This document shows, piece by piece, positions 1 to 64,000 of a DNA stretch of 64,000 nucleotides. Source of the stretch: Spirochaetales bacterium (lineage in GTDB: Bacteria > Spirochaetota > Spirochaetia > SZUA-6 > JAFGRV01); NCBI GenBank assembly GCA_016935735.1, contig JAFGQK010000057.1, positions 23,623 to 87,622 of the forward strand. Direction: 5' to 3'. Numbering within the stretch: position 1 is the first letter of the stretch; each line of letters starts with the position of its first letter. The notes beneath the pieces are model-generated. The model saw only the letters and a list, made by a program, of their open reading frames with translations, was not told the DNA's origin and made no database searches. A program made the translations under genes and the position numbers.

Positions 1-3000
1 TGCAATTGCTATTTCACATGTACCTGAGCGGATCGCTTCAATACCGCGGTGAATAGCAACAAGAGAGCTGGAACAGGCGGTGTCTATCGGTTCACTCGGA
101 CCATGAAAGTCATATTGAAAGGATAACCTGTTGGCACGAATCGAATTGGATATTCCCAATGAACCGGTTGCATCAATGGTTATGGAGTTCTTTAATAATA
201 GGTCATAATAATCCGAGCTGGATACCCCGATAAACATCCCTACATTCTTTCCGGCAAGTTCTCTGGGGTTATAACCCGCATCTTCGATGACCTTCCAGAC
301 AGACTCAAGCAATATTCTCTGCTGCGGATCCATTATTTTTGCTTCGCGCGGGGAGATGTGAAAAAAATCAGGATCAAATTTGTCTATTTCTTTCATAAAT
401 CCGCCGTATCTTGCCTGTTTGATCCCGGCCAGCCATTTTGCCCTTGATCCTGGTATTCCTGTTACCAGATCCTTTTCTTCTTCAATGTTCTTCCAGAATT
501 CTCCCGCATCTTCTGATTGCGGCATTATTGCATGCAATCCGATAATCGCAATGGATTCCTTTTCTGTTATATCCGGTTTCTGAATTTGATCAGCCTGACC
601 GGGTCCGGCAGGGTTAAATCTATTTTTGATTTTACCGGTTGTGACCGTAACTGGTTGCTCAAATGGGGTTCCCGATTTCACTGTTTTTTCATAATAAAGA
701 TTAAATTCCTGTTTATATTCATTTATCAGATATGTTGCCAGCGCCCTGATCGTGGGGGCATCCAGCTCAAAAAAAACTGCCGGGGTCAATTCCAGGTTGT
801 ATTTATAATTTATTTCATTTGTATAGGCGGTAATGGCAACAGAGTCAAATCCGAATTCCTGAATATCATCATCCGCACCTATGGTATCTGAATTAATATG
901 GGCTAATTTTAAGGCAAGCTGGATTAAATCATTTAAGATGGTATTTACATTAACACCGGTCTTATTAAAATTATTGTCATTTACCCCATTGTTTTCAACT
1001 CTATCATTCTTCATATCCAATCCCCTGGAAAATCCAAGAACCTGATTGATCTTTTGGGGATTTCCGTAAAGAACGGCAAGTGTTCCCTTCCCGTAGCATA
1101 GTGCATTGTTAAGTGCCTCTATTCCTGCTTCACCGGGAAGGGGAAGCATACCGCTGAGCTTTTCCGTCAATTTCTGATATTCCTCATTCACCCGCATACC
1201 ACCATCACGCCACAGTGGCCAGTTCACGGCGATTAATGCCGTCTTTACATCCCGGGCAGCGATTAACCACTCGGTGAAATTATTTAGAAAACTGTTTGCG
1301 TAAGCATAATCGCTCTGTCCCGCATTTCCGAGCAGGGCGGCTGTAGAGGAGAAATACATGATAAAATCAAGGGTCTCATTCTTTAATGCCTCATAGAGAA
1401 ATACAGTCCCGTATACCTTTGGTGCTAAAACGGCATCGATTTCCTCGGCGGTTTTATTTTGTATATATGAATCCCTGTTTATACCCGCACAGTGAAATAC
1501 CCCGTCAATACTCCCGTATGTCTTTTTTATCCCGGAGATTATTTTCTTTGCACCATCCTTCGTCGCTATATTTATATCCATGTATTCAGCTTCACCGCCT
1601 GATTCCCGGAGTTTTTTTAATTGCGTCATTATCCTGTCATTTACGGGTGAACGGCCAACCAGCAAAAGACGGCTATGATAATGTTCTGCCAGGTACCTGC
1701 TTATTATATTTCCAAGACCACCCATTCCACCTGTTATAAGATAAGTGCCTCTCTGTTTTAAGATTATCCGGGGTTTATCAGAGCTATTAAATTTTATTTC
1801 TTTCAGATTTTTTACAAACCTCTCGCCATTTTGATATTTTATTTCACTATTGTTGCCGGAGTCCAGTTCGTTTTTCAGGTATGTAAGAGAAGTCTTTACA
1901 TTATCATCAACGGCAATTGATTTAAAACTTATCTTTTTATTTTCGTGATATAAACACGCGGCAAATCCGCTGATGGATGCATAAACCGGATTCCCTGTAC
2001 TCCCGGACAGGGGGTGAATAAAGATCACTTTTATGGGAATTTTATTTTTTTTATTAATCAATTCCCTGGTTAAAAAAGTCAGCGAATAGAGACTTGTTTT
2101 GACCTGCTTTTCAATTTGTTCTTCAGACAGGTCAAAAACATCCCTGCACCATGAATGAATAATAATCGACGGTTTCATGCCATTCTTTATTATTCGTTGA
2201 AATAACTCCTTATAATCATCCGGTTCAAACGGACGTATTTTATAATCATCATGGTGAGAGCAGGTAAAGGAATTACCCGGTTTAACCTGGATTATCCTGC
2301 ATTTTAAAAAGGTGTCATCCGATTCCAGGGCATCTTTCACATAATTGTTATTTTCAAATACGATTATATTTTCCCCTGAGATGGCTGGCTGGTCTGCAAG
2401 AGGCTGTTTAACCCATTCCACGCCCGAATAGACGAGCTGGCAGGAAGCGTTTTGATGAAGGGTGCGGATTCCCGGGCCCTCTATCGCTTTATCCCCGTTT
2501 TTCAGTTCTTTTAAACAAAAATCTTTAATGGCAATGAGTACGGATCCTTTATCATCCGTGATTGTAATATCATACTTTTTTATTTGAGGTTCTTTTTCCT
2601 TTTGATCCCCTGATACTTTTAAGTACACATAGCATGTATTTTGCAATGGTTTGTACATTTCCAGGCTGCCTAAAAGGAAAGGCAGGCGTGGTCCTTCGGA
2701 TTCACTTTTCTTACTCATCATTACACCCATTACTGTCTGGAATGCCCCATCCAATAATGACGGATGTAATACAAAGTCCCGGGCTGCGATATCTGTTGTT
2801 CCCGGGAGTTCTATTCTTGAAAGGGCCTCTTTTTCATAAATATACAGTTCTTTTATCGGTCTGAAACTTTCGCCATAAGCAAAACCCGATTTCTTAAAAT
2901 AGTCATAACATTCATCCCCATCCAGGTATGATACTTTTCTCTTTTTTAATGCTTCGATATCAATCCCTTTTAAAGGAGCCGGCATGAAATTTTCATAATA

Positions 3001-5415
3001 TAATCTGCCCTGGGAATGGATAATTTCTTCCTCACCGGAATCCTGGCTGAATACCGTATAATCCAGATACTCATCGGCCGGAAAAATACTGATATGTATG
3101 GTAATCCCATGGGTTGCCATAACAGGTTTTGTCCATACCACATTACTGATACGTCTGATGTGTCTCGTACTGCCAAAAAATCCCGCTGCCCTGGCCATTT
3201 CCATATGAACGGCCCCGGGCATGACTTTAAGACCATTTATGATATGATCGGTAAGATAAAATTCATTTCCTTTGATATCGGTACTGAATTTTTCACGTTC
3301 AATGGTGGATGTATTTTTATGAACAAGTGGGTGAAGATATGGGGATTGTTCCCGTGAAACCGGCAGGGGAACGGTAATGGGAACAGGAGTTTCTTCCTTG
3401 ACTTCAAACCAGTATTTATCCCGTGCAAAGGGGTATACAGGCATGGATATCTTCTTGCAGGAAATCCCGTTATAAAGGAGCCTCCAATCAGCATTATATT
3501 TCTTTACGTATAACTCCGCGATTTTATTTAACCGGTTGTAATAATCCGTTGCGTCATTGGTTGTGCTGTCCAGTTCATTTACCAGCTTTACTATTTCAGC
3601 TTTTAATCCCGGGGATGGATGTGCTTTATCAGTGTCAGTACTGCTTAATACATTTTTAGCAGGTTTGTGATTCATTACGGAGTCTAATTCCTTTGCCAGA
3701 TCCTCATAATCCTTCACAATACAGGCAATACGGTATTTCATATGACTTCTGCCGCAGTTCAGGGTATAACAGATATTCTTCATGGGATACTCTTTCCCAT
3801 TATGCTCAAGCCAGGGAATAAGGTCTGATATCTTCGTCTCCAGGGCTGCTTTCGTCCCGGCCGATAACAACACCAGGTGATATGGCGATGATTCCAATTC
3901 TTCCGGATTCGCAATTCCAGGGGGTTCTTCCACTATCAGATGACAGTTTGTGCCACTGAATCCGAATGAACTGATCGCGGCCCGCCTGGGAATCCCTTTT
4001 TCAGTATTCCAGTTTTTAACCCCGGTATTCACATAAAAAGGAGTGGAGTCAAAATTTATATGGGCATTCTGCTGTTTGTAGTTCAGGGATGGAACGAGCA
4101 TCTTATGTTTGAGACAGCATAATACCTTTATTAGACTGGCAATGCCGGCGGCAGGCATGGAATGACCGATATTTGTTTTCACCGAACCGATTGCACAGAA
4201 TTGCTTTTTATTTGTAAATTGTTTAAAGGAATCGGTTAAAGCGTGGATCTCAATAGGGTCTCCCAGTTTCGTACCTGTACCGTGGGCCTCTATATAACTG
4301 ATTGTTTCAGGATTTATATTCAGGTGTTTGTATAATTTATTCTCTAATGCAGTCTGGGAGGATGCACTGGGGGCAGTAATACCGGAAGACTTCCCATCCT
4401 GGTTGATCTCTATCCCTTTGATAATCCCGTATATATGGTTCCCATCCTTGAGTGATGCTTCATAACTTTTAAGCACAACAACCCCGACTGCTTCACCAAT
4501 GACGGTACCATCAGCATCATTATCAAAAACCATACACCGTCCTTTTGGTGAAAACATATTGAGTTTATCAAGACTCAAAAACATGAGCGGGGTTGACATA
4601 ACCAGGACCCCCCCGGCAATGGCGATCTCGCTATTTTTCTGCCGGAGACTCTGGCATGCCAATGAAACCGCAACCAGGGCCGAAGAACAGGCAGTGTCTA
4701 TTGCTACAGCAGGACCTTTGAGGTTTAATATATATGCTAATCGTGAAGCAAGGATAGAATTACTGCTCCCGGTAGGTACATATGGATTGATTTCACCGGG
4801 ATAGTTTTTCATATAATCCCCTTCCTGGCAGCCAACAAAAACACCACACTCCTTTCCGTTCAGTTCAACATCAGAATAACCGGCATCTTCCAATGCTTTC
4901 CAGGCTTCCTGCAAAAATAACCGCTGCCTGGGATCCATCATTTCCGCTTCTTTTATAGATAATCCAAAAAAGAAAGGATCGAATTCATCAATATTAGATA
5001 AAAAACCTCCCCAATGACTGGTTGGTTTTGTATTTGTGAACTGGGGATTCGCTTTTAAAAAGCTATCCCATCTCCATCTCTCTTTTGGTATATCCTTGAT
5101 TGAGTTTTTACCTGCAACCAGGTTATCCCAGAATTCGTTTATGTTTTTTGCACCAGGAAACAGTCCCGACATGCCAATGATTGCTATTTCACCTTTTGAC
5201 ACGTCCGATGGATTCCCGCTTTTATCATTATCATCAGGTATGTTCACAAGAGCGGCAGTGCCCTTTGATTTATTCACCGGTCCAGGTTTATCCGGAATAA
5301 AATCTGTGTTCTGGTTCAAGAGTAAAGATTTGATCAGGCCAGCGGCTTTTCCCGGGGTAATTTCCCCCTTCATGACCCGTTGTAAGATTTTATGCCTTTC
5401 ATGAGTGACATTCAT
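1..5415 (-). CDS. Trans-AT PKS (third giant ORF), truncated at the left edge; visible order: N-terminal docking helices-KS-DH-KR-ACP-KS(partial)
   Basis: My reverse-strand translation is open from ATG at 5415 (MNVTHERHKILQRVMKGEITPGKAAGLIKSLL...) to position 1. KS motifs DTACSSS/EAHGTGT/NIGH, DH motif HIINGLKVMP plus HPSLLDGAFQ, KR TGGMGGLG, ACP FGFDSVAIT, second KS IDTACSSSLVAIHRG near the edge. Absent from the ORF track because it has no end inside the window. Confidence 0.93.
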   Translation of the reverse strand, partial: MNVTHERHKILQRVMKGEITPGKAAGLIKSLLLNQNTDFIPDKPGPVNKSKGTAALVNIPDDNDKSGNPSDVSKGEIAIIGMSGLFPGAKNINEFWDNLVAGKNSIKDIPKERWRWDSFLKANPQFTNTKPTSHWGGFLSNIDEFDPFFFGLSIKEAEMMDPRQRLFLQEAWKALEDAGYSDVELNGKECGVFVGCQEGDYMKNYPGEINPYVPTGSSNSILASRLAYILNLKGPAVAIDTACSSALVAVSLACQSLRQKNSEIAIAGGVLVMSTPLMFLSLDKLNMFSPKGRCMVFDNDADGTVIGEAVGVVVLKSYEASLKDGNHIYGIIKGIEINQDGKSSGITAPSASSQTALENKLYKHLNINPETISYIEAHGTGTKLGDPIEIHALTDSFKQFTNKKQFCAIGSVKTNIGHSMPAAGIASLIKVLCCLKHKMLVPSLNYKQQNAHINFDSTPFYVNTGVKNWNTEKGIPRRAAISSFGFSGTNCHLIVEEPPGIANPEELESSPYHLVLLSAGTKAALETKISDLIPWLEHNGKEYPMKNICYTLNCGRSHMKYRIACIVKDYEDLAKELDSVMNHKPAKNVLSSTDTDKAHPSPGLKAEIVKLVNELDSTTNDATDYYNRLNKIAELYVKKYNADWRLLYNGISCKKISMPVYPFARDKYWFEVKEETPVPITVPLPVSREQSPYLHPLVHKNTSTIEREKFSTDIKGNEFYLTDHIINGLKVMPGAVHMEMARAAGFFGSTRHIRRISNVVWTKPVMATHGITIHISIFPADEYLDYTVFSQDSGEEEIIHSQGRLYYENFMPAPLKGIDIEALKKRKVSYLDGDECYDYFKKSGFAYGESFRPIKELYIYEKEALSRIELPGTTDIAARDFVLHPSLLDGAFQTVMGVMMSKKSESEGPRLPFLLGSLEMYKPLQNTCYVYLKVSGDQKEKEPQIKKYDITITDDKGSVLIAIKDFCLKELKNGDKAIEGPGIRTLHQNASCQLVYSGVEWVKQPLADQPAISGENIIVFENNNYVKDALESDDTFLKCRIIQVKPGNSFTCSHHDDYKIRPFEPDDYKELFQRIIKNGMKPSIIIHSWCRDVFDLSEEQIEKQVKTSLYSLTFLTRELINKKNKIPIKVIFIHPLSGSTGNPVYASISGFAACLYHENKKISFKSIAVDDNVKTSLTYLKNELDSGNNSEIKYQNGERFVKNLKEIKFNSSDKPRIILKQRGTYLITGGMGGLGNIISRYLAEHYHSRLLLVGRSPVNDRIMTQLKKLRESGGEAEYMDINIATKDGAKKIISGIKKTYGSIDGVFHCAGINRDSYIQNKTAEEIDAVLAPKVYGTVFLYEALKNETLDFIMYFSSTAALLGNAGQSDYAYANSFLNNFTEWLIAARDVKTALIAVNWPLWRDGGMRVNEEYQKLTEKLSGMLPLPGEAGIEALNNALCYGKGTLAVLYGNPQKINQVLGFSRGLDMKNDRVENNGVNDNNFNKTGVNVNTILNDLIQLALKLAHINSDTIGADDDIQEFGFDSVAITAYTNEINYKYNLELTPAVFFELDAPTIRALATYLINEYKQEFNLYYEKTVKSGTPFEQPVTVTTGKIKNRFNPAGPGQADQIQKPDITEKESIAIIGLHAIMPQSEDAGEFWKNIEEEKDLVTGIPGSRAKWLAGIKQARYGGFMKEIDKFDPDFFHISPREAKIMDPQQRILLESVWKVIEDAGYNPRELAGKNVGMFIGVSSSDYYDLLLKNSITIDATGSLGISNSIRANRLSFQYDFHGPSEPIDTACSSSLVAIHRGIEAIRSGTCEIAIA

Positions 5416-5475
5416 AGTTAAAATTCCTTTTTAAATAACATTTCATTAAAATAACAGCAATAACCAGTGTATAAT

Positions 5476-8400
5476 CTATTGTAATGCCTTTATCTGCTGA
5501 TCTACCGTTTCTATATCCATCAAGCCACGTTTCATCTGCTCTAAAAGTGTGCATAGTTTCTCCTCGAGAGGGTCTTCGTTTTTTTGCAAAGGAGTATAGT
5601 TTATGTTAAAATTATTTTTTATGTAGTGAGTAAGTTGATTGATCGTTGAATAATTGAATAGCTCCGTGGATCTTAACTGTATACCAAGCTCTGTATTGAT
5701 TTTATGGACTATCTCGATTGCCAGAACAGAATCCACACCAAGATCAGAGAACGCCGTATTCCCGCTCATTTCATCAGGATTAAGCTTTAATGATGAACAG
5801 AGAATCCGGGCTATCGTAAGTGAAATAAAATCTTCACTATCAACTTCAACTGAATTCTCCTGTACTTGCGTGCTGGACAAATCGTGCACCGGTTTATTTT
5901 CGGTATCATCATTTTTTGCCTGTACGTTGCCATTTTCCTGGACGTTTTTATCCAGTTTAAGCATCATGATCTGGGGACCGGGGTTTGCCAAAATTCTCTG
6001 TATTGCCTCCATTCCTTCTCCGGTTTCGATAGCAAGAACATTTCTGGCTTTGAATCTTTTTTCATACTCTGCAGATGATGCTATTCCTATATTTCCCCAG
6101 TATCCCCAGTTAATGGTCCTGGTTGTAAAACCGGATTTCTGATCCATATATGATGCCAGGGCATCTTCAAATGTACTGGCAGCAGTATATGCCCCTCTTC
6201 CGGCATTACCGGTGAATGAGGCTGCCGATGAAAAATAGAGCATGAAGTCAATGTTTAGTCCTTTACATACATTACATAATACGATACTGCCCGTCGTCTT
6301 GGGCCGGAGAACGCCGCGGAGGGTCTCTTCTTTGATAAGGTCAACGATTCCGTCATTTAAAACAACTGCTGAATGAATTACCCCGTTTATGTGTTCAAAA
6401 TGGGTGATGATGTGATCGATCACTTTATTCAAAGATAACGGATCGGCGATATCTGCCTGCAGATAGACGGCATTTCCGCCTTTCGCCTCAATTTCAGCGA
6501 TCTTTTTTTCTTTATCACTGTCCAATGGGCTTCTCCCCAACAATACAAGCTTTGCTTTCACCATTTGTGCCAGATGCAGCGCCAGTTGAAAACCAATCCC
6601 CCCGGCTCCTCCAGGGATAAGATACACCCCGTTTTCCTTAAAAGCATTTGTGTGAACCCGGGGAAGATCTGCGGGCAGTAACTTCCTTACATATCTCTCC
6701 CCCCGCCTGATTGCTATGGTATCGCCGTTTTTATTTCCCGGCTCACGGATAATTATTTTGACCGTATTCATATCACCTGTTTTTTGATCATCCCCGGAAA
6801 CAACCGGTTCCTCTTTATAATCAATATCAAGATAACTGATATTCATTGCCGGATATTCTTTCATTAAAACTTTTGCAAAACCGTCTAATGCACCTGCCAG
6901 TGGTATTATCCTGTCATCCGGCAACACACGGTATACATTATTTGTGACAATCTTTAAATTGACCGCCTTCTGGGTAAGACCGTACTCACCCAGGGCTTTT
7001 ACCAGCCTGAACAGGGAGATAATCCCTTTTTCCTGGGTGTTTTCAAAACTCTTCACATCGTTCAATGAATGCAGATTTTTACAGATACCTCCCAGGAAAT
7101 AGATTGTTTTTACATGTTCTATACTGTCAAGACAGGAAGCGAAAGCACCTGGTTCTTGTAAAGCAAGTTCCCATGTACCATCCGGAAATTGTTTGGTACA
7201 TTTGCCCAGTTGAACCAGTAATACCATATCGGATTCATGGGCTTTATAAAAAGTATCTGCCAGTTTTTTACTGTCCTCCGTATAAATTACCAGTACCGTT
7301 CCTTTAACATCTTTCAGGCTATTCTCTTTTTCTGCGGGTAACTCTTCACTTTCCCACACAGGTCGATAAAACCAGCCGCCTGTTGTGCCCTGTGTTGTAT
7401 GAACAGGATTTGTTTTATGATGTTTATCTTCATGGGAGGAAATTTTATCCGGCCAATATATATCCTGTGCAAACGGGTATGTGGGTAAAGAGATTCTTTC
7501 CGGTTGTATTTCCCCGTATAAAAGTCTCCAGTTGATATGGGCACCAAGGCACCAGATCCTGGCCAATTTATCATATGCCTGACTGTGAATGAGTTCCTTT
7601 ACCAATACTTCCCCATTCTGCCCGGAGAATATCGAATTGATTTCATTCCCGGCATTATCTATACTTCCCGGGTACAGATCCGATATATTTGATTTATTCT
7701 CACAAAACAAGGCGAGTTTCTCCTTAAGTTCCTGGATATTTTTACATACTAAAGCCAGCCTTTCTTTCATCGGTGTTCTTCCCACCTGAAGTGTAAAGCT
7801 AAGATTTACTGCAAACTCCTCATCCCTGGATGGTATGTCAGATAGACAGGTAACATATTTTTTTGCATACTCCTTAAGCCTGTCGTGATTTTTTGCCGAG
7901 AAAACCATCAGATACTTTTCAGGTTTTCTTATTGTTATATGCTGAACGGGTTTATTGAATTCTTCCAGTACTATATGTGCATTTGTGCCGCCTAATCCGA
8001 AAGAACTCACACCAGCCCGTCTGGGAATTTCATTGTTATCTTTATCCATTATCGGTTCCCATGGCCTGGCTGAATTTACAATATAAAAGGGGCTATCATC
8101 CAACTCAATATACGGATTCAATTGATTGAAATTGATATTTGCCGGTAATGTTTTATGTTTCATTGCCAGGAGTACTTTTATAATGCCTGCAATGCCCGAG
8201 GCAGCCTCCAGATGGCCAATGTTAGTCTTTACCGAGCCCAGCCCGCAGTAATTCCTTGTATCTGCGGTTATTCCGTATGATTTATATAAATCTTCGAATG
8301 CCTTTTTAATACCGTTTATTTCCACCTTGTCACCCATCTGTGTTCCGGTACCATGACATTCAATATAGCTTATGGTATTGGGCAATATACCGGCTCTTTG

Positions 8401-11400
8401 ATATGCGTTTTTAAGTAAATCTGCCTGGGAATTATGGTTGGGAGCGGTGAGTGAGGATGAATGCCCACCATGATTCTCATAAGAACCCTTTATTACCGCA
8501 TAAATAGTATCGTTATCTTTCATTGCCCTGCTTAATGGTTTAAGCAGGATTACGCCACAACCTTCTCCTCGTACAATGCCATTGGCATCCTTGTCAAATG
8601 CCCTGCATTTACCGTCATCACTTAATACACCCACCTTGCTGAAGGCCAATTGCGCCATGGGACTCAGGATTACATTCACCCCTCCTGCAATCGCCATGTC
8701 GCAATTCTCCATATGGATTGACTCGGCTGCCCTGTGTATTGCAACAAGTGAACTTGAGCAGGCTGTATTTATCACTTCGCATGGTCCATGAAAATCAAAA
8801 AAATAGGATATCCGGTTGCCTATCATGGCATGGGATAAACCTGTTGCAGCCTGTGCATGGATTTCTGACATATATCCATTCAGAACCAGGCTGTAATCGG
8901 AATTGGATACGCCGATAAACAACCCTGTTCTTAATTTTGCCAAGTCTGCTGCGCAATAACCCGCGTCTTCTGTTGCGGCCCATACTGTCTCCAGCATAAT
9001 CCTCTGCTGGGGGTCCATTAACTCCGCTTCCCGCCGGGATATGTTAAAGAAATTGGCATCAAAATTTTTAACGCTTTTCATGAAGGCCGCCCATTTACTG
9101 CTTGTCTTATTGCCCCCTTCCATATGATTACCGTAAAACTCCTGCCAGTCCCAGCGTTCCCCGGGTATCTCGGTAACAAGGCAATCCCCTTTTTCCAGGT
9201 GCTTCCAGAACTCATCAAGATTATTTGATTGGGGCATTATCCCGCCCATCCCGATAATTGCAATCGGTTCTTTGCCGAGTCGTGGACTGCCGCCGGTATA
9301 AGGAATGACTGTTGTACGATTCTTTTCGATCATGTTGTTATTATCAGATTCTGCAGTGCTTATGAGTTCATTCCCCGGTTTAATTTCCAGAGGAGGGCTC
9401 TGGGAATGATTATGACTGTAATAACCGCATAGGAGGCCTTTGTATTCTTTATTCATAAAACTTACCAATGAATTAATTGTCATTTCATCAAGATCAAAGA
9501 AAACTGCCGGGGTCATATCCAGGTGAAACTTTTCATTAATAAGATTGGCAAGGACGGTAAGATTAATTGAGTCAAAACCGTATTCCATTAAGCTTTTATC
9601 ATTTTCAATCTCGCTAACAGGCATTTTTATCTGATGGCTGATAACCTCCCTGATTTCCTCTTTAAGTTTTTGCTCGAGATTAAAATGGGTGGAAAAGGTA
9701 TTTGTGGAGTCTGTTTCGATTTTTTCCACTTTTTCATCCGCTACACCTTTGAAATTTACGGGAATTCCAACGGGGTTGAAATCATCCACTGTTTCGCTAT
9801 CCACGACAAGCAATTGATGTCTTCCCGATAATAACGCCATTTCCAGTGCCTGTATTCCATCTGCCGTACTTAGAGGATTCATGCCGGATGTTTTAAGCAT
9901 ATCATACAATCTCTGATCCAGTTTCATGCCCCCATCCTTCCACAAGGGCCAATTGATTGATAGAATATGTTGGTAACTCTTCAACACTGTTGAAGCCCGA
10001 TTGTTATTTTTCAAGGTGCCCCTGTTTTCACGGGGTTCTTCTGCCAGCATCTTTGCATAATTATCCAGAAAACAATTTGCATATGCATAACCGCTTTGAC
10101 CTGCATTACCGAATAGAGCCGCAATAGCTGAAAACATTATAAAAACATCAAGCTCTTCATGACACAGGATTTCGTTAAGGAAAATGGTACCATGCACCTT
10201 GGGAGCAAGGACGTCCTTCAGATCCGCCAGGTTCTTGTTATGTAAATATGAATCTTTAAGAATACCGGCACTGTGAATAAGACCATTTATATGTCCGAAC
10301 CGGGATTTGATTTTTTTAATGGCACCTTTAATTTGGTCTGGTTTCGAAACATCTGCCGTCATATATTCTATTTTCCCGCCCGGGGAGTTTAATTTATTAA
10401 TAATCTTTAATTTATCATTACCTGGTCTGGACCTGTTTATCAATATGAGGGTTGCATTGTACTTTTCTATCAGATACTTTGCAAAAATAAGTCCAAGTCC
10501 CCCGGTACCACCGGTTATTATATATACTCCCTTATGCTTAAAGACAGCAGGGTTGCCGGCAGTATTTTTAATTTCCGATTCCAGATCCACCTCCCTGACA
10601 TACTCCACATAACGTTCTTTATGATCATACTTGATCTGGTTAGCCGGATCATCTTCAAATTCCATCAAAACCTGGTGTACAAGTTCCGGTAAAATACCGG
10701 ATGTCTCCTTTATCTCATTTTGAAAGATTTCAATGGTCTTTATCATAAGCCCGGGATTTTCTTTACCTACCGATTTTACAAAGGCCTTTACCGCGCTGAA
10801 TTGTGGCTGGGGCTGTTGTTTGCTGTTCGGAAAAATATATAATAATTTCACTTGATCCTTTAATCTCGTTTTTATCAAAGCCTTGAGAAGACAAAAGACC
10901 GAATAAATACTGTAGTCCAGTCCTTTTTCCATGTCATTACTGCAATGCAGGAATGACCATGTATGAATTATATAATGGGGTAGTATGTTTTTTTCTTTTA
11001 GCTCATCAAATAAACGGATATAATCGCCTTCCAGAACAGGATCTATTCTATAGATCAGTCCATTATCATTGTCAAAGGATTTACCGGGTTTTACCGTAAT
11101 GAGTTTTTTCCTGTCAATCCCATGTTTTTCAAGTGCTTTTGTAAAAGGAGAATCATCTTCAAAAAGTAACGTATAACCGGCCTCTGCCTTGTTATTAAAA
11201 CCGGTAGTGGCGGATTTCTTTTGATAATCCAGGCAGTAATAGGTAAGTCCCGGATTGTACCGGTTCTCTATTTTAAATTCAGGTACTGAAATATCAGGTT
11301 TTCTATAGCCGGTTGCTTTCGCGGAAAAATCATTGAGTTTCACCAGTACTTTCCCTGATTTATCAAGTAATTTTATATTAAATTTGATAACCTGGTTATT

Positions 11401-14400
11401 CGATTTATTTTTGCTTTCAAGTTTCGTTGCATATCCGTAGTACGGCCACCATGTTTTTTTATTATCGGAGTTCAACTCTGTTGAACACTGTCCAATAGGG
11501 TTACATATTATTACCTCACCTATTACAAATGGTAAATAATTTGTTTTTTGAACCCCGTTACTGCCCAGTACAATCCCCAGGGTGGTTTGAAGAAGAGCAT
11601 CCATATATGTTGGATGCAATACAAAGCCCCCTGTATTATTCATTACCTCGGTATCAGGTAAAATAATCGATAATGCTTCCTCCTGGCTATAAAAAAGTTT
11701 CCGGATTGACTGAAAGCACCTTCCGTATTTTACTCCCACCTGGTTATAAATTTCATAGATGTCTGCCTTTTCTATGGAATTCCGGGAGCGTGCCTTGACT
11801 GCCTCCACATCAATGTATTCATCAGTATATTTTTCTGGATCTTTTGTTTTCTGTTCAATAAATCCCTGTGAATGGTAAATTACCTGGTTTTCATTGTTTT
11901 TGGTGCTGATCCTGAATTCATACCTGCCATTTGATCTGGCCAGATTAAGATAAATATCTTCCGGTTTGTCCCTGACTATTAATGGCTGGGCCAGGATAAC
12001 ATTCTTAAGTTCTGTTACAGTGGTTTCAAATAACATTTCCCCTGCTGCCCGCGCCATTTCCAGGCACGATACTGCAGGAAAGACTTTTTCCCCGTCAATC
12101 ATATGATCATTTAAATAAAATTCATTCCCTGAAACAGTCACTTTGAATAATCTCCCGGGAGGATATGCGTTTTTCTCCAGAATGATGAGTTTATCCTTGA
12201 TGGAATCATTCATGACTGGTTGAATGGCTTTTTCTTGATCAATACTCCTCGCGGAAGGGGAGGGGAACCAGCATATCTTTTTCTCGAATGGGTATACGGG
12301 GAGCAGAATGGTGCATACGTCTTTGCTCTCGAAAATATCCATAAAACAAGGATCATATCCATTGACATATAATTCTGCAAGAAGCAATAACCTCTCCTTA
12401 TACACATCTTTATCCGTATTATTGGAATCCTTTATTTCATTAATTATTTCTTTCGTTTTCTTCAGCAATCCAGAATCCCTGCCTGCAGATTTTTTCTTAA
12501 TACCAAAAAAACTGTCCTCCTGGTCCAATCCCTTTTCACTAAATCCTTTGAGTTTCTGGATTAAATCATTGATACCATTCACCACCAGGGCCAGTCTGAC
12601 AGCATAATGACTTCTGCCAACCGAAAGCGTATAACTGATGTCCTGTAAACGAAGATGACTGCTTTCATTTGAAAGGAGTATTTCCAGATCAATTATTTTT
12701 CGTTCCAATGCCGCTTTTGTTTTTGCAGATAGTACAATAAGATGGAATGGATACATTTCCCTGTATGCCTGTTTATTTATTAATGGGGCCTCCTCTATCA
12801 CCATATGGCAATTTGTTCCGCTTAATCCAAATCCGCTTACTACCGCCCTCCTGGGAAAATTGTCCGGAGGCTCCCAGTCGCGAAGCTGTGTATTAACATA
12901 AAACGGGCTTTCCGGGAAATCAATATGTTCATTAGGGGACTTATAATGGAGCGAAGGCGGTATCTTTCTGTTTTGCAGGGAAAGCAATACTTTTATAGCA
13001 CTCGCTATTCCCGCGGAAGAAGCCCCGTGACCTATATTGGTCTTCACCGAACCAATGGCACAGAACTGTTTTTTGTCGGTAAACTGCCGGAAAGAATTGG
13101 TGAGTGCAGTTAATTCAATCGGGTCTCCCAATTTTGTTCCTGTCCCGTGTGCTTCAACATATGAAATAGATTCAGGATTAATATTGTATTCCTGATAAAC
13201 TTTCAATTCCAGATTATATTGTGATTCGGCACTCGGTACCGTGATACCATTCGTCGTACCATCCTGATTAATGGCAGATCCTTTTATCACTCCAAAGATA
13301 TGATCCCTGTCCTTAAGGGCTTTATGCAGACTTTTTAACACAATGACGCCCACGCCTTCCCCGGGAACATACCCATCGGCTCTATTATCAAAGGTGCTGC
13401 ATCTGCCCAGATGTGATAATGCCCCGGATTTACTGGTTAAAATAAAACGGGTACTGCTTAGCTGGAGCATTACACCGCCGGCCAGGGCCATGTCCACTTC
13501 GCCCTCCAGTATTGCTTTATAGGCCAGGTGGATGGCAACGAGTGAGGAAGAACATGCCGTGTCAATTGCAAGAGCAGGCCCTTTGAGGTTTAAAAAATAG
13601 GAAATTCTGGAGGCAAGGATTGAATTTGTATTGCCTAACAGGGCATGCCCTAAATTTTCACTGTACCGGGCATCATGTAACATATTGCCATAATCATTCA
13701 TATTGACAATCCCGACATATACTCCACAATTAATTCCATTTATTTTTTTGTCTGAATATCCTGCAATTTCAAGGGCTTTATAGCTTTCTTCAAGAAACAG
13801 TCTTTGCTGCGGATCGATCACTTCGGCATCAGAAGGTGTTATTCTAAAAAATAACGGGTCAAATTTATCAACATCATCAAGAAATCCCCCCCATTTACAG
13901 TAAGTTTTATCTGGTTTTGTTGGGTCCGGATGATAAAACTGGCCGACATCCCATCTTGACCCGGGAACCTCCGTAATACAATCGACACCATCACGAAGAT
14001 TATTCCAGAATTCCTGAAAATCAGCAGCGTGTGGAAACCGGCAGGAAATTCCGATAATAGCAACATCCCGGGAAGGGGTACCCGGGATTGATTCCGGTTT
14101 TTTATAGAGGATCTCATTCTCTGACCCGCTAACTCTTATTGTTACGGTGGTGTCTTCCTTTTTTTCTGCTAATGAATATATATTATCCCCGGTACACTCC
14201 TCCTGAATCGATTTACCGATCAGTGGCAGGATGTTTGTACTGTTTGATGCAATATAATCGGCCAGTTTTTCAACGGTATGGTAATCATAAAGCAATACAG
14301 CCTTAAAATTTGACCCGAACTCTTTATTAAGAACATTAATCAACTCGACACTCCCAATGGAATCAAGGCCGTATTCCCGCATCGGTACATCTTCTTCAAT

Positions 14401-17400
14401 TTCGTTTACAGGAAAGTGAAGAATATGAGAAAGGTGCTTTAAAATGATGATCTTAAGAGTTTCAGCCGGATCCATCGCAGTAAGTGTTCCGGTTTTATCA
14501 ACCATATGATTCGCAGTCTCGCTGCTTCTTTTAATATGTGCATTTTGATTCATTCCACCCGGTTCTTTCAAAACCAGCTTCTTGTTTTTTGTTGATTCAA
14601 TGGTATGTGATGCTTTGACATCTGTACTCCCGGATGGTATTCCTGTTCCAGTCTTTAGAGTCATGATTGTTTCCGCATTACCGGTTACTTTTACTTCTTC
14701 CGCTTCTATCGTATCAAACCAGATTTTTTTCCCTGTAAACGGATATGTCGGTAAAGAAACCCGCTGTGGATAGGGTTTATCATATAATAAAAGCCAGTTG
14801 ATATCGGCTCCCTGTACCCACAATTGTGCCAATATCTCTATGTTTTTTTCCTGCAATGCCTTATCCAATACCTGTTTATTCTGGCTTATATTCTTTCCCG
14901 CCCGGGCATTCCCGGAATAACAGTTATCAATGTTTTTATTATCTTTACAATATTGCTCTAATATATGGATTAAATCTTTTATATCCGCGGTGATAATCGA
15001 AAGCCGTTCATCCATGTTTTCACGTCCCATTTGGAAGGTATAGCTTATATCTTCCAGGGAGATATTATTTTCAGGATTATTCTTTAATTGTTCAATCAAA
15101 TAAGCAAGCAAGTCAGATGCGTATTCGTTAAGCCTCTTTTTATCTCTGGCTGAAAGAATGATAAGCCGGGGGAAATTCTTTTGGGGATTACGGTTGTTAT
15201 TTCCCTCATATTCTTCCAGTACCACATGGGCATTCGTTCCCCCGAAACCAAAGGAACTCACCCCTGCTATTCTCGGGATTACAGAGCCTTCAGCCCGTTT
15301 GATTCTCTCCCATGGTTGTGTTTCTTTTACAATATAAAAGGGGCTGTCTTCAAGCTTTATCTGGGAGTTGAGTGTTTTAAAATGGACTAACCCGGGAAGC
15401 ACTTTATGTTTCATGGCAAGTAAGGTCTTGATCAACCCGGCTATTCCCGCGGCTGCCTCCAGATGGCCAATATTGGCCTTTACGGATCCTATACCGCAAT
15501 GCGGTTTTTGGGGAACAGGAATCCCGGATTTCCGGTATAATTCCTCAAAAGCCTTTTTTAGCCCATTTATCTCGACAGGATCTCCCAGTTTCGTACCTGT
15601 TCCATGAGTTTCTATATAACTCACATCACCCGGCATTATACCTGCCCGGCTGTAAGCTTCTATCAATAATTCTGCCTGTGCCAGGGCATTGGGTGCTGTC
15701 AGCGAATTCGCTTTTCCACCGTGATTAACAGCAACTCCCCTTATAATGGCATATATATGGTCTTTATCTGCCAGTGCCTTATCCAGGGGTTTTAATATCA
15801 AAACCCCCGATCCTTCACCCCTGATATATCCATTGGCGCTGTCATCGAACGTTTTACATCTTCCTTCCGGATTGAGTATGCCGGCAGCATTCAACGCATT
15901 ATAGGGTGTGGAAGCGATCAGGATATTAACACCACCTGCAATCGCCAGATCGCACTGCCCAAGATTAATGGCATTAAAAGCAGTGCATACAGCAACAAGA
16001 GAACTTGAGCAGGCAGTATTTAGAGACTCACTGGGACCGGTAAAATTGAAGAGATACGATATTCTGTTAGCCATTATTGATGATGCCATACCGGTAGATG
16101 AATACGCATCGGAGTCACGGGTGTATTCTCTCCAGAGTTCAAAATAATCAGTGGATGCCGTACCGATAAAAACACCTGTTTTAGTTCCGGAAAGTTCACC
16201 TGCCCTGTATCCGGCATCTTCTATTGCTTTCCATACACCCTGGAGGAGCCTCCTTTGCTGCGGATCCATGTATTTGGCTTCCCTGGGAGATATTCCAAAA
16301 AATATAGCATCAAATTTATCAATATCATTAATAAATCCGCCCCATTTTACCCGGCTGTCCAGCCCTTTAAATGCGCCTAATTCCAGTCTTTCAGGGGGTA
16401 TGGAAGTAATGAGATCCTTCACCTTAACCAGGTTCTCCCAGAATGCCGCCCCGTTTTTTGACCCGGGCATTTCACAATACATTCCCGTGATTGCAATGGG
16501 CTGAATCAAAGGTATCTTCCTTTGTGTTGAAACGGAATTGTCATTGTATAAGAGAGTGGCTCCCTCTTGATGCTGCAACGTTCCAGCGAGCACCCCATCC
16601 TGTTGATGCACAGCATCCGGGGTTGTTTCCGGTATTTGGGTGCCCGGTGGAGCAGCCGTACCATGAAAATATGCATGAAATAGTTCTCTATCCTGGTGCA
16701 ATAATTTCTGTACGAGGGAGTCCAGGGTCGGGTTTTTCAATTCGTAAAAAATTGCCGGCCCCTGTTCCAATCCGAATATTTCGTTTATCTCATTAATCAG
16801 CCGTGTTTGAGTTACGGAATCAAATCCATACTCCATCATATCATCATCAAAATCGATAAGATTTACATCTATCTTCAATATCTTTGACACGCAATTCGCA
16901 ATTACCTCTTTCAGTTTTGCAGTCAGTTCTTTATCATCCATAGTTATACTTATGGGGTGATGATCTTCCCGGACAATTGCAGTTGATTGTCCTTCCTGTT
17001 TTAGATATTTTTTAATTTTAACGGGATTCCCCTTGAAAACGACCAGATGATTCGTGCCGGAAGATAAAGCCTTAAGAAAAATATCCATACCATCTTCTGT
17101 AGAGAGTAATGTAATTCCCGCGATAGTCGACATTAATTTCAGGGTATGCTCATCGACATTCATACTGGTTTTTTCCCAAAGGGGCCAGTTAATGGAAAGA
17201 GTTTTCCCATGTCTCTTTCCTTGTTTTCTTAACTCTTCCCTGACTTCTACATAACAATCCATAAAACAGTTGGCAAAAGCATAATCTCCCTGGCCCCTGT
17301 TTCCTGTTACAGCAGCTGTCGATGAAAATAACATAAAGAAATCAAGTTTTTCATCTCTTGTTAGAGCATCCAATATGATTGTACCAAAAACCTTTGGTCC

Positions 17401-20400
17401 GATAACCTTTTCAACGTCGCTTGCGTTTTTTTTCTGGATAAGCGCATCGAGTTTCACTCCCGCACTGTGAATTATTCCATTAATAGCTCCATACAGGTTC
17501 CTGGCCGTCAAGATGAGGTGAGATACCTCTTTCTTATCGGTTACATCCGCCTGAATATAGACAACCTCCCGGCCACCGGCTTTCATGTTTTCAATGATCT
17601 GCGTTTTTTCTGCGGATAAAAAGCTACGTCCTGTCAGAATAAGTTTTGCACCATATTTCTGTGCAAGAAAGCGTGCCAGACAAAGACCAATGGATCCCGC
17701 CCCGCCAGTAATGAGGTATACTCCCCCCTGTTTAAGGAGATTCGTCTGTTTTTTTTCATTTTGAATACTATTCTCAACAAGGGTTTTTTTATATCTGACG
17801 CTATTCTGATAAGTAATCTCCGTGCAACCGGCCTCCTGGTATTCCAATTCACTTAATAAAATCTGTTTTAAGCCAGGGGTTGAAGTCCTTTCTATACCAA
17901 CAGATTTGCATTTCAGCCGGGAGTTTTCCTGATGAGCTGTTTTAAGAAAAGAACTGACAGCAGCAAACCGGGGTTGAACCACTCCCCCGGCCGGGTAAGC
18001 GTATAATAAGGTAATCTCGTGCTCACTCGCATATTTCAAAAGTACCCTGGTTAAATAAAACACGGAATACAGGCCGCTGTTCAGTTGATTTTTAATACCA
18101 TGATAATCCGGTTCTTCAACCGCGTTGGGATCTGGCTGTAAATGACGGTGAATAGAATCTTCGAATGACCACAGGTGAATAATGTTCCCGGGAATAAAGC
18201 CTTTATCCCGGAGGCAGGTAAATAATTGCAGATAATCCTTTTCATCATTTTTATTAATGACAAATCTCCCCTGTCCATTATCCTCGAATCGATTACCTGG
18301 TTCCACCAGAACCGCCTGTAAGGATAATCCGTTATGCTGTTTTAGATTACGTTGCATCTCTTCCCAGAGCCGGGGATTATTATCAAAAATAAGCAGGAGT
18401 TTTTGTGGAGAAACATCAAGAGGACATAACTGGATATCCGCTTTTTCCCATACATTATTGAAGAAGAGGATCGAATCCGTTTGTTGTTGTTGTTCAGGTA
18501 TCCAATGCCTTGCCTTTAAGAACGGATACAAAGGAAGTTCAATAAAAGCCGGGGTCCCGGCCGTGTATAATTGTTTCCAGTCGATTTCACCACCCAACGT
18601 CCATAATCGAGCCAGTTTTTCGTATTTTTTCCCATTTATAATACTCTGGATATAGTTCTGCTCTTCTTCACCATCGAATAATAATGGGTTAACTTTCCTG
18701 TTTTCCTTGATATTCCCTTCATAACTCCCATGTCCTTCTTCACCATTACAGAATGCCAGCAATTTTTCTTTAAGTTGATCCCTGTTTTCTGCAATAACCG
18801 CCAGTCTGTACTCCATGGCTTCACGATGTAATTGTAATGTATAAGCAATATCAGCAATGTTAATAGATTTATTATCTATATATCGTATAATATTTTCTGC
18901 ATATTCTTTGAGCCTTTCCTTATTCTTGGCAGATAAAGTGACTATATAATGCTTCCCGGCTTCCTGCTTCGTGTTAACCGGCTGCAATTGATACTCCTCA
19001 ACATTCGTTGAGGCACGATTGTAATTTATTAGATACTCTTCAAGTAAAATGTGGGCATTGGAGCCACCGGCACCAAATGAACTTAATCCGGCACGGCGGG
19101 GATATTTTTTCATTATACCCTCGTCCTGCAATTCAACCTGTTCCCATTTTCCCAGACTTCTCTGGACATAGAATGGGGTGTCTTGAAAATCAATATTGGG
19201 ATTGAGTTTATCCGTATGAATGGACGGAACCAATACTTCATGTTTCATCTGGAGAATGACTTTCGTTAATCCTGCAATGCCGGCTGCTGCCTCCAGGTGC
19301 CCGATATTGGATTTCACTGAACCGATGGAACAAAACTGCTTGTCCCCGGTATACTTTTCAAAGGCTTTCACAAGCCCGGTTATTTCTATGGGATCCCCAA
19401 GGGATGTACCTGTCCCATGAGCTTCAATGTAATTGACGGTCCTGGGTGATATCTTTGCTTTTTCCAGCACTTCTGCTATTATACCGGCCTGCGAGTTCGG
19501 ATTTGGTACGGTATAGCCATTTGTCTTCCCGCCATGATTGATGGAACTGGCTTTAATAACAGCATAAATGTGGTCCCTGTCTTTTTCAGCGTGGTTAAGG
19601 AGTTTTAACACTGCCACTCCCACCCCTTCACCAGGCACAAAACCGTCTCCGCCTTCACCGAAACTCCTGCACCTGCCGTCAGTTGACATAAACTTGCCAT
19701 AACTCAATTGGATATACTTATTTGGATGAAGACAGATATTGACTCCCCCGGCCAGGGCAATCTCACACTCTCCATATCGAAGGCTGTTACAGGCTAAATG
19801 GATTGCCGTTAATGATGATGAGCACATGGTATCCAGGGCAATACTGGGGCCATTCAGATTAAAAAAATATGATACCCTGTTGGCAACAGATGCGTGGGAA
19901 GAATGTAACGCGACAACACGATCCTTTGACGAGTTTTCAACACCTAATAACTGATAATCCCCATAGGTTATTCCTGCAAAAACACCTGTTTTATACTTTT
20001 CCAGGCGGCTCCGCGGATACCCTGCATCCTCTATTGCATGCCAGGCTGTCTCTAAGAATAATCTTTCCTGGGGATCAATTAACTCTGCTTCACCGGGAGA
20101 CATATTAAAAAATAAAGGATCAAATTTATCAATATCCTTGATAAACCCACCCCATTTGGTATAATATTTGCCCGCCTTTCCTTTTTCCTGATCATAGTAT
20201 GTATTAAAATCCCATCTTTCCTCCGGTATAACCGAAATACAATCTTTTCCATTTTTAAGATTATCCCAGAATTCATCCAGGTGTTCTGCAAAAGGATATC
20301 TTCCACTTAGCCCTATAATAGCAATATCCCCATCCCCTGTTTCACTATACTCTCTATGAATGCTATCGGGACCAGCCATATGGTGTAAAGAAAATGATCC

Positions 20401-23400
20401 TGTTTTTTTATCATGCGGTTTGTCCGTAATGAGTGATTCTTCGCGGTCTGTTTTAAGCAATTTCATTAATGTATCTTTATGTTTTTCCACAAAGTAGCCT
20501 GCCAGTTGATAAATATCCTGGTATTCATAGAAAAGTGTTTTCGAGAGCTTTCCAAAGCATTTTTCGAGTTGTTTATTCATATCCGTAATCATTATTGAAT
20601 CTATCCCGTATTTTTCAAACGGTTGCTTTGATTCAATCCTGCTTACCGGGAGTTTTGTTTCTTTAGACAGCATCTCTTTTAAATAGAGTTCTGTCATATG
20701 GGAAAGTTCGCTGTTTGGTTCTGTCCCGTTAAATTCCACCGGCATACCGGTAACCTGGAAACCCGGGTTTGCTTCGATTATGTTGCCTATTTGATTATCT
20801 TTGTTTTTTACCGTGTACCCGCTAAGCGCTTGTCTGATTTTCCGGGTATCACCGTTAAAAATTATCACGTTATCCATGTTGAGTGTAAGAGCCGCCTGAA
20901 AAGCTTTGATACCAGCCTCTTTTCCCAACAGGGATATTCCCGTATTGGCTTTTATGGCTTTTGCCTGCTCATCAGATACATGCATACCCCCGGCTTCCCA
21001 CAGCGGCCACTGAATTGAAATGGTTATCCCCGGCCGCTTTAACCTGTTTCTTAATCCGGCAAAGCTGTCCATAAAACTATTACCATAGGCATAATCACCC
21101 TGACCGGTATTTCCAAACACCCCGGCTATTGAGGAAAAAAGGATAAAGAAGTCCAGGGAACCGTCCCTGGTATACTTATCCAGCCATAGAGTACCAAAGA
21201 CCTTTGCCGCAAAGACCCGGTCCATTTCTTCTGCTGTCTTTTTTATGATAAATGAATCACGAATAATACCGGCACTGTGAATAATGCCATTAAGGGTACC
21301 ATGCCGGGCTTTGATTGAATCAATAAGCCTTTTCGTATCACCCTCATCGGAAATATCAGACTTGATATATATCACCTCCAAACCGGGCGATTCCAGTTCC
21401 CTTATCTTTGCCAGTTTTTGTTCATCCGGTTCTGATCGTCCTGTCAAAACAAGGTTAACACGGTAATTACGCATAATGAACCCGGCAAAGATTAAACCAA
21501 GTCCGCCCATTCCTCCTGTTATCAGGTAGACTCCCTTTTCTTTAAATACCGGATGCCCCCCTGAACCATGGGTGGGATAATATTCGGTTATCTTTTTTTC
21601 AAGACGGGTTTGATGATTATAATGTATTTCCGGTACACTTTCATTAAAGTTATCAAATTCAGTAATCAATTGACCGGCATAATGATGCAAAGGTGCATTC
21701 TTAATGCCAATAATGCGGTAATGAAAGGATGGATTTTCCAGATAAATGGTTTTGGCAAAACCTCTCACCCCTTCATATGCAGGGTGATGATTTTCATGCG
21801 TGTGATATATATATAAAAGATCAATCACTTCGTTTTTAACGTATTTCATTAAAGCCTGACTTACATACATTAATGAGTAAATACTCATTTGCAGTTGTTC
21901 TTTAATTTTCTTTTCTTCTTCAGAAAAATCCATTGTGGACCATGCATGGATGATCCTGAAAAATTTCAATTGCTTTTTTACCAGATTTTTTATCAATAAA
22001 TTATAGTCTTCGGAATGAAAAGGATTAATCTCATACTCATTGTCCTGGGTACAGGAAAATTTATTACCCGGCCTTACCAGGATAAAATCCGCATCCAGTG
22101 TTGCCAGCGCAGCAGCAAAATGATGATCATTATCAAAAACAAGGATCTTACCTGTATCAGAAACCCGGACCGGTTTTTCCGCAAGGGGGCATGGCTGCCA
22201 TACAGGAGTATAAAAAATAGTTCCGGTTGCCTTTTGTTCTTCCGGTTTATCTATTGTTGTGTCCCCTTCCCTTATTTGAGAAACAGTTCCTGCCCAGTAC
22301 CGTTCCCTGGCAAAGGGATAAGGGGGCAGTGGAATTATACCAGGGGTGTTCGGATGATAGAGCATTTTCCATTCTATATCGCCGCCCGTCACCCAGAATT
22401 TTGCCAGCGTAGCAACATCCCGGTCCATGTAAAAGCGTTTCAGATCATCCTGATGATGATTAATTTCAGCATCATTACCGTTATCTGATATATTTCCCGC
22501 ATATAATCCTGTTATACCCATCTTATTTTGAGAGTAATCTGTCAATTTTGCATATAGATCTGAAAAATCGGAAACCACCAGGGCCAGCCGTTCTTCCATC
22601 GCTTCTCTCCCATCCTGAAGCGTATAGATCATACTCTCGAAGCTGATGTTATCATTTACCCAGTCATGCCGTTGTACATCTGCTGCGGATGTTCCTGTTT
22701 CACCGGTAACACTTTTCAACATAGTTGAAGCCCGGTTGTTCTCTGCTATTCCCTTAAGAAAATTCAGGAAACTTTGTGTATATTCCTTTAATCGTTCCCT
22801 GTTCCTGGCAGATAACACAAAGATATACGATCCACTTTCCTTTTCGTTATTTCCGGCAGGATGATTGTTAAACTCTTCCACAATGGCAAATGCATTCACT
22901 CCCCCTGCCCCGAAAGAGCTGATGCCGGCCCGCCGGGGACAATTTTCCAGGTTATTCGTATCCCATTCGGTATTATGTTTCTGAATATAAAAAGGGGTCT
23001 TTTCAAGGGCAATATTCGGATTTATCACATCACAATACAGGGTCGGTACAAACTGTTTATTTTTCAATTGCATAATTAATTTGGTCAATCCGGCTATCCC
23101 TGCTGCCGCTTCCAGATGTCCTATATTGGACTTTACCGACCCGATAGAACAAAATTGATGATCGTTTGTATAATTCTTAAAAGCATCTGTCAGGCCCTTT
23201 ATTTCAATCGGGTCGCCCAGGATAGTCCCGGTTCCATGGGCTTCTATACAGGTGATCGTGTGAGCATCCAGGCCGGACTTTTTCAATGTATTTTCAATCA
23301 ATCTGGTTTGGGCAACCGGATTGGGAACCGTGTATCCACTGGTACTTCCGCCATGATTAATCGAAGTTGCTTTAATCAGGGCATAAATATAGTCACCGTC

Positions 23401-26400
23401 TTTTATCGCGGTTTCAAGAGGTTTTAATACAAACACCCCCACCCCTTCCCCGGGTACTATTCCATCCGCCTGGTTTCCAAAACTGCAGCACTTTCCGTTT
23501 GGTGATAGAATTCTGGACTGGGACATGACAATATATTTGCTATGGTGAAGATAAAGATTAATACCGCCTGCAATTGCCATTCTGCAATTCCCATTTTTAA
23601 GGCTTTCACAGGCCATATGAATTGCAGTGAGTGATGATGAACAGGCCGTGTCCACGGGTATGCTGGGACCATTAAAATCCATAAAATATGATAACCTGTT
23701 TACAATCGTCCATGGTGAGGAATCCGGTATGACGACATCATCCGGATTTCTTCTTTCGGATAACAGCAGTTGATAGGTATAGGTTGTTACCCCGGCAAAA
23801 ACACCAACCTCTTTTTCCAGTGATTTCAGCCGCTTTCCCGTATAGCCTGCGTCATTAAGCGCTGCCCAGGCTGTTTCCAAAAATAATCTTTCCTGCGGAT
23901 CCATCACCTCGGCGTCTTTCGGAGAAATAGCAAAGAAAAGGGTGTCAAATTTATCAACATCCTTAAGAAAGCCGCCCCATTTGGAGTATATTTTTCCCTG
24001 TTTGGCTTTGGCAGGATCAGGATCATAGAATTGGCGGAAATCCCAGCGGTCAGGCGGGATTTCACTGATACAATCCCTGCCGTTTTTCAGGTTGATCCAG
24101 AATTCATCAAGGGTACCGGAACAGGGATAACGTCCGCTTATCCCGATAACGGCTATGTCCGGTGAATTATTAAAACCGGTTATGTCTGAAGTTGATTCTT
24201 TATATATAGCCACTCCCGTGATACTGTCATCGACAGTCCGGTGATGAGATTGGGCTGACAGGTCAGCCCGTTTGCTGTTTTTCAAGGTGCCTTTAAACAT
24301 ATTTTCAAAAGTTTTTTTATGATTTTGTAAAAAGTATTCTCCCAGGTCTTCGATGGTTAAATTTTCAAACAGCAGGGTCGCGGGAAGGTTTCCTGTATCA
24401 CCTTCAAAGGATTTGATTATTTCCTTACCCACCAGGGAATCTATTCCGAATTTACCGAATGTAAACTGGCTATCCAGGATGACGCGTTTTATTCCCGTCA
24501 CCCTGCCAATAACATCTTTTATATATTCCCTTATCAATAATTTCAAATGATCATCCGTGATTGTATTGGATGTCATTAATTCTTGAACACCATTATTTTT
24601 TTGAACATCCCGGCCGGATTCACTTCCCCCATCGTTGTATGTCCTGTTGCCCTGATTTTTCCAGTACCTGGAACGTGTAAAAGGGTAGGGAGGAAAATCC
24701 TGACAGATGCTGTATCCCCTGCCATACAACCTGTCCCAATCCGGATTTCCTCCATGAACATAGATCGTCCCAAGCTGCCGGAGTAATCGTTGATATTCGC
24801 CGGGTATTAAAGATTTTTCTTTGATAAGTGTATATATAATAGAAGAAGCCTCATCTGTATGAACATATTCCTGATCCTGTACTATACCATTCCCGATTAT
24901 GTGTTCCTTGCTTTTTCTATTTGCTTTAATTGCTGTTAATTCTTCTATCAACTCTTGTTTGTTGCCTGCAATAATGGCAATGCGGTAATCAAAATGCTTC
25001 CTGCCGGTTGCAGAAGTATAACTGATATTCTCAAGTGAAACTGAATGATTGCCGCTTTCAAGCCATTCGATCATCTGGTGAACACTCTTTTTCAAAGCAT
25101 CCGGTGATTTCGCAGAGAGAAGTATTAAATAATATGGTTTTTTTTCTGTCATAACTGATTCATTACGAACAGGCGCCTCTTCTAGTACTACGTGAACATT
25201 TGTTCCGCTGAAACCGAATGAACTTATGGCAGCTAATCTCGGGCCCGTGCCTGTTTTTTCCCAATTTTTATAAACAGTATTGACATAAAAGGGGCTATTT
25301 CCCAAATCGATAAATTCATTGGGAGTTTGATAGTTTATTGACGGGACAAGTTTTTTATAATGAAGGCATAGAAGGGTTTTGATTAATCCCGCGATCCCTG
25401 CGGACGCCAATCCATGACCGATGTTTGTTTTCACCGAGCCGACAGCACAGTAATTTTTTCTGGTGGTATATTTCCGGAATGAATTCGTTAACGCCTCGAT
25501 TTCTATAGGATCACCCAGTTTTGTGCCTGTACCATGTGCTTCTATATACTCTATGTCTGCTGGATTAATGCCAATACTATCGTATAGTTCGGTTTGCAGG
25601 GCAGTTTGTGAATCGGCGCTCGGGGCGGTTATGCCATTTGTCTGTCCATCCTGATTTATATGAGAACCCTTGATTACCCCATAGATATGGTCATTATCCT
25701 CCAGGGCTTTTTTAAGTGGTTTTAACAATACGGCTCCCACCCCTTCCCCAAGAACAAATCCATCGGCCGAATTATCAAATGTCCTGCACTGTCCACTCCT
25801 GGAGATCATTTCCGCTTTACTGGTCATAATATGCATAGCGGGAGTTGTTAAAACAGACACACCTCCTGCAATAGCACATTCACATTCTCCGCTGATAATG
25901 CTCTTACAGGCTTGATGAACTGCAACAAGTGAAGATGAACAAGCTGTATCGATGGACATACAGGGGCCTTTAAGATTAAATAAGTAGGAGATCCTGCCTG
26001 CAGTAATAGAGTTTGCTGAACCAATTAAAGAGAAAGCATTAAGATTGTTTTCCCTGGAAACATCCGGTTGATTGTAATCCCCCGGGCCCACCCCCACAAA
26101 TACGCCGCATTTCTTCCCGGATAATTTATCCGGGGTATAACCACCGGCTTCGAAGGTTTTCCATGCTTCCTCTAAAAACAGCCGTTGTTGGGGATCCATC
26201 ATCCCGGCTTCCATAGGTGTAATATTGAAAAACAAGCTGTCGAATTTATCTGCATCCTGGAGAAACCCTCCCCATTTACTGTATGTTTTATTCGAAGTTC
26301 CTGAATGGGAATCATAGAAGTGATTGCTGTTCCAGCGCTCCGCTGGAATCCCGGAGATACTATTAATTCCCATGGTTACATTGTGCCAGAATTGCCTGAT

Positions 26401-29400
26401 ATTTTTTGCACCGGGAAAGCGGCCGGACATCGCAATAACCGCTATTTCATCAGACCGGGAGTCCTGGTATGACCGTTTTTTGAAATGAACATTATCATCT
26501 TTTTCTGTAAAATCATCAAACGTTACAGCGACCTTGCCGATATTTTTCCTGTCACCAATATATTGAAAAGCTTCCTTTATATTATGAGAAAAAAAGGTTT
26601 TAAAAACAATAGGAGTAATTAATCCATCGGCAATCATCGTTACCATAATCTGTAAGTAATCCTTTAGTTTATGCCCGTTTCTCCATAATTTTCGCAAGTC
26701 AATACTGTGAAATGATTGATTGTTCACCATATTCGAGAAATCCAGTGACCGTGTTGCCCGTAAACCCGCGACAGCAATTTCCAGGTACCTGCCTTCAGGT
26801 GCCAGCATGTTTATACCCTGTTGAATGGCATCGCCTGACAGGGTATTCAGGACAACATCTACTCCCCGTCCCCCGGTAATTTCCATTACTTTCTCTACCA
26901 GATTTTCAGTACTGTAATCAAATGTGTAATCCACTCCTATACTCTTTAAGTATTCACGTTTCCCGGCAGAACTGGAAGTCCCGTAGATCACACAATGCTT
27001 TAATTTAGCGAGTTGTACCGCCATCAAGCCCACACCCCCGGCAGCACTCTGGATAAAAACATGTTCACCATCAGCTAAATTACCTGTTTCATAAAGGCTG
27101 TAATATGCCGTGGTAAAAACATCCGGGAACCCGCATGCATCTTCAAAACTTAAAGCAGAAGGTTTCTTTACCGCGCTATTTACGGGAATATTGACATATT
27201 CCGCGTGTCCGCCTAATAAACTGCCGGTTAATCCGATAATTTCATCTCCTGTGCTGAAACTCTTAACGTTTTTACCTGTGGCATGAACAATACCTGCCAC
27301 TTGAAAACCGGTAACAAAGGGATAATCAGGCAGGGTAGGGTATAACCCCTTGACACATAATATATCTGCAAAATTGACCCCGGCGGCTTTGACTCTCACC
27401 AGTATTTCATTCTCTGCCGGCAGGTTTATTCTGATATTGTCTAATTTGAGATTACTGATTTCAGTTACACTATTAATTAACACACCTTTGCACATGAGAT
27501 AATCTGATTTCTGATCTGTATGTTCATGCTGTATTTCCTTTTTATCTATATCGCTATCATCATGGTCATTTGAAAGATGTACCGGAGGATTACCGGTTAT
27601 TGTATCCGGATCAACAACCCTTTCATATTGCTTGTTTGCCGTATTCTCCGGAGTATGGTCGATGAGTACGCCGGGATCTACAAATGTTAAAAGATAATCA
27701 CAAAGTTCATTGATAGTGGAGCAGTCATATAGTTTGACAACTTTAAAATTAATCTTGAAGACCTGATTCAGCTTTTTGGCAAATTCAACAGCCAGAATTG
27801 AATCAAGTCCCAGTTCTATAAATCGTTTATTGGAAGGAATTTTTGAACAGTCAACGAAAAGTATACCTGCTAAAATTTTCCTTAGTTTTTCTTTTACTAC
27901 TGCTTTAATTCCTGATTTATCCGGTTTATCTCCAGTCTGGTATTTTTCATTTATCTGCTTTAATTTTATTGAAGTATGGTTATTATTATTTATGGTATGC
28001 TGTGATTTACTTTCTGATTCGTTTTTATACAATACATTTGATTTTTCTGCATCCCCGGCCTTGTCCGGCTTATGAGAAGAATGATGAGGAGACAGATTTG
28101 CCGTCTTGCCCCGGTCAATCCAATATCTTTTCTTTTCAAAGGGATATGTGGGCAAGGATACCCTGTATGGTGCAGTATCATATAACAGATCCCAGGGAAT
28201 GTTATAGCCGGTTACCCAAAGACTGGCCAGTCTCCCGAGATCCTTTTTACCGGTAATAGCCTTTGTTTCATTATCGTTAAGCAGTTTTAATGGGGAAGCT
28301 TCTATGTCTATAGTTCCTCTATATGATCCGGGTATTCCGGTGTTGCTCCCCTGTATAAAATTTGTTAATGCTTCACAAAGTGATTCCATGTCTGAACAAA
28401 CAATCGCCAGGCGTTCTTCCATGGGTTCTCTTCCGGTTTGTAATGTATATGCTGCATTATCCAGGTTGAAATCCCGGCCAGCTTCATGGTTACCCTCCCG
28501 TTTGAGGAATTGAACCATTTTTTCTGCATATGCTAAAAGGCATTTCCCCGAATGGGCAGACAGGATGAAAATGTTTGGCTTGCTTTTTGTTTTTTTACTA
28601 TCACTACGATAGCCATCATCACGATGGATATATTCCTCTACAATTATATGGGCATTTGAACCCCCGCCGCCAAATGAATTGATGGCCGCACGCCTGGGAT
28701 ATTGCTGGGTAGTTCCTCCATTATCAATGGGTGTGGCATTCCAGGGAGCTTTCCGGGTTTGTATATAAAACGGAGAATTTTCCATCATTTCTGAATTAAC
28801 AATTTTTTCGGTATTTATTACCGGGACCTGCATTTTATATTTCATTTGAAGTAAAACCTTTGTTAACTGTACAATACCTGATGCTGCTTCCGGGTGGCCG
28901 ATATTGGATTTTACACTCCCAATGGAACAGAACCCCTTGTCTTTGGTAAACCTGGTAAAAGCATTAATAAGTGCTTCGAGTTCCTTATTGTCTCCTATAG
29001 CTGCCCCTGTCATTGAAGTTTCTATATAGCTTATGGTTCCGGGATCGATCCCGGCTTTATTTATTGTTTCTATAATTAAATCAGACTGCGCGGAACTGTC
29101 AGGAATGTTAAATCCAATGGTCGATCCGCAATGATTAATACCGGCTCCCTTTATGATACCATAAATATGGTCATGGTCCCTTTCTGCCATGGATAACGGT
29201 TTTAAAAGCACCGCACCAATACTCTCGGCAGGTATATATCCATCGCTGTCGCCGAGGATACCGCAGCTTCCTGATGTACTCAGCGAACCGATATTGTTCA
29301 GCGCTATGTATTTTGCCGGATGCAGGGTTAAATTAATACCGGCGGCAAAAGCGGCGGAACACTCCCCACGCAATATACTTTCACATGCCATTTGAATCGC

Positions 29401-30570
29401 TGTTAATGATGATGAACAGGCAGTATCGATGGCAATACTGGGACCCTTGAGATTGAAAAAGTAGGAACATCTGTTGACAATAGCCCAATAAGAGCCGGCA
29501 CTAAAATCAAAACGGGAAGCATCCTCTATAAACAGGTGGAAATGTTGATGCATGCAACCGAAAAATATTCCCACCTTATTATTTACACCCTGGATTGAAT
29601 TGATCCCTTCCCTTGTGTACCCGGCATCTTCCAGCGTTTCCCAGATAATTTCCAGAAGAAGCCTTATCTGGGGATCAATATAAGGCGCCTCTCTTGGCGA
29701 AAAATTGAAGAATAAAGGATCAAACTTATCCACATCATCGATAAAGGCTCCCCATTTGCTGCATGATTTCCCGGGTTTCTGTTTTTCCGGATCATAGTAA
29801 TCCTGCCAATTCCAGCGGTCCGGGGGGATTTCGGTAATTAAATTTTTTCCGTTTATCAGATTATCCCAGAATTCCCCGGGGTTTTTAGAACCCGGGTATC
29901 TTCCGCTCATTCCAATAATTGCAATATCATGATCTCTGTTCGATTCCCGAGAAGGCTGGTATAACCTGTTTTTTAACTTGAGCGTGCTTTTCTTATTAAG
30001 TTGTTTTCCTGTATTTTCCTGAACTGAAGGAGGAGGGTCATTGGCTGCTTCAGTCTTTTTTATCATTTCGCCGGTTAAATATTCAGCCAGGTCGGATATG
30101 TTTTGAAATCTTGACAATAAATCATCAGGCAGTTTTCCAAAATGGGTTTCTAATGTTCGCATTAATTCCGTTATTTCCTGGCTTCCCGGATCTTTACCCT
30201 GCAATCTATTTAAATATGCATTAATGGTATTGAGTTCCTGCGCTTGCTTTTCTTCAGGCGATTCCACAACAACAGGCGGCGGCGGATTTTCTTCTTTCTC
30301 TTTTTTTTGAGGAGGACTACCCGTATCAACATTAAAAAAAGGAGCCAGATAATCAACGAGTTTGTTTATGGTTGGGTATTCATATAAAACCTGCTTTTGC
30401 AGTTTAAGGTTAAACAGCTTATTCAGCTTATTGATTAATTCAACCCCAATAATTGAATCCATTCCGAAGTCCTGCAGATTCTTATTAACATTGATTTCAG
30501 ACGGTTCTATGAAAAGTATCTCTGCGGCACTTTTTATTACCATATTTTTAATGTCTAAAGCATTATCCAT
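5476..30570 (-). CDS. Trans-AT PKS, 8364 aa: ACP-KS0-ACP-ER-KS-ACP-KS-KR-ACP-KS-KR-ACP-KS-ACP-KS-DH-KR-ACP-KS-KR-ACP-docking
   Basis: Seven KS domains (six with C/H/H motifs, one lacking HGTGT), eight GxDS ACP motifs, one MDR-type ER (QSAAGGVGLMAVQLAK), one DH (HMIDGEKVFP / DALLQ), four KR Rossmann motifs, no AT GHSxG domain. Confidence 0.96.
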   Translation of the reverse strand: MDNALDIKNMVIKSAAEILFIEPSEINVNKNLQDFGMDSIIGVELINKLNKLFNLKLQKQVLYEYPTINKLVDYLAPFFNVDTGSPPQKKEKEENPPPPVVVESPEEKQAQELNTINAYLNRLQGKDPGSQEITELMRTLETHFGKLPDDLLSRFQNISDLAEYLTGEMIKKTEAANDPPPSVQENTGKQLNKKSTLKLKNRLYQPSRESNRDHDIAIIGMSGRYPGSKNPGEFWDNLINGKNLITEIPPDRWNWQDYYDPEKQKPGKSCSKWGAFIDDVDKFDPLFFNFSPREAPYIDPQIRLLLEIIWETLEDAGYTREGINSIQGVNNKVGIFFGCMHQHFHLFIEDASRFDFSAGSYWAIVNRCSYFFNLKGPSIAIDTACSSSLTAIQMACESILRGECSAAFAAGINLTLHPAKYIALNNIGSLSTSGSCGILGDSDGYIPAESIGAVLLKPLSMAERDHDHIYGIIKGAGINHCGSTIGFNIPDSSAQSDLIIETINKAGIDPGTISYIETSMTGAAIGDNKELEALINAFTRFTKDKGFCSIGSVKSNIGHPEAASGIVQLTKVLLQMKYKMQVPVINTEKIVNSEMMENSPFYIQTRKAPWNATPIDNGGTTQQYPRRAAINSFGGGGSNAHIIVEEYIHRDDGYRSDSKKTKSKPNIFILSAHSGKCLLAYAEKMVQFLKREGNHEAGRDFNLDNAAYTLQTGREPMEERLAIVCSDMESLCEALTNFIQGSNTGIPGSYRGTIDIEASPLKLLNDNETKAITGKKDLGRLASLWVTGYNIPWDLLYDTAPYRVSLPTYPFEKKRYWIDRGKTANLSPHHSSHKPDKAGDAEKSNVLYKNESESKSQHTINNNNHTSIKLKQINEKYQTGDKPDKSGIKAVVKEKLRKILAGILFVDCSKIPSNKRFIELGLDSILAVEFAKKLNQVFKINFKVVKLYDCSTINELCDYLLTFVDPGVLIDHTPENTANKQYERVVDPDTITGNPPVHLSNDHDDSDIDKKEIQHEHTDQKSDYLMCKGVLINSVTEISNLKLDNIRINLPAENEILVRVKAAGVNFADILCVKGLYPTLPDYPFVTGFQVAGIVHATGKNVKSFSTGDEIIGLTGSLLGGHAEYVNIPVNSAVKKPSALSFEDACGFPDVFTTAYYSLYETGNLADGEHVFIQSAAGGVGLMAVQLAKLKHCVIYGTSSSAGKREYLKSIGVDYTFDYSTENLVEKVMEITGGRGVDVVLNTLSGDAIQQGINMLAPEGRYLEIAVAGLRATRSLDFSNMVNNQSFHSIDLRKLWRNGHKLKDYLQIMVTMIADGLITPIVFKTFFSHNIKEAFQYIGDRKNIGKVAVTFDDFTEKDDNVHFKKRSYQDSRSDEIAVIAMSGRFPGAKNIRQFWHNVTMGINSISGIPAERWNSNHFYDSHSGTSNKTYSKWGGFLQDADKFDSLFFNITPMEAGMMDPQQRLFLEEAWKTFEAGGYTPDKLSGKKCGVFVGVGPGDYNQPDVSRENNLNAFSLIGSANSITAGRISYLFNLKGPCMSIDTACSSSLVAVHQACKSIISGECECAIAGGVSVLTTPAMHIMTSKAEMISRSGQCRTFDNSADGFVLGEGVGAVLLKPLKKALEDNDHIYGVIKGSHINQDGQTNGITAPSADSQTALQTELYDSIGINPADIEYIEAHGTGTKLGDPIEIEALTNSFRKYTTRKNYCAVGSVKTNIGHGLASAGIAGLIKTLLCLHYKKLVPSINYQTPNEFIDLGNSPFYVNTVYKNWEKTGTGPRLAAISSFGFSGTNVHVVLEEAPVRNESVMTEKKPYYLILLSAKSPDALKKSVHQMIEWLESGNHSVSLENISYTSATGRKHFDYRIAIIAGNKQELIEELTAIKANRKSKEHIIGNGIVQDQEYVHTDEASSIIYTLIKEKSLIPGEYQRLLRQLGTIYVHGGNPDWDRLYGRGYSICQDFPPYPFTRSRYWKNQGNRTYNDGGSESGRDVQKNNGVQELMTSNTITDDHLKLLIREYIKDVIGRVTGIKRVILDSQFTFGKFGIDSLVGKEIIKSFEGDTGNLPATLLFENLTIEDLGEYFLQNHKKTFENMFKGTLKNSKRADLSAQSHHRTVDDSITGVAIYKESTSDITGFNNSPDIAVIGISGRYPCSGTLDEFWINLKNGRDCISEIPPDRWDFRQFYDPDPAKAKQGKIYSKWGGFLKDVDKFDTLFFAISPKDAEVMDPQERLFLETAWAALNDAGYTGKRLKSLEKEVGVFAGVTTYTYQLLLSERRNPDDVVIPDSSPWTIVNRLSYFMDFNGPSIPVDTACSSSLTAIHMACESLKNGNCRMAIAGGINLYLHHSKYIVMSQSRILSPNGKCCSFGNQADGIVPGEGVGVFVLKPLETAIKDGDYIYALIKATSINHGGSTSGYTVPNPVAQTRLIENTLKKSGLDAHTITCIEAHGTGTILGDPIEIKGLTDAFKNYTNDHQFCSIGSVKSNIGHLEAAAGIAGLTKLIMQLKNKQFVPTLYCDVINPNIALEKTPFYIQKHNTEWDTNNLENCPRRAGISSFGAGGVNAFAIVEEFNNHPAGNNEKESGSYIFVLSARNRERLKEYTQSFLNFLKGIAENNRASTMLKSVTGETGTSAADVQRHDWVNDNISFESMIYTLQDGREAMEERLALVVSDFSDLYAKLTDYSQNKMGITGLYAGNISDNGNDAEINHHQDDLKRFYMDRDVATLAKFWVTGGDIEWKMLYHPNTPGIIPLPPYPFARERYWAGTVSQIREGDTTIDKPEEQKATGTIFYTPVWQPCPLAEKPVRVSDTGKILVFDNDHHFAAALATLDADFILVRPGNKFSCTQDNEYEINPFHSEDYNLLIKNLVKKQLKFFRIIHAWSTMDFSEEEKKIKEQLQMSIYSLMYVSQALMKYVKNEVIDLLYIYHTHENHHPAYEGVRGFAKTIYLENPSFHYRIIGIKNAPLHHYAGQLITEFDNFNESVPEIHYNHQTRLEKKITEYYPTHGSGGHPVFKEKGVYLITGGMGGLGLIFAGFIMRNYRVNLVLTGRSEPDEQKLAKIRELESPGLEVIYIKSDISDEGDTKRLIDSIKARHGTLNGIIHSAGIIRDSFIIKKTAEEMDRVFAAKVFGTLWLDKYTRDGSLDFFILFSSIAGVFGNTGQGDYAYGNSFMDSFAGLRNRLKRPGITISIQWPLWEAGGMHVSDEQAKAIKANTGISLLGKEAGIKAFQAALTLNMDNVIIFNGDTRKIRQALSGYTVKNKDNQIGNIIEANPGFQVTGMPVEFNGTEPNSELSHMTELYLKEMLSKETKLPVSRIESKQPFEKYGIDSIMITDMNKQLEKCFGKLSKTLFYEYQDIYQLAGYFVEKHKDTLMKLLKTDREESLITDKPHDKKTGSFSLHHMAGPDSIHREYSETGDGDIAIIGLSGRYPFAEHLDEFWDNLKNGKDCISVIPEERWDFNTYYDQEKGKAGKYYTKWGGFIKDIDKFDPLFFNMSPGEAELIDPQERLFLETAWHAIEDAGYPRSRLEKYKTGVFAGITYGDYQLLGVENSSKDRVVALHSSHASVANRVSYFFNLNGPSIALDTMCSSSLTAIHLACNSLRYGECEIALAGGVNICLHPNKYIQLSYGKFMSTDGRCRSFGEGGDGFVPGEGVGVAVLKLLNHAEKDRDHIYAVIKASSINHGGKTNGYTVPNPNSQAGIIAEVLEKAKISPRTVNYIEAHGTGTSLGDPIEITGLVKAFEKYTGDKQFCSIGSVKSNIGHLEAAAGIAGLTKVILQMKHEVLVPSIHTDKLNPNIDFQDTPFYVQRSLGKWEQVELQDEGIMKKYPRRAGLSSFGAGGSNAHILLEEYLINYNRASTNVEEYQLQPVNTKQEAGKHYIVTLSAKNKERLKEYAENIIRYIDNKSINIADIAYTLQLHREAMEYRLAVIAENRDQLKEKLLAFCNGEEGHGSYEGNIKENRKVNPLLFDGEEEQNYIQSIINGKKYEKLARLWTLGGEIDWKQLYTAGTPAFIELPLYPFLKARHWIPEQQQQTDSILFFNNVWEKADIQLCPLDVSPQKLLLIFDNNPRLWEEMQRNLKQHNGLSLQAVLVEPGNRFEDNGQGRFVINKNDEKDYLQLFTCLRDKGFIPGNIIHLWSFEDSIHRHLQPDPNAVEEPDYHGIKNQLNSGLYSVFYLTRVLLKYASEHEITLLYAYPAGGVVQPRFAAVSSFLKTAHQENSRLKCKSVGIERTSTPGLKQILLSELEYQEAGCTEITYQNSVRYKKTLVENSIQNEKKQTNLLKQGGVYLITGGAGSIGLCLARFLAQKYGAKLILTGRSFLSAEKTQIIENMKAGGREVVYIQADVTDKKEVSHLILTARNLYGAINGIIHSAGVKLDALIQKKNASDVEKVIGPKVFGTIILDALTRDEKLDFFMLFSSTAAVTGNRGQGDYAFANCFMDCYVEVREELRKQGKRHGKTLSINWPLWEKTSMNVDEHTLKLMSTIAGITLLSTEDGMDIFLKALSSGTNHLVVFKGNPVKIKKYLKQEGQSTAIVREDHHPISITMDDKELTAKLKEVIANCVSKILKIDVNLIDFDDDMMEYGFDSVTQTRLINEINEIFGLEQGPAIFYELKNPTLDSLVQKLLHQDRELFHAYFHGTAAPPGTQIPETTPDAVHQQDGVLAGTLQHQEGATLLYNDNSVSTQRKIPLIQPIAITGMYCEMPGSKNGAAFWENLVKVKDLITSIPPERLELGAFKGLDSRVKWGGFINDIDKFDAIFFGISPREAKYMDPQQRRLLQGVWKAIEDAGYRAGELSGTKTGVFIGTASTDYFELWREYTRDSDAYSSTGMASSIMANRISYLFNFTGPSESLNTACSSSLVAVCTAFNAINLGQCDLAIAGGVNILIASTPYNALNAAGILNPEGRCKTFDDSANGYIRGEGSGVLILKPLDKALADKDHIYAIIRGVAVNHGGKANSLTAPNALAQAELLIEAYSRAGIMPGDVSYIETHGTGTKLGDPVEINGLKKAFEELYRKSGIPVPQKPHCGIGSVKANIGHLEAAAGIAGLIKTLLAMKHKVLPGLVHFKTLNSQIKLEDSPFYIVKETQPWERIKRAEGSVIPRIAGVSSFGFGGTNAHVVLEEYEGNNNRNPQKNFPRLIILSARDKKRLNEYASDLLAYLIEQLKNNPENNISLEDISYTFQMGRENMDERLSIITADIKDLIHILEQYCKDNKNIDNCYSGNARAGKNISQNKQVLDKALQEKNIEILAQLWVQGADINWLLLYDKPYPQRVSLPTYPFTGKKIWFDTIEAEEVKVTGNAETIMTLKTGTGIPSGSTDVKASHTIESTKNKKLVLKEPGGMNQNAHIKRSSETANHMVDKTGTLTAMDPAETLKIIILKHLSHILHFPVNEIEEDVPMREYGLDSIGSVELINVLNKEFGSNFKAVLLYDYHTVEKLADYIASNSTNILPLIGKSIQEECTGDNIYSLAEKKEDTTVTIRVSGSENEILYKKPESIPGTPSRDVAIIGISCRFPHAADFQEFWNNLRDGVDCITEVPGSRWDVGQFYHPDPTKPDKTYCKWGGFLDDVDKFDPLFFRITPSDAEVIDPQQRLFLEESYKALEIAGYSDKKINGINCGVYVGIVNMNDYGNMLHDARYSENLGHALLGNTNSILASRISYFLNLKGPALAIDTACSSSLVAIHLAYKAILEGEVDMALAGGVMLQLSSTRFILTSKSGALSHLGRCSTFDNRADGYVPGEGVGVIVLKSLHKALKDRDHIFGVIKGSAINQDGTTNGITVPSAESQYNLELKVYQEYNINPESISYVEAHGTGTKLGDPIELTALTNSFRQFTDKKQFCAIGSVKTNIGHGASSAGIASAIKVLLSLQNRKIPPSLHYKSPNEHIDFPESPFYVNTQLRDWEPPDNFPRRAVVSGFGLSGTNCHMVIEEAPLINKQAYREMYPFHLIVLSAKTKAALERKIIDLEILLSNESSHLRLQDISYTLSVGRSHYAVRLALVVNGINDLIQKLKGFSEKGLDQEDSFFGIKKKSAGRDSGLLKKTKEIINEIKDSNNTDKDVYKERLLLLAELYVNGYDPCFMDIFESKDVCTILLPVYPFEKKICWFPSPSARSIDQEKAIQPVMNDSIKDKLIILEKNAYPPGRLFKVTVSGNEFYLNDHMIDGEKVFPAVSCLEMARAAGEMLFETTVTELKNVILAQPLIVRDKPEDIYLNLARSNGRYEFRISTKNNENQVIYHSQGFIEQKTKDPEKYTDEYIDVEAVKARSRNSIEKADIYEIYNQVGVKYGRCFQSIRKLFYSQEEALSIILPDTEVMNNTGGFVLHPTYMDALLQTTLGIVLGSNGVQKTNYLPFVIGEVIICNPIGQCSTELNSDNKKTWWPYYGYATKLESKNKSNNQVIKFNIKLLDKSGKVLVKLNDFSAKATGYRKPDISVPEFKIENRYNPGLTYYCLDYQKKSATTGFNNKAEAGYTLLFEDDSPFTKALEKHGIDRKKLITVKPGKSFDNDNGLIYRIDPVLEGDYIRLFDELKEKNILPHYIIHTWSFLHCSNDMEKGLDYSIYSVFCLLKALIKTRLKDQVKLLYIFPNSKQQPQPQFSAVKAFVKSVGKENPGLMIKTIEIFQNEIKETSGILPELVHQVLMEFEDDPANQIKYDHKERYVEYVREVDLESEIKNTAGNPAVFKHKGVYIITGGTGGLGLIFAKYLIEKYNATLILINRSRPGNDKLKIINKLNSPGGKIEYMTADVSKPDQIKGAIKKIKSRFGHINGLIHSAGILKDSYLHNKNLADLKDVLAPKVHGTIFLNEILCHEELDVFIMFSAIAALFGNAGQSGYAYANCFLDNYAKMLAEEPRENRGTLKNNNRASTVLKSYQHILSINWPLWKDGGMKLDQRLYDMLKTSGMNPLSTADGIQALEMALLSGRHQLLVVDSETVDDFNPVGIPVNFKGVADEKVEKIETDSTNTFSTHFNLEQKLKEEIREVISHQIKMPVSEIENDKSLMEYGFDSINLTVLANLINEKFHLDMTPAVFFDLDEMTINSLVSFMNKEYKGLLCGYYSHNHSQSPPLEIKPGNELISTAESDNNNMIEKNRTTVIPYTGGSPRLGKEPIAIIGMGGIMPQSNNLDEFWKHLEKGDCLVTEIPGERWDWQEFYGNHMEGGNKTSSKWAAFMKSVKNFDANFFNISRREAELMDPQQRIMLETVWAATEDAGYCAADLAKLRTGLFIGVSNSDYSLVLNGYMSEIHAQAATGLSHAMIGNRISYFFDFHGPCEVINTACSSSLVAIHRAAESIHMENCDMAIAGGVNVILSPMAQLAFSKVGVLSDDGKCRAFDKDANGIVRGEGCGVILLKPLSRAMKDNDTIYAVIKGSYENHGGHSSSLTAPNHNSQADLLKNAYQRAGILPNTISYIECHGTGTQMGDKVEINGIKKAFEDLYKSYGITADTRNYCGLGSVKTNIGHLEAASGIAGIIKVLLAMKHKTLPANINFNQLNPYIELDDSPFYIVNSARPWEPIMDKDNNEIPRRAGVSSFGLGGTNAHIVLEEFNKPVQHITIRKPEKYLMVFSAKNHDRLKEYAKKYVTCLSDIPSRDEEFAVNLSFTLQVGRTPMKERLALVCKNIQELKEKLALFCENKSNISDLYPGSIDNAGNEINSIFSGQNGEVLVKELIHSQAYDKLARIWCLGAHINWRLLYGEIQPERISLPTYPFAQDIYWPDKISSHEDKHHKTNPVHTTQGTTGGWFYRPVWESEELPAEKENSLKDVKGTVLVIYTEDSKKLADTFYKAHESDMVLLVQLGKCTKQFPDGTWELALQEPGAFASCLDSIEHVKTIYFLGGICKNLHSLNDVKSFENTQEKGIISLFRLVKALGEYGLTQKAVNLKIVTNNVYRVLPDDRIIPLAGALDGFAKVLMKEYPAMNISYLDIDYKEEPVVSGDDQKTGDMNTVKIIIREPGNKNGDTIAIRRGERYVRKLLPADLPRVHTNAFKENGVYLIPGGAGGIGFQLALHLAQMVKAKLVLLGRSPLDSDKEKKIAEIEAKGGNAVYLQADIADPLSLNKVIDHIITHFEHINGVIHSAVVLNDGIVDLIKEETLRGVLRPKTTGSIVLCNVCKGLNIDFMLYFSSAASFTGNAGRGAYTAASTFEDALASYMDQKSGFTTRTINWGYWGNIGIASSAEYEKRFKARNVLAIETGEGMEAIQRILANPGPQIMMLKLDKNVQENGNVQAKNDDTENKPVHDLSSTQVQENSVEVDSEDFISLTIARILCSSLKLNPDEMSGNTAFSDLGVDSVLAIEIVHKINTELGIQLRSTELFNYSTINQLTHYIKNNFNINYTPLQKNEDPLEEKLCTLLEQMKRGLMDIETVDQQIKALQ
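9976..10017. repeat. 42-nt palindromic in-frame element, copy A (type 2)
   Basis: actcttcaacactgttgaagcccgattgttatttttcaaggt; encodes ...TLKNNNRASTVLKS inside a KR loop that is 14 aa longer than sibling KRs. Confidence 0.85.
18993..19034. repeat. 42-nt palindromic element, copy B (type 1)
   Basis: actcctcaacattcgttgaggcacgattgtaatttattagat; encodes LINYNRASTNVEEY directly after the KS-terminal EEY. Confidence 0.85.
22711..22742. repeat. Palindromic element, copy C (type 2, one end diverged)
   Basis: acttttcaacatagttgaagcccggttgttct; encodes ENNRASTMLKS in a post-KS linker. Confidence 0.75.
24252..24293. repeat. Palindromic element, copy D (degenerate; stem replaced by another inverted repeat)
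   Basis: gggctgacaggtcagcccgtttgctgtttttcaaggtgcc: cccgtttgctgtttttcaaggtgcc differs from the family sequence at two positions, preceded by a perfect 8-bp inverted repeat. Encodes GTLKNSKRADLS in a post-ACP linker. Confidence 0.55.
26505..27500 (-). other. Integrated medium-chain-dehydrogenase enoylreductase (ER) domain, placed after an ACP and before the next KS
   Basis: GVNFADILCVKGLYPTLPDYPFVTGFQVAGIV...HVFIQSAAGGVGLMAVQLAKLKHCVIYGTSSSAGKREYLKSIGVDYTFDYS...GRGVDVVLNTLSGDAIQQ. Confidence 0.88.
28640..29950 (-). other. Predicted non-elongating KS (KS0) in the 8364-aa PKS
   Basis: Cys motif DTACSSSLTAIQ retained, but EAHGTGTxLGDPIE is replaced by ETSMTGAAIGDNKE (first catalytic His lost). 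DPQQR reads DPQIR and GEGVG reads AESIG. Confidence 0.8.
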
Positions 30571-30644
30571 TATTTTCCCCTTCAGGATTTATAAAATTAA
30601 CAACAAATTTTATTTATTTTAAAAAATTATAATTTTTAATGTAT

Positions 30645-33600
30645 TCAGATCTTTTTTGCAAACACATCCAGTAATATCTTGACGGTTTTTTCTTTCGTAT
30701 ATGGATCAGCTTTTTTAATCTGCTCCATATGGTTACGTCTCTTTTTCTCCATGCCCCGGACTTTATGCTCTTCTGCCTGTTCAGTACCCCGGGTCCAGTA
30801 ACTTTTTTTCACAAAGGGATACATGGGGAGGGGAATCCTGCTGCATTCCTGGTCTGTAAACAGGTCTTTCCATTCCAGGTTACCTCCCCTGTTATAAAAA
30901 TCAGCCAGCGCCAGTAATTTTTCTTTCACTTCGCTTTTTTCAAGATCCATACCGTTCTTTAGCTGCTGTATGAGTGTTTTCCCGAGTTGCAGGAACAGAG
31001 GAGTGGATGCATTATTCTCATTTACCAGTTTCCCTGAAAGAATATCCCCGGGAATACCGTCGGTTATTAGTTTTTCCAGCTGGTTTTTCAAATCAATCAT
31101 ATCTTTCACAACAAGTGCAATTCTTAATTGAAAGTGACTACGTCCCAGGAAAAGGGTGAACGATACATCGGAAATGAAGTGTCCCGTCCCTTCCAGTTCA
31201 ATCCACTTAGCCATATCTTTTGTTTTCTGCGCTAACGATTCATCTGTCTTCGCCGAGAGAGGTATTATGTAGTATGGCATTGTCCGTTGCCGGGTCTGGT
31301 TTATATTGTTATTTACCTGTTCCAGAACAACATGTGCATTGGTACCACTTAACCCGAAAGCACTGACAGTCCCCCTTAATGGAACATCGGGGGCAGTTTT
31401 CCAGTCTTTTAAACTGGTGTTCATATAAAAGGGGCTGTTCGTTACATCAATCTGTTTATTGGGTGTTTTATAGTGTAATGTTGCGGGAATTTTTCTGTAT
31501 TTCATGGCCAGCAGTACTTTTATTATCCCGGCTACACCGGCCGCGGCTGCGGTATGTCCCAGGTTTGATTTAAGTGAACCCAGGGCACAATATTGTTTTT
31601 TGTTCGTAAAACGTTGAAAAGATCCTTTTAAGGCTTCAAACTCAAGTGGGTCACCCAGACTGGTTCCTGTACCATGGGCCTCGACCAGGGTAATCGTTTC
31701 AGGATTGATCCCATTCTTTTCATATACTTCTATTTCAAGCTCTTTCTGGGAGACAGAACTGGGTGCTGCTATCCCGTTCGTCCTGCCATCCTGGTTCATC
31801 CCGATTCCCTTGATGACACCGTAAATATAATCGCCATCCAGGACAGCTTTTTCATATCTTTTTAATACTAATACACCGGCTCCTTCTGCCGGAACAAATC
31901 CATTTGCTTCATTATCAAAGCTTTTACATTTCCCGTCAGGGGAAAGCATTCCTGCCTGGCACATTTGAATATAAAGTTTTTCAGTTAAAAAAATAGTGAC
32001 CCCCCCGGCGAGCATCATATCCGCTTCATTATGTATAAGGCTTCTGCAAGCCATATGAATCGCGACCAGGGAAGAGGAGCAGGCAGTATCAATAGAAACA
32101 GCCGGGCCTTTTAAATCCAGGAAATATGATATCCTGGCCGCCAGAATAGAAGACGTATTGAACATATACAATGGATTGTATTCATTAATACTCCCAACCC
32201 CCACATATACACCGCATCTCATGTTCGCCAGTGCTTCTGACGAATATCCTGCATTTTCAAATGCCCTCCACGCTTCCTGCAGGAAAAGTCTTTGCTGGGG
32301 TTCAATGAGTTTTGCCTCGCGCGGGGAAATATTAAAAAACAGGGGATCGAATTTATCAATATCACTCAAATAACCCCCATATTTGCAATAACTTTTATTC
32401 TTTACTGTCGTATCCGGATTATAATGCTCATCGATTGACCATCGTTCAGACGGGACTTCTCTCACCGTGCATATACCTTTTGTTAAGATATCCCATAGTT
32501 CCCAGGTATCGGCTGCACCAGGAAGCCGTGCAGACATACCGATAATGGCGATGTCGTCATGATTATCCGGACCGTTTTTGAACCCGGAGAATTCTTCCCT
32601 GGCCTGGTTTTTCCCCTGGTTATTCTTCGCAATAGTGAACTGGTTCTTTAATTTCAATTTCGGGATACCAGCCGGCTCTTCATGATCACTTTTTACTTTT
32701 GTATATGAAGCAGGTGTACATGAAGCAGGGTCTGCTTTTATTTCCTTATTATTCCCGGGAGACAATACCTGTTCATTATTGTTTATTTCATACAGATCTT
32801 TATTGACAAGATCTACCGCATATTTTGCAAGTTCAACTGCTGTTGAATAATCATATAATTTAGATGCCTCTATAGATGTATTATAAATCTTGTTCAGTTT
32901 ATTAATAAATTCAACACCCAGTACAGAATCCAGACCTAAATCCACAAATTGTTTGTTTTCATCTACCGTTTGTGGCTGCATGAAAAGTACTTTTGCCAGT
33001 AATTCTTTGATTTTTGCCTTTATGGTATCTTCTGATATCATCTGTTTTTTTTCTAAAGATTTTGACAATAGCCTTTGGTTTTTTATTTCTGCTTTATCTG
33101 TATTGTTTTCTGAAATTATTTTGGGTTGTTCGGTTGTTTGATTATTCAAGTGCCCTTTCCCCAATTCACCAGTACTATCCATATCTTCTATCCCCTTCAC
33201 ATCACTATTGTTTTTAGCCGGAAAGTCTATACAATGAGAGTCCAGCCAGTAGCTCTCTTTTTTAAATTGGTATGTTGGTAACGATATCTTCCCGGGATAA
33301 GGATCCTGGTACAGCAATTTCCAGTCTATCTCTGCTCCTTTTACCCATAATAAAGCCAGTGTTTCCATTCCCCTGGAACCTTCAGACTGAATTATTTCAT
33401 TCACCTTCACTATAGGATTGTTTTTGTTTCTCTTTATTTTTCTTACCCGTCCAGTAAAAATAGTTCCATTGGAAATACGCTCCTCAACATTCGTTGAGGC
33501 ACGATTGTCATTTATAAGGTGCTCCTCAACACAGTTGAAGCCCAATTGTTGTTTTTCAAGGTACCCTTCACTGTATTGTTTCAGCAATTTGACAAGCTCA

Positions 33601-36600
33601 TCAATACTGGAAACAAGCAAAGCAAGCCTTACCTCCAGGGAAACCCGTCCGACCTGGAGGGTATGGGCAATATCATGAAGAGTGAGTGAAAAGCCTGGTT
33701 TATGACGAACAGTATCTGTCGATACCCCCTGAACGGATGAATCAAGATAATTCTCGAGCCAGCCGGCAAGCTTCCCCGCGTATAAGAGTAAACAATCTTC
33801 ATCAACCGCCGAAAGCGGGATCAGGTAGCGTCGCTGGTTACCCGTTTTTATATGTATTTCTGCCGGGCTATTATCGTTATATCCTGAATATTCTTCAAAA
33901 ATAATATGTACATTGGAACCACCGGCACCAAATGAACTTATTCCGGATCTTCTGGGATAGGGTATCTGCCTGCCATTTTCCAGCTTAACAGGTTGTTTCC
34001 ATTCAGAGAGATTCCTCTGGACGAAAAACGGTGAGGATTCAAAATCGATTTTGGGATTCAATGTACGTGCATGGAGTGATGGCACCAGCTGTTTATGCCG
34101 CATCTGTAATAATATTTTTGTAATCCCTGCTATACCCGCTGCTGATTCCAGATGTCCGATATTCGATTTAACCGAGCCAATGGAACAATACTGTCTCCTG
34201 TCATTATATTTCCTGAAGATCCTGGAAAGCCCCTCTATTTCGATCGGATCACCCAATTCGGTTCCGGTACCATGGGCTTCTATATAACTTATTGTCGAAG
34301 GATCAATATCGGCATTTTTCACCGCCATGGCTATCACCGCTGCCTGTGCGGCCGGATTCGGGACCGTATAACCATTTGTTCTTCCCCCATGATTTATGGC
34401 CCCTCCCTTATAAATCCCATATATATTATCATTATCTTTAATTGCCCGGGACAACGGTTTTAATAATACGGCACCTATTCCTTCTCCCGGTACAAAACCA
34501 TCCGCCCTGTCACCAAAACTAAAACATTTGCCTGATGGCGAAAGCATTCTTGCGGAGCACATCTCGAGATACTTGAAAGGATGAAGAAAAAGATTAACCC
34601 CGCCTGCTATTGCCATGGAACACTCACCTCTTTTAATACTCTCACAGGCAAGATAGAATGCAGACAGGGAAGAAGAACAGGCCGTATTGACGGGCATGCT
34701 TGGTCCGTGAAACCCGAAGTAAAAAGACACCCTGTTGGCGATTGACCAGGGATGGGCAAAATGAATGAGTGTTGAGTGCTCTTCAACACGATTGAAACCC
34801 GATTGTTGTTTTTCAAGGTGCTGGTTCCACTTTTCTATTCCTATATAGGGATAAGTATTCGTCGTAGTCCCGACAAATACTCCGATATCGGTATAATTAC
34901 TTTTATTCCGGTACCAGTCAAAGATTTGCCCTGCATACCCGGCATCCTCCAGGGCAGCCCATACACTTTGGAGAAATAACCTCTCCTGGGGATCTATTGC
35001 CCCTGCTTCCCTGGGAGAAATACCGAATAAGGGGGCATCGAATTTATCCGCATCATCAATAAATCCGCCCCATTTGCAATATATTTTCCCCTGGTTCGCC
35101 ATGTCTTTATCCGGGTGGTAATAGAGATGATAATCCCACCGGTTCCCGGGTATTTCCGTAATACAATCTTTGCCTGTTTTTAAATTACTCCAGAATTCAT
35201 CAAGATCATTCGCCCCCGGGTATATGCCACTCATGCCAATAATGGCAATATCATTTTCTGTTTCCCACTCCCCGGCATTTTGCTTATGGATTTCGGAAGA
35301 TGGTTTATCCTGTTTTATTACAGTTGAATTTTTTATGTGATCGTCAATAAAATGAATATCCTTTTTCCCGGTTGATTCACGATCTTCGAATAGCCGGATG
35401 AGTTTTTCCTTATGGTTCTGGACAAAATATTCTACAAGTTCTTCGATGTTCCTGTATTCAAAAAGTAATGTCCTGGGAAGGTTGCAGAGTGAGTCTTCAA
35501 TGTGATTATTGAATTTATTAATAATGATGGAATCAATTCCATATTCTTCAAATGAACTATCCGCCGTGATATCACCCTCATCCACGCTTAAGAGTTTACT
35601 AAAAATATTTTTCAGGTATTGCTCTGTTTTTTTACAGATTATCTCATCGTTTATTTCCTGTAAGGAAATGTTTTTTGAAGACTCAAACTGTTTATTTTGA
35701 AGACTTTCGTCTTTATATAAAAGCTGACTCATGTATTGATCGATTTTATCCTGATTTCCATACGTAATGATGCAGTGACAGGAACCTGACTGCATACATC
35801 GTTCAAACATCTCCAGTCCCAGATCACCCGGTATTGGCCTGAATCCTGTTTGTGTACATAAAAGCTCTAATTCTTCATCGGGAATTTTCATTCCCCCGTC
35901 ACCCCAGTAAGGCCAATTGATTGATATTGTTTTACACTTACCCTTGTTAATCGCCCCTGTTTTTCCATTTATATACGCGAAGCTATCCAGGAAAGCATTC
36001 GCATATGCATAATCACACTGTCCGGCAAAACCGAAAACGGAAGCAATAGATGAAAACATGACAAAGAAATCCACTTTTTCATCTTTAATGGCATTTGCAA
36101 GGTTAATGGCACCAAATACCTTGGGATTGATCACCTCCTGGAGTGATTGAACGGACTTATTAATCAAGAATCCGTCCCGGATAATTCCCGCACAATGGAT
36201 TATTCCGTTGATACCCCCGCATAATTGCTTGACATCCCGGATCAATTGACCGGTTTGCCGGGGGCATGATATGTCACTCTGTAAATACATCACATCCATG
36301 CCGAGTTCTTTTAATTCATTTATTTTTTTTACTTTTTCATCATTTAATACGGAACGGCCCGACAGCACCAGCCTGATTTCCGCTTTCCGGGCCAGGTATT
36401 GAGCAAAGATAATACCCAAGCCCCCGAGCCCTCCTGTGATTAAATATACGCCTTTTTCCTTTACCAATGTTGTACCGGTATTATGACTGGTATCTTCCCA
36501 TTTATGTTTATAGAGCAGCTTTACCTGTCTTGTCGATTCCCCATACCTTACCTGTGGACCATCATAAACTTCCAGCTCCCGCAGCATGCTTTCAATGAAC

Positions 36601-39600
36601 CATTCCGGGTTGATATCTTCCAGTTTCCCTGACGGATTTTGTATTTCTACGGTTTTGCATTCCAGGCAATTATTTTCCCTCTGGACAGATTTCATAAATC
36701 CGCTCACCGCTTCGTAGTGTGGTTGTGTACTGCCATTTTCCGATGAATAAATGAATAAGAGAGAGACAGTTCTTTTTATCTTCTTAATTGTCAGGTTCTG
36801 GATTATATAAAACAACGAAAACAAGCCGCTTTCAATTTCCCGTTTAAGCGATTCCATATCCTGGCAAAAAATTCCCTCTGACCATGCATGAAAAATAGTA
36901 TCAGGAAACATGCCAGACTGTTCCAATGCTTGAAATAATGTTTGATAATCCTGCACGTGGACAGGGTTTATTTCAAAAACATTTTGATTGATCTTGTTAT
37001 ATTTTTCACCCTTTGATACGAAGACAAAATTGTTCCCCGGGCCTGCTTTCTTTCCAATACAATTAAGTATTGTTTCTCTCACCCCGGCATTATCAATCAG
37101 GATGAGTATATTTCTATTACTATTGTTTTTTTCTGGATCAAGGCCGGGATCAATGCGCTTATTTATCCATTCGGTCCGGTAGTAATTAATCTGATCAGGT
37201 GAATTTATTGTTTCATCAACACATTGTGTCATTACTTCTTGCCGTTGTGTGTGAGTGTTCGTATCAATCCAGTACCGCTCCCTGGCAAAAGGATAGGTTG
37301 GTAATGACAAACGCCGCGGTTTATCCGTATGATAAAAGAGCATCCAGTCTATTTCAGCACCGGATACCCACAATTTTGCCAGCAGGGCCATATCCTGTTT
37401 TTTAATAAGCATCCCCATATTGATGATGTCTTCACTGATTTTTTCCGTGGTTTTTACGTTCCCTGTGTAGAGATATTTTATATCTGCCTGTCCGCTGCAA
37501 TACTGATGTAACATTTCAACCAGTTCCGGTACATCGGATACAATACAAGCCAGACGGGAAGGCATTGTATCCCTGCCGGTCTGTAGTGTATAAGCAATAT
37601 CGCGTATATCCGGTAAAGCGTTATTGGTATTCCTTGCTCTTTTATTTTCAAGATATTGTAATAGCTTTCTCGCGTACTCCTTTAATCTGGCATCGTTCTT
37701 TGCAGAAAGAATTATGACCTGTGGAACATGGACCGTATTATTATGACGCGGCCCTGTTTCCTCATATTCCTCGATGATCATATGGGCATTCACCCCCCCA
37801 AAGCCGAAGGAACTTACTCCTGCCCGCCTCGGTATCGGATTATTCGAATCATCTTTCAGTCGCTCCCACTGTATCGTATCTTTTACCAGGTAAAATGGGC
37901 TGTCATCCAGTTTAATATACGGATTTACCTCCCGCAGATGAATATTACCCGGGATGACCTTATTCTTCATCGATAAAAGTACCTTGATAATTCCTGCCAT
38001 ACCGGATGCTGATTCTAGATGCCCGGTAGCAGTTTTTACAGAACCCAGTCCGATATGGACTTTATTATTACCCTGCGTCCCCTGTCTTTTTTGCAGTTCA
38101 TGAAAGGCTTTTTTTAAACTCTCTATCTCGATCGGATCACCTAATTCCGTACCAGTCCCATGAGTCTCAATATAACTGATAGTACCGGGATCTACATTGG
38201 CACTTGAATATGTTTCTATAAGCAGTTCAGCCTGGGAATCGGCACTTGGTGCTGTGAGAGAGCTGGTTCTTCCATTATGGTTTACGCATGAACCCCTGAT
38301 GATGCCATAGATATGGTCCCTGTCGATGATTGCAGAGCTTAATAGTTTTAAAACCAGGACAGCACACCCCTCACTCCTCACATACCCATGGGCATCTTTA
38401 TCAAAGGTTTTACAGCGGCCATCCCTGGAAAGCATCCCGGCATCGCTGACAGAATGATAGTACGCTCGGCTGATGAGTACGTTTACCCCCCCTGCAATAG
38501 CCAGATGACACTTCCCGCTTCGCAAAGCCTCGCAAGCGCGATGGATAGCGACCAGGGAACTCGAACATGCAGTGTTTACCGGTTCGCTGGGGCCATGGAG
38601 GTTAAGGAGATAGGAAATCCTGTTGGCTAAAATAGAATGCTCCCTGCCGGTGATGGCATACGCATCCATGCCCTTCCCGGAATCTCTTACGACATCATAG
38701 TAATCAGAATTAGCCACCCCGGCGTACACTCCCGCACGGGTGCCCGCCATATCACCGGGACTGTATCCCGCATCTTCAATGGCTTTCCACACAGTCTCCA
38801 GGAATAATCGATGCTGGGGATCCATATACTCTGCTTCTTTCCGGGAGATATTAAAAAAACCGGCATCAAATTTATCAATATCCGTTATAAAACCGCCCCA
38901 CGCCGCACATATATCTATTGGATCTTCAACCTTTTGTTGCCTGTATCCCATTGCGTTCCAGCGTTCTGCTGGAATTCTGGATACCATATCCACGCCTTTT
39001 TCAAGGTTTTCCCAGAACTCATCCAGATCCCCGGAAGCCGGCATAAGTGCATCCAGGCCGATTATGGCAACTGGTTCATTATTTATATTGGGCATTGGAG
39101 TAACATCATGCATCTTGTTCTCTGCCGGGGAAAATCCTGTTGTTCCCGGTGTCCCGGCCGGGGTATTCAGGAAATTTGCGGATTCTTCATCAACAGTATT
39201 AATATAATATCCGGTTATTTTCTCTGAATAACCCTGAAACAGAAATAATACTACTGAAGCAATAGTTGAATAACTAAAGAACACGGAAGGTATGATTTCC
39301 ATGCCGTATTTTTCATTAATTCGATTTGCCAGCTCAACAAACAGGATTGAACTCATTCCCAGTTTGGATAAATCATCCTTGAGATTTATTTTATTAATGG
39401 ACAACTGGAGAAGCTCTGCAAATATGGTACGCATATCGGATTCAAACCGGGCCATGTAACTATTGGCATTATCGTATCCTTCATTCTCTATAATGTTTTT
39501 ATTCTGCATTATTTCCGTGTTGCCTGTGAGGGATGTGACCCAGTTTCTTATTTTCTTTGATTCACCTTTCATAACACCTATCCAGCTGTAAGGCAAGGAA

Positions 39601-42600
39601 ACGCTCTTCTCAAAGATGGTTAATCCTGTTTGTGTATCAAGGGGTTTCATACCAGTAGTGGATGCGAGGAATTTCTCATTTTCCGGATGTACTTTCATTC
39701 CCCCTTCTCTCCAGTATGGCCAGCCTATGGCTATGGTTTTTCCATATCGCTGGTTATTACGTCTTAAATTCTCTCTTAACTGCGCGAAATGATCCATAAA
39801 GCTATTCGCATAAGCATAATCACTCTGACCGATATTCCCTGCAAGGGCAGAGAGAGAAGAGAATAGCACGAATAGATCAAGATCCAGTTCCTTTGTCAGC
39901 ATATCCAGGTATATGGTCCCCCGGACTTTAGGCGCGATTACCTGTTTGATGTTTTCAGGGTCTTTATTGATAAGCAGCGAATCATTTATTATACCGGCAC
40001 AATGGATAATTCCATTAATCTTACCGAAGCGGGCCAGGGATTTATTAATCAATATCTTTACATCATCAAGGTTTGAAATATCTGATTGAAGATAGCAGAT
40101 TTCAGCACCGGACTTCTCAAGAGCACGTACAAACTCCTCCCTGTTGTTATTCAATGGCGTACGGCCGGTTACTATAAGTTTTGCCCGGTAGTTTTCCGCA
40201 AGATAATTGGCAACAATCCTCCCTAACGAACCAGTACCGCCTGATATTACATATACTCCCTGTTGCCTGAAAAGCGGTCCGGAATTAAGCGCCTTAATAA
40301 GGGTGTCAGGATCGATTTCATTTAATTCCATTGTGTAACGATGATTATTGCTGTACCTGACTTCACCCTCACCTCCTGTAAATAATTCATCACATATAAG
40401 ACCGGCCAATCCGGCAGGTTCAGGATAATGGCCATTTTCATCCGGAATTGAAACTTCCACTGTTTTAAATCTGATTTTCAGGTTTTCCAGAAAAACCGAT
40501 CTTGCCAGTCCATTCAAGGCACCGGTTAATGATTCAAAAATTATGTTTTCAGCATTATTTGTATTGTTCATGTCACTATTGACAGGATATATATAGATAC
40601 ATTTGATCTGCCTGGCAGGATTATACCTGATAAGTTCACGATTCAGGTTAAATAACGGGTAAATTACCTTGTCCAGTACTGTATCGGAAAATAATGATGC
40701 TTCGTAGTCCAGATCATGCCGGATATTCCATATAATATAATCAGGGACAAGTCGCTTCTGCTGCAAATCATCTATTAATTGCTTTATATGTTCTGTTTTT
40801 CCCGGATTAAGCTGGTAGGAATCTGATGACTGGTTGTTAAAATTATCACCGGGCAAAATCCGAATGAGATGACTATCGGAAGAACAGGACATCGAGAGAG
40901 TATGTTTTAAAGCATTATATACATCGTTATCTATATCCCATACCATAATCGTCGCGGGATTCGGTACGTTATCCCGGCAGACATGGTTGATTGTCTTAGA
41001 ATGCTTATTATCAAAGGGATTGCTGCGCCATTTTTTGTAATAATAGACAGTCTCATCCGCATGAGCTGCAATGTCGGGCTTTTTAACCATTTTTCCTTTT
41101 AAAGACCTGACACAATAATCTTTTATCTTGAGTAACACCTTTCCCTTCCTGTCTGTAATGAGGATATCATAATACATAACTTCTGGAAGAGAACCGTGAG
41201 CGGAAGCAGATATAGTGGTATAAGCATAACATATGCTTGTTAAAGGATGTAAAAGATCAATCTCGCCGATAGTAAATGGTAAAAAAGGCGCTTCATTCTT
41301 TCTCTGCTCTTCCGTTTTCAGTCCAATAATGGTTTGTAATGCCCCATCCATAAGAGCAGGGTGAAGTATATAATCTTTAAATTCCGCTTCCAGGCCAGCG
41401 GGAAGCTCCACCATAGAAAGAGATTCCTGTTTATCGTATAATAGTTTCTGAACCGATTGAAAACGGTGTAAATATCTGGAGCCATCAATATCAAATGACC
41501 GGTAAAACTGTTCACCGGTGAGTATATGAGTGAGCCTGTTTTTTATTAAACTGATATCGATATACTCATCATTCAGCCGGGTATCATTGTTTTTATTAAA
41601 AATCAATTTTCCCCGGGCATATATTGACTGCCCCTCATCATGCGGGGCCAGGCTCTTTACCTCATATTTGAGGGAATCTCCGTCCGGGTACAGAACGGTA
41701 TGTATATCTTGCGGAATTTCATCGACTATTATGGGTTGAGCCCATACAATATTCCTGATGCTTATGATTTTTTTCTCCAGCGCCAATTCACCGGCAGCCC
41801 TCGCCATTTCCAGATAGACAACTCCGGGGAGTACCTTCCGGCCCTCTATCAGGTGGTCACTTAAATAAAACTCGGTTCCGGTAAACAGCTTTGTAAACCT
41901 GATCTGTTTAAGGTTTGTTTTATTTTCATCCAGGAGCGGATGCATCATTGCAGTAAGCTTTTTTCTTTCCTTATCCGAATGATTATCCATGAATTTCCCG
42001 GGCAGCCAATGACTTTCTTTTGCAAACGGATATGTCGGTAAAGGTACGCGCTTTGGCTGCTCATCCTGGTACAATAATGTCCAATCGACGGTAATACCCT
42101 TGATCCATGCCAGGGCAATTTCAACCAATGCTGCTTTCTGTTCATATCTATCCATGTTCATCAAATCATTAATCTTCAGCAGTCCATCATCCCGGATATT
42201 TTCAGCATCCACTCTTCCCGTAACAATGCTGTCGTTATCCCTGTTCCCTTCGCAAAATGATGCAAGTAATTGATTTAATCCTTCCACATCTCCAACGACC
42301 ATTGCTGCACGCTCATTCATTGGCTTCCGGCCAACCTGCAACGTATATGCGATATCACAAATCGAAAGTTCATCATTATTGGTGCTTTCCAGATAATCAT
42401 GAAACACCTTTACATATTCATGAAGCCTTTCTGTGTTAGCAGCAGAAAGTACGATTATTCGCATCCTGTTACCAGGGAATCCCGGGTTTTCCTTTTTTGA
42501 TTGATACTCTTCAACATTCGTTGAAGCACGATAGTAATTTTTATGGTACTCTTCCAGGACCAGGTGCGCATTGGTACCTCCAAAGCCGAAGGCACTTATA

Positions 42601-45600
42601 CCGGCACGCCTGGGAATGATATCTCCCTGGCTGTTTTTCAATGGTTCCCATGCCCTGGTTTTATGTACAACATAAAAGGGAGTATTATCGAGGTTAATAT
42701 ATGGGTTGAGTGAATTAAAATGTAAACTGGCAGGCAGGACGCTGTGTTTAAATGCCAGTAACACCTTGATAACACCGGCGATTCCTCCCCCGGCTTCCAG
42801 GTGGCCGATATTGGTTTTAACAGAACCCAGACCACAGAATGGTTTTGCCGGTCGATCTGATTCGGCATTTGCGTCCATTTTCGCATATGCTTCTTTAAGC
42901 CCATTGACCTCAATAGGGTCCCCTATAGCAGTTCCCGTACCGTGTGCCTCTATATAACTCACCGTATTGAGACTGATCCGGGCATCTTTGTAAGCCTTTA
43001 AAAGCAGTTCAGATTGTGCCCTGGGATTGGGAGCTGTTAAAGATTGGGTCTGCCCTCCATGATTTTCCGCCACCCCTAAAATGATCGCGTAAATAGTATC
43101 CCTGTCGGCTTCGGCTTGTTTCAAGGACTTTAAAATAATCGCGCCGACACCCTCTCCCCTCACATACCCATTAGCTTTCTCATCAAAAGTTTTACACCTT
43201 CCATCCGGGCTGAGCATCCCTGTCAGCCGGAATGAAATATGAAACTTGGGACGCAGGATAATATTCACTCCCCCGGCAATTGCCAGGGAACATTCGCCAT
43301 TTCTGATACAATCAACAGCATGCTTGATGGCAACCAGGGAACTGGAACATGCCGTGTCTATCACTTCGCTCGGGCCGTGTATATTCAGCAGGTATGATAT
43401 CCGGTTTGCAATTATGGAATTATTTATCCCGCTGGATATGAATGGATTAATGCTCAGTCCATAATCCTTCATGAGTTCATTATAATCGTTTAGCGAAGCA
43501 CCGACAAACAAACCGGTATTTGTTCCGGATAACTCATCCGGGTTGTATCCGGAGTCTTCCAGTGCGCTCCAGACCGTTTCCAGGAATAACCTCTGCTGGG
43601 GGTCCATATATGCTGCTTCACGAGGTGATATACTAAAGAACCGGGCATCAAATTTATCCACATCTTTAATAAAACCTCCCCATTTCACATCTGTTTTATC
43701 AGTTCCGCTTTTTGGGTCACCATAGTATTGTTTCCAATTCCAGCGATTTTCCGGTATTTCCGTAATCATATCTTTCTCATTCACCAGATGTTGCCAGAAA
43801 TCTGCCAGAGTCTCTGATTGGGGAAATTTTCCCCCGATTCCTATAATAGCAACATGTTTCCGGTTTTCTGAAACTTCGTCAATCTCCTGCTTGAAATTAT
43901 TTTCACTTGTCTGGTGAGATGCTGTAATCTGCGGGATGAATCTATTTGATGCTGCATTCATGATTATCGTACCGGTTTTTTTGTTCTCTATATCCGATTG
44001 CCGGTGCTTTATTTTATCGAATTTATTATAATAGGCGGTTACTTTTTGATTATTCTCCTGGTAGAGAAAAAAGGAAAAATCATGTAATGTCTGATACTCA
44101 TAAAATACTGCCGGAGAAATAGTACTATTATATCTCTCATTAATACGATTGGCAAAATGGGTAAAGGTAATGGAATCAAAGCCAAAACTGCTGAATTTCT
44201 CACCAGCACTTATTTTCTCCGGCAGTAACTTTAAGATTTCCGATATATCCAGGGATAAGTCTTTCTTGACCTGCCTGACAATGGAATCCTCTTCTCCTGG
44301 TTCAATTGTGTTATCAGTGGAAATACCTGGACAACCATTGCGTTTCCCCTGTGTATGATCTTTATTTTCTTGAAAAAGGGCAACGATTTTCCCCGGCTCC
44401 CCTATAATGATACCGATGTTTGAGACCTGCTCTTCAAGAACTTTTTCAAATACATCCAATCCCGATTCAGTATCCATTCCTTTGAAACCATATAGGTTCT
44501 CAAGATGCCTGACAGAATAATCATCCAGTTTCATACCCCCCTGTTGCCACCAGGGCCAGTTTATTGAAATAGTTCTTCCTGATCTTGTGTTATTTTCTCT
44601 CATCATTTCCCTGTACAGGACAAAATCATCCAGGAAACGGTTTGCAAAAGAATAATCTGACTGTCCGATATGCCCGATTATGGATGAGGTGGATGAGAAC
44701 AGTATAAAGAAATCAAGTTTTTCAGACTTTAAAACATCATCCAGGAAGAGTGTTCCCCATACCTTGGATGCGATGACTGCTTCACTATCTTCCCGGGATT
44801 TATTAATAACAAGCGAATCCCTGATAACACCGGCACAATGTATGATGCCATTTAATTGCCGGTACCTGGCTTTGATCCGGGAAATAAGCCTTTTTACTGC
44901 TTTATGTTTGGAAATATCCGATTTCAGATAGGATACCTCGGCACCCAGTGATTCAAGCTGATTGATCTTTCTTCTTTTCTCTTCATTAAGATCACTTCGC
45001 CCGGTTAATACTAATTTTACTTTCATCTTTCGAGTTATGTACCGGGCAAAAATAAATCCCAGTCCCCCGGATCCGCCTGTTATCAGGTAAACGCCGTTTT
45101 CTTTTAATGTACTGGCATTTTCGCTATTCAAATCCCGGGCTTGTATTATATCTGCAAAATCACCTGTTTTTACTTTTTTGATAAAACGCTGCTGTAATGA
45201 TGCATAACGTATTTCAATGACACCTTGCCAGGGATTAATACTTTCATTAATAATTATCTCATAAAACTTGTCCGAAAATACTCCTTTACACCGGATCTCA
45301 AGTACTTTAAAGGATAATCTCGGATTTTCCCGTTGGATACTCTGGACCAGGCCGCCCAGGGAGGCAAACTGGGGTTGATGGATATTCGTATGATTAAAAT
45401 AGGTATAAATGATTTTTACTTCACCTGTTGTCACTCCTCCCAGCAGGGCCTTGCAGAGAAACTGGATTGAAAAAAGACCCTGGTCAAGCTGTTCCCCGAT
45501 TTTATCCGGATCAATGGTATCAGCAGCCTGCGACCACAGATGCAGTACCGTGTCAGGTGTAAATTTCTTATCCTTAAGGGATAACAATAATTTGATATAA

Positions 45601-48600
45601 TCTTCTTCAACGCCGGGGTTGATTTCATAGCGCATATCACCGCAATCCAGAAACTCCTTTCCCGGCTTAACCAGCACAATACCTGTCTGTTGCAGATGAA
45701 GCATTTTATGAATGCATGGCAGTATTTCATCACCCGGGGCGAATATAATGCATGCAGTCGCAGGATTCCACCCTGGTCCGTTTTCAGGGAGTGGTACTTC
45801 CTCCCATTGACAGGTGAAATATATTTTTCGGCTGATTTTATTGAGAGTAGCACTCATCCCGGTTTCATGTTTCTGCGGAAAAGGGCGTGAAAAATAGTCT
45901 TTAATACCGACGAGTATATTCCCGTCTTCATCGATAATGCGGATATCATATTTTGTCATATCTGTTAAAGAAGCGGAATTCCCCGCGGCATTGGTTGCTA
46001 TTGCATAGCAAACAGGTGTTAGTGGCTTATGTAATTCCACTTCGCCGATAGTAAAGGGAATATAAGGTTGGGCAGGTACGCCCCGGAGTTTACTTTTCCA
46101 GACAGTCACCGTTTGAAGGGAACCATCCAATAAGGCAGGTGACAGGACAACATCATGACTTATTTCCCCTTGCAGTTCAAGGATAGAGATGGCCATATCC
46201 TGTGTATAATAAAGTTCTTTGATTACCTGATAGCTTTTCCCGTATTCATACCCTATGGACTTTAACAATCGATAGCATTCTGATTTTCCTATTACCCCTT
46301 CAGATCTCTCTTTCATATTATTTATGTTAAATCGTTCACCACTTTGTTCTGTTCCGATTATGGGAATGAGTATGGTATCATTCTTTTTTGCGGTCTGGAT
46401 TCCGTTTTCCGGCTCCATTTCCCATTCAGCATGGATGATAGCATGATCATTATTATGTCCGGTCCGGGCACAGCACTTAATTGAATTTTCCCCCGGTTTA
46501 AGGCTTATGAATAACTCCTTTGCCGTTTCATTAACAATAACCGGTCTTATCCAGACTATATTTTTAAGTGTATTTATTTGTTTTCCCTGCAAGGATACGG
46601 TACCTGCTATTCTTGCCATTTCAAAATAGGCAGCCCCCGGTAAAATCATCTGTCCATTAATGATATGATCTCCTACAAACAGGTCATGCCGTGAAAGCGA
46701 TTTCTTGAAACACTGCTCATATAGATTTGAGACATTACAGTCTATCATTGAATGCAGGCGATCGCTTTTATTATCAGCACTTTCATCTGTTTCGGGTTTG
46801 CATTTGCCGGTAATCCAGTATTTTTCACCTGAAAACCTGTATGTGGGTAAAGGAACACGCCCTGGGTGTTTGTTCCTGTACAGTATATCCCAATCGATTT
46901 CAATTCCCTGGATCCACCTGACAGCGAGTGTGTCATGTTTGTTCGCTGCCACTAACTCCTGCACATATGCTGAATTTATTTTTTCCTCCGGTAATACCCG
47001 TGTCCCGGCTCTCTTGTTATTGATATTACCTGCATAAATCCGTTCTCCGGTTGTAGTTCCATGGCAAAATCCTGTTAGTTTAACAATCATCTCATCTATA
47101 TTGCCGGCTATAAGGGCAAGCCTCTCCTGCATGGCGACGCGGCCGGTCTGGAGTGTATAAGCAATATCACAAAGTTTAATGTTTATGGAATTCGATTGTA
47201 CATGCTTCAGGAAATTTATAAAGACTTTAAGGTAAAGGATTAAATTCTCTCTATTCCTGTTTGAAAAAACAAGAATATATACATTATCATCCGTTTCTTT
47301 ATCCGGTATTCTTTCATATTCCTCCAGGATAAAATGAGTATTCACTCCCCCCGCTCCAAAGGAACTGATACCTGCACGTAATGGAAAAGTAACAGGTTTT
47401 CCTTCCACATTTAATGTGGGCCTTTCCCACCTGGAAACTCGCTGTTGCACAAAAAAAGGCGTTTGGTCAAATGGTATCAAGGGGTTCAATTTGCCCGCGT
47501 TGAGTGAAGGAACCAGTAAGCCGTGCTTCATTTGTAATAATACTTTTATAATTCCGGCAATGGCAGCCGCGGACTCCAGGTGTCCGATATTGGATTTTAC
47601 CGAACCGATTGCACAGAACTGTGTATCGTTCTTATGTGCGGTAAGATTCATATTTTCCTTATAGGCTTCAGTTAATCCCCTTAATTCGATTGGATCCCCC
47701 AGGGAAGTTCCGGTACCGTGAGCTTCAATATAACTCATCGTACGTGGATCTATTTTACTATTATGCAAAGCCTTTACTATAAGTTCTTTTTGTGCCAGGG
47801 GGCTGGGAACCGTAAATCCATTTGTTTTTCCGCCAGAATTTATGGCACTCCCTTTAATAACGGCATAAATATAATCACCATCTCTTTCTGCTGCCTGCAG
47901 GGGTTTAAGAAGAATAGCACCCACACCTTCTCCGTAGAGTGTGCCAGTGGCATTTTCCCCAAATGGACGTATGATATTGTCACGGGATAATACCTGCATT
48001 TGGGAGTACTGTATAAACCTGCTCGGATGTATGAAAAGATTGATTCCTCCCACTATAGCGGCAGCACAATCATTTTCACGGATACTTCTACAGGCGAGAT
48101 GCAGTGCGGTTCCAGCGGATGAACAGGCCGTATCTACGGTAATGCTCGGGCCATGAAAATCGAAAAAATAGGAAATACGGTTAGGTATTTGATAAAAATC
48201 CGAGTTCCGGTATGCGCTTTCTCCCTGGATTGCTGCCTGGTTTGTCAAGGTATTGTAATCACTTGCAATAAGTCCTACAAACACTCCTGTGTCCCTATCA
48301 AAAGTATCCGGCGTATAACCCGCATCTTCTAAAAGTCCCCAAACAACTTCCAGAAAAAGCCTTTGCTGGGGATCCATCAGTTCTGCTTCCCTTGGAGATA
48401 TATTAAAAAAGGCCGCGTCAAAACGGTCTATAGCATCTAGAAATCCCCCCCATTTACAGTATGATTTCCCGGGTTTCCCGGTTTTATCATAATAGAAGCC
48501 GCTATTCCAGCGGTCTCCGGGTACTTCATAGATTGAATATCTGCCATTTACCAGATTATTCCAAAACTCTGCCGTATCGGCTGCAAGGGGAAATCTTCCA

Positions 48601-51600
48601 TTAATACCGATAATGGCAATATCATTACCAGATGCTTTACCGGTCCGGGTGGATAAACCCGATTCATCGATTTTTTGTATTTTTTGTGTGTTTTGCGTAG
48701 AATCATTTTTATTGTTTATCAACCAGTCAATAATACTTCTCATAGTCTTATGTTCAAATAGCAATGTCGGTATGACATTGTTAAATTCCCTGTGCAAAGC
48801 AGAGGTTATTTCCACTATTTTTAAGGAATTCCTGGCTATATAGGTATCAATCTCTTCATCCTCATTCAGGTTTGCTTTTGAAAGAAGCAGCACCCGGGAA
48901 AAGATATCTTTTACTTTATCAAGAATCATAGCATAATGCAGAGTGTCAGACAGGTGAATGGAAATTTCATGGGTATTGCCCTTTTCGATCTTCATATCAC
49001 CTGATTTATTATGCAAATATAAGTTTATCTCCTTTGATAATCTATCACTATCGCCAAGTTCAATGATACGGGTCAGAAACTTTTCTTTTTTCCTTACATG
49101 CGAAAAAGATAGTTGTGCCTGTTTTTCATGATTTTTTCTTTTTTGAGGGACAGCCTGATCGCTCATGTTTTCCGATGGCTTAAAAGCAACTTCCAGAAGG
49201 GCAGCAGCCGGAATAATAAATTCAGTTTTATCATTCTCATGGGTGGTGATATGTTTTTTTGCAATGTGCTTAAGAAACAGCCATGCCGGCTGGTTTCTTT
49301 GCGTTTTAATAAATATACCTTTTAAATTCTGTAATTTCTTTTTTTTAGCATCTGCACCAAGCCATGCCATCATTCTGTATTCTACGCCGCGTCCCAGCAC
49401 ACGACAACTCAAAAGCAGTGTATCAAGTACCAGATCCTTACCCGTTATTTTTGTTATCATAACACCCACTGTGCCATAGTCCCCGAAACGATCGCTTACA
49501 TCGACTGTCCAGCATTCACAGGTTTCATCTTTTAATAGATGAGTGATCTCGGCGGGAGACCGTCTTGTTGTGGAAAAATTAAACTGATTGGTTCTGCTGG
49601 TAAGCTGTGAAACACGGGCAATTTTTGCTTCGGTGAGCAGGTTAATCTTAATATCCAATTTAAGGTTTTCAATATATTCCTCGAAACTGTAACAGGAGGT
49701 TTTAAACTCTTCCCTTTTGATATTTGCCCGGTATGATTCATGCCGGTTTTTATCCTCATCCGTCACAGCATAATTATCCAGCATCCAGATATGCTCAAGA
49801 AAATATTTTCTATTCTTTACCTCTGGCCAATGCAGGGTAAATACACCCGGATTGTTTTCATTAACCTCGGCACATTCCACAGGATTATCATCAAAAAGAA
49901 AGAATGCCCCTGCCCCCAAATTCAATGAATCAGCAAGGGAGTGGATATTCTGGGATTTAGGAAGCCAATTTATCCTGCTTTCTATGATATGTTCCTTTTT
50001 AAGGGGCATACTGTTCTGCTCATCGTATACATCCCAGATATCCTTTGGATTATTTTTACTGCAAAGACAGAGCAGTAATCCTTCATTATGCTTTTTTACA
50101 AGAAATTGTTGAAACGTTCTATACCAGCCTTTGATCTTCACGCCCTGTGGTCCATCCTCGCCGCATACACCTTCCCAGAGGGTATTATCACAATCAAGGG
50201 CAATAACTTTGTACGGTGCATTTTTAATAATATATAATCTTCGAAATATCAATGTGGATAAAAAATGGTAGTATTCCGGGAAATATGGAATATGTCCCAT
50301 TTCATTTCCCATGGGATCAAAGATATTGACAATACCATAGTATTTGTGGTAATCCCGGGCATTTATAAGATCAATAGCTCCCAGTTTCTTGATATGTTGC
50401 ACAAGTTTTGTTTCCATTTTCCTAAACAATTTTTTTATGGAAGTGTTTTGTTCATATTCCGGTGAAGCCGGGCAGAGTAAAAGCAGCATATAACATCCCT
50501 GCCGCCCTGAGTAAGATTGTAAAGCCATGATTAAATCATTGAATACAGACCACAGATAGCTTTTTAATTGTGAGATGTTTTCATTGTTTTTTACCATTAC
50601 GCCTTTATCATCTTTATTGGCTTGGTAATATCTTAGCCAATCATCAAACTTCAAAATAATGACATTCATGCCATTGGAATTCCTGGTAAAAACACTGAAA
50701 GGATCCAATAACTCCTGAAACACCTGATTATAAGGAGCAAACTGAATATCGATGGGTGTATCCAGTTCTTTTTCCCAGAACTCTAATCCATCACGTAATG
50801 GCTCTGCCGTAAATGTCGCGGAAATAGTGAGTTGAATATTTTTGTCTTTTGTCCGGTCAGGTGTTTTTTCACTACTAATTCCAATATCACTCATTTTATT
50901 TATCCGGATGTCATCCGGGCTATGGCTGCGAAGTGCATAGAGGTTAATAATCCCGGAATGACTCAGATTCTTTTCTTTTTCCATTTTTGTTGAAAACCCT
51001 TTACCGTGTAATAACCGTTCTACTTCTTTTATTGATTCATCCGGCAACTTATGCAATTCCATTACTATTTGTTTTATTTTAGGCCAATCTCTGTCTTTAA
51101 TCCCTTTCAGGATATTAAGTTCGTGCTTCTCTGCATCTATTTTTAAAAGATCAATTATTGCCACATCAGATTCGGCCATAATGTCTGATATGGTTTTTAT
51201 CTTGCATTTATATTCAATTTTATTACTTAATTTGTTTTTTATTATTTCATTAAGGCAATTCTCTTCAAAATCATTATTTAAAGAATTGGAACTCAGAATA
51301 CCATCTTTTAAGATTTCATAATCGCTGGCATAATCTGCATTAAATCCGGAAATAATTGAATAATCAGGATAAAAAGTAAAGATGCTTTCACCCTCTTTAT
51401 CTGATACCCCGCATTGTAATATCGCAATATTATTTTCATATTCCTTTGTATTAAAACGAATTATGTCATTTAATTCGGGGGAAGGTTCAATCGCAACTAC
51501 TTTTATATTACCGTACTGGTTTAAAACAAATAATGAAAAAAGACCTATGTTTGCGCCAACATCAAATACACAATCTCCCGGATTGATCGTTATCCCGTTT

Positions 51601-51755
51601 TTTGTATAAACCTTTTCTACAAAAATTTCATTATAAACGAATTCGGTTTCATATTTATTCTGGTGGGCTATGAAGAGTCCGTTAGGTAGTTGAATATGTT
51701 CCTTTTTAATCCCCTCTAAAACCTGCTTATTATCCTGGACACTTTTATGATTCAT
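30645..51755 (-). CDS. Trans-AT PKS, 7036 aa: FkbM-FkbH-ACP-KS-DH-KR-ACP-KS-DH-KR-ACP-KS-KR-ACP-KS-ACP-KS
   Basis: N-terminal SAM-MTase motif DVGANIGLFSLF (FkbM type), HAD motif ALDCDNTLWEGVCGEDG (FkbH type), five KS domains with TACSS/HGTGT/GH motifs, two DH, three KR, five ACP, no AT. Confidence 0.96.
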   Translation of the reverse strand: MNHKSVQDNKQVLEGIKKEHIQLPNGLFIAHQNKYETEFVYNEIFVEKVYTKNGITINPGDCVFDVGANIGLFSLFVLNQYGNIKVVAIEPSPELNDIIRFNTKEYENNIAILQCGVSDKEGESIFTFYPDYSIISGFNADYASDYEILKDGILSSNSLNNDFEENCLNEIIKNKLSNKIEYKCKIKTISDIMAESDVAIIDLLKIDAEKHELNILKGIKDRDWPKIKQIVMELHKLPDESIKEVERLLHGKGFSTKMEKEKNLSHSGIINLYALRSHSPDDIRINKMSDIGISSEKTPDRTKDKNIQLTISATFTAEPLRDGLEFWEKELDTPIDIQFAPYNQVFQELLDPFSVFTRNSNGMNVIILKFDDWLRYYQANKDDKGVMVKNNENISQLKSYLWSVFNDLIMALQSYSGRQGCYMLLLLCPASPEYEQNTSIKKLFRKMETKLVQHIKKLGAIDLINARDYHKYYGIVNIFDPMGNEMGHIPYFPEYYHFLSTLIFRRLYIIKNAPYKVIALDCDNTLWEGVCGEDGPQGVKIKGWYRTFQQFLVKKHNEGLLLCLCSKNNPKDIWDVYDEQNSMPLKKEHIIESRINWLPKSQNIHSLADSLNLGAGAFFLFDDNPVECAEVNENNPGVFTLHWPEVKNRKYFLEHIWMLDNYAVTDEDKNRHESYRANIKREEFKTSCYSFEEYIENLKLDIKINLLTEAKIARVSQLTSRTNQFNFSTTRRSPAEITHLLKDETCECWTVDVSDRFGDYGTVGVMITKITGKDLVLDTLLLSCRVLGRGVEYRMMAWLGADAKKKKLQNLKGIFIKTQRNQPAWLFLKHIAKKHITTHENDKTEFIIPAAALLEVAFKPSENMSDQAVPQKRKNHEKQAQLSFSHVRKKEKFLTRIIELGDSDRLSKEINLYLHNKSGDMKIEKGNTHEISIHLSDTLHYAMILDKVKDIFSRVLLLSKANLNEDEEIDTYIARNSLKIVEITSALHREFNNVIPTLLFEHKTMRSIIDWLINNKNDSTQNTQKIQKIDESGLSTRTGKASGNDIAIIGINGRFPLAADTAEFWNNLVNGRYSIYEVPGDRWNSGFYYDKTGKPGKSYCKWGGFLDAIDRFDAAFFNISPREAELMDPQQRLFLEVVWGLLEDAGYTPDTFDRDTGVFVGLIASDYNTLTNQAAIQGESAYRNSDFYQIPNRISYFFDFHGPSITVDTACSSAGTALHLACRSIRENDCAAAIVGGINLFIHPSRFIQYSQMQVLSRDNIIRPFGENATGTLYGEGVGAILLKPLQAAERDGDYIYAVIKGSAINSGGKTNGFTVPSPLAQKELIVKALHNSKIDPRTMSYIEAHGTGTSLGDPIELRGLTEAYKENMNLTAHKNDTQFCAIGSVKSNIGHLESAAAIAGIIKVLLQMKHGLLVPSLNAGKLNPLIPFDQTPFFVQQRVSRWERPTLNVEGKPVTFPLRAGISSFGAGGVNTHFILEEYERIPDKETDDNVYILVFSNRNRENLILYLKVFINFLKHVQSNSINIKLCDIAYTLQTGRVAMQERLALIAGNIDEMIVKLTGFCHGTTTGERIYAGNINNKRAGTRVLPEEKINSAYVQELVAANKHDTLAVRWIQGIEIDWDILYRNKHPGRVPLPTYRFSGEKYWITGKCKPETDESADNKSDRLHSMIDCNVSNLYEQCFKKSLSRHDLFVGDHIINGQMILPGAAYFEMARIAGTVSLQGKQINTLKNIVWIRPVIVNETAKELFISLKPGENSIKCCARTGHNNDHAIIHAEWEMEPENGIQTAKKNDTILIPIIGTEQSGERFNINNMKERSEGVIGKSECYRLLKSIGYEYGKSYQVIKELYYTQDMAISILELQGEISHDVVLSPALLDGSLQTVTVWKSKLRGVPAQPYIPFTIGEVELHKPLTPVCYAIATNAAGNSASLTDMTKYDIRIIDEDGNILVGIKDYFSRPFPQKHETGMSATLNKISRKIYFTCQWEEVPLPENGPGWNPATACIIFAPGDEILPCIHKMLHLQQTGIVLVKPGKEFLDCGDMRYEINPGVEEDYIKLLLSLKDKKFTPDTVLHLWSQAADTIDPDKIGEQLDQGLFSIQFLCKALLGGVTTGEVKIIYTYFNHTNIHQPQFASLGGLVQSIQRENPRLSFKVLEIRCKGVFSDKFYEIIINESINPWQGVIEIRYASLQQRFIKKVKTGDFADIIQARDLNSENASTLKENGVYLITGGSGGLGFIFARYITRKMKVKLVLTGRSDLNEEKRRKINQLESLGAEVSYLKSDISKHKAVKRLISRIKARYRQLNGIIHCAGVIRDSLVINKSREDSEAVIASKVWGTLFLDDVLKSEKLDFFILFSSTSSIIGHIGQSDYSFANRFLDDFVLYREMMRENNTRSGRTISINWPWWQQGGMKLDDYSVRHLENLYGFKGMDTESGLDVFEKVLEEQVSNIGIIIGEPGKIVALFQENKDHTQGKRNGCPGISTDNTIEPGEEDSIVRQVKKDLSLDISEILKLLPEKISAGEKFSSFGFDSITFTHFANRINERYNSTISPAVFYEYQTLHDFSFFLYQENNQKVTAYYNKFDKIKHRQSDIENKKTGTIIMNAASNRFIPQITASHQTSENNFKQEIDEVSENRKHVAIIGIGGKFPQSETLADFWQHLVNEKDMITEIPENRWNWKQYYGDPKSGTDKTDVKWGGFIKDVDKFDARFFSISPREAAYMDPQQRLFLETVWSALEDSGYNPDELSGTNTGLFVGASLNDYNELMKDYGLSINPFISSGINNSIIANRISYLLNIHGPSEVIDTACSSSLVAIKHAVDCIRNGECSLAIAGGVNIILRPKFHISFRLTGMLSPDGRCKTFDEKANGYVRGEGVGAIILKSLKQAEADRDTIYAIILGVAENHGGQTQSLTAPNPRAQSELLLKAYKDARISLNTVSYIEAHGTGTAIGDPIEVNGLKEAYAKMDANAESDRPAKPFCGLGSVKTNIGHLEAGGGIAGVIKVLLAFKHSVLPASLHFNSLNPYINLDNTPFYVVHKTRAWEPLKNSQGDIIPRRAGISAFGFGGTNAHLVLEEYHKNYYRASTNVEEYQSKKENPGFPGNRMRIIVLSAANTERLHEYVKVFHDYLESTNNDELSICDIAYTLQVGRKPMNERAAMVVGDVEGLNQLLASFCEGNRDNDSIVTGRVDAENIRDDGLLKINDLMNMDRYEQKAALVEIALAWIKGITVDWTLLYQDEQPKRVPLPTYPFAKESHWLPGKFMDNHSDKERKKLTAMMHPLLDENKTNLKQIRFTKLFTGTEFYLSDHLIEGRKVLPGVVYLEMARAAGELALEKKIISIRNIVWAQPIIVDEIPQDIHTVLYPDGDSLKYEVKSLAPHDEGQSIYARGKLIFNKNNDTRLNDEYIDISLIKNRLTHILTGEQFYRSFDIDGSRYLHRFQSVQKLLYDKQESLSMVELPAGLEAEFKDYILHPALMDGALQTIIGLKTEEQRKNEAPFLPFTIGEIDLLHPLTSICYAYTTISASAHGSLPEVMYYDILITDRKGKVLLKIKDYCVRSLKGKMVKKPDIAAHADETVYYYKKWRSNPFDNKHSKTINHVCRDNVPNPATIMVWDIDNDVYNALKHTLSMSCSSDSHLIRILPGDNFNNQSSDSYQLNPGKTEHIKQLIDDLQQKRLVPDYIIWNIRHDLDYEASLFSDTVLDKVIYPLFNLNRELIRYNPARQIKCIYIYPVNSDMNNTNNAENIIFESLTGALNGLARSVFLENLKIRFKTVEVSIPDENGHYPEPAGLAGLICDELFTGGEGEVRYSNNHRYTMELNEIDPDTLIKALNSGPLFRQQGVYVISGGTGSLGRIVANYLAENYRAKLIVTGRTPLNNNREEFVRALEKSGAEICYLQSDISNLDDVKILINKSLARFGKINGIIHCAGIINDSLLINKDPENIKQVIAPKVRGTIYLDMLTKELDLDLFVLFSSLSALAGNIGQSDYAYANSFMDHFAQLRENLRRNNQRYGKTIAIGWPYWREGGMKVHPENEKFLASTTGMKPLDTQTGLTIFEKSVSLPYSWIGVMKGESKKIRNWVTSLTGNTEIMQNKNIIENEGYDNANSYMARFESDMRTIFAELLQLSINKINLKDDLSKLGMSSILFVELANRINEKYGMEIIPSVFFSYSTIASVVLFLFQGYSEKITGYYINTVDEESANFLNTPAGTPGTTGFSPAENKMHDVTPMPNINNEPVAIIGLDALMPASGDLDEFWENLEKGVDMVSRIPAERWNAMGYRQQKVEDPIDICAAWGGFITDIDKFDAGFFNISRKEAEYMDPQHRLFLETVWKAIEDAGYSPGDMAGTRAGVYAGVANSDYYDVVRDSGKGMDAYAITGREHSILANRISYLLNLHGPSEPVNTACSSSLVAIHRACEALRSGKCHLAIAGGVNVLISRAYYHSVSDAGMLSRDGRCKTFDKDAHGYVRSEGCAVLVLKLLSSAIIDRDHIYGIIRGSCVNHNGRTSSLTAPSADSQAELLIETYSSANVDPGTISYIETHGTGTELGDPIEIESLKKAFHELQKRQGTQGNNKVHIGLGSVKTATGHLESASGMAGIIKVLLSMKNKVIPGNIHLREVNPYIKLDDSPFYLVKDTIQWERLKDDSNNPIPRRAGVSSFGFGGVNAHMIIEEYEETGPRHNNTVHVPQVIILSAKNDARLKEYARKLLQYLENKRARNTNNALPDIRDIAYTLQTGRDTMPSRLACIVSDVPELVEMLHQYCSGQADIKYLYTGNVKTTEKISEDIINMGMLIKKQDMALLAKLWVSGAEIDWMLFYHTDKPRRLSLPTYPFARERYWIDTNTHTQRQEVMTQCVDETINSPDQINYYRTEWINKRIDPGLDPEKNNSNRNILILIDNAGVRETILNCIGKKAGPGNNFVFVSKGEKYNKINQNVFEINPVHVQDYQTLFQALEQSGMFPDTIFHAWSEGIFCQDMESLKREIESGLFSLFYIIQNLTIKKIKRTVSLLFIYSSENGSTQPHYEAVSGFMKSVQRENNCLECKTVEIQNPSGKLEDINPEWFIESMLRELEVYDGPQVRYGESTRQVKLLYKHKWEDTSHNTGTTLVKEKGVYLITGGLGGLGIIFAQYLARKAEIRLVLSGRSVLNDEKVKKINELKELGMDVMYLQSDISCPRQTGQLIRDVKQLCGGINGIIHCAGIIRDGFLINKSVQSLQEVINPKVFGAINLANAIKDEKVDFFVMFSSIASVFGFAGQCDYAYANAFLDSFAYINGKTGAINKGKCKTISINWPYWGDGGMKIPDEELELLCTQTGFRPIPGDLGLEMFERCMQSGSCHCIITYGNQDKIDQYMSQLLYKDESLQNKQFESSKNISLQEINDEIICKKTEQYLKNIFSKLLSVDEGDITADSSFEEYGIDSIIINKFNNHIEDSLCNLPRTLLFEYRNIEELVEYFVQNHKEKLIRLFEDRESTGKKDIHFIDDHIKNSTVIKQDKPSSEIHKQNAGEWETENDIAIIGMSGIYPGANDLDEFWSNLKTGKDCITEIPGNRWDYHLYYHPDKDMANQGKIYCKWGGFIDDADKFDAPLFGISPREAGAIDPQERLFLQSVWAALEDAGYAGQIFDWYRNKSNYTDIGVFVGTTTNTYPYIGIEKWNQHLEKQQSGFNRVEEHSTLIHFAHPWSIANRVSFYFGFHGPSMPVNTACSSSLSAFYLACESIKRGECSMAIAGGVNLFLHPFKYLEMCSARMLSPSGKCFSFGDRADGFVPGEGIGAVLLKPLSRAIKDNDNIYGIYKGGAINHGGRTNGYTVPNPAAQAAVIAMAVKNADIDPSTISYIEAHGTGTELGDPIEIEGLSRIFRKYNDRRQYCSIGSVKSNIGHLESAAGIAGITKILLQMRHKQLVPSLHARTLNPKIDFESSPFFVQRNLSEWKQPVKLENGRQIPYPRRSGISSFGAGGSNVHIIFEEYSGYNDNSPAEIHIKTGNQRRYLIPLSAVDEDCLLLYAGKLAGWLENYLDSSVQGVSTDTVRHKPGFSLTLHDIAHTLQVGRVSLEVRLALLVSSIDELVKLLKQYSEGYLEKQQLGFNCVEEHLINDNRASTNVEERISNGTIFTGRVRKIKRNKNNPIVKVNEIIQSEGSRGMETLALLWVKGAEIDWKLLYQDPYPGKISLPTYQFKKESYWLDSHCIDFPAKNNSDVKGIEDMDSTGELGKGHLNNQTTEQPKIISENNTDKAEIKNQRLLSKSLEKKQMISEDTIKAKIKELLAKVLFMQPQTVDENKQFVDLGLDSVLGVEFINKLNKIYNTSIEASKLYDYSTAVELAKYAVDLVNKDLYEINNNEQVLSPGNNKEIKADPASCTPASYTKVKSDHEEPAGIPKLKLKNQFTIAKNNQGKNQAREEFSGFKNGPDNHDDIAIIGMSARLPGAADTWELWDILTKGICTVREVPSERWSIDEHYNPDTTVKNKSYCKYGGYLSDIDKFDPLFFNISPREAKLIEPQQRLFLQEAWRAFENAGYSSEALANMRCGVYVGVGSINEYNPLYMFNTSSILAARISYFLDLKGPAVSIDTACSSSLVAIHMACRSLIHNEADMMLAGGVTIFLTEKLYIQMCQAGMLSPDGKCKSFDNEANGFVPAEGAGVLVLKRYEKAVLDGDYIYGVIKGIGMNQDGRTNGIAAPSSVSQKELEIEVYEKNGINPETITLVEAHGTGTSLGDPLEFEALKGSFQRFTNKKQYCALGSLKSNLGHTAAAAGVAGIIKVLLAMKYRKIPATLHYKTPNKQIDVTNSPFYMNTSLKDWKTAPDVPLRGTVSAFGLSGTNAHVVLEQVNNNINQTRQRTMPYYIIPLSAKTDESLAQKTKDMAKWIELEGTGHFISDVSFTLFLGRSHFQLRIALVVKDMIDLKNQLEKLITDGIPGDILSGKLVNENNASTPLFLQLGKTLIQQLKNGMDLEKSEVKEKLLALADFYNRGGNLEWKDLFTDQECSRIPLPMYPFVKKSYWTRGTEQAEEHKVRGMEKKRRNHMEQIKKADPYTKEKTVKILLDVFAKKI
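33479..33520. repeat. 42-nt palindromic element, copy E1 (type 1), tandem with E2
   Basis: gctcctcaacattcgttgaggcacgattgtcatttataaggt; encodes HLINDNRASTNVEE. Confidence 0.88.
33521..33562. repeat. 42-nt palindromic element, copy E2 (type 2), tandem with E1
   Basis: gctcctcaacacagttgaagcccaattgttgtttttcaaggt; encodes YLEKQQLGFNCVEE. Confidence 0.88.
34778..34819. repeat. 42-nt palindromic element, copy F (type 2), inside a KS domain
   Basis: gctcttcaacacgattgaaacccgattgttgtttttcaaggt; encodes HLEKQQSGFNRVEE between GVFVG and ANRVSF of the KS. Confidence 0.88.
42506..42547. repeat. 42-nt palindromic element, copy G (type 1)
   Basis: actcttcaacattcgttgaagcacgatagtaatttttatggt; encodes HKNYYRASTNVEEY directly after the KS-terminal EEY. 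Confidence 0.85.
49240..50790 (-). other. FkbH-like glyceryl transferase/phosphatase domain (1,3-bisphosphoglycerate-derived starter loading)
   Basis: Full-length FkbH pattern: NQVFQELLDPFSVFTRNSNGMNVIILKFDDW, then VIALDCDNTLWEGVCGEDG, LCLCSKNNPKD, FLFDDNPVECAEV, SCRVLGRGVEYRMMAWL. Boundaries approximate. Confidence 0.88.
50925..51755 (-). other. FkbM-type O-methyltransferase domain at the N-terminus of the 7036-aa PKS
   Basis: GDCVFDVGANIGLFSLFVLNQYGNIKVVAIEPSPEL and LLKIDAEKHELNILKGI, typical of the FkbM methyltransferase family. Boundary approximate. Confidence 0.85.
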
Positions 51756-51787
51756 TAGTGGGAATCCTCCATAATTTTTTACCAGAT

Positions 51788-53542
51788 TTACCGCACATGT
51801 TCAGTCAATGAAAACTCATTGATGAAAGAATTAAATTCCCCGTTTAAATACGCTTCTTTTAATTTATACCGCTGGAGTTTTCCACTTGTTGTCACCGGGA
51901 ACTGCGTTACCGGGATAATATGGGATACGCCGACACCGATTCTCTTTATAATGTGTTTGGCAATTGTCAGGGCAATCTGTGAAAACAAACTTAAATCACC
52001 TCTGAATCTGAGAAAACAGATGATTTCTTCTGTTTGCAGAACCGGGTTATAAACCCCGCAGACTGCAATTCCTTTTTTATTTATTATTTCCAGTTCATTG
52101 CAGATTACCTCTATATCATATGCATGATATGTATTGCCATTAACGAAAATAATATCTTTCTTCCTGCCGATTATAGTAAGATAACCATCCCTTAAGAATC
52201 CAATATCACCCGTTTTCAACCATCCGTCGGTATTTATTGCGTTTGCGGTAGCTTCCGGATTATTATAATAGCCGCTGGTCACATTATTCCCTTTTATCTC
52301 TATATTCCCAATTATTCTTTCTCCTGCTTCATTACCATTCTCATCGCAAATTCTTACAAAACAATCACAGATCGGTTTTCCTGTTTCTACCAAACATACA
52401 GCATCATCATCAGTACTCTCTATTTCCCTGATTTTATCTCCGATATTTAAAAAATTTCTATCGATATAAACCTCGACATATTCGGTGCCCGGATCGGGAA
52501 ATGCAACAGCAACAGTGGCCTCGGCCAGTCCGTATACAGGGTACATAGCGGTTTGGGGTAATCCAAAGGGTTTCAGGTTCTCGATGAAGGTCCTGCATAC
52601 ATCGGCAGATATAGGTTCTGCTCCATTGTAAAAAAGCTGGATAAAGGATAAATCAATATCAGCACATTTTTCAGGTTTAAAAAACTTCATTATATGCTTA
52701 TATCCGAAATTCGGTGATGAAGCATATTTCGGTTTATATTCGGCTATCTTTTTTAGCCAGAACATCGGATTTCTGACAAACAGGAAGGGAGGCATGAGAT
52801 AATTATTACAATCCCCGACAACAGGTACGAGATGAAAACCAATAAGTCCCATATCATGCGTAAGAGGCATCCAGCCTAAATAACAACCTCTTGTTTTAAT
52901 CGTACCGGATGTATTTAGAATTGCCCTGGTATTCGTGAGTAAATTTCTATGTGTTAATATCACACCCTTGGGAGTACTTGTTGATCCGGATGAAAATTGG
53001 ATAAATGCAATATCCGATTCTTTTGGGATCTGGATAATTCCATCTTGAGTATAATCATTAATGTGTTCTACTTTCAAAGATTTGTCAGCTATTTGCATCG
53101 ACAGCTGATTGAAACCTGCTTTTTCCGTATAATCCAGGATACGCGGCAGATTATTTCCGGCAATAATAAGAGATGGATCATTAAGTGTTTTCCAGATATT
53201 TACTATTTTATATATATTTTTTTCATACTCGGGAAATGTTATTGGCACAGGAATAATTCCGCCTAAAAGACATGCCCAAAAAACCAGGATAAAATCGAAA
53301 TTATTGGGTAACAGAAGAATTAATTCATGATTTTTTTGTAAACCTGCTGCTTGCAGCCCACCTAAAACTTTTCTTGCTTTATCCAGCATCTGTTTATAAG
53401 TAATATGTATATCACCATCGCTTTCAATAAAAACTATTTTCTTTTCAGAATGGCTTTTATCACATAATACTTCAACTAAATTCTTGTATTCTGATATTTT
53501 CTTTTCTGGTATCATAATGTTATTCCCCATTTTTATTATCAA
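51788..53542 (-). CDS. FAAL-like acyl-AMP ligase (AMP-binding enzyme), stand-alone
   Basis: 584 aa. FIQFSSGSTSTPKGVILTHRNLL (A3 core), LGWMPLTHDMGLIGFHLVPV (FAAL-like), GWLKTGDIGFLRDGYLTIIGRKKDIIFVNG, C-terminal TTSGKLQRYKLK. No fused ACP. Confidence 0.88.
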   Translation of the reverse strand: MIIKMGNNIMIPEKKISEYKNLVEVLCDKSHSEKKIVFIESDGDIHITYKQMLDKARKVLGGLQAAGLQKNHELILLLPNNFDFILVFWACLLGGIIPVPITFPEYEKNIYKIVNIWKTLNDPSLIIAGNNLPRILDYTEKAGFNQLSMQIADKSLKVEHINDYTQDGIIQIPKESDIAFIQFSSGSTSTPKGVILTHRNLLTNTRAILNTSGTIKTRGCYLGWMPLTHDMGLIGFHLVPVVGDCNNYLMPPFLFVRNPMFWLKKIAEYKPKYASSPNFGYKHIMKFFKPEKCADIDLSFIQLFYNGAEPISADVCRTFIENLKPFGLPQTAMYPVYGLAEATVAVAFPDPGTEYVEVYIDRNFLNIGDKIREIESTDDDAVCLVETGKPICDCFVRICDENGNEAGERIIGNIEIKGNNVTSGYYNNPEATANAINTDGWLKTGDIGFLRDGYLTIIGRKKDIIFVNGNTYHAYDIEVICNELEIINKKGIAVCGVYNPVLQTEEIICFLRFRGDLSLFSQIALTIAKHIIKRIGVGVSHIIPVTQFPVTTSGKLQRYKLKEAYLNGEFNSFINEFSLTEHVR

Positions 53543-53560
53543 TGATTATATGTCCACCTT

Positions 53561-53602
53561 GTAAAAACGACAATTGAAGTACAACTACGTTGAACACTAA
53601 TC
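53561..53602. repeat. Degenerate intergenic copy H of the palindromic element, opposite orientation
   Basis: Minus strand gtgttcaacgtagttgtacttcaattgtcgtttttacaaggt; 25 of 35 core positions match the type 2 sequence by my alignment, with the terminal caaggt kept. Confidence 0.5.
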
Positions 53603-53723
53603 AAGATAAGTAAAGTGAATTATTATAAATGAGTGGTAATTCCCGGATACAGCTTATTAATTGCTGCTTAATAAGATAAGATAGGTTTTTTATTTTTTCT
53701 GGATTGTATTTGTCATGAAGTGG

Positions 53724-54956
53724 TTAAGACCACATATATTCCCTGTGATACCCGTTCACTTTTTTTAATACCAACATGTTTTTGCCTTCCATGGATTGTT
53801 CGTATATATTTGAAAATTTTGATATGTCTATTTCCTTATCTTTGATCCCGAATACCCACTCCATATTCATATCGATTATCCTGTCATATTCCTCAAAATC
53901 CAGTTCATACCTGCTGCCGAGATGTTCGGCTATTTTCATTTTACGTAATACTTCTTTAGATCTGGGAGAAATTAAGCCACTATAAAATTCAGAGGAGCAA
54001 CCTGAACCATAGGAAAATATGCCAATACGGTTGTAATTATCCAGTTCGACAGTATCAACCAGACTGCAAACAGCCATGTATACGGTAGCAGAGTATATGT
54101 TTCCCACTAAAACACAATATTTCAATGAGGGTTCCACCCGCTTTTGAAAATCGTGTTCTATTTGTTCCATTGAAATTCCATTCATCTTTCGCATTAAGTT
54201 TCTATGTGCTCCCTTTACCATTCCAGCGAACGGTGTGTGAAAGGCCAGATAATTAAAGGTATCGATAAAATCAACACCTTCGACCTTACTCTGGTAGTGC
54301 TTAAAGCTGTTTTCAAAACAATCCAGGTAGGTAAGTAAAGAGAGATCTGCGTCACCTAATTCAATTTCAGGTAGAGGACGGCATGTATCCATCACCTCAT
54401 AGCTGTAATGACCGGTCGCGCCAAGATCTATTTCCATGATTTCAGGATTATCGCTTACCAGCATCGCTACTGCTCCTACAGATTGTGTGGGCTCTGCATA
54501 TGTTTTTTTTGCAGCAGCCCGTGCCGTATCAGTAGCAATCACCAGGGCTTTCGCTCCCGGTGATACGCCGGAGGCGATAAAACAGACAGCCATCTGGAGG
54601 GCAGATGTGCCTCCATAGCATGCCTGTTTCACCTCAAATAATCGACAGTGCCGGCTTAGATCCAGGTAATCATGAATATACGTACTCAATGATTTCCCGA
54701 AATCCAAGCCTGATTCTGTCGAAGTTATCACAAGCTCAATCTTATGTTTATCTTCCGGACTTAATAAATCCATTATCGGTTTTGCCGCGTTAACAGCATT
54801 GGTTACGCCATCCTCACAGGGAAGACCAACAGATTTCTTTTTCATCATTAAATTATCAAAACGTTCCAGGTTAAGACCTCTTTTCTCAAAAAGAGTCTTT
54901 ACGTCAACATAAGCCGGTCCCCCATATAAATTTATCGCTTCAATTCCAACATTCAT
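53724..54956 (-). CDS. HMG-CoA synthase-like beta-branching enzyme (HMGS/PksG type)
   Basis: 410 aa. MNVGIEAINLYGGPAYVDVKTLFEKRGLNLERF, active-site region EVKQACYGGTSALQMAV, FHTPFAGMVKGAHR, FSYGSGCSSEFYSG. Confidence 0.93.
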   Translation of the reverse strand: MNVGIEAINLYGGPAYVDVKTLFEKRGLNLERFDNLMMKKKSVGLPCEDGVTNAVNAAKPIMDLLSPEDKHKIELVITSTESGLDFGKSLSTYIHDYLDLSRHCRLFEVKQACYGGTSALQMAVCFIASGVSPGAKALVIATDTARAAAKKTYAEPTQSVGAVAMLVSDNPEIMEIDLGATGHYSYEVMDTCRPLPEIELGDADLSLLTYLDCFENSFKHYQSKVEGVDFIDTFNYLAFHTPFAGMVKGAHRNLMRKMNGISMEQIEHDFQKRVEPSLKYCVLVGNIYSATVYMAVCSLVDTVELDNYNRIGIFSYGSGCSSEFYSGLISPRSKEVLRKMKIAEHLGSRYELDFEEYDRIIDMNMEWVFGIKDKEIDISKFSNIYEQSMEGKNMLVLKKVNGYHREYMWS

Positions 54957-55003
54957 TTTTATTTCCTTCCATCTAACATATTTGAGCTCTTATTATTCCG
55001 GTT

Positions 55004-56245
55004 TTAATTGGTATGGGCATTTAACCAATTAAGTAATGGCACTTTAACATCCTGCAGTGAATTGGCACCAAACATAACATCCACATGTCCATAACCATCC
55101 AGGTAATTAATGGTAACATCACTATTTACTGTCAGGTTGGGAATCAGATCACCTGGCGGAACACCATCCGGACAATTTATTTGTGTAAGAAAAGCTATGG
55201 CTGGTAAATCAACAACATTATCATCATAGTCAAAATAAGGAACATCATCATAAGCAGCTAATTGCATATCCTCAATTGTTTGGATTGAAGGATAATATCG
55301 TGTAAAATCATTTACTATTTTGACCAGGATATCTTTTGCTATGTACCCTCCAAAATAATTTGTCAACATACCCGGCCCCCACAGGTAATATGCCTCGGTT
55401 ACAACCAGATCCGAAATATCTTCGTAGTTAGCCGGTAATGGAGCACCTACCATATTCTTTGAATTTGGCAATAATTTTGCTAATTTCCATGATTCATAAT
55501 TCGGGGTGCCAATATCATAGACCCAGGGAACCGGATCACCGGTTTCTGGATTCGGCAGCATACCTGCCTTGAAAAATGCTATCACCTGCATATAAGTTAA
55601 TTCGTCCATAGGATCACCATATGGGGGATAGTCCTTGATAGCACCATCCAGACTTACAAGACCTTTAAGGTCATTTTGATATTTATTTGCATAAATAAAC
55701 ATCAGGGTCGCCCCCCGGCTGAATCCACTCATGAAAATTTTACTGGTATGACTCAGTATCTTAATTAAATTTACGCATTCTTTCACATCTTCACGAAATA
55801 CTCCGTATGTCCAATCTGTAGTAGACAATAAATCAACACCGCCTGCCAATAACTGTTCATAATCCATATCCGGTATATTGGCTACCCTGCAATCAATGGT
55901 AAATACATCATAGCCATTGTTTGCCAGGTAAATCATTGTGTTACTATTGCTATCAGTAATGTCGGACCATCCGGCAGCCTGGTAGGTTCCGGGAAGCATC
56001 AAAATTACTTTCCTGCTGTTCCGCTTCCAGGGTTCCTTTTTGACAACCCTGTGTAATACGATTTTATCAAGGTTATTATCACTATTGAACTGCCATTGAG
56101 TATGAATCAATTGCGGATTATCCGCTACCACAGTTAACTCTTTGAATTTCCATTTCATGAAATCTTGTAGATCACCTTGTGCTGATACGGTGAACGCTAT
56201 GAGTAACATTGCTCCCAAACAAAGAAAAATCTTTTTTGTCTTCAT
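55004..56245 (-). CDS. Predicted secreted alpha/beta hydrolase
   Basis: 413 aa. N-terminal signal peptide MKTKKIFLCLGAMLLIAFTVSAQGD (no lipobox Cys), nucleophile elbow GFSRG, VILMLPGTYQAAGWSDI, late GYGHVDVMFG consistent with a catalytic His. Confidence 0.8.
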   Translation of the reverse strand: MKTKKIFLCLGAMLLIAFTVSAQGDLQDFMKWKFKELTVVADNPQLIHTQWQFNSDNNLDKIVLHRVVKKEPWKRNSRKVILMLPGTYQAAGWSDITDSNSNTMIYLANNGYDVFTIDCRVANIPDMDYEQLLAGGVDLLSTTDWTYGVFREDVKECVNLIKILSHTSKIFMSGFSRGATLMFIYANKYQNDLKGLVSLDGAIKDYPPYGDPMDELTYMQVIAFFKAGMLPNPETGDPVPWVYDIGTPNYESWKLAKLLPNSKNMVGAPLPANYEDISDLVVTEAYYLWGPGMLTNYFGGYIAKDILVKIVNDFTRYYPSIQTIEDMQLAAYDDVPYFDYDDNVVDLPAIAFLTQINCPDGVPPGDLIPNLTVNSDVTINYLDGYGHVDVMFGANSLQDVKVPLLNWLNAHTN

Positions 56246-56407
56246 AATTTTACTCTCCTTTTATAGTATTTGTTTAATATCTCCATTATGTCCCCGGATT
56301 AAGCTGTTATATAAAAGTCATTTAAACGCACTATTTGAACTTGCCCGGGGTATAATAATGGAAAATTAATCTGCAGTAAGACTGCGGATAATTATTTATT
56401 TGCATAT

Positions 56408-57682
56408 TTAAATCTTCTTAATCACAATGGAAGTATTCATACCACCAAAACCAAAGGAATTGCTCATTCCAATATTAATTTCAACAGTTTCGGCCACAGA
56501 ACCGGCAAACCGGCATACCTCATCGACAGGGTTATCAAGATTAATATTGGGATGAACAAAATTATTCTGTAGTTGTATTATAGTTGCTATCAACTCGACA
56601 ACTCCTGCTGAATAAAGACAATGCCCGGTTAATCCTTTTGTTGAATTGATTATTAATGTTGATAAATTATTTTTAAAAACCTCTTTTATCGAATCAATCT
56701 CTGTATTATCTCCTATAGGGGAGGATGTACCATGAGTATTTAAATAATCAATATCGCCCGGCTTTAACTGACATTTCTTTAATGCAGTTGCCATAGCCCG
56801 GACTTCTCCCTCCTGTCTCGGGTCTGCCATGCGATTACCATCAAGGACTATAGCGCCGCCTAATAGTTCTGCATTTATATCTGTCTTTCTTTTTTCCACC
56901 GATCCGGATGACTCCAATATTATACAGCCGCTGGCCTGGCCGTAAATAAAACCTTCGTGTTCCTCATCAAAAGGCCGGCATGCTTTTCGTGGATTGTTTT
57001 TAAATTTTTTTCCACCCATAGCTCCTGAATTCTTAAATCCCTGTAAATCCATCGGAGAAAGATCGGCCAGACAACCGACAACCATACATATATCCATATC
57101 CCCTTGTTCAATAAGTTGATATCCCTTTACCAGACCGACATTCCCGCTTGCAGAAGCCCCTCCGGTTGTAAATCCTTCACCATGTATTTGAAATATTTCA
57201 CTTAGAATCCCCATAATATTTGTATCCAGATATTCGATGGCATACCGGGGAGTGAGATATTCAGGCCCTTTGATAAATTTATCATATAATTGAAATTGAT
57301 AATTATTACTCAGATTCTGGCCTGCAATAATTATCCCTGTTCTTTCCGGACTTACTGGATTATTAAATAAATCGGCGTTATTCCATGCTTCTGATGCAGC
57401 AATTACCCCTGCTATTACAGGAAGAGGGGAACGTCCGGCATAGCGTAAAATATTTGTACTGCAGGAAACCGGTAGCCAGGTATATTTATCAAGGAGAGTA
57501 TTCAGACTAAAATCTTTTATTGTTGCTCCTATAACAGCAGAATCCATTGAAATTTCAGGGCCGGGTAGATAGCCAAAATTCGTATTCCCATGTTTCAAGG
57601 ATTGACTGAAATCATTAACATTGAATCCGATTGAGCTTACTATGCCCATCCCGGTAACCAGAACTCTACTTTTCATGGGCAA
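56408..57682 (-). CDS. Stand-alone KS with Ser at the active-site position (decarboxylase-type KS of HMGS cassettes, PksF-like)
   Basis: 424 aa FabF fold. TTGGASASGNVG replaces the usual TxCAxG motif, so Cys becomes Ser. THGTSSPIGD and GLTGHCLYSAG retain both His. Confidence 0.85.
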   Translation of the reverse strand: MPMKSRVLVTGMGIVSSIGFNVNDFSQSLKHGNTNFGYLPGPEISMDSAVIGATIKDFSLNTLLDKYTWLPVSCSTNILRYAGRSPLPVIAGVIAASEAWNNADLFNNPVSPERTGIIIAGQNLSNNYQFQLYDKFIKGPEYLTPRYAIEYLDTNIMGILSEIFQIHGEGFTTGGASASGNVGLVKGYQLIEQGDMDICMVVGCLADLSPMDLQGFKNSGAMGGKKFKNNPRKACRPFDEEHEGFIYGQASGCIILESSGSVEKRKTDINAELLGGAIVLDGNRMADPRQEGEVRAMATALKKCQLKPGDIDYLNTHGTSSPIGDNTEIDSIKEVFKNNLSTLIINSTKGLTGHCLYSAGVVELIATIIQLQNNFVHPNINLDNPVDEVCRFAGSVAETVEINIGMSNSFGFGGMNTSIVIKKI

Positions 57683-57905
57683 TAAACTCCGATAGAGCCC
57701 CTATATTTTTAAATTTCACTATTTTTGTCAGGGGAATTTTCAGGTTTAGATCCTCTAAGGTCTTGAGGATAATTTCTGAACGATCAATAGAATTGGCTCC
57801 CAGATCTTTAAGTTCTTTGTCAGGGGTTATAACATCCTGTGTTATATGGGGAAGAACCGTGATTATATTTTTTTGAATTACCCTAAATATTTCATCTTTA
57901 CACAT
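57666..57905 (-). CDS. Stand-alone acyl carrier protein (donor ACP of the HMGS cassette); overlaps the KS start by 17 nt
   Basis: 79 aa, LKDLGANSIDRSEIILKTLEDL phosphopantetheine site; upstream AGGAG. Adjacent to the Ser-KS, in the same operon as HMGS. Confidence 0.9.
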   Translation of the reverse strand: MCKDEIFRVIQKNIITVLPHITQDVITPDKELKDLGANSIDRSEIILKTLEDLNLKIPLTKIVKFKNIGALSEFIAHEK

Positions 57906-58005
57906 TATAAATATCTCCTATTTAATTCCAGGATAAGTAATAATTGTAACAATCAACTCGCCTGGTATTATTATTTTCTATCATATAACGAAGGCTTAAG
58001 CCTAC

Positions 58006-58052
58006 AACCTGGTTAACAGGCTATCCAGGTTATGCTGGTCTAATTAACCTGG
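58006..58052 (-). promoter_or_regulatory. Mutually exclusive hairpins in the nusG-ACP intergenic leader
   Basis: Minus strand: CCAGGTTA-N12-TAACCTGG-N12-CCAGGTT. The middle segment can pair with either flank (8 bp or 7 bp). Confidence 0.55.
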
Positions 58053-58070
58053 CAGCCACCATAAGATATT

Positions 58071-58598
58071 TCAGTTAGTGTTAATATATTGTTTTTGTAT
58101 TACTTCAATCCCTAAATTTATTCTCATTTTTCTTTTAAACAGGAATATCTCCACTTTTGCTTTACTCTTTTTTTGATCGATCCATAAAATATTGCCTTGA
58201 AGAATCTTCAGAGGGCCTGCTGTGATTTCAATCCTTTCTCCGACTTTAATCCCCCGGGATAATTGAAAAGTTCCGTTTTCATTTGCAGACCTTAAAAGCA
58301 GTTCTATTTCCTCTTTATAAACCTTACAGGGTTTGTTGTTTATAGATATTGGAGAGATAAATTCTTTGGAAAGATATAAATTGGCTATTTTACAGGCCTC
58401 TTTTATGGATTGATAAACAAAAATATAACCGGAAAATAAAGGTCCGAATTTCTTTACTTTCTTGTTTTGTCTGGAGTGAATTATTTCTCTTTTAAAAATA
58501 GTCATCTGTATTGGAGGTGAAGCATATTTTTCTATTTTTTCTTTTATAAACTGCTCTTTTCCTGTTGTGACTTGAAGTACATACCAATCGCTAAACAA
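58071..58598 (-). CDS. NusG paralogue (LoaP/UpxY-like specialised antiterminator); start codon TTG
   Basis: 175 aa. SDWYVLQVTTGKEQFIKEKI (NGN domain), KKFGPLFSGYIFVYQ, C-terminal KOW-like GIKVGERIEITAGPLKILQGNILWIDQKKSKAKVEIFLF. First gene of the co-directional PKS operon; RBS AGGAG 10 nt upstream of TTG. Confidence 0.88.
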   Translation of the reverse strand: MFSDWYVLQVTTGKEQFIKEKIEKYASPPIQMTIFKREIIHSRQNKKVKKFGPLFSGYIFVYQSIKEACKIANLYLSKEFISPISINNKPCKVYKEEIELLLRSANENGTFQLSRGIKVGERIEITAGPLKILQGNILWIDQKKSKAKVEIFLFKRKMRINLGIEVIQKQYINTN

Positions 58599-58695
58599 AG
58601 TGTAGTTTCTCCTTTTTTAGAGTAAATTTCTCCCCTTCTACCTGCAAAATTTTTTCTTCTACAGGTTTTTTTTTCAATATCCCATCGCTAAGCCA

Positions 58696-58741
58696 CCGGA
58701 AAAGACCTATAAAGCTGTTTTTCCCGGATCGATAGGGTCTT
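58696..58741 (-). promoter_or_regulatory. Candidate structured 5' leader RNA (H-type pseudoknot-like) upstream of the nusG paralogue
   Basis: Minus strand: AAGACCCTAT...ATAGGTCTT stem (one bulged C); its loop carries CCGGGAAAA, which can pair with the TTTTCCGG overlapping and following the stem. Confidence 0.45.
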
Positions 58742-58868
58742 TGTCACGCAAATCTCAGGCTGACTACCCTATTGTTTCGAAAAAAATAAATACTACCGTA
58801 TGGAAATCCTTATCTAAAGTCTATAATTTTTTTTTGAAACGATACTACTTAACTTACGTGCAAAAGAT

Positions 58869-58896
58869 ATTATAACACAGGTATTCAAAAAATCAA
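58869..58896 (-). promoter_or_regulatory. Candidate sigma70-type promoter for the nusG-PKS operon: -35 TTGATT, 16-nt spacer, -10 TATAAT
   Basis: Minus strand reads TTGATT-TTTTGAATACCTGTGT-TATAAT about 270 nt upstream of the TTG start of the NusG paralogue. Confidence 0.6.
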
Positions 58897-59223
58897 GAAA
58901 AAAAAATAAAAAAATGATTTTTTTCTTGTTCTTATTGCTTCTTTCTTATATTTTATATAAAATAAGAGGGGGATATTAGTACCCTGGTTCTAATTCCTTA
59001 TATTATAAAGAATTACAACATAACATATATGATTCTATAAAAAAGAGTTTACCTGTATTAAGGAATAATGGTGAAAATACACATTATTGCAGCATGGGAA
59101 GGAATGCTTGAACCTGTTCTTAACTGTTCTCCACTCCATTTCAGGCATATAATGATAATTATGTAATTTATAAACTCCACTTATAATATTGCATAAAATC
59201 GATTTTTATGATACTATTACACC

Positions 59224-60393
59224 ATGATTACACGGGCACTTGGTGACTATATTCAAACCCTTGGGAAATTATATCCTGTTTTAACCGTAACAGGACCGAG
59301 GCAGTCCGGGAAAACTACACTCTGCAAGTATTGCTTTAAGGATTTACCGTATCTGAATCTGGAAAATCCGGAAAACAGGAATTATGCGCTGGAAGATCCC
59401 CGGGGATTTCTTGGTGAAATACCGGATGGCGCTGTTCTTGATGAGATACAGCGGACACCTGATTTACCATCCTATATCCAGTCTATCGTGGATGACGAAA
59501 GGTTTAGGGGTATTTTTGTGCTTACCGGAAGTCATAATTTTTCCGTCCGCAATACCATAAACCAGTCCCTGGCCGGCCGTACCGCAGTATTAGCCCTTCT
59601 TCCATTCAGTATCAAGGAACTGGACAGGACAAATATAACCATGGAACCGGAAATGCATGTATATACTGGTCAATATCCGAGGATTCATGACAAGAACATA
59701 GAACCTTCCCGATTCTATTCCGATTATGTCAGTACATACCTGGAAAGGGATATCAGATCTATCAGCCTTGTCAGGGATTTGACGGCCTTTAATACGTTTC
59801 TGCAGTTATGCGCCGGGAGGACAGGGCAGCTTTTAAACATAAACTCCCTGGCAGATGATGCTGGTATCGGCTTTGCAACAGCAAAAGAATGGCTGTCTTT
59901 GCTGGAGGCAAGTTATATTCTGTACAGGCTTCCTCCTTTTTTCCGTAACATCGGGAAACGGCTCATTAAATCCCCGAAACTGTATTTCTATGACTGCGGA
60001 TTGGCAGCTTTTCTCATCGGAATTTCCGATATATCCCAGGTAAAGAATCATCCATTAAAAGGCGCTTTGTTCGAAACCCTGGTGGTATCCGAATTCCTCA
60101 AATTCCAGTACAACCGGGGCCGGCGAAACGATTTGTTGTTTTACCGGGATTCAAATAATAATGAAGTCGATCTTTTGATTCCGGATGGTGCGGATCATGT
60201 GGCTGTTGAGATAAAGGCCGGGAAAACTCTGTCTTCTGATTATTTCAAGGGTCTGCGGAATATAAGGAAGATACTGCCGGATTGTAAAAAAACGATACTT
60301 GTGTATTCAGGGAATGAAAAAAGAAGACAATTCGGGACAGAGGCGGTAACGATTCATTCCATAGCAGAAGTTCTGGAAACAATGATAAGCTGA
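59224..60393 (+). CDS. AAA-family ATPase with C-terminal DUF4143-like nuclease-fold region
   Basis: 389 aa. Walker A TGPRQSGKTTL, Walker B GAVLDEIQRTPD, LTGSHNFSVRNTINQSLAGRTAVLALLPFS, C-terminal FYRDSNNNEVDLLIPDGADHVAVEIKAGK. Confidence 0.9.
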   Translation: MITRALGDYIQTLGKLYPVLTVTGPRQSGKTTLCKYCFKDLPYLNLENPENRNYALEDPRGFLGEIPDGAVLDEIQRTPDLPSYIQSIVDDERFRGIFVLTGSHNFSVRNTINQSLAGRTAVLALLPFSIKELDRTNITMEPEMHVYTGQYPRIHDKNIEPSRFYSDYVSTYLERDIRSISLVRDLTAFNTFLQLCAGRTGQLLNINSLADDAGIGFATAKEWLSLLEASYILYRLPPFFRNIGKRLIKSPKLYFYDCGLAAFLIGISDISQVKNHPLKGALFETLVVSEFLKFQYNRGRRNDLLFYRDSNNNEVDLLIPDGADHVAVEIKAGKTLSSDYFKGLRNIRKILPDCKKTILVYSGNEKRRQFGTEAVTIHSIAEVLETMIS

Positions 60394-60554
60394 TTAATGA
60401 TAAAAATTATATTTTAGCCTGGTAATAATTGAATACGTTTATCATATAGAATAAATACTTTTATTAAAAATGTATTCAAAGGAGGCACTTTTACCTGGAA
60501 ATTGTGATATATTGAGGATATAGATAATGTTGTTTTCAATATGGATGGTGATGC

Positions 60555-61400
60555 ATGAGTATAGAGATCTATTATTTTTCCGGCACAGGAAACTCGCTTT
60601 TTGTTGCAAAGGAAATTTCTTCCAGGTTGGAGGATTCAAAACTGATACCGATAGTTCAGAGCCTGAAGAAAAGCCAAATAAAAACATCCTCGGATATCGT
60701 GGGTTTTATATTCCCTAATTTCTGTTTGACACTTCCGATACCCATGCGGATGTTTTTAGACAGGGCTGATCTTGGTTCTTCAAAATATCTTTTTGCAGTA
60801 TGTACGCGGGGCGGTACGGAATCCGAGGCTTTTGAATATATAGATAAATTATTGAAAAAGCAGAATAAAAAATTAAATGCGAAAATTAATGTAACGATGC
60901 CCTGGAACCATCCCCTTGGAAAGGAAAACTTGACTTCCGAATCGAATATAAAACGGCTTGATGATCTTGTATCTGCCATGTATAAAAAGTTGGATATTTT
61001 TGTGAACTATATAAAAGGAGGAGAAGACTATTCAATGCCTGATACAGACGCTGATTATAAGATTCCTGACTGGGCAAAACTATTTCTTATATCAAAAACA
61101 TTCAATTACGAATCTCACCGGTTTATGTATCAGAATTTTATTAAATATTACAGTGATTCAAAATGTAAAGGCTGCGGGATATGCGAGAAAGTCTGTTTAT
61201 CGGGAAGGATTCACATAATTGACGGGAAGCCTCATTGGAGTAAAAATCCCGGATGTTTCGGCTGTTTTACATGTATAAATTATTGTCCTCAAAAAGCAAT
61301 ACAGATAAAATCGAAGTTTCCTGTCATTTCCAGTACATATAAAACCGGAAGATATCATCATCCGGACATTGGTGCAGCGGATATAGCAGCTCAAAAATGA
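60555..61400 (+). CDS. EFR1-type flavodoxin plus 2[4Fe-4S] ferredoxin protein
   Basis: 281 aa. IEIYYFSGTGNSLFVAKEI (flavodoxin phosphate loop) and CKGCGICEKVC...CFGCFTCINYCP. Confidence 0.9.
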   Translation: MSIEIYYFSGTGNSLFVAKEISSRLEDSKLIPIVQSLKKSQIKTSSDIVGFIFPNFCLTLPIPMRMFLDRADLGSSKYLFAVCTRGGTESEAFEYIDKLLKKQNKKLNAKINVTMPWNHPLGKENLTSESNIKRLDDLVSAMYKKLDIFVNYIKGGEDYSMPDTDADYKIPDWAKLFLISKTFNYESHRFMYQNFIKYYSDSKCKGCGICEKVCLSGRIHIIDGKPHWSKNPGCFGCFTCINYCPQKAIQIKSKFPVISSTYKTGRYHHPDIGAADIAAQK

Positions 61401-61521
61401 CTTTTATTGATGAAAGATAAGAAATTGCAGTGTGCAAAATATACCTTAACATTCGTGTGGCACTTTTGTCACCATGGTGTCACAATCTTGTTCTGGAAGA
61501 AAGATCCTGGTCTCTTCTGAC

Positions 61522-63915
61522 TTACTGGACCCTGTCCCGTAAGGAGCAGATTACTATGGTTCCCCGCTTTTCCCTTCGTTTTATTTCTATTTTTGCATCG
61601 ATAATATTTGCCCTGTATTTCATTGTACGTAATCCTATTCCTTTATTCTGCTTAAAATCTTCAGGCAGACCCTGCCCGTCATCACTCACACTTAGAAGTA
61701 TTTTATCATTTTTCTTTTGAAGTTGTATGTATATATTGTCCGGTTTGGCGTGTTTTATTGCATTATTTACTGCTTCCTGTACAATCCTGTACAGGTGTAC
61801 AGCTACCATATTATTACTGATAGTCACACCATCATTTGCACTGAAATGACATGGTATTTTAAACTGATATTCGATTTTAATTGCAAGATCCTGGAGTGCA
61901 ACCACGAGCCCTTCTTCTTCCAGCTCCACAGGCAACAGACCCCTTGCTAAATTCTTTGTTGTTGCAATTGACTGATTGATGAGTTTCAGTATTTCCTCTG
62001 CATCATTTGCTTCTTCCATGGATTTTGCCTTGAGTTTGTTTTTAAGTACATTACACATAAAAGCGATCCCTGTTAAATACTGGCACAAACCGTCATGGAG
62101 ATCCTGTCCGATCCGCTCCTGCTCTTTTCTACTTACCTCTGTAATCTCTTTTTCCAGCCGCTTTCTTTTCTTGACAAGTTTTGCACCTTTTAAGGCACTT
62201 GAAAGCTGGCTTGCAAGGGTTTCATACACAGTCCCTGAAATGGGTCCAACCTCAAAAAGAACAAATCCCAGTTGTTCATTTTTAAAATAAAGGGGCATGA
62301 CAATAAAAGCAAATCTCCCTTCTTTTCTGCTTATACAACCCGGAACCAGTTGATTTGCAGAAAAAAAGGGATTCTTTGCAATAAAATCCACCTTGTTTTT
62401 TTCATTATAGGCAATAACGAGTCGTGCATTCCGCTTTCTTTTTTTTCTGTCCTGATACAGTGAAAGGTAACAACTTTTTATACCGAGTTCCGGCAGATCT
62501 TTCACCAGCACCCTTTTAAGTCTTTTCATATTAAAATTGGTAATAAGTGCCTGATTTATTTTATGCAGTATGACAGACTGTTCTTCGGCATTAGCACGAT
62601 AATAAGCCTGAATTCTTTCAGCCACCTCTCCGACGAAGATAAGACTTTCTTTCCACAGTGCATCCACCCAGCCGGCATCGCTGCCATTTTCAAGAGTCTT
62701 CAGTACCCGGCTGAATAAAGCAGAGATAACAATGTACCATGAAAATGCATGGATCCCCATGTCTGATGCATGGGATATGAAATCTTCCAGAATATAAAGA
62801 AAATGAGCACTGATTTTTTCATTTTTAGCCTGAATTAATGCCTCAAGAAGCATTAATGCCCAATTTTTGAAATCCACCTTTTCTTTTACAAAAGAAAAAT
62901 TATTCTCCATTATCCTGACAATATCCCTTTCAATTTCCTCCTTTGCAGGACCGGATGCAATGTCTGGTACAGCAGCCGGTTTACGGGATAATGAGAGAAG
63001 ATTTTTCTCACTGCTGTGAAGGAAACAACCACAGGATCTGCGGATAATAAGTTTTGTCGGGAACAGGATTGATTCCGGGACTTTATTGCCCCTGAGTTTT
63101 GAAAGTAGAATGGCAGCGGCCTGTTTTCCCACCTCATACAGGGGTTGTCTTACGGTGGTGAGGGATGGAATAACACCAAATGCTTCCTTTATATCATCAA
63201 ATCCCACAACAGCAATATCCTGTGGTACTTTGATTCCTCTTTTTTGAAGAGTTTTCATAGCATAGATTGCCATATAATCATTTGCACCCATAAGTGCATT
63301 AAAATTTACTTTTCTTTCATCAAGAAGAAGCGAGACTGCTTTTGTCCCGGTACCACGGATAAAATCCCCCGGGGCTACCAGTCTGGGATCATACCCTATA
63401 CCGTATTCTTCAAGAATTTCTTTGTACACCTTGAATCTTAACTCTGCTTCCGGATTACATTCCGGCCCGCGTATAAACGCAATCCTTACAAATCCGTGAT
63501 CTTCAATAAGATGGGTAAACATTTCCTGCATACCTTTTATATTATCTACCACAAGACTTGGAAATCCCTGTAATGTCACCCCCACACTGACAATAGGCAT
63601 GGATACATATCGCAGGAAAAACTTTTTTAAATATTCCATCCCCACATGGTTACCGAGCGACCCTGAAATGGTTACCAGACCATCCAGGTTATTTATATTA
63701 GCCAGGTTATAGACAACATTTCTCTGTGTATTGTAACTGTAAGGGGATTTTAATGCACCACCAACAAAACATATAAGATTGGCATCATGAGTTTGAACCC
63801 CATCCACCAATCCTGACCAGATCCTTAATCCATAGCTTTCATAGATATTATCCAGGAGAAGCCCTATGGTTAATCGTGATTTGTTTCCTGTCTTTTGATG
63901 AACCCTGGATAACAT
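61522..63915 (-). CDS. Hybrid sensor: LacI/periplasmic-binding-protein-like ligand domain fused to HisKA_3-type histidine kinase
   Basis: 797 aa. N-terminal LTIGLLLDNIYESYGLRIWSGLVDGV...IAVVGFDDIKEAFGVIPSLTTVRQPLYEVGKQAA (LacI C-terminal domain, no HTH). C-terminal RKEQERIGQDLHDGLCQYLTGIAF (H-box), IVQEAVNNAIKHAK (N-box), VSDDGQGLP...GIGLRTMKYRA. Confidence 0.9.
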   Translation of the reverse strand: MLSRVHQKTGNKSRLTIGLLLDNIYESYGLRIWSGLVDGVQTHDANLICFVGGALKSPYSYNTQRNVVYNLANINNLDGLVTISGSLGNHVGMEYLKKFFLRYVSMPIVSVGVTLQGFPSLVVDNIKGMQEMFTHLIEDHGFVRIAFIRGPECNPEAELRFKVYKEILEEYGIGYDPRLVAPGDFIRGTGTKAVSLLLDERKVNFNALMGANDYMAIYAMKTLQKRGIKVPQDIAVVGFDDIKEAFGVIPSLTTVRQPLYEVGKQAAAILLSKLRGNKVPESILFPTKLIIRRSCGCFLHSSEKNLLSLSRKPAAVPDIASGPAKEEIERDIVRIMENNFSFVKEKVDFKNWALMLLEALIQAKNEKISAHFLYILEDFISHASDMGIHAFSWYIVISALFSRVLKTLENGSDAGWVDALWKESLIFVGEVAERIQAYYRANAEEQSVILHKINQALITNFNMKRLKRVLVKDLPELGIKSCYLSLYQDRKKRKRNARLVIAYNEKNKVDFIAKNPFFSANQLVPGCISRKEGRFAFIVMPLYFKNEQLGFVLFEVGPISGTVYETLASQLSSALKGAKLVKKRKRLEKEITEVSRKEQERIGQDLHDGLCQYLTGIAFMCNVLKNKLKAKSMEEANDAEEILKLINQSIATTKNLARGLLPVELEEEGLVVALQDLAIKIEYQFKIPCHFSANDGVTISNNMVAVHLYRIVQEAVNNAIKHAKPDNIYIQLQKKNDKILLSVSDDGQGLPEDFKQNKGIGLRTMKYRANIIDAKIEIKRREKRGTIVICSLRDRVQ

Positions 63916-64000
63916 TTTTTATCTCTTATAGATATTATTTTAAAAGTAAAGGCTTATATATGCAATACATATATATACATATATCTTGACACTGGTATGG

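Follow-up and report, generated by a model that had tools for sequence, protein, structure and literature searches.

The 64,000-nucleotide stretch of spirochaete DNA analysed here (the window) carries a paralogue of nusG as the first gene of an operon of more than 58 kb, and raises the question of whether the leader in front of this gene is a structured RNA that controls the whole operon, as was originally predicted from the sequence. The genes of this polyketide synthase operon encode an ACP-like protein, a ketosynthase, an HMG-CoA-synthase-like protein, an AMP-ligase, as well as megasynthases (7036, 8364 and at least 1805 aa). A very large number of NRPS and PKS modules (45 condensation and 46 KAsynt_C_assoc matches) are spread over contigs C24, C89, C97, C162, C293, C302, C370 and others of this genome.

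The promoter and the first gene

Both the TATAAT promoter and the leader of about 260 nt claimed for this locus are borne out by our analysis. The promoter-like site, with its -10 element at 58874-58869 on the minus strand, matches at 10 of 12 positions and is among the best of the region; when the upstream stretch was shuffled 200 times, a site as good arose only twice. The implied start at about 58862 lies some 260 nt ahead of the TTG codon at 58598 on the same strand, and all the sequences quoted in the original prediction, for example AAGACCCTAT, ATAGGTCTT, CCGGGAAAA, TTTTCCGG and ACCTGTAG..TTGCAGGT, are present. No terminator-like site was found inside this leader, so that an element acting on downstream signals fits better than attenuation. 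A strong hairpin, CCAGGTTA..TAACCTGG, with no U tract, lies after the nusG paralogue and ahead of the gene that follows it (57990-58050, minus strand).

The family to which this genome (G000) belongs is represented by five genomes only, the others being G001 of the same genus, G003 of another genus, and G002 and G004. The paralogue scores 117 bits with the LoaP model NF033641, against 56 for UpxY and 22 for RfaH, and the LoaP cut-off of 125 bits is reached neither by this protein nor by its counterparts on contig C386 of the same genome (121 bits), in G001 (115 bits) and in G003 (111 bits); a canonical LoaP is encoded elsewhere in the genome (C119, 152 bits). By these profile scores, the paralogue is LoaP-like and we do not file it as LoaP. 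Its closest solved structure is 8f5g, which we take to be a LoaP-RNA complex. Two members of the LoaP-like sub-clade occur in this genome, on C154 (the one in the window) and C386, and are 69% identical; in the sub-clade, the two residues that would match, on an inferred numbering, the RNA-contacting E40 and R41 of LoaP are different. A third, more distant LoaP-like gene (C391) is 37% identical.

A conserved leader RNA

In the window, no covariance model of Rfam 15 matched at its gathering score, and a permissive search returned chance-level matches only; neither a riboswitch nor any other family was recognised, and by this search the leader RNA is a new family, absent from Rfam. Homologues were sought first by a DNA search of related genomes, next by a sequence pattern and last by a covariance model. 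Ten good copies were found in this genome (C97, C154, C222, C257, C273, C307, C351, C381, C386 and C408; 75-138 bits with model R2), along with two degenerate ones (C231 and C23; 34-38 bits), one copy in G001 (C145) and one in G003 (C224). The last was detected by model R1 before its own sequence had entered the alignment, with 68 bits and an E-value of 9.6e-22, which is rough owing to a short calibration. The contigs are fragmented, and three copies lie less than 300 nt from a contig end.

Since noise reached about 25 bits, matches below 30 bits were disregarded, and nothing above noise was found in G002, G004, the other genomes of the order (26 in total) or about 240 genomes of the class. 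R2 also gave weak matches in genomes of other phyla that carry LoaP, the best of which (25.5 bits) is antisense within a coding gene; exact matches to the pattern TCGATCCGG..CCGGTGG outside the genus are apparently due to chance, and viral contigs yielded no convincing copy. The leader of the third LoaP-like gene (C391, about 2100-2510) contains the exact P5 14-mer GGATAAATTTGTCC and, by eye, helices resembling P1 and P3; it does not match R2, and the resemblance is one of small numbers.

The copies share a conserved fold of about 170 bases, the parts of which are given in Table 1.

Table 1. Positions of the leader RNA, its promoter-like site and the genes that follow, in window coordinates.
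Feature	Position	Strand	Basis
Promoter-like site TTGATT-16 nt-TATAAT, TG ahead of -10	58896..58869	minus	sequence match
P1, arms ATAGGG (58772-58767) / CCCTAT (58737-58732), enclosing P2	58732..58772	minus	100% paired in 11 copies
P2, GTCA (58764-58761) / TGAC (58746-58743)	58743..58764	minus	A-U to G-C change among copies
TCGAT junction, P1 to P3	58728..58732	minus	near-invariant in alignment A6
P3, CCGGGAAA (58727-58720) / TTTTCCGG (58703-58696), variable loop	58696..58727	minus	100% paired
Conserved tail TGGCTTAGCGATGGG	58681..58695	minus	alignment
P4, ACCTGTAGAA / TTTTGCAGGT	58640..58666	minus	base conserved, upper part partly covarying
P5, GAG/CTC, AAATTTA loop, weak	58620..58632	minus	alignment
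Shine-Dalgarno AAGGAG of the nusG paralogue	58609..58614	minus	sequence
LoaP-like NusG paralogue, 175 aa, TTG start 58598	58071..58598	minus	PF02357; NF033641 117 bits
Polyketide synthase operon	1..57682	minus	gene content downstream of the nusG paralogue

Two-sided covariation, which the original prediction had proposed to look for in homologous leaders, was indeed found. Across 11 sequences, all 121 cells of P1 and P3 are paired, and four pairs show two-sided changes (8 cells), two of them among the six pairs of P1; P3 is formed by TCAG and CTGA in the G003 copy. The covariation score of these two helices was reached by none of 500 shuffles and exceeds all slid controls. Judged from the alignment, the case for a structured RNA family in which compensating changes keep P1 and P3 is good but not overwhelming, because the two-sided cells are few and many of the copies are close paralogues. 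The unpaired TCGAT and TGGYTNAGMGA rank among the best conserved letters. Covariation is weaker in P4 and P5, for which the evidence comes from small numbers: in P5, a short dyad with an AAATTT core, two of three pairs change on both sides, in one sequence each. The folding energy of the core does not differ favourably from that of shuffles (z = 0.29), while the part with P4 and P5 is far more stable than they are (z = -4.1); the support for the core fold, as read from these sequences, is comparative.

As to the structures originally proposed, the first hairpin, AAGACCCTAT (58741-58732) with ATAGGTCTT (58710-58702), belongs to the window copy only, the corresponding complementarity elsewhere being 4-7 nt and of the chance kind. 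This hairpin was rejected: it is missing in the other copies, would exclude P1 and P3, and is weaker (-5.3 kcal/mol) than the conserved P1, P2 and P3 together (-17.7 kcal/mol). The pseudoknot seen in CCGGGAAAA and TTTTCCGG is actually an ordinary hairpin, P3, whereas the second hairpin, ACCTGTAG..TTGCAGGT, is P4 and is conserved among the copies. We also considered another pseudoknot, between RGCC in P2 and GGYT after P3, which pairs in 7 of 11 copies, has an A-C mismatch in the other 4 and shows no clear two-sided change, and is therefore unsupported. In the window copy, P5 (GAG/CTC) and a small hairpin that covers the Shine-Dalgarno sequence (CTCT/GGAG; 58609-58632) are mutually exclusive, an arrangement that is not general.

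An RNA core that is merely incidental would leave the P5 dyad (the GGATAAATTTGTCC type) as the signal, which the NusG paralogue would recognise either as DNA or as a hairpin, much as RfaH does with ops, and the exact 14-mer does occur in the G003 element and in the C391 leader. We hold this to be very improbable: the two-sided changes keep P1 and P3 as RNA helices, and the same 14-mer is found in a coding sequence of G001, which tells us that chance matches occur.

Neighbours of the copies

In this genome the RNA stands directly upstream of both LoaP-like sub-clade genes, on C154 and C386, two loci that are alike from P1 onward only and whose promoters are not alike. This is the pattern of the group A copies, in which the common part is the RNA from P1 onward and LoaP-like genes follow. 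In the group B copies (C257, C273, C307, C351, C381 and C408) the P2 hairpin is longer; these copies agree at about 76-90%, a likeness that takes in up to 150 nt of upstream sequence together with the promoter, and their neighbours are unrelated genes. A leader peptide or attenuator was rejected, since the reading frame of group B is broken in C381 and group A has no start.

Two further copies precede biosynthetic operons with no LoaP-like paralogue in the neighbourhood. The C97 copy is upstream of a hybrid NRPS/PKS operon, and that of G003 is upstream of an NRPS-like operon with dehydrogenase, HMGL-like and AMP-ligase-type genes, the last judged by sequence alone. Directly after P5 of the G003 copy (about 7960-8040, minus strand) lies a perfect 17-bp hairpin (ACTTCAGTAATGGAAAT..) with no clear U tract, which could be a stop for a LoaP-like factor to override. 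The LoaP-like genes of G001 and G003 lie apart from the RNA and have no copy in their own leaders, so that any action there would be in trans and autoregulation is not general. The RNA is present in the three genomes of the family that have the sub-clade (G000, G001 and G003) and absent from the two that lack it (G002 and G004), a perfect co-occurrence that is weak evidence over five genomes, as it would arise by chance about 1 time in 10. At eight further NRPS/PKS operon starts of this genome the RNA is absent, and terminator-like sites showed no enrichment on the strand of the operon.

No long operon is visible behind about half of the copies (most of group B, C222 and the G001 copy). An alternative is that the family consists of duplicated, promoter-bearing small RNA genes or of a non-autonomous repeat that spread in this genome, with the operon-adjacent members placed by chance or co-opted, as the likeness of the group B copies through their promoters and their unrelated neighbours would suggest. 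However, in group A the likeness begins only at P1 and LoaP-like genes follow, an NRPS-like operon follows the copy in the second genus, compensating changes keep the helices, and the end repeats or terminators that mark such units were not seen; we rate this origin as less likely, though a live rival. The C351 copy, near a contig end, runs into the end of a tyrosine recombinase gene; in both G001:C145 (2126-3119) and G000:C351 (5284-5663) the element lies facing the 3' end of an Xer-type tyrosine recombinase gene. An integron attC site or mobile element was rejected as an explanation, because in G002, G003 and G004 homologues with some 50% identity occur without the element.

The conserved unpaired letters around covarying helices, and the presence of the RNA on several biosynthetic operons, would also suit a riboswitch in which the junction with TCGAT and TGGYTNAGMGA binds a pathway-linked small molecule and controls transcription or, near P5, translation; the exclusive choice in the window copy between P5 and the hairpin over the Shine-Dalgarno sequence points the same way. 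Yet only the two nusG leaders have P5 near a start codon, this leader has no terminator, no shared terminator or Shine-Dalgarno platform was found, no Rfam riboswitch matched, and the genes downstream of the copies have no single pathway in common, so that we consider ligand sensing rather unlikely, though still a live rival.

Antitermination as the candidate role

In Bacillus velezensis, a small UNCG hairpin of the dfn leader is bound by LoaP, which allows the polymerase to pass NusA-dependent terminators in polyketide operons; among bacterial NusG-like proteins, LoaP is reported to be the sole one known to recognise a specific RNA element (PMC12691694). As with LoaP and the dfn/mln leader hairpin, the locus studied here combines a NusG paralogue of the LoaP kind, a very long polyketide operon and a putative determinant in the 5' leader (PMC12691694). 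Unlike the single small UNCG hairpin of dfn, the spirochaete RNA has several helices in about 170 nt; this leader contains no hairpin with a UNCG loop, and all leaders together have 3 where 2.85 are expected. The EAR (eps-associated RNA) of Bacillus is likewise a complex structured RNA in a long operon and has been proposed to be a processive antiterminator (PMC7858274), whereas the spirochaete leader matches no Rfam family. The RfaH/ops, TaA and UpxY systems also have specialised NusG paralogues, which lie next to long operons or act on them (PMC7819879); the element recognised by RfaH is DNA, while the spirochaete protein scores best with LoaP.

The association with the LoaP-like paralogue favours antitermination. 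Because the type of protein, the type of operon and the position of the leader match those of LoaP, and yet the UNCG hairpin is missing and the putative counterparts of E40 and R41 differ, an antitermination leader with a different RNA is the reading we favour. The sequences show a promoter-like site, a conserved RNA with its fold and a genomic association; binding of the LoaP-like protein, its recruitment and antitermination are inferred. That the RNA is a cis-acting leader for processive antitermination with a LoaP-like factor is thus our best explanation, and a tentative one, which we place just short of an even chance. The leader would fold while emerging from RNA polymerase and would load the LoaP-like protein, in cis or in trans; the loaded elongation complex could then disregard terminators and pauses along operons tens of kilobases long, and a copy that no operon follows would be a leader that has decayed or been duplicated. 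The more specific proposal, that a complex RNA class loads a divergent LoaP-like paralogue by a recognition unlike that of the Bacillus UNCG hairpin, and does so in trans on several megasynthase operons, is possible but doubtful. The recurrence, with covariation, before other biosynthetic operons and a second nusG paralogue supports the original idea of a structured leader in control of the operon, and runs against its proposed refutation by a lack of covariation; the specific pseudoknot and the first hairpin have not stood.

The leader RNA would add a family to Rfam. If the antitermination reading is true, there would be a second RNA, larger and covarying, linked to a divergent LoaP-like protein; it would reveal how recruitment of this kind evolves, and would provide a handle on the giant polyketide and peptide operons of uncultured spirochaetes.
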